Virus record (IMG/VR): IMGVR_UViG_3300023172_002872
Location: 1 to 25,478 of that record
Reading direction: 5' to 3' (one strand)
Length of the DNA: 25,478 nt
Origin: a virus
Shown here: positions 1 to 25,478 of the stretch, in pieces
Position numbering within the stretch: position 1 is the stretch's first letter
Layout: every line of letters starts with the position of its first letter
Notes under the pieces: model-generated
The model's input: the letters and a program-made list of their open reading frames with translations, nothing else
The model's database searches: none
Told to the model about the DNA's origin: nothing
Program-made: the position numbers and the translations under genes

Positions 1-1
1 T

Positions 2-445
2 TTTAAACAAGTAACCGAATTTGAAGAATGGTATGAAGCATTTTATAAAATGAACTATGATGTAAATCAAATAGCCTGGGGGGTAACACTAGAAGATCCG
101 CCAGATGTTTATAATTCACAAAGAGAAAAAGATTTTGTGTATGCTGGAGACCCGGATTACATTTATGGTAAAGATACATCATTGAGCGATAGAATGTCGA
201 TGCAGGATAGATGGTTTAATATAGTGTTAGAATCCAAGGCATCAAAATACATAGATAAAAATACCAAAATTATAATCATTCGAAACAGAATACCAAGAAC
301 ACTAATCAAATCAAAAGTAAAAATAAAATGTAGTTTTGCTTTACAAGATACCGTATTTTGGCCAACATCGTCGGAATCTATTAAGAGAATGGTTGATAAC
401 CTTCCAAAAAGATTGTATTATATTAGTACAAAACCAAGTTTTTAA
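2..445 (+). CDS. C-terminal end of an unidentified phage protein (5' partial)
   Basis: The reading frame is open from the first full codon of the window, so this is the 3' part of a longer gene; the ATG at 50 is probably internal. At least 147 residues are visible. They are rich in charged and aromatic residues, with no signal peptide, membrane segment or motif I recognise. The segment ending in a Ser-Phe stop lies 18 nt before uvsW on the same strand, so it probably belongs to the same early replication or recombination operon. I cannot assign a function. Confidence 0.7.
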   Translation, partial: FKQVTEFEEWYEAFYKMNYDVNQIAWGVTLEDPPDVYNSQREKDFVYAGDPDYIYGKDTSLSDRMSMQDRWFNIVLESKASKYIDKNTKIIIIRNRIPRTLIKSKVKIKCSFALQDTVFWPTSSESIKRMVDNLPKRLYYISTKPSF

Positions 446-463
446 AACTGATATAAAACAATT

Positions 464-1933
464 ATGAGTTCATGTAAATTAGTAATTAAGGATGAAGTGA
501 ATGTTAAATTTGAAGATTTATCATTAGAGTTTCGTAAAAAATTACACAATAAATTTAAATTTGAGATTCCGTATGCCCGTCATCTACCGGCAGTGAAATT
601 AGGAAGATGGGATGGAAAAGTTAGTTTTTTTGGTTTGGGAGGTACCAGTTATCTAGCATTAGTGCCTCAAATTTTACCAATACTTGAAGAACATAATGTT
701 TATGTCGACCTTAACGACGAGCGTGAAAATCATAATTTTGAATTTAAACTGATAGACAAAAATTATTTAAGTGATATTACTTGGCCCACAAATCATCCGT
801 GTGGAGGACAACCGATAGAATTACGAGACTATCAAGTCGAAATAATTAATAAATTTTTAGAAAATCCTCAGTGTATACAAGAAGTTGCCACTGGTGCAGG
901 TAAAACAATTATCACTGCCGCACTATGTAAACTAGTCGAAGATTACGGAAGAACATTAACAATAGTTCCAAATAAAAGTTTAGTAACACAAACCGAGGAC
1001 GATTTTCTTGCTTGTAATTTAGATGTGGGAGTTTATTATGGAGATCGCAAAGAACTAGGAAGACAAAACACAATAGCCACTTGGCAATCTCTTAATGTGC
1101 TAGAAAAAAGAAGTAAAGACGATCACTCTACTGAATTTTTAGAAGCAATACAAAATGTCAATACAATTATAGTTGACGAGGTACATATGGCCAAGGCCGA
1201 TGTTTTAAAAAGAATGTTGACGGGACCATTTGCTCATTGTGGTATACGTTGGGGTCTCACAGGAACAGTGCCTAAAGCAGATTTTGAATTTTATGGATTA
1301 AAATGTTCAATTGGTGAAGTTGTAAATAAAATACCCGCTAAAGAATTACAAGATAAAGGAGTGTTAGCAAAATGTGATGTAAATATTTTACAAACACAAG
1401 ATCATCCTGCATTTAAAAATTATCAAGAAGAATTAAAATGGCTGACAACAGATGAAACACGAATGGAATGGATTGCTAAAACTGTTGACAGTATAGCAAG
1501 TTCAGGTAATACATTAATTTTAGTTGATAGAATATCTGCTGGAGAGATTTTAGAAAAAAAATTGAAAGGATCAACTTTTATTTCGGGAGCAACAAAAAAT
1601 ATAGATAGAAAGGAACACTATGATGAAGTATCTACTGCAACAAATAAAATTATTATTGCCACATATGGAGTTGCCAGCGTTGGCATTAATATCCCTCGTA
1701 TTTTTAATTTGGTTCTTATAGAACCTGGTAAATCGTTTGTTAGAGTAATACAATCGATAGGACGAGGAATAAGAAAAGCCGAAGATAAAGATTCAGTACA
1801 AATCTGGGATATAACCAGTTCGTGTAAATTTGCAAAAAGACATTTAACTGAAAGAAAAAAGTTTTACAAAGAGGCAAATTACCCTTATAATATAGATAAA
1901 ATAAATTATGAAAATCCTTACATTAGAAAATAG
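464..1933 (+). CDS. uvsW: UvsW-type ATP-dependent DNA helicase
   Basis: This superfamily 2 helicase is related to T4 UvsW, which remodels branched DNA (R-loops, stalled forks) during phage recombination-dependent replication. The 489 residues are close to the usual UvsW length. The first ~110 residues resemble the UvsW DNA-binding domain (a Leu-Gly-Arg-Trp-Asp-Gly stretch near 46-51). Helicase motifs follow in order: Walker A ATGAGKT (142-148), DEVH box (238-241), motif III GLTGT (264-268) and motif VI QSIGRGIRK (about residue 430). Its 3' end overlaps the next gene by 26 nt, so translation is probably coupled. Function by family is secure; the exact role in this phage is inferred. Confidence 0.93.
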   Translation: MSSCKLVIKDEVNVKFEDLSLEFRKKLHNKFKFEIPYARHLPAVKLGRWDGKVSFFGLGGTSYLALVPQILPILEEHNVYVDLNDERENHNFEFKLIDKNYLSDITWPTNHPCGGQPIELRDYQVEIINKFLENPQCIQEVATGAGKTIITAALCKLVEDYGRTLTIVPNKSLVTQTEDDFLACNLDVGVYYGDRKELGRQNTIATWQSLNVLEKRSKDDHSTEFLEAIQNVNTIIVDEVHMAKADVLKRMLTGPFAHCGIRWGLTGTVPKADFEFYGLKCSIGEVVNKIPAKELQDKGVLAKCDVNILQTQDHPAFKNYQEELKWLTTDETRMEWIAKTVDSIASSGNTLILVDRISAGEILEKKLKGSTFISGATKNIDRKEHYDEVSTATNKIIIATYGVASVGINIPRIFNLVLIEPGKSFVRVIQSIGRGIRKAEDKDSVQIWDITSSCKFAKRHLTERKKFYKEANYPYNIDKINYENPYIRK

Positions 1934-2411
1934 AACATATACCTTAGAAAAAATACCAGAGTATGTTGACGATAATTTGAGATTTGCAGTTTTAGATAAT
2001 AGCAATCCTGCTGATCCAGATTATTTTTATGTGCCTTTAATTTTTTTAGAATCTTTTAATGCTCCGGCGGCTGTTTTGTCTATCGGAAACTACAAGATCA
2101 AAATGCCGTTAGATTGGAAAATGATTGTAGGTGATCCAGAGGAAGGCGAATTATTTGTTATGCCTATCACTAGTTTAAATGATAGAGGCTTTGAAGCATT
2201 TGTGTTTAATCCCATGACTAGTGCCAAACCCGAGTTTATGCTAGTTGATATAGAAGATATCTATCAAGAAGTAAAATGGTACTTTCCAAAGTTAAAATCA
2301 GGACAGATATTAGCAGTTCCGTTGGAGGACGGCAAGGATCCCAAGTGTGCTTATTTTGTTAAAGATATATCAAGACAGTCTGAACAACTGGATTATGGAT
2401 CGGTATGGTAA
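1908..2411 (+). CDS. conserved-looking phage protein of unknown function (167 aa)
   Basis: An acidic, soluble protein with no signal peptide or membrane segment. Its composition suggests a beta-rich fold with a central Pro-Leu-Asp-Trp-Lys segment and a Leu-Asn-Asp-Arg-Gly-Phe segment that look like conserved cores. It starts inside the end of uvsW and its stop overlaps the next start by 7 nt, so it is translated as part of the replication operon. The type seems familiar from marine T4-like phages, but I cannot name a function. A role with replication proteins is inferred from position only. Confidence 0.8.
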   Translation: MKILTLENRTYTLEKIPEYVDDNLRFAVLDNSNPADPDYFYVPLIFLESFNAPAAVLSIGNYKIKMPLDWKMIVGDPEEGELFVMPITSLNDRGFEAFVFNPMTSAKPEFMLVDIEDIYQEVKWYFPKLKSGQILAVPLEDGKDPKCAYFVKDISRQSEQLDYGSVW

Positions 2412-2857
2412 AAGAAAAAAATAGAAAATTTTTTGAGCTCAGGAATGGCATGAAAGCCGTTGATTTTCGTAATAAGGATTATTATGATCGTATCGATGAT
2501 AAAGAAAAAAGTTTATATTCTCCATATATGATCATGAGATATGCTAGTTCTGTATCCGGCGATAAATTTTATCAAGAACACTATGTTGAGATGATTAACG
2601 AGTGTGTTAACAAACATCTTTTTACGTTGTCCAGCAAACACAAAAAACTCTGCTGGATATTGACTGCCATGTGCGGTGGATTAAAACAACAGTTTCATCC
2701 ATGGGTCAAACCAATGAAGAAGACAGTTAATAAAAGTATGCAACAACTATTAGAAATATATCCTCATATGAAGGAAGACGATATTGAAACTCTTGACAAG
2801 ATATTAACCGATGCCGAGCTCGAAGAAATATTAGAATCATATGGAAAACAATCTTAA
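2405..2857 (+). CDS. possible clamp-loader small subunit (gp62-like), weakly assigned
   Basis: A 150-residue helical protein. The order of features recalls the short gp62 clamp-loader subunits of T4-like cyanophages: a Ser-Pro-Tyr-Met-Ile-Met-Arg-Tyr segment, a helical middle, a Phe-His-Pro-Trp-Val-Lys turn, and a C-terminal helix ending in an acidic Leu-Thr-Asp-Ala-Glu-Leu stretch. In T4, gp62 with gp44 loads the sliding clamp gp45 onto primer ends. No gp44 or gp45 gene is in the window, so the usual neighbours are missing here. The match is by pattern and not by a diagnostic residue. It could equally be an unrelated small replication protein. It overlaps both neighbours by a few bases. Confidence 0.72.
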   Translation: MVKEKNRKFFELRNGMKAVDFRNKDYYDRIDDKEKSLYSPYMIMRYASSVSGDKFYQEHYVEMINECVNKHLFTLSSKHKKLCWILTAMCGGLKQQFHPWVKPMKKTVNKSMQQLLEIYPHMKEDDIETLDKILTDAELEEILESYGKQS

Positions 2858-3527
2858 TACTTGTACATACTGTAATAAAACTTTTCAAAAAGAAAGAACA
2901 TTACAAGTTCATGTATGCGAACCCAAAAGAAGACATTTACAAAAGGACGAAAAATGGGTTAAAAATGGATTCCTTGTTTTTCAAAAATTTTATGAAGTTC
3001 ATCAAAATACCGGAAAGCCAAAAACATATAAACAATTTTGTGACTCGTCCTATTATAATGCATTTGTAAAATTTGGTAGATATCTTATGTACATCAATCC
3101 TTTATATCCAGACAAATATATAGATTTTATTGTAAGATCAAAAGTTAAATTAGATCATTGGGCAAGAGATGAACTATATGAATCTTACTTGATTGAAACT
3201 TTAAAAACAGAACCTTTAGAATCTGCTCTACAAAGATCTATTAAAACAATGATGGAATGGGCCGACGAACAAAAAGTACAATGGGCAGATTATTTTCGTT
3301 TAGTTAGTACCAATAGAGCAGTTTCACATATACAAAAAGGCAGTATATCTCCATGGTTGATCCTCGGATGTCCTGCGGGTAAAAAAATGTTGAAATCTTT
3401 TTCGGATGAACAATTACAAATGGTGCAACGATTTATAAATCCCGAATTTTGGTCTAACAAATTTAGATCAAATCCGGCCGATGCAATTTTTGTAAACGAA
3501 ACAGCCAAGGAGGCAAGAATTGAGTAA
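2841..3527 (+). CDS. zinc-finger protein of unknown function in the replication operon
   Basis: A 228-residue protein with an N-terminal C2H2-like finger: Cys8, Cys11, His24 and Cys26 or His32 are spaced as a zinc ligand set. The remaining ~190 residues look all-helical, rich in aromatic and basic residues. It lies between the clamp-loader-like gene and the mini-DnaE operon partner, overlapping both neighbours (17 and 8 nt). Length and helical character would allow a gp59-type helicase loader, since gp41 is in this window, but I see no diagnostic motif. DNA or RNA binding is inferred from the finger only. Confidence 0.8.
   Translation: MENNLNTCTYCNKTFQKERTLQVHVCEPKRRHLQKDEKWVKNGFLVFQKFYEVHQNTGKPKTYKQFCDSSYYNAFVKFGRYLMYINPLYPDKYIDFIVRSKVKLDHWARDELYESYLIETLKTEPLESALQRSIKTMMEWADEQKVQWADYFRLVSTNRAVSHIQKGSISPWLILGCPAGKKMLKSFSDEQLQMVQRFINPEFWSNKFRSNPADAIFVNETAKEARIE
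3507..3522 (+). promoter_or_regulatory. strong ribosome binding site with a TTG start
   Basis: A canonical AAGGAGG (3507-3513) stands 6 nt before a TTG codon (3520-3522). This fixes TTG as the start of the 74-residue gene, because no in-frame ATG is nearby. It lies inside the 3' end of the zinc-finger gene. It is one of the few textbook Shine-Dalgarno sites in the window, so this small protein may be made in excess over its operon neighbours. Confidence 0.75.
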
Positions 3528-3744
3528 AGTAGATATTGCTATTGATGATCATTTAGATATTGAAGCGGGCGACAGTGTTGTTGTAATAAAAGCCGACGGG
3601 TCGGTAGGCAAAGTAATTTTACCCGAAATGAATCAAGAAACTCAACACAGCAAAGGTTATAAAAAAATGTTACAAGTTTTAGATTTACTTAAACCCGGGA
3701 TCAAAGAAAAGTTTAACGATTATAATAAAGGAAAATTACACTAA
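3520..3744 (+). CDS. small acidic phage protein of unknown function (74 aa)
   Basis: It starts at TTG with a perfect AAGGAGG site upstream. The N-terminal half looks beta-stranded (Asp-Ser-Val-Val-Val-Ile-Lys, then Gly-Ser-Val-Gly-Lys-Val-Ile-Leu-Pro-Glu); the C-terminal half is a basic amphipathic helix with Gly-Tyr-Lys-Lys-Met-Leu. The stop codon and the ATG of the mini-DnaE gene share one base (3744), so the two are tightly coupled. That makes it a natural candidate partner for the mini-DnaE protein. No function is recognised. Confidence 0.75.
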   Translation: MSKVDIAIDDHLDIEAGDSVVVIKADGSVGKVILPEMNQETQHSKGYKKMLQVLDLLKPGIKEKFNDYNKGKLH

Positions 3745-4343
3745 TGCCTGATGTAGATATAGATTTTTTTGATAGAGAAAATGCGTTGAAGTTATTCAAA
3801 CACATTCCGGCTTCTATAATAAAAAAAGAAAATGCCGAGAAACATAAAACGGGAATATATTTTCACGATGCTCCGGTTGACCCGTTGAAAGGTTTTTGTA
3901 GTTTAGATTATAAAAGAGCAGAAGATAGAAAATATTTTAAGATTGATTGTTTAAATGTTAGTGTTTACGAAAAAGTTAAATCCGAAGAACACTTAATTGA
4001 ATTAATGTTGACAGAGCCCGACTGGAATATGTTATTAGATATAAATGTTGTAAATCAATTGTTCCATTTGAACGGACATTTTGACATTGTCTCAAAACTT
4101 GAGCCTAAAAATATTGAACAACTTGCGGCTGTATTGGCAATTATAAGACCAGCAAAAAGAGGATTGATGTATAAAGACTGGAACACGATATTAACCGAGG
4201 TCTGGACACGTCCAACAGACGGTAGTTATTTTTTTAAAAAATCTCATGCGATTGCTTATGCTCAGTTGATAGTTGTGCAGATGAATTTAATTTCAACTGA
4301 TAAATACATTTTTGATGCACCATCAGAAAAAGAAAAAACTTAA
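3744..4343 (+). CDS. miniature DnaE-like protein (DNA polymerase III alpha core motifs)
   Basis: At 199 residues this is under a fifth of a bacterial DnaE, yet several DnaE core motifs occur in the right order. PDVDIDF (2-8) matches the palm motif with the first two catalytic aspartates, here Asp5 and Asp7. FKIDCLN (65-71) matches the motif with the third catalytic aspartate, here Asp68. A stretch at 103-138 matches the DnaE region containing 'FQLES ... ALxRPGP'. A Lys-Lys-Ser-His-Ala-Ile-Ala-Tyr-Ala segment (165-173) matches the DnaE 'NKSHAAAYA' motif. The PHP, beta-binding and OB domains are absent. Whether it polymerises DNA, regulates polymerase or serves another role cannot be told. It is coupled to the preceding 74-residue gene and may be followed by a lysine-rich mini-gene. 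Confidence 0.8.
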   Translation: MPDVDIDFFDRENALKLFKHIPASIIKKENAEKHKTGIYFHDAPVDPLKGFCSLDYKRAEDRKYFKIDCLNVSVYEKVKSEEHLIELMLTEPDWNMLLDINVVNQLFHLNGHFDIVSKLEPKNIEQLAAVLAIIRPAKRGLMYKDWNTILTEVWTRPTDGSYFFKKSHAIAYAQLIVVQMNLISTDKYIFDAPSEKEKT

Positions 4344-4452
4344 AAAATCAAAAAAAAGAAATCAACAAACATCGATAGAGTATAGTTCGTATCAGCCAAA
4401 TAATCCACTGACTATATATTACTTGAAATACATTGAGAAAAAACCTAACTAG
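4315..4452 (+). CDS. candidate lysine-rich mini-protein (45 aa)
   Basis: An ATG at 4315, inside the mini-DnaE end, opens a 45-codon frame to a TAG at 4450-4452. The N-terminus is strongly basic (two His, then clusters of Lys separated by Leu and Ser); the C-terminus is a Tyr/Pro/Asn-rich stretch (Tyr-Ser-Ser-Tyr-Gln-Pro). Overlap with the preceding gene follows the habit of this operon and it fills an otherwise empty 100-nt gap. It also overlaps the convergent gene by 8 nt. Short length and A-rich DNA mean it could be chance. Confidence 0.4.
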   Translation: MHHQKKKKLKKSKKRNQQTSIEYSSYQPNNPLTIYYLKYIEKKPN

Positions 4453-4819
4453 GTCTTCTCATTAATTGAATTGTTCTTCTTTTAATTCGTTTTTTAGATA
4501 TCTCATCGAGCCTAAGCACAGGACCGTGTACAACTTCGATATCTTTAGTGGTAAGTGTTACCAGTGTAGATCTAAAGTATTGGAAATCTTTTTTTAAAAA
4601 TATGTTAATAGGTATTTTTCTATTTGATTCCCACCACCATATTTCACCATATTTCAAAAAATCCATTTTATCTTCTGGAGACATGATTCTACCATAATCA
4701 TAAAAACTGGTCACTTGATTATCTTGGTTTTGCACGATCCCCACAAACTCCATATCTCCCTTTCGTATAAGAGATAAAAATGGAAATTTCTTTCTTAATG
4801 TTTCAAAAATTTCATTCAT
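4445..4819 (-). CDS. unidentified phage protein (124 aa)
   Basis: I chose ATG at 4819; a TTG 9 nt further upstream (4828) is an alternative. The protein is soluble, with a Tyr-Asp-Tyr-Gly segment, a Glu-Ile-Trp-Trp-Trp-Glu run, and a basic C-terminus (Lys-Lys-Arg-Ile-Lys-Arg-Arg). It seems familiar from marine T4-like phages, but I cannot name it. It is the only minus-strand gene inside the replication block, and its start region overlaps the promoter of the divergent structural gene. Role unknown. Confidence 0.75.
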   Translation of the reverse strand: MNEIFETLRKKFPFLSLIRKGDMEFVGIVQNQDNQVTSFYDYGRIMSPEDKMDFLKYGEIWWWESNRKIPINIFLKKDFQYFRSTLVTLTTKDIEVVHGPVLRLDEISKKRIKRRTIQLMRRPS

Positions 4820-4826
4820 ATGTTTC

Positions 4827-4844
4827 AATAAATACTGTTAAATA
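4827..4844 (+). promoter_or_regulatory. T4-type late promoter box before the structural gene
   Basis: AATAAATA (4827-4834) fits the NATAAATA late consensus described for T4-like phages, 16 nt before the ATG at 4851. A second box, TTAAATA (4838-4844), lies 6 nt before the ATG. Late timing suits a virion protein. The boxes also lie in the start region of the divergent minus-strand gene. Confidence 0.55.
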
Positions 4845-4850
4845 TGTGTT

Positions 4851-5666
4851 ATGCAAACAGTTACAAGGTATTTAATAAACAATGTGGTAATAGCCTACAT
4901 TAATGGTTATAATGGAAGGAACTCAAAAGTGTACGATAGACGTCTAAAAGTGTATAAAGGTGTATCAAATCCAATAACATTTGTATTCAAAAACGAAGAT
5001 CAAGCAGTACAAAGCATTACGACCAAAGAATTTGAATTTGATCTGATCGACACAAAAAACGACAGATCAGTCATTAAAAAAACATTAACACTTGTAGACG
5101 ACGGGTCAACTGTTAGCACGAGAGGAAAAGCAACAGTAACATTAACCGACGGAGATTTATTAGATCTAGAGCCGGGATTTTACAATTACAGTATTAGAGA
5201 AATTGCAATAGGAGATGATTCTACTGTGACTTATACTGTGACCTATGCTAATACCTCATATAATTCTGAAGGGACACTTGAGATACTAGACGGTGCATTT
5301 CCAAAATTTGTGCCTAGCAATGAAACAATCACATGGCCTGTAACAACAGGACCATATTCAAAAACATCTGCTTACATCGACGGTAAGTCTAGTCAAAATG
5401 GTAATAACTCTTTGCACACGATCGCTGTTTATACCAACGGATTTACTGGAACATTTAAGATACAAGGCACATTGGTCACAACAGCAGTACAAGACTCGGA
5501 CTTCGCAGACATCACAGCAACTGATCAAACCAACCCAATTACATTTACCAATTCAACTGGAGTCAAATACTTTAATTTCATTGGAGTTTGGGAAAACATC
5601 AGATTCAGTTGGCAAAACACCGGCAGTAACAACGGTGTGATTGACAAAATCTTATATAGACAGTAA
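4851..5666 (+). CDS. probable virion structural protein (beta-rich, tail or baseplate type)
   Basis: A 271-residue Ser/Thr/Asn-rich protein predicted to be nearly all beta strand, with no signal peptide. The N-terminal ~120 residues look like an immunoglobulin-like or BppU-like domain (Pro-Ile-Thr-Phe-Val-Phe-Lys, later Pro-Gly-Phe-Tyr-Asn-Tyr). The C-terminal ~110 residues look like a second beta sandwich ending in Ile-Asp-Lys-Ile-Leu-Tyr-Arg-Gln. Such composition is typical of tail, fibre or baseplate accessory proteins of marine myophages. A late-type promoter just upstream agrees with a virion role. The primase gene starts 10 nt after it. Exact virion location is unknown. Confidence 0.72.
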   Translation: MQTVTRYLINNVVIAYINGYNGRNSKVYDRRLKVYKGVSNPITFVFKNEDQAVQSITTKEFEFDLIDTKNDRSVIKKTLTLVDDGSTVSTRGKATVTLTDGDLLDLEPGFYNYSIREIAIGDDSTVTYTVTYANTSYNSEGTLEILDGAFPKFVPSNETITWPVTTGPYSKTSAYIDGKSSQNGNNSLHTIAVYTNGFTGTFKIQGTLVTTAVQDSDFADITATDQTNPITFTNSTGVKYFNFIGVWENIRFSWQNTGSNNGVIDKILYRQ

Positions 5667-5676
5667 AATGTAGAAT

Positions 5677-6693
5677 ATGAATTTAATTCAGTCTACTATT
5701 CTGAATTCGCTTCCTAGCGGAAAGAAAAAAACACCCTCTGGTTGGTTATCTTTTAATGCTCCGTGTTGTATACACAACGGCACAGGTGCTGATAAAAGAA
5801 AACGTGGAGGCATCATGACTTCTGCCGACGGTACTTTAAGTTATCATTGTTTTAATTGTGGTTATAAAACTTCGTATGTTGTTGGAAGAAAACTCAATGC
5901 GAAAACAAGACAACTCATGAGCTGGTTAGGAATTAGTGAAGAAACTATAAGAAAATTATCAATAGAGGCCATGCGTTATGAAGAATCCGGCAATACATTT
6001 GAAACAAAAAAAAATATAAATTTTGCTATCAAGACGTTGCCAAAAAATTCACACACACTAGATTATTGGTTGGAAAAATATATTGCAAAAGATCTAACAG
6101 AAGTTCAATATAAAAAAATTGATCAATTATTGAACTACTTAAAAAAAAGAGGTATTTCTCCCGATTGGTATAAATTTTATTATAGTCCGGATCAAACAGG
6201 AGATTTCCATAGAAGAGTAATTGTGCCTTTTTATTGGAAAAATAATATAGTAGGACACACAGGAAGAATTTTTGATACAAGAAACAAGGAAGTTAAATAT
6301 TGGACAGAAACACAACCGGGTTATGTGTTTAACATAGATGTCCAGGATTGGAAAAGAAAGTTTGTGATTGTAACCGAAGGTCCTTTTGATGCTATCACTG
6401 TTTCGGGTGTGAGCATTTTAGGTTCAGAGGTCAATGATACGCAGAAAGATATTATAAACAGTTTGAATAGACAGGTAATTGTAGTGCCGGATCAAGACAA
6501 AGCCGGAGAAAAACTAATAGACCAAGCAATAGAGTTTGGGTGGTCTGTATCTTTTCCAGAATGGCAAAAAGGAGTTGATGATGTGGCCGAATCTGTGTTA
6601 CAATATGGAAGATTATATACAATACAGTCGATACTAAAAGGAACAGAAACTAATAAACTTAAGATCGATTTAAAAAGAAAAATAAATGGCTGA
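5677..6693 (+). CDS. DNA primase (zinc finger plus Toprim; gp61 equivalent)
   Basis: This primase makes RNA primers on the lagging strand together with the replicative helicase encoded next. An N-terminal zinc-binding region carries Cys30/Cys31, His33 and the Cys58-x2-Cys61 pair. A Toprim domain follows, with the catalytic glutamate in EGPFDAI (234-240) and the metal-binding DQD (272-274). At 338 residues it matches T4-like gp61 primases in length. The C-terminus is lysine-rich. Its stop overlaps the helicase ATG by 8 nt, consistent with a coupled primosome pair. Confidence 0.92.
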   Translation: MNLIQSTILNSLPSGKKKTPSGWLSFNAPCCIHNGTGADKRKRGGIMTSADGTLSYHCFNCGYKTSYVVGRKLNAKTRQLMSWLGISEETIRKLSIEAMRYEESGNTFETKKNINFAIKTLPKNSHTLDYWLEKYIAKDLTEVQYKKIDQLLNYLKKRGISPDWYKFYYSPDQTGDFHRRVIVPFYWKNNIVGHTGRIFDTRNKEVKYWTETQPGYVFNIDVQDWKRKFVIVTEGPFDAITVSGVSILGSEVNDTQKDIINSLNRQVIVVPDQDKAGEKLIDQAIEFGWSVSFPEWQKGVDDVAESVLQYGRLYTIQSILKGTETNKLKIDLKRKING

Positions 6694-8116
6694 ATATACA
6701 TTTGACGTACAAAAACTTTATTTAGAAATGCTAATGGCAGATGCTGAATCATTTGCTAGGGCACAAAATATTTTTGAACCTGCAAATTTTGACAGGAAAC
6801 TACAACCAATTGCAAAATTTGTTAAGGATTATGTCGATGAATATAAAGTCATGCCCGACGTTGAACAAATTAATGCTGTACATGATACAAAATTAAAAAC
6901 TGCAAAGGATCTAGATCCGGCACATTTTAATTGGCTACTAGATGAATTTGAAACATTTTCTAGGCACAAATCAATGGAGAGAGCAATATTGGAGTCTGCA
7001 GATTTGCTCGAAAAGGGAGATTATAATCCAGTAGAAGACAAGATCAAAGCGGCTGTTAGTATAAGTCTTACTAAAGATCTAGGAACAAACTATTTTGAAA
7101 ACCCTAAAAGAAGATTAGAGGATCTTAAGAGTGCCAACGGACAGGTTAGCACAGGATGGATAAACGTAGATAAAAAATTGTTTGGCGGATTTAATAAAGG
7201 AGAATTAAACATTTTTGCTGGAGGATCGGGTGCAGGTAAATCTATTTTCCTACAGAATCTTGCTGTGAATTGGGCAACTGCCGGGTTGAATACTTGCTAT
7301 CTTTCATTTGAATTAAGTGAATCATTGGTGGCAATGAGACTCGATGCCATGATGTCTGGCATAGCAACAAGAAGAATATTTCCAGAAATTGACAACGTGG
7401 AAATGAAAGTAAAAATGATTGAGAAAAAATCCGGTGCTTTACAGATAAAATATCTACCAAGTGGCAGTAACGTAAATGACATTAAAGCGTATCTCAAAGA
7501 ACTTGAATTGAAAAATAAAAAGAAATTTGATTGTATATTGATTGATTATTTGGATCTGATGATGCCTAAAAGTAAACGTATCAGTCCTGCAGATCTTTTT
7601 ATAAAAGACAAATATGTATCGGAAGAACTTAGAAATTTCGCAACTGAATCTCAGATGATCATGGTAACGGCATCACAATTGAATAGAGCATCGGTTGAAG
7701 AAATCGAGTTTGACCATTCACATATTTCGGGCGGGTTGAGTAAGATTCAAACAGCAGATAACGTGATTGGTATCTTTACAAGTCGTGCAATGAAAGAGCG
7801 TGGACGTTATCAAATACAGTTTATGAAAACAAGAAGTTCAAGCGGTGTGGGACAAAAAGTGGATTTAGAATTTGATTTAGATACTCTTAGAATAAAAGAT
7901 TTACTCGAAGAGGAAGGCGATCATTCACAATTTAAAAAACCAGCAACAGCAATGTACGATTCTTTAAAACAAAAAAGTAAAATTATTAATGATAGTAACA
8001 AAAATATTACTATCGATCCTACAAAAGGAAACGATATAGGTAAAGTTAAAGCCACAGTTGAAGGGGCCAAATTGAGACAATTATTAAATGATTTACACTC
8101 AGATGAAGAGCAATAA
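6686..8116 (+). CDS. replicative DNA helicase, DnaB/gp41 family
   Basis: This hexameric helicase would unwind the replication fork and recruit the primase encoded just before it. The ~130-residue N-terminal region is helical. The RecA-like motor has Walker A GGSGAGKS (179-186), SFELSE (207-212), Walker B with hydrophobic residues before Asp-Tyr-Leu-Asp (281-290), TASQLNR (328-334) and a Lys-Thr-Arg-Ser-Ser segment (381-385) where the arginine finger lies in DnaB proteins. The 476-residue length equals T4 gp41. The C-terminal ~70 residues are polar and probably flexible. The primase stop overlaps its ATG. Confidence 0.94.
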   Translation: MAEYTFDVQKLYLEMLMADAESFARAQNIFEPANFDRKLQPIAKFVKDYVDEYKVMPDVEQINAVHDTKLKTAKDLDPAHFNWLLDEFETFSRHKSMERAILESADLLEKGDYNPVEDKIKAAVSISLTKDLGTNYFENPKRRLEDLKSANGQVSTGWINVDKKLFGGFNKGELNIFAGGSGAGKSIFLQNLAVNWATAGLNTCYLSFELSESLVAMRLDAMMSGIATRRIFPEIDNVEMKVKMIEKKSGALQIKYLPSGSNVNDIKAYLKELELKNKKKFDCILIDYLDLMMPKSKRISPADLFIKDKYVSEELRNFATESQMIMVTASQLNRASVEEIEFDHSHISGGLSKIQTADNVIGIFTSRAMKERGRYQIQFMKTRSSSGVGQKVDLEFDLDTLRIKDLLEEEGDHSQFKKPATAMYDSLKQKSKIINDSNKNITIDPTKGNDIGKVKATVEGAKLRQLLNDLHSDEEQ

Positions 8117-8130
8117 TAGACATAGTTTAT

Positions 8131-8261
8131 GATAAATAGTGTCTGTAAAAAAAATGAAAAAACAACATTTCATAAAAGTTACCATATAGAAAAAATCAAT
8201 TAAAATTCCCAGAAGTTTAAAGAATTTGTGAATGGCTTTACAGCCACACAAAAATAAGGAG
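8131..8261 (+). promoter_or_regulatory. late-type promoter, leader hairpin and ribosome site of the porin gene
   Basis: GATAAATA (8131-8138) fits the T4-type late box. A leader of about 120 nt follows. Near its end is a perfect 5-bp hairpin, TGGCT-TTAC-AGCCA (8233-8246), then AAGGAG (8256-8261), 6 nt before the ATG at 8268. The ribosome site decides this ATG over an in-frame ATG at 8232, which would add 12 charged residues before the signal peptide. Confidence 0.6.
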
Positions 8262-8267
8262 AAAACT

Positions 8268-9206
8268 ATGAAAATAACAAAGAAAAAAATAGGCCTAGGT
8301 GTAGCGATTATTATTGCACTTGGCATATTATGGTCGGTTTTAAAACCGGCTCCAGCAGAAGCGGCTGATATGAAAGTTTATGGTTCATTAAACTATATGC
8401 TTTCTAATAACGAGGACGCTAACGGCGTGGCAACATCGAAAGCGGAGAACAACGGTTCTTCTATCGGTGTTGATTTCTCGAGCAACCTATCAGAAGGTAT
8501 CGACGGCTTTGCCAAATTAGAAGTGGACATCGATGCAGATGATTCTGGTTCAACACCATTTGATTCAAAACTAGCATATGCTGGTGTCGACATGGGCGAT
8601 GCAGGTATGCTGTCAGCAGGTAGACAAAACTCTGTATTCAAAGGTGCAGTAACATCTAAAACAGATGTGTTCCCAGAATATGGTAATAGTGCATCACAAA
8701 AACTGTTCAGTAGAGATTCACACACAGTAATCTACTCTAACACATTTGGTGCAATACAGTTAGATAACTTGATCAAAGTTGACGGAACAACTGGTAAATC
8801 AGGTGTTGATGTTTATGAAACTGCGGCTTCTATGGATGTAAGTGATAAACTAAACGTAGGTATTGCTTACTCAGATGACAAAGTAAATTCGATTGAGTAC
8901 AAAGGTGCGGGTTTAAATTTTGATTTAAACGATGCTGTTACACTTGGTTACAATTATACAATTAAATCAGTCGAGTCAACATCATTAGACACTACTGCGA
9001 ATGAACTAGTTGGTTCATACACAATTGGACAAACAACATTTTCAGCAGGTTACGGTGAGATCGAAGATGGTAACAAGTATCATACGTATGGTGCCGAGAA
9101 AAAAATTGGTAGCAACTTTAGTATGTACGCCGGTTACGAAATCACTGACGTACCATCAGGTACAGACACAAACGACATGGCAGTAGGAATGAAATTTACA
9201 TTCTAA
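8268..9206 (+). CDS. outer-membrane porin (Gram-negative general porin type)
   Basis: The 312-residue product starts with a signal peptide: basic Lys-Ile-Thr-Lys-Lys-Lys, a hydrophobic core, and a likely cleavage site after Ala-Glu-Ala with the mature end Ala-Asp-Met-Lys-Val-Tyr-Gly. The mature part has alternating strands, an early Val-Tyr-Gly-Ser-Leu strand, a Gly-Arg-Gln-Asn segment typical of porins, and a terminal Phe (Met-Lys-Phe-Thr-Phe) recognised by the BAM insertion machinery. It would form a trimeric outer-membrane channel in the infected cell. It has a late-type promoter, a strong ribosome site and a 3' hairpin, and sits alone between helicase and a convergent gene. Its slightly higher GC suggests acquisition from a bacterium. 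Purpose in infection is unknown: altered nutrient uptake or masking of the receptor are possible. Confidence 0.88.
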   Translation: MKITKKKIGLGVAIIIALGILWSVLKPAPAEAADMKVYGSLNYMLSNNEDANGVATSKAENNGSSIGVDFSSNLSEGIDGFAKLEVDIDADDSGSTPFDSKLAYAGVDMGDAGMLSAGRQNSVFKGAVTSKTDVFPEYGNSASQKLFSRDSHTVIYSNTFGAIQLDNLIKVDGTTGKSGVDVYETAASMDVSDKLNVGIAYSDDKVNSIEYKGAGLNFDLNDAVTLGYNYTIKSVESTSLDTTANELVGSYTIGQTTFSAGYGEIEDGNKYHTYGAEKKIGSNFSMYAGYEITDVPSGTDTNDMAVGMKFTF

Positions 9207-9218
9207 TTGTTATTTTTT

Positions 9219-9247
9219 ATGTTTGCCTGTGTAATGCAGGCAAACAT
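9219..9247. terminator. hairpin between convergent porin and radical SAM genes
   Basis: An 11-bp perfect stem (ATGTTTGCCTG paired with CAGGCAAACAT) encloses a 7-nt loop in the 42-nt gap between two converging genes. There is no clean T run after it on either strand, so it may end transcription weakly or protect mRNA 3' ends. Confidence 0.6.
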
Positions 9248-9248
9248 A

Positions 9249-10805
9249 TTATAAGAATTTTTCTTTTACTTTCTTAATATAATCATCCAAAAAAACTTTT
9301 TTATAATTCTTATACTCATCTGACAGTAGATCTGTATGATATTTTGTCAATGCTTCTTTATACGATATACCATAATTTAAAATCGAAGCCATACGCCAAG
9401 CATCTAATTTAGATTTATTATTTGTTCTAGCGTATTCGTTCCATTGTCTACTTAACCTGTCTGTCATAAAACTGTCCCAGTGTTCGTTCTTCCAAGCATC
9501 TCCGTTTCTACCAGGCATATTATTTTCAAATACATCGTAACCGTAATCTTTGTAATTCCTATCAAACTCACTTGAAAAACTTCTGGACTTACCTCTGTTT
9601 CTGACTATGCTTAGGCTATGCCATGTATAACTGTCTAATCCTATTGTACCATCCAACAATTCTTTATTATTTTGTTCAATGGTGTCTATTGTTTCATGAG
9701 GTAATCCCACAACAAAATTTCCGTGTAGGTGTATGTCATTGTGCCATTCTTTCTTCATGAGAGACAACGCTTTTATTGTTTTTTCTTTACCCAAACCTTT
9801 TCCGATTGCTTTAGATGAGGGATCGTTTAAACTTTCTATTCCAAAATTGGCGAAACGTAATCCAACCTTTTTTAACAACGGTATTTGTTTTTCTTGATGT
9901 GCATGAACTAGATCTAATCTAATATATGCAGTCAAATTTAATTCAAGTTTGAGATCGTCAACAACATCTGCAAGTGTTTGTAATTTTTCAGTTGTTTCAT
10001 TAAAAGTATCACACAAGACAAAATAATTAGTAACTCCCCATGTGTCGTAATTAAATTTAAGTTCTTCCTTAATACTATTTTTACTTCTTAGATATCTATG
10101 TTCTTTTGGATTTTTTCCTAACAGAGGATATGAACAAAATTTACATTTGAATCTACAACCTCTGCTTAATTCTAAAGGTAATGTTTCGTTTGGAAGTATT
10201 ACATCGTTTTTTGAAAACATGGGTGGACAATTATGAAAATCATATAATAAACCTAAAGGATCTCCGGGTAATATTTTTTCAACAGGATTTGATTTATTTG
10301 ATTTACAATTATTTAAAAATTGAATCATAGAACTTTCACCAAAACCTTTTATCCAGTAATCAATAAAGTTAAAAGGCAAATTTCCAAAAATGTTATAAAT
10401 GGCGACAGACCCGGAACTGTGTCCTCCTAACAATATTTTTAGATTTGGATGATTTTTTTTGATGTATGTAAAAAGTTTATAAAAACAATTGAACCATTTG
10501 GCATCTGAATATTGTCCGGTACCTTCATATGTGATGCTATCATTTATTGTGACTTTTTTGTGATCAAAGTCTAAACTAGAAAACCAAGTTCCGCTAATTG
10601 CTAAAGCATAAGTTTCTTTGGTAATTTGCTTGGATAAGATATTGAAAAAAGATACCGGGTCTTTATCTACAAAATAACTGAAATGATCTAAAACATTTAC
10701 AGAGTGTCCGTGCTGTCTGCAAGATGAGGCTATCCTATATGCACCAGCAGTTTTTGATGGTACATCGTAAGTTGGTAAATCATTTAAAATTATAAGATTT
10801 GTCAT
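9249..10805 (-). CDS. radical SAM enzyme with a B12-binding-like N-terminal domain
   Basis: The 518-residue protein has a ~165-residue N-terminal domain with the alternating strand and Gly-Gly-His pattern of B12-binding-like regions (Ile-Leu-Leu-Gly-Gly-His near 124-129). The cluster motif follows: Cys217-x3-Cys221-x2-Cys224 in an Arg-Gly-Cys-Arg-Phe-Lys-Cys-Lys-Phe-Cys context. The rest fits a TIM-barrel radical SAM core plus a long C-terminal helical tail. These enzymes use S-adenosylmethionine and a 4Fe-4S cluster for methylations or rearrangements; the classic B12-binding Asp-x-His-x2-Gly motif is not evident, so cobalamin use is uncertain. It diverges from the next radical SAM gene. The substrate is unknown. 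Confidence 0.85.
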   Translation of the reverse strand: MTNLIILNDLPTYDVPSKTAGAYRIASSCRQHGHSVNVLDHFSYFVDKDPVSFFNILSKQITKETYALAISGTWFSSLDFDHKKVTINDSITYEGTGQYSDAKWFNCFYKLFTYIKKNHPNLKILLGGHSSGSVAIYNIFGNLPFNFIDYWIKGFGESSMIQFLNNCKSNKSNPVEKILPGDPLGLLYDFHNCPPMFSKNDVILPNETLPLELSRGCRFKCKFCSYPLLGKNPKEHRYLRSKNSIKEELKFNYDTWGVTNYFVLCDTFNETTEKLQTLADVVDDLKLELNLTAYIRLDLVHAHQEKQIPLLKKVGLRFANFGIESLNDPSSKAIGKGLGKEKTIKALSLMKKEWHNDIHLHGNFVVGLPHETIDTIEQNNKELLDGTIGLDSYTWHSLSIVRNRGKSRSFSSEFDRNYKDYGYDVFENNMPGRNGDAWKNEHWDSFMTDRLSRQWNEYARTNNKSKLDAWRMASILNYGISYKEALTKYHTDLLSDEYKNYKKVFLDDYIKKVKEKFL

Positions 10806-10825
10806 TGATTATCTTTTTACTTATT

Positions 10826-10880
10826 GCGTAAAATTTACAAAAAATTATTTTAGCGAAGCGTAAATTAGCGTAAGATTTAT
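10826..10880. repeat. three GCGTAA repeats in a divergent intergenic region
   Basis: The motif GCGTAA followed by A/T-rich bases occurs at 10826, 10858 and 10868, with a related GCGAAG at 10853. They lie between two divergent radical SAM genes, where an operator or two promoters must fit. The repeats are short and may be chance. Confidence 0.4.
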
Positions 10881-10901
10881 TTGACCTTTATGTTTTTACC
10901 A

Positions 10902-10908
10902 TTAAATA
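10902..10908 (+). promoter_or_regulatory. TTAAATA box before the radical SAM gene
   Basis: TTAAATA ends 11 nt before the ATG at 10920, with TTGACC at 10881-10886 about 16 nt upstream in a -35-like position. If this is the promoter, the transcript starts just before the ATG. It also argues against the in-frame TTG at 10881 as the start codon. Confidence 0.4.
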
Positions 10909-10919
10909 TATCTATCAAG

Positions 10920-12206
10920 ATGAATCAAAATCAGCACAGACACGAACTAAACATCTCTTCGAAGCCAGGAAAACTTTGCGAGTTGCCATGGTCGGGTCTC
11001 ACGATCAACCCGGACGGAAATTTGGTTGTGTGCTGTTCTTCCGTAGATCCTATAATCAAACATATTAGCAAGGTCGACGACTTACAAAAGTTTTTTACTA
11101 ACTCCATCGAGTATAATAGTATGAGACAGCAATTTAAAAACAACGTATTTCCTAAATATTGTTTCACATGTGAATTTAAAAAAAGTAGAGGACTTTCTGC
11201 ACCCATTGATACCTGGACTGCGGACGTTGTTCCAAACAACAATCCTCCCAAAAACTTATCTAACAAAGATATGCCAATACTGTATTTAGATCTTTCGTTA
11301 TCAAATGTTTGCAATCAAACTTGTATCATGTGTGGTCCTCTTTATAGTTCAAAATGGTATGATCTAGAAAAAAAGATACAAAAGGAACAAACAGGAATAG
11401 AAACTATAGAAGGCAGAGAAGGAAGACTGATCGAGGGAAAGAGATTGTTCATGAACAAATTGTCCGAAGAAGATTTCCAAAAAATTTTAAAAGTGTTGCC
11501 TACTGTGGAAGTAATACAATTGAAAGGTGGAGAACCGTTGGTAGAAAAAAGAAACTTTATAGTGATGTCCGAAGCGGCCAGGCAAAAAAGACCACCTCGT
11601 ATAGTCATGACCACAAACCTCAGTTTGATATCAAAGGATGCATGGAAAGCCGTTGAAGAATATCCTCGAGGAAAGTTAGGAATCAACATCAGCCTAGACG
11701 GTATAGGTAAGCAATATGAATGGATCAGGGGCGGTGATTATTCTAATACTATGAAAAACATAGAAAGGTTGTGTAAGAGTGGACACGGTATATGTGTACG
11801 TACATCCTTGACGTTACACTCGTCTTTTAACGTTCCGGAACAGATACAAGTAATACATGACAACACAGACATAAGAGACATGGATATAGGACTTGTGACG
11901 TCGCCCATGTATACTTCTAATCGTTTGATACCTCAACCCATGTTAGAGGAACAAAAATCTCGCACCGCGGATGCAGTAAATCATTATACCCAAAAAGGAA
12001 TGAAGTTTCACGAATTGGAAAATTTTTACAACGTTAGATGTGTTAACACACTGGCGGATGTACTTAAAATGACACAAGGAGAAACGGAAATTTTCTATCA
12101 ACAAAAATTACACCAAGCCAAACTGTGGACTGATTTTTTTAACAAACAACGTGGTATTGCAATACAAGATCATGTTCCGGAATTAAAACGGTTGTTTAAT
12201 TATTAA
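10920..12206 (+). CDS. twitch-type radical SAM protein
   Basis: I chose ATG at 10920 (428 aa), because upstream in-frame starts lie within a promoter-like sequence. The N-terminal part is a small SPASM/twitch-like cysteine domain: Cys20 in Cys-Glu-Leu-Pro-Trp, Cys38-Cys39, and Cys81-x2-Cys84 after a segment resembling 'dG ... vCC'. The radical SAM cluster motif Cys131-x3-Cys135-x2-Cys138 then follows (Cys-Asn-Gln-Thr-Cys-Ile-Met-Cys), with a Lys-Gly-Gly-Glu-Pro motif further on. Such enzymes often modify peptides or sugars; auxiliary cluster ligands lie before the barrel here. Neighbouring radical SAM, cupin and oxygenase genes suggest one modification pathway. Substrate unknown. Confidence 0.87.
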   Translation: MNQNQHRHELNISSKPGKLCELPWSGLTINPDGNLVVCCSSVDPIIKHISKVDDLQKFFTNSIEYNSMRQQFKNNVFPKYCFTCEFKKSRGLSAPIDTWTADVVPNNNPPKNLSNKDMPILYLDLSLSNVCNQTCIMCGPLYSSKWYDLEKKIQKEQTGIETIEGREGRLIEGKRLFMNKLSEEDFQKILKVLPTVEVIQLKGGEPLVEKRNFIVMSEAARQKRPPRIVMTTNLSLISKDAWKAVEEYPRGKLGINISLDGIGKQYEWIRGGDYSNTMKNIERLCKSGHGICVRTSLTLHSSFNVPEQIQVIHDNTDIRDMDIGLVTSPMYTSNRLIPQPMLEEQKSRTADAVNHYTQKGMKFHELENFYNVRCVNTLADVLKMTQGETEIFYQQKLHQAKLWTDFFNKQRGIAIQDHVPELKRLFNY

Positions 12207-12220
12207 AAATATTATATAAT
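12192..12220 (+). promoter_or_regulatory. sigma70-like promoter of the cupin gene, leaderless layout
   Basis: TTGTTT (12192-12197), a 17-nt spacer, and TATAAT (12215-12220). The expected start of transcription, 6-7 nt downstream, falls on the ATG at 12226. The -35 lies within the end of the preceding gene. Confidence 0.55.
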
Positions 12221-12225
12221 GAATT

Positions 12226-12771
12226 ATGAAAACAATTAAAACATTTAAAAGAATAGTAACAGGAATCAACGAACAAGGCAAATCAACAGTAATGTCAAAC
12301 GATATTGCCAAGGGAGTTTTAGATTTTGGCGACGACCGACCGTTCCATACGCACACGTATCTCTGGAAAACCAAAAACGAAAAACAAGATTTCACAGGAT
12401 TCAACGATCCAATTGATTCTAATTTCAAAACCTTTCCGGCACCGGGAGGTACAACTTTTTTGGTTGTACAGTTTGATCCACAAGACGACGAAGTACTGAA
12501 AAAATTAAATCCCCAGGACGGTTTTAAAAAAATGAATGCCTTAGAAAATCTTAAGCCTAGCAAGAGACATCCTTATATGCACACAACACCAACTGTTGAT
12601 TATGGATATGTTATTTCTGGAAAAATAAAACTACTGCTTGACGAAGGAGACGAAGAGGTTGAATTATCACAGGGAGATGTTTTAGTACAGCGAGGAGCTC
12701 GCCATGCCTGGTATAATCCTTTTAATGAACCTTGTGTGATAGCATTCACACTAGTCGACGGACAACAATAA
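12226..12771 (+). CDS. cupin-domain protein
   Basis: The 181-residue protein has a C-terminal cupin barrel at about 115-178. Motif 1 is degenerate: His115 and His119, then Tyr-Gly-Tyr-Val-Ile-Ser-Gly. Motif 2 is clear, Gly-Asp-x-Leu-Val-Gln-Arg-Gly-x2-His-x3-Asn with His160. The N-terminal ~80 residues include His41-Thr-His43 and may form a second, partial barrel. Cupins of this form include metal-dependent oxygenases, isomerases and binding proteins; I cannot choose. It follows the radical SAM gene by 19 nt with a separate promoter and converges on the TauD-type oxygenase. Confidence 0.83.
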   Translation: MKTIKTFKRIVTGINEQGKSTVMSNDIAKGVLDFGDDRPFHTHTYLWKTKNEKQDFTGFNDPIDSNFKTFPAPGGTTFLVVQFDPQDDEVLKKLNPQDGFKKMNALENLKPSKRHPYMHTTPTVDYGYVISGKIKLLLDEGDEEVELSQGDVLVQRGARHAWYNPFNEPCVIAFTLVDGQQ

Positions 12772-12776
12772 TTTTT

Positions 12777-13601
12777 TTAGGCAAGTGTGTGTCTGGCATT
12801 CAAACGCCAGAGTAATCTTTCGTGTTTTGGGTCTAGGCTATCTACTGTTCCTCTAGCCGAATGTAGTAAAGAAATATTATCCCACATTAAAAAATCTTTT
12901 TCTTCCCAATGGTGCTCATAAACATAATTTTCGTTTATTGCGTGTTCTTGTAACGTCTTCATGAGTGCATCACTTTTGTCTTGTTCCATTCCCAATATTT
13001 TTCTAATATGACCAAACACAGAAAATAAACAATTTTCACCTGTCGTCCAGTGAGGCATAACCAGTGGATGATATACAGGTTCCCCTCCACCAATTCCTTT
13101 TAGTTCATCCGGGTCGGGTACAGCCGCTAGATGATAGTCAGTAGCGTGTTCGTGTACACAAACTTTTCCTGTAATTTTCTTTTTTAAATCTAGGGGAAGA
13201 TCTCTATACACAGCCGATTGATCAGAGAACACAGTTGTTCCACCTTCCTGAGCCACTTTTAATGAATATAAAAAACTATGCGTAGGAGGATTTTGTAAAA
13301 ATGATTGGTCGATATGCCAAATCTCTGGACTCAATTGTCCTTTGGTTTTGTCATTTGTGAGCACATATATTTCTGGATGACTCTGCAATGCATTGGTTCT
13401 CCATTTTGCATGTCTGACTGGCTCACCTACTTTTTTTATAATCGATACCAGTTGATCTGCTGAAAGATCAATGTTCTTAAAAATAAGCAATTTATACTGA
13501 TCTTGCAGTTGAACTATCTCGTCAAAGTTCTCGATCATCTCATCATATGATGTTTTAATTTTTACACCGTAACTACTGTTTTCTAAATTTTCAATTTCCA
13601 T
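12777..13601 (-). CDS. TauD/TfdA-family 2-oxoglutarate and Fe(II)-dependent dioxygenase
   Basis: The 274-residue length is typical for the family. The iron site is complete: His96-x-Asp98 in Trp-His-Ile-Asp-Gln-Ser-Phe, and the distal His247 in Leu-Leu-His-Ser-Ala-Arg-Gly. An Arg (262 or 266) follows at the 2-oxoglutarate-binding position. It would hydroxylate a small molecule using 2-oxoglutarate and O2 in the cytoplasm; family members act on taurine, carnitine precursors and herbicides. It converges on the cupin gene 5 nt away. A TTAAATA box lies only 5 nt before the start. Substrate unknown. Confidence 0.9.
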   Translation of the reverse strand: MEIENLENSSYGVKIKTSYDEMIENFDEIVQLQDQYKLLIFKNIDLSADQLVSIIKKVGEPVRHAKWRTNALQSHPEIYVLTNDKTKGQLSPEIWHIDQSFLQNPPTHSFLYSLKVAQEGGTTVFSDQSAVYRDLPLDLKKKITGKVCVHEHATDYHLAAVPDPDELKGIGGGEPVYHPLVMPHWTTGENCLFSVFGHIRKILGMEQDKSDALMKTLQEHAINENYVYEHHWEEKDFLMWDNISLLHSARGTVDSLDPKHERLLWRLNARHTLA

Positions 13602-13606
13602 ACTCT

Positions 13607-13613
13607 TATTTAA
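13607..13613 (-). promoter_or_regulatory. TTAAATA box 5 nt before the dioxygenase start
   Basis: Read on the minus strand, TTAAATA is followed by AGAGT and then the ATG. A start of transcription 6-7 nt after a -10 box would lie at the ATG itself. No -35 is evident. Confidence 0.4.
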
Positions 13614-13652
13614 TTACAAAAATAAACGGCTATTAATTTTGTGACTAATTAA

Positions 13653-14657
13653 ATGTGCATCATGATAAATCAACGTTTATTTGACTGGTATAACATAGAT
13701 ACAAGCAAAGATCTTAAGTTTAACTCTTACTGTACTAGACCTTTTGATACTGTTTTAATTGATAAAAACGGTTCCTGTTATCTTTGCGAATGCCAGGCCT
13801 GGTTACCACAGAGTGTTGGTAATATACAAGTACAACCTTTGGAAAAAATTATTACTTCAAACACAGCAAAAATACTTCAGGAATCTATTGCGGACGGATC
13901 GTACCGTTACTGCAATAATCATCAATGCACATTTTTGTTAAAAGACAGAGACCTAGGATGGCCGGAAACAGTACCAAATGTGAAAATAAAAAATATTAGA
14001 TTGGCCATCGATGAAAGTTGTAATTTATTTTGTCCAAGTTGTAGGAACAAACAGATATTTTACAAATCCGGACCCGAACTCAAAAAAAGAATGTCTATCG
14101 CAGATAAGATTATAGATTATTTGAAAAAACAACAGACTAATACAAATGTACACATCGGTAGTGACGGCGATCCTTTCGCAAGTTTGGTCTATAGATATTT
14201 TATAAAAAACACCAAACACCTTGAGCATCTGAAATTTAGCCTTCAAACTAACGGACTGCTTGTTAAAAAAATGTATATAAAAAACAAAGAGATGTTTGAT
14301 AGATTGACTGTGCTAGGCATCAGCATCGATGGTGCCACTAAAAATACATACGAAAAACTTCGACTGGGAGGCAACTTTGAAAAAATTCTAGAGAACCTCG
14401 AATTTATCAAGCACATCAAAGACAAATTTATTTTTAATTTGCACATGGTCGTACAGAAAGACAATTGGCATGAAATGCCTTTGATGTTAGATATCGCTCA
14501 TAGATATGATGTTGATAAAGTTTATTTTAACAAAATACAAAACTGGAACACCGCTCTAAATTTTTCTGAACAACAATTTACAGACATGGAAGAGTTTAAA
14601 AAAATATATTCTAAAATAAAGAAAGATACCAAAAGCCGTTTGTGGGCATTGACCTAA
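13653..14657 (+). CDS. second twitch/SPASM-type radical SAM protein
   Basis: The 334-residue protein (or 331 if it starts at ATG 13662) begins with a SPASM-like half: Cys27-Thr-Arg-Pro, then 'dkNGsCyLC' with Cys42, Cys45 and Cys47, a Val-Gly-Asn-Ile segment, and Cys87 and Cys92. The radical SAM cluster motif Cys123-x3-Cys127-x2-Cys130 follows (Cys-Asn-Leu-Phe-Cys-Pro-Ser-Cys), then a barrel with Ser-Ile-Asp-Gly. The order, auxiliary cysteine domain before the core, is the same as in the other twitch-type gene, but sequence and length differ, so the two probably act on different substrates. It ends 2 nt before the convergent SGNH gene. Confidence 0.87.
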   Translation: MCIMINQRLFDWYNIDTSKDLKFNSYCTRPFDTVLIDKNGSCYLCECQAWLPQSVGNIQVQPLEKIITSNTAKILQESIADGSYRYCNNHQCTFLLKDRDLGWPETVPNVKIKNIRLAIDESCNLFCPSCRNKQIFYKSGPELKKRMSIADKIIDYLKKQQTNTNVHIGSDGDPFASLVYRYFIKNTKHLEHLKFSLQTNGLLVKKMYIKNKEMFDRLTVLGISIDGATKNTYEKLRLGGNFEKILENLEFIKHIKDKFIFNLHMVVQKDNWHEMPLMLDIAHRYDVDKVYFNKIQNWNTALNFSEQQFTDMEEFKKIYSKIKKDTKSRLWALT

Positions 14658-14659
14658 AA

Positions 14660-15373
14660 TTATTTTATTTTACTACTAAAACGATTATAGATATTTTCAG
14701 CAAATGTACGGTGATGTTTTGTGCCATAGTGTATTCCATCCCTGGCCAGATCTGGTTTTTCTTCAATGGTTCTCCTAGCATCGGCACCATGGTGATTGTC
14801 CCACACAGGCCAACAAGATCTCAATGAAGTGTCGTCGAGGACATATCTAGTATCGGGTATCATGTAGATATCTTGAGCAAAACAATGAAACACAACAGCA
14901 TTATTATATTCGGCAAATTTCTCAACCTGAAACACACACTTTAAAAAATTGTTTTGATCTGTGACACTGGTTTCATATTTCAGGGAATTGTCATCGCTTG
15001 TTATAGAAATTGGATATATGTCTAAACGTTCTCTTCTGCTCCATGCTGGCCAACACACTATAATAATTTTAGGAAACAACACTTTTTCAGATGCATACAA
15101 CATCCTTACACACATATCGGGAGATGCTCCGGGTTGTGCCAGATTCCAAAATCTTAACCTTTTATTATTCAATAATTTTTCTAACTGTGAGATCCAAATT
15201 TCGGGTTGTTCCAGACCTTCGCCGAAAGTATGAGAACATCCTAGAACTGCTATATTTTTTCCTCCGTCCGGCAGAGGAGAAAATTCTGGACATCTAAAAC
15301 CGTGTGAATTTGTTTTGTAATCTTTGTGATTAAATGTCGGAAATTGATTATCTGAATAATGTCCGTATTTCAT
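14660..15373 (-). CDS. SGNH/GDSL-type hydrolase
   Basis: The 237-residue protein has the block I nucleophile Ser47 in Gly-Cys-Ser-His-Thr-Phe-Gly-Glu-Gly, a block II glycine in Leu-Ala-Gln-Pro-Gly-Ala-Ser (G82), and the block V pair Asp212 and His215 in Asp-Gly-Ile-His-Tyr. The usual block III Gly-x-Asn is replaced by Cys-Trp-Pro-Ala-Trp. Members are esterases and deacetylases acting on acyl groups, often of polysaccharides. There is no signal peptide, so it acts in the cytoplasm or in the virion. It is downstream of three tRNA genes on the same strand, with a TTAAATA box 5 nt before the ATG. Substrate inferred only broadly. Confidence 0.82.
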   Translation of the reverse strand: MKYGHYSDNQFPTFNHKDYKTNSHGFRCPEFSPLPDGGKNIAVLGCSHTFGEGLEQPEIWISQLEKLLNNKRLRFWNLAQPGASPDMCVRMLYASEKVLFPKIIIVCWPAWSRRERLDIYPISITSDDNSLKYETSVTDQNNFLKCVFQVEKFAEYNNAVVFHCFAQDIYMIPDTRYVLDDTSLRSCWPVWDNHHGADARRTIEEKPDLARDGIHYGTKHHRTFAENIYNRFSSKIK

Positions 15374-15378
15374 GTTTG

Positions 15379-15385
15379 TATTTAA
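15379..15385 (-). promoter_or_regulatory. TTAAATA box 5 nt before the SGNH gene
   Basis: On the minus strand TTAAATA, then CAAAC, then ATG. It lies just after the CCA end of tRNA-Glu, so the gene may be read from this box or from RNA left after tRNA processing. Confidence 0.38.
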
Positions 15386-15388
15386 TGT

Positions 15389-15463
15389 TGGCGGTCCCTA
15401 GGGGAATCGAACCCCTCTTTCGAGGATGAAAACCACGTGTCCTAACCGATAGACGAAGGGACC
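15389..15463 (-). tRNA. tRNA-Glu (anticodon TTC)
   Basis: A 75-nt cloverleaf: acceptor GGTCCCT pairs with AGGGACC, a discriminator G and the CCA end are encoded, and the T-arm TTCGATT loop has a perfect 5-bp stem. The anticodon loop TTTTCAT reads Glu; its stem carries one T-T mismatch. It is the last of three tandem tRNAs. Confidence 0.93.
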
Positions 15464-15466
15464 TTT

Positions 15467-15542
15467 TGGTGGAGGTAGAGGGATTCGAACCCACGACCCC
15501 TTGAATGCAAATCAAGTGCTCTCCCAACTGAGCTATACCCCC
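15467..15542 (-). tRNA. tRNA-Ala (anticodon TGC)
   Basis: A 76-nt cloverleaf with acceptor GGGGGTA/TACCTCC (one G-T pair), a classic D-arm (AGCTCAGTTGG), anticodon loop TTTGCAT in a perfect CTTGA/TCAAG stem, and encoded ACCA. The T-stem has one T-T mismatch. It is 3 nt from tRNA-Glu. Confidence 0.94.
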
Positions 15543-15551
15543 ACATCGATG

Positions 15552-15627
15552 TGGTGCCCCAAGTCCGATTCGAACAGACGACCTACTGATTACAAATCAG
15601 TTGCTCTACCAACTGAGCTATTGGGGC
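15552..15627 (-). tRNA. tRNA-Thr (anticodon TGT)
   Basis: A 76-nt cloverleaf with acceptor GCCCCAA/TTGGGGC, anticodon loop TTTGTAA in a perfect ACTGA/TCAGT stem, T-arm GTCTG/CGGAC and encoded ACCA. Its first 10 nt overlap the end of the FTR1 gene, whose stop codon lies within the tRNA. Confidence 0.94.
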
Positions 15628-16223
15628 CAAATACCGTATTCAATTATTTCTGAAATACCTGTATATAGAAAGTATACAGCAAGTATGCTAAAAATCCAAC
15701 GACTAATTTTAAAAATATTTTTGATGGGTAATTTTGTTATTTGATTATACATAATTTTTGATACAGTCACCAATATTACCAAACCAGCCAAAATACCCAA
15801 ATATACCATTTGAATGTCCTGACTATCGATGATTATGCCTGTAAGGAATATAACTACTTCGACTCCTTCTCGAAACATTATACCAAAAACAGCAAGTCCT
15901 AATAACAAAGAGTTTCCAAAAGGCAAGGCTTTAACGTGCTGGCTGGCACTATGGCAGAACCATGCTACCCAGGCTAGTACAACACCTGTAATGACCCCTA
16001 TAAACCCTTCAAATCGCTCTGTATTTGCGTGATTGCCTAATAACTGGGCAGTTGTAGTGCCCAAAGCAATAGTGGCCAAAATAGACCCTAAAACTGCCCA
16101 TATAATGACTTTTATATGTTTGGGATTGTTGTTGGCCGCTGTGATGGCCAACACCGCTATCAGCCATGCTTCAAGTCCTTCTCTGGCTATTACAAACGTG
16201 GTTGCTAGTAGAGTGGTAATCAT
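15618..16223 (-). CDS. FTR1-family iron permease, short form
   Basis: An integral inner-membrane protein of 201 residues with about six hydrophobic segments (roughly 1-25, 38-58, 72-90, 107-131, 137-155, 172-195). Both diagnostic motifs are present: Arg-Glu-Gly-Leu-Glu at 14-18 in the first segment and Arg-Glu-Gly-Val-Glu at 118-122 in the fourth. These carboxylates carry iron in FTR1/EfeU permeases. Family members are usually about 270 residues, so the C-terminal helices are reduced. No EfeO- or EfeB-like partner is in the window. It is read in the same direction as the three tRNAs, and its last codons lie inside tRNA-Thr. A sigma70-like promoter lies 48 nt upstream. Confidence 0.87.
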   Translation of the reverse strand: MITTLLATTFVIAREGLEAWLIAVLAITAANNNPKHIKVIIWAVLGSILATIALGTTTAQLLGNHANTERFEGFIGVITGVVLAWVAWFCHSASQHVKALPFGNSLLLGLAVFGIMFREGVEVVIFLTGIIIDSQDIQMVYLGILAGLVILVTVSKIMYNQITKLPIKNIFKISRWIFSILAVYFLYTGISEIIEYGIWPQ

Positions 16224-16270
16224 AATTTTATTAGTTGCGAATAGTTATTATTTGCATTTACTTATAGCAC

Positions 16271-16299
16271 ACTATACACTATCAAACAAATTCGGTCAA
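16271..16299 (-). promoter_or_regulatory. sigma70-like promoter of the FTR1-tRNA unit
   Basis: On the minus strand TTGACC (16294-16299), a 17-nt spacer, and TATAGT (16271-16276). Transcription would begin near 16264 and run through FTR1 and the three tRNAs. Confidence 0.62.
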
Positions 16300-16307
16300 C
16301 GATCAAC

Positions 16308-16336
16308 TTGACTTTTTTTGTTTTGGGTTGTAATAT
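16308..16336 (+). promoter_or_regulatory. sigma70-like promoter facing the 66-residue gene
   Basis: TTGACT (16308-16313), a 17-nt spacer, and TAATAT (16331-16336). It is back to back with the FTR1 promoter, the -35 boxes being 8 nt apart, so one regulator bound there could act on both. Confidence 0.58.
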
Positions 16337-16363
16337 AAACATAGGTGATATGTGCTATTTGCA

Positions 16364-16371
16364 TATAAATA
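16364..16371 (+). promoter_or_regulatory. T4-type late promoter box TATAAATA
   Basis: A perfect match to the classical T4 late box, downstream of the sigma70-like promoter and 81 nt before the ATG. Two promoters imply expression both early and late. Confidence 0.6.
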
Positions 16372-16378
16372 CTGAACC

Positions 16379-16424
16379 ATCCACATGGACATAAAGTGGC
16401 TGATCCACATCAGTTAAAAGTGGC
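16379..16424 (+). repeat. two direct repeats in the leader of the 66-residue gene
   Basis: The unit ATCCACAT-N7-AAGTGGC occurs twice (16379-16400 and 16403-16424), 24 nt apart. In each unit CCAC can pair with GTGG, so the RNA could form two small tandem hairpins before the ribosome site. This looks like a binding site for a protein or RNA. Confidence 0.6.
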
Positions 16425-16452
16425 CAACTTAAAGAAAAAAAGGAGGTTACTT

Positions 16453-16653
16453 ATGTACACCAAAGATAGACACACTTATATGATGTCCTCATATTACAAA
16501 AAGAAAGACATCGAGCACAAAGAGAACGCTATGAAAAGAGCAGTTCAATCCGTTGACACATACGGAAACGGAACAACTGGCTACATGATCAAGCATGGAT
16601 CAAATGCTGGCAAAATATTAAAACACATCAAAGTAGATCCGTCCAACATCTAA
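16453..16653 (+). CDS. small basic protein (66 aa), probably abundant
   Basis: AGGAGG (16441-16446) stands 6 nt before ATG 16453, which decides the start over an in-frame ATG at 16396. The protein is rich in Lys, His, Tyr and Met, with a Tyr-Tyr-Lys-Lys-Lys segment (14-18) and a glycine-containing middle (Tyr-Gly-Asn-Gly-Thr-Thr-Gly-Tyr). No signal peptide or membrane segment. It is a single-gene unit with two promoters, a repeat-bearing leader, the strongest ribosome site in the window and its own terminator, all signs of high output. A DNA- or RNA-binding or host-takeover role fits the charge, but this is inference; I do not recognise a family. Confidence 0.8.
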   Translation: MYTKDRHTYMMSSYYKKKDIEHKENAMKRAVQSVDTYGNGTTGYMIKHGSNAGKILKHIKVDPSNI

Positions 16654-16673
16654 ATTATTTGTGTATGGTAAAA

Positions 16674-16701
16674 AACCGGTGAGCAGATTTGTTCACCGGT
16701 T
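16674..16701 (+). terminator. terminator-like hairpin after the 66-residue gene
   Basis: A 9-bp perfect stem, AACCGGTGA with TCACCGGTT, around a 10-nt loop. The following DNA (GAAATTGTATTG) has only a weak T run. It separates this unit from the lipoprotein promoter 9 nt later. Confidence 0.65.
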
Positions 16702-16710
16702 GAAATTGTA

Positions 16711-16741
16711 TTGACATGTCGATATCAATCTATTATAAATA
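16711..16741 (+). promoter_or_regulatory. consensus promoter of the small lipoprotein gene
   Basis: Perfect TTGACA (16711-16716), a 17-nt spacer, then TATAAA (16734-16739), which is also part of a T4 late box TATAAATA (16734-16741). Transcription would start near 16746, only about 6 nt before the ATG at 16752. Confidence 0.68.
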
Positions 16742-16751
16742 TGGCATAATT

Positions 16752-17000
16752 ATGAAATTTTTAAAAATTCAAAAAATATTGATATTATTTTTATTCGCCA
16801 TTCTTTTGACAAGTTGTGCGTCTAAAAACAAAGACGTAGCAAGTAACAAAGAGCCGAACATATATGACGGATCTATTGGATTGGTCCTAGGTTGTATGTT
16901 CAACCCGGCTGAATGTAACAAATTCAAGCAACAGGTTGAACAAGACGAGATAACCAAAGATTTTGAAGAAGTTGACAAAGCAACAAGCTCATCAAAATAA
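16752..17000 (+). CDS. small lipoprotein (82 aa)
   Basis: I chose ATG 16752: a signal sequence (Lys-Phe-Leu-Lys-Ile-Gln-Lys, then a Leu/Ile/Phe core) leads to a lipobox Leu-Thr-Ser-Cys, so the mature protein is lipidated at that cysteine. The mature ~60 residues are polar, with two further cysteines (Gly-Cys-Met and Glu-Cys-Asn) and an acidic helical tail. An upstream in-frame ATG at 16716 lies in the promoter and is unlikely. It could be an outer spanin or a surface-exclusion lipoprotein. Function not established. Confidence 0.75.
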   Translation: MKFLKIQKILILFLFAILLTSCASKNKDVASNKEPNIYDGSIGLVLGCMFNPAECNKFKQQVEQDEITKDFEEVDKATSSSK

Positions 17001-17005
17001 TAGTA

Positions 17006-17206
17006 TTACTTCTTTTTTTCTATCAATTTACAATCTTCGGTGTTGGCCGGCAAACCAGAATTTTTGTCATATATCCATACATATGAATACGTGACCTTAT
17101 CTGTAGACGCCAAACATTTTTTACCAAAAGAAACTTTTGGTGAAGTCGGTATAGCCGTGCATGACACGAGCATTACCGCGGTTGCTATCATTATCAAATG
17201 TTTCAT
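17006..17206 (-). CDS. small lipoprotein (66 aa)
   Basis: A signal sequence ends in a lipobox Leu-Val-Ser-Cys, followed by a ~50-residue mature part with two cysteines that may pair (in Lys-Lys-Cys-Leu and Glu-Asp-Cys-Lys) and a Tyr-Ser-Tyr-Val-Trp strand. AGGAAA lies 8 nt upstream of the ATG. It converges on the other lipoprotein 5 nt away and diverges from the next gene with 14 nt between start codons. Role unknown; lysis or exclusion are possibilities. Confidence 0.7.
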   Translation of the reverse strand: MKHLIMIATAVMLVSCTAIPTSPKVSFGKKCLASTDKVTYSYVWIYDKNSGLPANTEDCKLIEKKK

Positions 17207-17220
17207 GTAAATACTTTCCT

Positions 17221-17496
17221 ATGCGTTATTTTTTTGTTATTATTATAACTGCTATTATATATATGTCGATCGGACATACCGATCATAAAAAATTTGAATT
17301 AGAATTTGAGGAGTTTCTGGCACGAGAAGAGCTCATGACTTTTCAAATGAACTTGTGGGAGTTATTACAACAACTGGAATACACACACGGAGAACAACGT
17401 TCAGTTGTGAAGGATGAAATAACTGTGATGCGAGAAAATATTAATAAACAAATTATCAAGATATTAGAATTAGATTTTAAACATCATAAAGATTAA
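17221..17496 (+). CDS. membrane-anchored helical protein (91 aa)
   Basis: I chose ATG 17221, directly before a hydrophobic N-terminal segment of ~16 residues (Tyr-Phe-Phe-Val-Ile-Ile-Ile-Thr-Ala). The remaining ~70 residues are a charged, probably coiled-coil helix. A GTAAATA box ends 7 nt before the ATG; a longer start at 17161 would put charged residues before the anchor. Topology (anchor in, helix in the periplasm) and neighbouring lipoproteins recall an inner spanin with outer partners, but I see no proof. Its end overlaps the convergent gene by 4 nt. Confidence 0.65.
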   Translation: MRYFFVIIITAIIYMSIGHTDHKKFELEFEEFLAREELMTFQMNLWELLQQLEYTHGEQRSVVKDEITVMRENINKQIIKILELDFKHHKD

Positions 17497-18134
17497 AATG
17501 TTTCTTCAAATATCTTTTTCCATGGTTCTACATTCCAATCAACAAAGATACTGACAATAATTCTTTCTTCTTTGCTGTCATTAATGACCGAATGTATATA
17601 CTCTCCGGAATTTATAATTTTTGGTTTAAGATCAGAAAAGTCTACTAATCCGTTTTTGTAAATTTTAAAATAACAACCACGTGGCCAATTCAACGGAAAA
17701 TATATTTTGTGTGCAACAAAATTTGAATCTTTGTGTGGATATATGAATCCATCCGGACTCATTTTACTCATAGTTATAAGTAGAACACCGCCTAATAATT
17801 TTATGTTTTTTAAAAAATTATTCCATTCAGGATATGATTCTGTATTGAAACACACCTCTTCTTTTTCGTCATGCTTCTGCTGTACAATAGGAATACCTAT
17901 GATATTACTTTCTGATTTAGATTTGTATAATAGAATGCGATCAATTTTTTCTAAACTCTTTGTTTTTCCAGGCCCGATCCAATCAAAACTAGATGCTTCT
18001 TCATAAAGTTTAGATAGATCATAATCAAACGGGAAGTTTAAATTTTTGAAACTATTCGATGGTCCAAAATTGTTATCATAACGGAATAAATCCCGAATGA
18101 TCTTTGGATATTTGTCTGAAAGATGAATTGTCAT
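17493..18134 (-). CDS. 2OG/Fe(II) oxygenase of the Asp/Asn beta-hydroxylase type
   Basis: The 213-residue protein has a double-stranded beta-helix core with a possible iron site: His134-x-Asp136 in Tyr-Pro-His-Lys-Asp-Ser, then His181 in Tyr-Ile-His-Ser-Val-Ile-Asn and Arg191 in Glu-Arg-Ile-Ile-Val-Ser-Ile at the 2-oxoglutarate position. The Phe-Pro-Leu segment between resembles aspartyl/asparaginyl hydroxylases. It would hydroxylate a protein side chain or small molecule. It is third in an operon after clpP and overlaps the preceding gene by 59 nt, an unusually long overlap. It differs from the TauD-type enzyme, so two oxygenase classes are present. Confidence 0.75.
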   Translation of the reverse strand: MTIHLSDKYPKIIRDLFRYDNNFGPSNSFKNLNFPFDYDLSKLYEEASSFDWIGPGKTKSLEKIDRILLYKSKSESNIIGIPIVQQKHDEKEEVCFNTESYPEWNNFLKNIKLLGGVLLITMSKMSPDGFIYPHKDSNFVAHKIYFPLNWPRGCYFKIYKNGLVDFSDLKPKIINSGEYIHSVINDSKEERIIVSIFVDWNVEPWKKIFEETF

Positions 18135-18462
18135 TGTTTATCCAATCTATATACCATTTCCATATGGGTGTATAAAAATAAAATTTTACGAAAATGGAAT
18201 CTGCATTTCCTCTATTTTTATTACTAGTGAATCCATGATGAATAAAATAACGAGTGTCTATACCATCAAGTTCCAAACGATTTACTACAACGTTACCTTT
18301 TATAGTTATTGAATTAAATTTATGTTTGATTGCATGAACGTCAAATTTATTAACCTTAACATCTGATGTTATGTCTTCGAATAGTTTTTTTTCATTAAAC
18401 AATATACTGTATTTAGAATTTTGTTGTGCATCTATTTCTAGAACAACTGGAATACTATCCAT
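18076..18462 (-). CDS. unidentified beta-rich protein (128 aa)
   Basis: A soluble protein with alternating strands (Val-Val-Leu-Glu-Ile-Asp, Ser-Ile-Thr-Ile-Lys-Gly, Val-Val-Val-Asn-Arg-Leu-Glu-Leu) and an aromatic C-terminal half (Phe-Tyr-Phe-Tyr-Thr-Pro-Ile-Trp-Lys-Trp-Tyr). The first ~70 residues would suit a small beta sandwich such as a carbohydrate-binding module, but this is only a resemblance. It sits 12 nt after clpP and overlaps the oxygenase gene, so the three are probably one transcript. Confidence 0.7.
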   Translation of the reverse strand: MDSIPVVLEIDAQQNSKYSILFNEKKLFEDITSDVKVNKFDVHAIKHKFNSITIKGNVVVNRLELDGIDTRYFIHHGFTSNKNRGNADSIFVKFYFYTPIWKWYIDWINNDNSSFRQISKDHSGFIPL

Positions 18463-18474
18463 AAATCAAAATTT

Positions 18475-19080
18475 TTAAATTGTTTCTGGACTTGGTCTCT
18501 TTGTTACTATTTCGTCGGCAAGTCCGTATTCTACTGATTGTTCGGGTGTCATAAAATTATCTCTTTCCATGTCCGCGGCCAACATTTCATAAGTTTTATT
18601 TTTGGTGTTGTGCTTAACATAGATTTCAGTAAGATACTTTTTCATTCTAGATATTTCATTGATGTGTATCTGTAGATCTGTGACTTGTCCTCTTGCTCCA
18701 CCTAATGGTTGATGTATCATGTGTCTTGCGTGTGGCAGAATAAAACGTTTACCGGCCGTGCCTGCTTGGGCTAACAATGATCCCATGGAACAGGCCTGTC
18801 CTAAAACCACAGTTCTTATATCACATCTGATGTATTGCATGGTATCATAAATTGCCATACCGGCTGTAACTGATCCTCCGGGAGAATTGATATACAGTGT
18901 AATATCTTTGTCTGCTGATTGTGACTCTAGAAATAAAAGTTGTGCTGTTAGCACTGACGCTAGTCTTTCATCAACTACATCGTCCAGCATTATAATTCTA
19001 TCTTTTAAAAGACGAGAAAAAATATCATAACTTCTTTCGCCTTTTGATGTTTGTTCAATAACAATTGGTGTAAGTGGCAT
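18475..19080 (-). CDS. clpP: ClpP-type serine peptidase
   Basis: A full-length ClpP (201 aa) with the complete triad: Ser98 in Gly-Gln-Ala-Cys-Ser-Met-Gly, His123 in Met-Ile-His-Gln-Pro, and Asp174 in Glu-Arg-Asp-Asn-Phe. It lacks the N-terminal propeptide of E. coli ClpP and starts close to the mature end (Ile-Val-Ile-Glu-Gln-Thr-Ser). It would form a barrel that degrades unfolded chains given by a Clp ATPase, none of which is in this window, so it may pair with host ClpX or ClpA or replace host ClpP. Phage ClpP copies can also act in head maturation. It leads the operon and has a near-consensus promoter directly before the ATG. Confidence 0.92.
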
Positions 19081-19089
19081 AATACTCTA

Positions 19090-19118
19090 ATTGTAACATT
19101 TTTTTTCTCACCTGTCAA
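19090..19118 (-). promoter_or_regulatory. near-consensus sigma70 promoter of clpP, almost leaderless
   Basis: TTGACA (19113-19118), a 17-nt spacer, and TACAAT (19090-19095) on the minus strand. The ATG at 19080 is 9 nt beyond the -10, so the leader would be at most a few nucleotides. Confidence 0.68.
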
Positions 19119-19126
19119 CACACAAC

Positions 19127-19133
19127 TTAAATA
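19127..19133 (+). promoter_or_regulatory. TTAAATA box before the BKACE gene
   Basis: TTAAATA ends 9 nt before the ATG at 19143, in a 62-nt gap shared with the clpP promoter. There is no -35 and no Shine-Dalgarno site. Confidence 0.4.
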
Positions 19134-19142
19134 TAACTACTA

Positions 19143-19994
19143 ATGAAAACAATTATAACCTGTGCTGTAACTGGTGGTAAAACTGATCCAAACTCCACAC
19201 CATACTTGCCAATAACACCGGAACAAATTGCACAATCCTCGTTGGATGCCGCGGCGGCGGGTGCTTCCATAGTACACATACACGTTCGAAATCCAGATAA
19301 CGGTAAACCGTCTATGGACAAAGATCTTTACCAAAAAACTGTTGACTTGATAAGAAACAAGAACGAAAATCTTATTATTAATCTCACCACAGGTCCGGGT
19401 GCTGTGTATAAGCCATTAACAAATGATAATTCTGGATTAATGGATGCTCAAACAAGAGTGGAACACATAGATAGTATACGTCCTGATATATGTAGTCTAG
19501 ACTTTAACACCATGATGCAAGATGACGACGGTGTTAGGATAAACTCTATTCCTGTCGTTGCTGAGATGCTTTTGAAAATACAGTCATATGGCACACTTCC
19601 GGAATTTGAAATTTTTGACAGCGGTGATCTCAGAATTGCAAAAAAACTCATTAGTGACGGACTTACGAGCAGACAACCCATATGGCAAATAGTGACGGGA
19701 GTCAAATACGGATGGGAGTCTTCCATCAACACAATTGATTATGCGTTAAAAATTTTACCGGAAAACTCAATTTGGTGTGCTCTGGGAGTAGGCAAGATGT
19801 CTTTGCCTATAGCAGAATATGTTCATCAAAAAGGTGGCCATGTTAGGGTTGGCATGGAAGATAACATCTACCTCGAAAAAAATGTGCTCGCGAAATCAAA
19901 TGCAGAGCTAGTAGAACAATGCGTATCTTCGATAGAAAAAACAAATGGCTCTGTGGCTTCTGTCTCTGAAGCAAGAACAATATTAAAAATTTAG
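19143..19994 (+). CDS. BKACE-family enzyme (DUF849, beta-keto acid cleavage)
   Basis: A full-length TIM-barrel enzyme (283 aa). The N-terminal strand Ile-Ile-Thr-Cys-Ala-Val-Thr-Gly-Gly and the zinc ligands His45 and His47 in His-Ile-His-Val-Arg are present, as is Gly-Met-Glu-Asp-Asn (237-241) with Glu239 as third metal ligand and Arg235 before it. The C-terminal Ser-Asn-Ala-Glu-Leu-Val segment is also typical. The family splits beta-keto acids with acetyl-CoA to give acetoacetate and a CoA ester; the first known member is lysine-fermentation Kce. Substrate is set by pocket residues I cannot read. All key residues are intact, so it should be active. It converges on the TRAP genes. Confidence 0.9.
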   Translation: MKTIITCAVTGGKTDPNSTPYLPITPEQIAQSSLDAAAAGASIVHIHVRNPDNGKPSMDKDLYQKTVDLIRNKNENLIINLTTGPGAVYKPLTNDNSGLMDAQTRVEHIDSIRPDICSLDFNTMMQDDDGVRINSIPVVAEMLLKIQSYGTLPEFEIFDSGDLRIAKKLISDGLTSRQPIWQIVTGVKYGWESSINTIDYALKILPENSIWCALGVGKMSLPIAEYVHQKGGHVRVGMEDNIYLEKNVLAKSNAELVEQCVSSIEKTNGSVASVSEARTILKI

Positions 19995-20000
19995 TCAAAA

Positions 20001-20028
20001 AAAAAGGGCCGCCGAAGCGACCCTTTTT
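20001..20028. terminator. strong bidirectional terminator
   Basis: On the minus strand: an A run, GGGTCGC, the tetraloop TTCG, GCGGCCC, then a T run. The stem is 7 bp plus A-T extensions, with one G-T pair. It has T runs on both strands and serves the converging BKACE and TRAP genes. Confidence 0.88.
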
Positions 20029-20048
20029 AAAAGTTGATTTAAAACTAA

Positions 20049-20537
20049 CTAGGCTTTCTTGATTCTATCAAGTAATCCAGGTGAAAATGTTGGTTCGAAC
20101 TTTTCGTACACCGTTTTAGTCTTTTCCTTGAACTCTGCTGTTTCTTCCGGGGTAAGCTCGTGAACGTTAACACCCTCTGATTTCAATCTAGCCTTGGCTT
20201 CTTCTCCATCAGCGATCGTTGTTTCACGTTCTTTTCTTCCGGCATCAATTGCGGCCGCTTTTAAAACAGCCTTGACTTCTGGAGATAATTTCTCATAGAA
20301 ATCATTACGCATGATCATGGTTGTTAAGAACAAACTGTGTTTCGTATCAATAACCGATTTGGTCACTTCGTTCTGGTCCAAAGGGTAAACTCTAGAGTAA
20401 ACTCCTTCTCCGCCTTCACATTTTCCTTCTTCGATTGCACCTTTTAGATCTTCTATTTCACAAACGTGTCTATCTGTGACACCTAGTGCTTTGAAGGTTT
20501 CTTGGGCAACCGGGTTTCTGTTAGTTCTAAGTTTCAT
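20049..20537 (-). CDS. second (C-terminal) lobe of a split TRAP solute-binding protein
   Basis: The 162 residues match the C-terminal half of DctP-type TRAP solute-binding proteins. It begins Lys-Leu-Arg-Thr-Asn, which is the strand after the hinge and contains the arginine that binds substrate carboxylate in the family (Arg4, or Arg7). A Glu-Lys-Leu-Ser-Pro-Glu-Val helix and the long charged C-terminal helices follow. It has no signal peptide. It is separated from the first lobe by two in-frame stop codons and restarts at ATG at once, with no ribosome site of its own, so stop-start reinitiation is likely. Lobes of equal amount would rejoin into one binding site. Confidence 0.8.
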   Translation of the reverse strand: MKLRTNRNPVAQETFKALGVTDRHVCEIEDLKGAIEEGKCEGGEGVYSRVYPLDQNEVTKSVIDTKHSLFLTTMIMRNDFYEKLSPEVKAVLKAAAIDAGRKERETTIADGEEAKARLKSEGVNVHELTPEETAEFKEKTKTVYEKFEPTFSPGLLDRIKKA

Positions 20538-20540
20538 TTA

Positions 20541-21011
20541 TTACGCAGTTAAGTCACCTAGTTTGCTAACTTTTTTGTTAGAAACTACGTTTCTGAAACC
20601 ACCTGAGTAAGTAAATGCCATACCTCTAACGTTAGATTTTTCAGTGATTTTGTTTAATAATTCTTCACCTACTTCACCTTCTAACACTCTAGTTGCATGA
20701 TCATGATCTGCAAATATGAAAGGCATTTCTAATGCTAACATATCTTGTTCATAATGCTCTGCTAACCATGTAGTGTACATTTGAGACATTTCAATTTTAC
20801 CTTGTTCCATCAAGTCTAATAAGTCGTGTTTAGTAACTAATACACCGTTGTTGTATTTGTCACTGTACTCTCTTAATGTCATGATTTCAACTTCGATTTT
20901 TTCTGCAGTCTGAGCTCTGTTCACGAAATCTTGGAAATCTTTAGCCGCTCTTACGAATAAAGATAAAGGCTCGTGTGCAATAACCCATCTGATTTTAGTT
21001 GTTTTTGTCAT
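20541..21011 (-). CDS. first (N-terminal) lobe of a split TRAP solute-binding protein, no signal peptide
   Basis: The 156 residues match the N-terminal half of DctP: a first strand Ile-Arg-Trp-Val-Ile-Ala-His, a helix Ala-Ala-Lys-Asp-Phe, and the Ala-Leu-Glu-Met-Pro-Phe-Ile-Phe segment. It ends Leu-Gly-Asp-Leu-Thr-Ala, exactly at the usual 'dLkGlkiR' hinge. Family proteins carry a secretion signal; here the ATG stands directly at the mature end, so the product stays in the cytoplasm or is carried in the virion. AGGAAG lies 8 nt upstream, a good ribosome site. No TRAP membrane subunits are in the window. Confidence 0.82.
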   Translation of the reverse strand: MTKTTKIRWVIAHEPLSLFVRAAKDFQDFVNRAQTAEKIEVEIMTLREYSDKYNNGVLVTKHDLLDLMEQGKIEMSQMYTTWLAEHYEQDMLALEMPFIFADHDHATRVLEGEVGEELLNKITEKSNVRGMAFTYSGGFRNVVSNKKVSKLGDLTA

Positions 21012-21027
21012 TGTGTTTCTTCCTTTT

Positions 21028-21092
21028 TATTTAACGTTAAATCAAGGCTGTGTTTACATTCTTGACTTGCTGATATTTACCAATTAAATCAA
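21028..21092 (-). promoter_or_regulatory. duplicated promoter-like element before the split TRAP genes
   Basis: On the minus strand TTGATTTAA followed within 2-3 nt by TTAAATA or GTAAATA occurs twice, at 21074-21092 and 21028-21045. Both contain the TAAATA box seen before other genes in the window. The rest of the 128-nt gap shows nothing else. Confidence 0.42.
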
Positions 21093-21139
21093 TGATAATA
21101 TGTGTTTTCTGGCTAGTTTTAAATAATATACGCATATAA

Positions 21140-22405
21140 CTATCCTTTGTACTCGCTCAGCATTTTATCATAAAAATTATCAACATCATGATTTGGTTGC
21201 CAATATTGATCAAATAAGAGGTCCGGTTGTGTTATTTTTAATGCCGGTTGTTGTCCAGCAATCTTATTTTTATACTTGTAATACTCGGTCATCTTAGAAT
21301 AGTCGAAAATATATTTTTTAACCAAAGATTTGTGTTTGGTCATGTCTGCTGTTGGAATAAGTGACTTTAAATTAGTATAGGACCACTGCTGGAACTTGTC
21401 TGTGTTGAAAAAAGTATTTTTAGAGAAAAATTTTTGTTTTTCAAAAGATATATGTTCTCCGCTGTTATTGTATAAAAACGGTCGTTGGCAACTGAACTCC
21501 CATTTGAAATTGAAATATGTCCACCAATACCAATCTGCTATACTAGTGAGATAATCATTGTGTTTGTTTTCAATAATATTATTCGAGAGTTTTTCACAAA
21601 ACCAATCAACGCAGTTTTTTGAAAACTCCGAGATATGCTTGTCAGAAAGATAGTTTTCTGGCAAACTTATTTTATAAAAATTGGTTTTGTTTTCTAGAAT
21701 TTGTATCAATGGTTTTTTTATTAGATCCATATTTTTTTGCCAGGATTCGTGGTGAACTCCTTGACGTATAGCCATTTTCATTCTGCTTATGCTGGGACCA
21801 AACAAGCAGTCGGCTGGGTCTCCGTGTAATAGAATGTACTGATCTAGAAACTCGTTTGTGACTAAAAAGAAAACAGAACTTCGAATTGCTAGTTTTCTGT
21901 AAATAAATTTCATAAAAAATTCTGGATGTTCAAAAATAGAATCGGTATTACAAATGACCTCTATCATGTCGTGTTCGTTGTTGGGTATGTTTTTCAACAA
22001 CGAAACCAATACTGATGTGGAATCAATTCCACCACTCCACATCACTGCCAGTTTCTTGTTGGAGTTCTTGGCCTCGTTGTACAACTCCGTGGCTCGTGAA
22101 TCATAAATGTCCTCTAATTTATCATCGATGAATTTCAATTCGGGCATGGCATACAGTGGATTGCTGGGTGCGTTCCATGGATTATTAAAAGTACCCGATC
22201 GGGCTCGCCAGTCTGAAATACCTTGCATTAATTTATAAATCTGACCCCAGTACATACTATAAGGATTTTCTGGATACACAGACCTACTCAAAGGAAGATC
22301 ATATCCCATGCTTAAAAAATTTGATACTGTATTAGATTTTGCAAATTTGTCTTTGACAGATTTGGGTAATGGAGAATTTTGGAACTTAACGATCTGTAAT
22401 TTCAT
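21140..22405 (-). CDS. asparagine-synthase-like PP-loop protein, copy 1
   Basis: The 421-residue protein has a PP-loop Ser-Gly-Gly-Ile-Asp-Ser-Thr (124-130) that binds ATP, and a second conserved segment Leu-His-Gly-Asp-Pro-Ala-Asp-Cys-Leu-Phe-Gly-Pro, which aligns with 'GdGgDElFGG' of asparagine synthetase. The glutaminase domain is missing, so ammonia or another amine must be supplied. These enzymes adenylate a carboxylate or similar group and release pyrophosphate. A first ~95 residues and a C-terminal ~130 residues (Phe-Lys-Trp-Glu-Phe-Ser-Cys-Gln-Arg-Pro-Phe) are shared with copies 2 and 3, while the middle differs. It starts 20 nt inside the preceding gene. Substrate unknown. Confidence 0.82.
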   Translation of the reverse strand: MKLQIVKFQNSPLPKSVKDKFAKSNTVSNFLSMGYDLPLSRSVYPENPYSMYWGQIYKLMQGISDWRARSGTFNNPWNAPSNPLYAMPELKFIDDKLEDIYDSRATELYNEAKNSNKKLAVMWSGGIDSTSVLVSLLKNIPNNEHDMIEVICNTDSIFEHPEFFMKFIYRKLAIRSSVFFLVTNEFLDQYILLHGDPADCLFGPSISRMKMAIRQGVHHESWQKNMDLIKKPLIQILENKTNFYKISLPENYLSDKHISEFSKNCVDWFCEKLSNNIIENKHNDYLTSIADWYWWTYFNFKWEFSCQRPFLYNNSGEHISFEKQKFFSKNTFFNTDKFQQWSYTNLKSLIPTADMTKHKSLVKKYIFDYSKMTEYYKYKNKIAGQQPALKITQPDLLFDQYWQPNHDVDNFYDKMLSEYKG

Positions 22406-23234
22406 TTAATTTCTTGCTCAAAAAAAATCTTATATGTTCTATCATGCTGTGCTCTCGGATTAAGTCTTTATATAGATTTGGATTTTTTTGAAAAGAACTC
22501 AAATTGTCAAATCCGTCTTCTAATAAAAAATATCGATAACGCGGACTCGTTGTGTTTTTTGTTTTTGATGTTTTATCTATCATGTCGTTAATAAAGTCTA
22601 GAACACATTCGTTGTTTGAAATGTCTATTTTATTAAAAGAGTCGATTAATGATTTTGTAACATATTTTTGGTATTCGTGTAAATCTGCACTATATCTATC
22701 GTTTAAATTTAGCTCTTGTTCAAATATTTTTTTTAATTCCTCACTATGATCTGGTGTGTCCACTAATAGTTTTAAAAAATTAAAAAATTCTTTTATTCCA
22801 TTATCTTTATCTCTGGTTGAATCTATTTTAAAATTTTTTATTGAATCTAACTGTATTTGAACAATTTCAAAAATTTCTAATATTATTTCTAATACGTCTT
22901 TCAATTTATAGGAAATATCTATGTCAGTTGGTGAAATCATGATACCGGATTCTTTGGCATTATGCAGTGACACTGTTTGCTCTAGACTTTGAATCATGGT
23001 AGTGTTGACACCATATTTTACACAATTGGTATTGTCTATGTTATCTAATATTATATCTCTATACTCAGTGTTATATTTTTTTTGGTAATCTATTGTTTGG
23101 GTTATGTTTAATACCGGATAGAAATATTTTTGCATTATGACAAATTGTACTTGTTTAATAGCAGAAAAATTTGTTGACACCACGACAAATTTATTAGCGG
23201 CCGGGTCTATTAATCCATATAACTCGTTTGACAT
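22386..23234 (-). CDS. unidentified protein inside the PP-loop operon (282 aa)
   Basis: A helical, Asn/Ile/Lys-rich cytoplasmic protein with no signal peptide, membrane segment or known motif. The N-terminal ~70 residues look mixed alpha/beta, the rest mostly helical with acidic and basic stretches (for example Asp-His-Ser-Glu-Glu-Leu-Lys-Lys). It is flanked by paralogous PP-loop genes, overlaps copy 1 by 20 nt and follows copy 2 by 11 nt, so it is co-translated and may be a subunit or an acceptor of the same reaction. I recognise no family. Confidence 0.75.
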   Translation of the reverse strand: MSNELYGLIDPAANKFVVVSTNFSAIKQVQFVIMQKYFYPVLNITQTIDYQKKYNTEYRDIILDNIDNTNCVKYGVNTTMIQSLEQTVSLHNAKESGIMISPTDIDISYKLKDVLEIILEIFEIVQIQLDSIKNFKIDSTRDKDNGIKEFFNFLKLLVDTPDHSEELKKIFEQELNLNDRYSADLHEYQKYVTKSLIDSFNKIDISNNECVLDFINDMIDKTSKTKNTTSPRYRYFLLEDGFDNLSSFQKNPNLYKDLIREHSMIEHIRFFLSKKLNEITDR

Positions 23235-23245
23235 AACGTTAATTA

Positions 23246-24508
23246 TTACCCTTTATAACGATCCAGAAGCATTCTGGAAGTTTTAGAGACCATATGATCG
23301 TCTTCATTCCAGGCGTGTCCTACCCACTCGTCGTCATAATAAAAAGGATTTACCGTGCCGTCACCATTCACATTCACAGTTCTCAAAACATTTACCGGGG
23401 TTTTGGTTCCCACTTTTGTTTTTGTACTGAAGTAAATTTCATTGTGATCGAACTCGTACACATATTTTTTTAAATCTATTTTGTGTTGTGATACATCTTT
23501 AGGTATCAAATTTTTTAAATTGGTGTAGGACCACTGCTGGAACTTGTCTGTGTTGAAGAATGTGTTCTTGGCAAATTGCTCTTGATGTCCGTGTGGTATC
23601 GATTTCTTGTACATGGGCATTCTTTTGCTATATTGCTGTAAAGATCTCATATAAAAGAATGGACGTTGGCAACTGAATTCCCACTTGAAGTTGAAGTATT
23701 GCCACCACCAGAAATCTGCAACAGTTGATACATAATCAGATTGTCCAGCCTGTTGTATTGTTTGATTTATCTTGTCATAGTACCATTGATTGAAATCAAA
23801 ACCTAATTGATATGTTGACAGCAAAGGGTGTTTGATGTTTATTTTATGTATGCTGTGTAATTTTAAATGGATGCCCGATGACTCATAATTTTTAACAGTT
23901 TGATTATTGCTCGACGGCATATTGGGACCAAACAAGCAGTCGGCTGGGTCTCCGTGTAATAGAATGTACTGATCTAGGAAATTAACATCTAGTTTTATGT
24001 CTATGTAATTTTTTTGTTTTAACTTGTTACTGATGTGTTTAAAATAAAAATCAACATTCTCATATATCGAGGAAGTTGTCATGATGACCTCTATCATGTC
24101 GTGTTCGTTGTTGGGTATGTTTTTCAACAACGAAACCAATACCGCAGTGGAATCAATTCCACCACTCCACATCACTGCCAGTTTCTTGTTGGAGTTCTTG
24201 GCCTCGTTGTACAACTCCATGGCCCTCTCGTCCAGCAAGTCACTCATTTTGTCATTGATGAATTTCAATTCGGGCATGGCATACAGTGGATTGCTGGGTG
24301 CGTTCCATGGCGTGTTGAACGTGCCTCTGCGAGGACGAGTGTCATGAATTCCTAGCAATATCCTCGGAATAAGAACCCAAGCAACGGCAAAATTGTTTTT
24401 TTTCATTTGATTTAGATATTGTTGGATCTCCCAGTTATCGACCATTCGCGATGATTTAATTTTTTTTACATGATCAACTGGATATTTTTTGCTGTAATAG
24501 TTTTCCAT
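23246..24508 (-). CDS. asparagine-synthase-like PP-loop protein, copy 2
   Basis: The 420 residues share the whole layout of copy 1: an N-terminal Gly-Thr-Phe-Asn-x-Pro-Trp-Asn-Ala-Pro segment, the PP-loop Ser-Gly-Gly-Ile-Asp-Ser-Thr (115-121), the Leu-His-Gly-Asp-Pro-Ala-Asp-Cys-Leu-Phe-Gly-Pro segment and the Asp-Lys-Phe-Gln-Gln-Trp-Ser-Tyr-Thr-Asn-Leu-Lys end. Residues between these blocks differ strongly from copy 1 but resemble copy 3, so copies 2 and 3 are the closer pair. It starts 15 nt after copy 3 ends. The first 50 residues are specific to this copy as far as can be seen. Confidence 0.82.
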   Translation of the reverse strand: MENYYSKKYPVDHVKKIKSSRMVDNWEIQQYLNQMKKNNFAVAWVLIPRILLGIHDTRPRRGTFNTPWNAPSNPLYAMPELKFINDKMSDLLDERAMELYNEAKNSNKKLAVMWSGGIDSTAVLVSLLKNIPNNEHDMIEVIMTTSSIYENVDFYFKHISNKLKQKNYIDIKLDVNFLDQYILLHGDPADCLFGPNMPSSNNQTVKNYESSGIHLKLHSIHKINIKHPLLSTYQLGFDFNQWYYDKINQTIQQAGQSDYVSTVADFWWWQYFNFKWEFSCQRPFFYMRSLQQYSKRMPMYKKSIPHGHQEQFAKNTFFNTDKFQQWSYTNLKNLIPKDVSQHKIDLKKYVYEFDHNEIYFSTKTKVGTKTPVNVLRTVNVNGDGTVNPFYYDDEWVGHAWNEDDHMVSKTSRMLLDRYKG

Positions 24509-24523
24509 ATCTTTAATGTGTTG

Positions 24524-25478
24524 CTAACCCTCGTACCTTTCTATGAGATATCTCATACTTTTATCAACCGTGCTGTTGTCTTCGTTTCCACTATAACCTA
24601 TCCAGTTGTTGTCATAATAAACTGGTCTATCGATATCTATGTGTTGTGTGGGATTTTTGACTCCCACTTTTGGTTTTTCAACAAAATAAATTTCATTGTG
24701 ATCGAACTCGTACACATATCTTTTTACATCTATTTTGTGTTGTGACTGGTCATCGTCAGGAATTAATCTTTTTAAATTGGTGTAGGACCATTGCTGGAAC
24801 TTGTCTGTGTTGAAAAAAGTATTTTTTGCAAACTGTTGTTGATGCTCATATGATATTGGTTTCTTGTACAAGGGCATTCCGTCTTTGTCGCCGGTAGATC
24901 TCATATAAAAGAATGGACGTTGGCAACTGAATTCCCACTTGAAGTTGAAATAGGTCCACCACCAGAAATCTGCAACAGTTGATACATAATCTTGCTGTTC
25001 AATCTCGCCTATGCTTTGACTTATTTTGTCATAGTACCATTGATTGAAATCTACTGCTAGATCGTCTGTCAAATAGTTTTTAATTTTTATTTTGTGTATG
25101 CTATGCGGTTGTTTGTGCAGACCTTTGAGAAAATAATCTTTATACATGGGCATACTGGGACCAAACAAGCAGTCACCCGGATCACCGTGTAGTAAAATGT
25201 ATTTGTCAAGAAAGTATGTGTTCAAACTTATATCAAGATAAAAAGATTGTTTGATCTTTCCATTGATGTGTTTTTTCCAATATTCAACATTCTCATATAT
25301 CGAGGAAGTTGTCATGATGACCTCTATCATGTCGTGTTCGTTGTTGGGTATGTTTTTCAACAACGATGTCAGCACTGCTGTGGAATCAATTCCACCACTC
25401 CACATCACTGCCAGTTTCTTGTTGGAGTTCTTGGCCTCGTTGTACAACTCCATGGCCCTCTCGTCCAGCAAGTCACTC
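24524..25478 (-). CDS. asparagine-synthase-like PP-loop protein, copy 3 (5' end beyond the window)
   Basis: The frame stays open to the window edge, so the ATG at 25471 is probably internal: it aligns to residue ~88 of copy 2. About 318 residues are visible, including the PP-loop, the Gly-Asp-Pro-Gly-Asp-Cys-Leu-Phe-Gly-Pro segment (Ala to Gly relative to the others) and the shared C-terminal region. The last 99 nt at the edge (25380-25478) are identical to copy 2. More genes of this kind may lie upstream beyond the window. Confidence 0.82.
   Translation of the reverse strand, partial: SDLLDERAMELYNEAKNSNKKLAVMWSGGIDSTAVLTSLLKNIPNNEHDMIEVIMTTSSIYENVEYWKKHINGKIKQSFYLDISLNTYFLDKYILLHGDPGDCLFGPSMPMYKDYFLKGLHKQPHSIHKIKIKNYLTDDLAVDFNQWYYDKISQSIGEIEQQDYVSTVADFWWWTYFNFKWEFSCQRPFFYMRSTGDKDGMPLYKKPISYEHQQQFAKNTFFNTDKFQQWSYTNLKRLIPDDDQSQHKIDVKRYVYEFDHNEIYFVEKPKVGVKNPTQHIDIDRPVYYDNNWIGYSGNEDNSTVDKSMRYLIERYEG

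Follow-up and report, generated by a model that had tools for sequence, protein, structure and literature searches.

TRAP-fold binding proteins are normally single secreted chains. The locus described here raises the question of whether a phage keeps such a protein as two leaderless pieces that still work together and, if so, where and for what. The window, meaning the whole 25,478-nt stretch analysed (IMG/VR virus record IMGVR_UViG_3300023172_002872), carries a UvsW-like helicase, a primase, a DnaB-like helicase, and a ClpP-type protease around the locus, which indicates a tailed phage.

Two adjacent genes in place of one

Chain A (20541..21011, minus strand, 156 aa) corresponds to the N-terminal part of a leaderless TRAP/DctP solute-binding protein, and chain B (20049..20537, minus strand, 162 aa) to the remainder of the same protein. 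They are separated only by TAA TAA ATG (20535..20543, minus strand), two in-frame stops followed by the start of B, so that the lengths, shared frame, and junction given in an earlier note on this DNA are exact. Against the Pfam DctP family (PF03480; cut-off 23.4 bits), A matches profile positions 13–134 (E 5e-17, 62.5 bits) and B positions 138–284 (E 2.5e-25, 89.8 bits), and the read-through frame of both gives a single DctP match (E 6.6e-49) with two TAA codons within it. A one-piece sister gene (L020) classifies as NCBIfam TRAP_S1.

An AAGGA ribosome-binding site (21021..21025, minus strand) precedes A, and an intrinsic terminator with a 12-pair stem and a T tail (20001..20028, minus strand) lies past B. 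We found neither an in-frame start upstream of 21011 nor a leader or signal peptide on A. The earlier note had likewise described a ribosome site and a terminator flanking the pair and a missing signal peptide. B has no Shine-Dalgarno sequence of its own in the window, none lying at a usable distance from its start, and its translation is probably coupled to that of A by termination–reinitiation. The intergenic region before A (21012..21139, minus strand) lacks the leader RNA that precedes the gene in relatives. It does contain a TAAATA box (21079-21074) and a modest hairpin (z -1.5), but taken singly neither of them reaches significance.

In IMG/VR, the phage DctP-like family comprises 475 matching stretches, mostly one-piece and about 310–350 aa long. 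The check that the earlier note had proposed, a search for the same state in related phage contigs, recovered the two-gene A/B arrangement in 26 further viral contigs with 25 metagenome ids, three of the 26 ending within A or B. Relatives of the phage DctP also occur in bacterial bins, many of them Bdellovibrionota (L101-L128), several beside ABC-transporter genes and on contigs that may be cellular or viral.

Predicted fold, pocket, and location

We modelled A and B as a joined read-through chain, not as two free chains, with AF2 and one-piece relatives as the alignment. The model (pLDDT 95.6, pTM 0.91) has the two-domain TRAP fold with two spanning strands and the long spanning helix present, and the PDB entries that match it best (4xfe, 8t9t, and others; TM about 0.8–0.85) are all TRAP binding proteins. 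In IseP (8T9T), domain I consists of residues 1–153 and 243–281 and domain II of residues 154–242 and 282–336, the spanning strands bend near 151–157 and 236–244, and Arg156 and Arg177 hold the acid group of the ligand (PMC11668362).

Residue 1 of B aligns to IseP residue 174, and in the model the junction falls in the loop that follows the long spanning strand 128–144. The break was first thought to fall exactly at the hinge; it lies within domain II, some 20 residues beyond the hinge strand. Domain I contributes its first segment to chain A and its second segment to chain B, while domain II gives about 17 residues to A and all the remainder to B; the first spanning strand belongs to A and the spanning helix to B. 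A reading of the two chains as two lobes fails accordingly, as each chain holds parts of both domains, and a cut within domain II means that the chains would interlock rather than form one lobe each.

The equivalent of IseP Arg156 is R140 of A, and that of Arg177 is R4 of B. Both residues are invariant in the split clade, as is the family-specific R49 of B, and R140 is replaced by Met in one one-piece clade. IseP Asn217 aligns to G45 of B; the Asn of the classical site is not kept and the invariant R49 follows a few residues on, so the alignment suggests that the ligand chemistry probably differs from that of classical TRAP proteins. With the pocket arginines on different chains, neither chain alone should bind. 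From the interlock of the chains and their joint conservation, we infer that A and B assemble into one TRAP solute-binding fold with the predicted pocket between them.

All phage members examined, split and one-piece alike, begin at the first strand and have no leader peptide. Because the one-piece relatives are leaderless as well, leaderlessness predates the split. The TctC-type binding proteins that adjoin dctP in many of these phages do have leaders and serve as an internal control. Neither DctM nor DctQ was found in any of 18 records, including genomes of 317–357 kb, although these records may be incomplete and a transporter may be host-encoded; DctP was found in 17 of 17 records of the same set without the window. 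The features of a TRAP transporter component, namely a signal peptide with periplasmic location and a cognate DctQ and DctM, are thus absent from what was searched, which makes the host cytoplasm the most likely site of action.

We consider it likely that the pair is a two-chain cytoplasmic TRAP-type binding protein. Its chains would form a heterodimer with one TRAP fold and a ligand pocket between them, the arginines R140 and R4 being divided across the two, and in the cytoplasm of the host it would bind or carry a small anionic metabolite.

Gene neighbours and a leader RNA

Directly upstream of A and in the same direction lies a gene for a PP-loop protein (21140..22405, minus strand) with an SGGIDS motif and an asparagine-synthetase-like character. 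The same gene run continues on the minus strand with a protein of cluster c22 (22386..23234), which is found beside split dctP in related contigs, and with a second (23246..24508) and a third PP-loop protein (24524..25477), the latter running off the window end. The three tandem PP-loop genes of 21140-25477 belong to one family, with an unrelated gene between them, and have no Pfam family match.

Among 80 viral loci, a PP-loop gene (SGGxDS, two families) is located at most two genes from dctP in 63, of which 62 are on the same strand (Fisher p 5e-28, a value that overstates independence since the loci are related and were chosen by similarity). The PP-loop partners have no Pfam match. PDB profiles gave weak matches to GMP synthase, LarE, and asparagine synthetase, and a medium-quality protein model gave AsnS/LarE-like matches with E > 0.01, which limits their identity to "PP-loop ATPase". 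A partnership of the binding protein with these neighbouring asparagine-synthetase-like enzymes, and hence a link to PP-loop chemistry, is a guess that we put forward tentatively.

Elsewhere in the window, positions 3744-4343 encode a short protein of 199 aa (phrog_11778) that is DNA-polymerase-like and seems to be one piece of a split polymerase. Positions 8232-19994 carry an unusually rich metabolic gene set: a porin, three radical-SAM proteins, a cupin, TauD-type and Asp-hydroxylase-type dioxygenases, an FTR1-type permease, and a beta-keto acid cleavage enzyme. In other contigs, a permuted tmRNA (RF04321) lies directly downstream of the phage dctP (L036:3994-4250, L048:3958-4162, and L057:3958-4543).

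Most one-piece relatives near the split clade are preceded by a conserved structured element of about 127 nt (examples of the leader RNA are L029:2852-2983, L006:2840-2972, and L048:2861-2985, with dozens of further places). The element also precedes split dctP in L005, L006, L008-L011, L013, L014, L016, L018, L019, and L027. A covariance model gave 33 matches among 90 loci and found the leader RNA in 11 of 14 records of 100–357 kb, once or twice per phage genome and adjoining these genes. Across 31 distinct leader sequences, 97.7% of pair cells are paired, 132 cells are changed on both sides (37.6 in shuffles), and the covariation score is 0.586 (0.222 shuffled; ≤ 0.113 for slid partners), while an alignment built from a pattern scan made without regard to dctP scored 0.622 against 0.196. 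Because the alignments were fitted to the model, with which they have sequences in common, the counts are biased in favor of the structure. No match was obtained at the leader among 4227 Rfam models in gathering or E-value mode.

The gene that follows the leader in the 54 pattern matches is dctP in 29, TctC-type in 7, and of another kind in 14, the remaining 4 being cut by the contig end or not found. Three of the 14 other genes were scanned: one is NMT1-like (below the cut-off), one porin-like (weak), and one, judged by its start, of the PP-loop type. Most of the remaining genes open with an apparent signal leader. A DctP-specific riboswitch was rejected on this ground, as the unbiased scan also finds the RNA ahead of genes of the TctC type, of NMT1-like and porin-like genes, and of one gene of the PP-loop type. 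Judged by the genes that it precedes, the leader RNA serves binding-protein-type genes, not dctP alone. It may be a more novel part of the system than the protein. Taken together, the leaderless chains and a structured RNA before the gene in many relatives point to a controlled, probably cytoplasmic binding protein. In the window itself, a filters-off search returned nothing beyond noise, and the leader RNA is also absent from L003, L004, L045, L012, L021, L015, and L024.

A T4-late-type TAAATA box immediately precedes the leader in 45 of 46 cases and lies upstream of it in all 54 pattern matches, and only there, ahead of the relatives' leader RNA, does such a box stand out clearly. A late promoter directly before A in the window was considered and rejected, TAAATA-like boxes being no commoner before split genes than in shuffles. 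The late-type boxes of the relatives fit a late gene and do not imply a virion protein. Together with the lack of transport partners, they would suit a late-expressed split protein that forms a decoration or internal component of the virion and uses the binding-protein fold structurally. We regard such a role as unlikely: the neighbours are PP-loop enzymes and exported binding proteins, with no head or tail genes among them, the leader RNA is common to exported binding proteins and a porin-like gene, and the pocket arginines are conserved.

Some phages produce sponge proteins, and by analogy the pair could be a cytoplasmic sponge that sequesters a host signal molecule as a means of counter-defense. 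A leaderless binder without a transporter, present in tandem copies in several genomes, would fit this idea. However, biosynthetic-looking genes adjoin it and no defense-related neighbours were recognized (an anti-defense library was outside the search), and we consider a sponge improbable.

A cytoplasmic two-chain binding protein thus remains our preferred reading. It could belong to a wider phage module for metabolite handling, in which leaderless DctP-like proteins, one clade of them obligately two-chain with a shared pocket, would stand beside PP-loop enzymes. A new class of leader RNA in late transcripts would sense metabolites and control these proteins jointly with the exported ones. 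This extension is possible, if doubtful.

Origin of the split and comparison with known systems

The split contigs show five kinds of junction. The window lineage has TAATAA ATG in frame; others have an overlap of 17–23 nt with B in the +1 frame, a 4-nt ATGA overlap with B in the +2 frame, a gap of 18–19 nt, or a gap of 79–82 nt with a terminator-like hairpin between A and B (L004:3477-3560, L045:3477-3559, and L225:143-223). In these last three contigs, the hairpin suggests that the chains would be separately transcribed. Second B genes occur in L004, L045, and L010, so B may also act alone, and L012 has two A–B pairs in tandem. The two B genes of L010 (3467-4442) come from different branches of the split clade, the second grouping with the ATGA lineage, which suggests exchange between phages.

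That A and B are made as one chain by readthrough or frameshifting, with the split only apparent, would be conceivable for the window lineage, where the halves are in frame with two stops alone between them. The double stop itself argues against this, and elsewhere B lies in either of the other frames, 18–82 nt away, or behind a terminator-like hairpin. No single recoding event could bridge junctions so varied, which refutes this explanation for the clade, and we give it very little credence.

A gene pair of this kind has been deposited independently in BFVD, where its two products carry separate annotations: A0A6J7WI33 (159 aa, 89% to A) and A0A6J7WKL0 (162 aa, 74% to B). With the 26 further contigs, this bears out the claim of two intact polypeptides and no assembly error. 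No other fission was seen in the family beside 261 full-length ORFs. Among the isolated phages of INPHARED, there was no relative of A or B, and one-piece queries returned only ordinary bacterial DctP (18–26% identity over most of the length) in records resembling host DNA. A literature search found no paper that describes a DctP protein in phages or a split of this kind.

In a maximum-likelihood tree of 64 sequences, the 20 split genes form one clade (support 100/98), recovered in all 200 bootstrap trees, and the successive branches next to it are one-piece phage genes; a tree of B alone agrees. The program did not infer the root, and polarity is taken from the nesting of the split clade. Since this clade is nested among one-piece genes, and cellular DctP is in one piece, the tree indicates a single fission event in the phage DctP family, with four junction changes placed after it. 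Uninterrupted genes in related phages had been named in advance as evidence against a genuine two-part protein; sister phages do have them, but they form separate clades, which makes the split derived and fixed and not a lesion.

We further compared selection on the halves by Nei–Gojobori dN/dS, using pairs with dS 0.1–2. The median was 0.087 for split A (71 pairs) and 0.122 for split B (57 pairs), against 0.114 and 0.251 for the A and B parts of one-piece relatives; the pairs are non-independent and many dS values saturated. By this measure both halves are under purifying selection and clearly constrained, neither being relaxed, and the medians do not exceed those of the one-piece relatives. 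The split is real, old, and selected, and the idea of a conserved two-part binding protein without a signal peptide, neither half decaying, holds up. Nothing was found in favor of a pseudogene or an assembly error, which is hardly credible given 27 contigs (window included) from many metagenomes, an independent deposit, and strong purifying selection.

The fission site suggests how the split arose. One-piece sisters read ACT GGT GAA AAA CTA CGT, and the split genes of L024 and L027 read ACT G GTG AAG ATC AGA, with a TAA a few codons later in the old frame. A net loss of two bases would create an early stop together with a GTG start that lies 17 nt before the end of A, and the AAAAGG ribosome site for this new start would already have been present in the Leu-Lys-Gly codons; we infer this route from the aligned sites. 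On this view, a single small indel, in the loop that follows the first spanning strand, would have divided the one-piece leaderless DctP-type protein of a T4-like phage lineage between two genes coupled in translation. The window's in-frame double stop would then have arisen later.

A fission that has lasted through wide divergence and several junctions, with a divided pocket, is a rare case of a ligand-binding protein split in nature, and a split biosensor could readily be developed from it. A phage family that keeps binding proteins without leader or transporter raises the question of their intracellular use. The leader RNA offers a direct handle, as identifying its ligand or partner would reveal the metabolite.

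The nearest well-described relatives are the TRAP DctP solute-binding proteins (PF03480), such as IseP for isethionate (8T9T) and SiaP for sialic acid, which share the fold, the order of elements, the two acid-binding arginine positions, and the PFxFxDhdHa motif. In contrast, the window protein consists of two chains, has no signal peptide and no DctQ or DctM, and is only about 20–25% identical to them, and its "ENP" region is altered, with an invariant Arg. The one-piece leaderless phage DctP-like proteins are direct sisters, 44–66% identical over the full length for most members, with the same leaderless start and similar neighbours; they differ in their uninterrupted gene, and most keep the leader RNA that the window lacks. 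Exported binding proteins of the TctC/Bug type are also carried by phages, and in the genomes studied here the leader RNA precedes TctC-type genes as well as dctP, whereas signal peptides, periplasmic action, and a different fold family set these exported proteins apart. Cyanophage PstS is a further phage-encoded exported binding protein.
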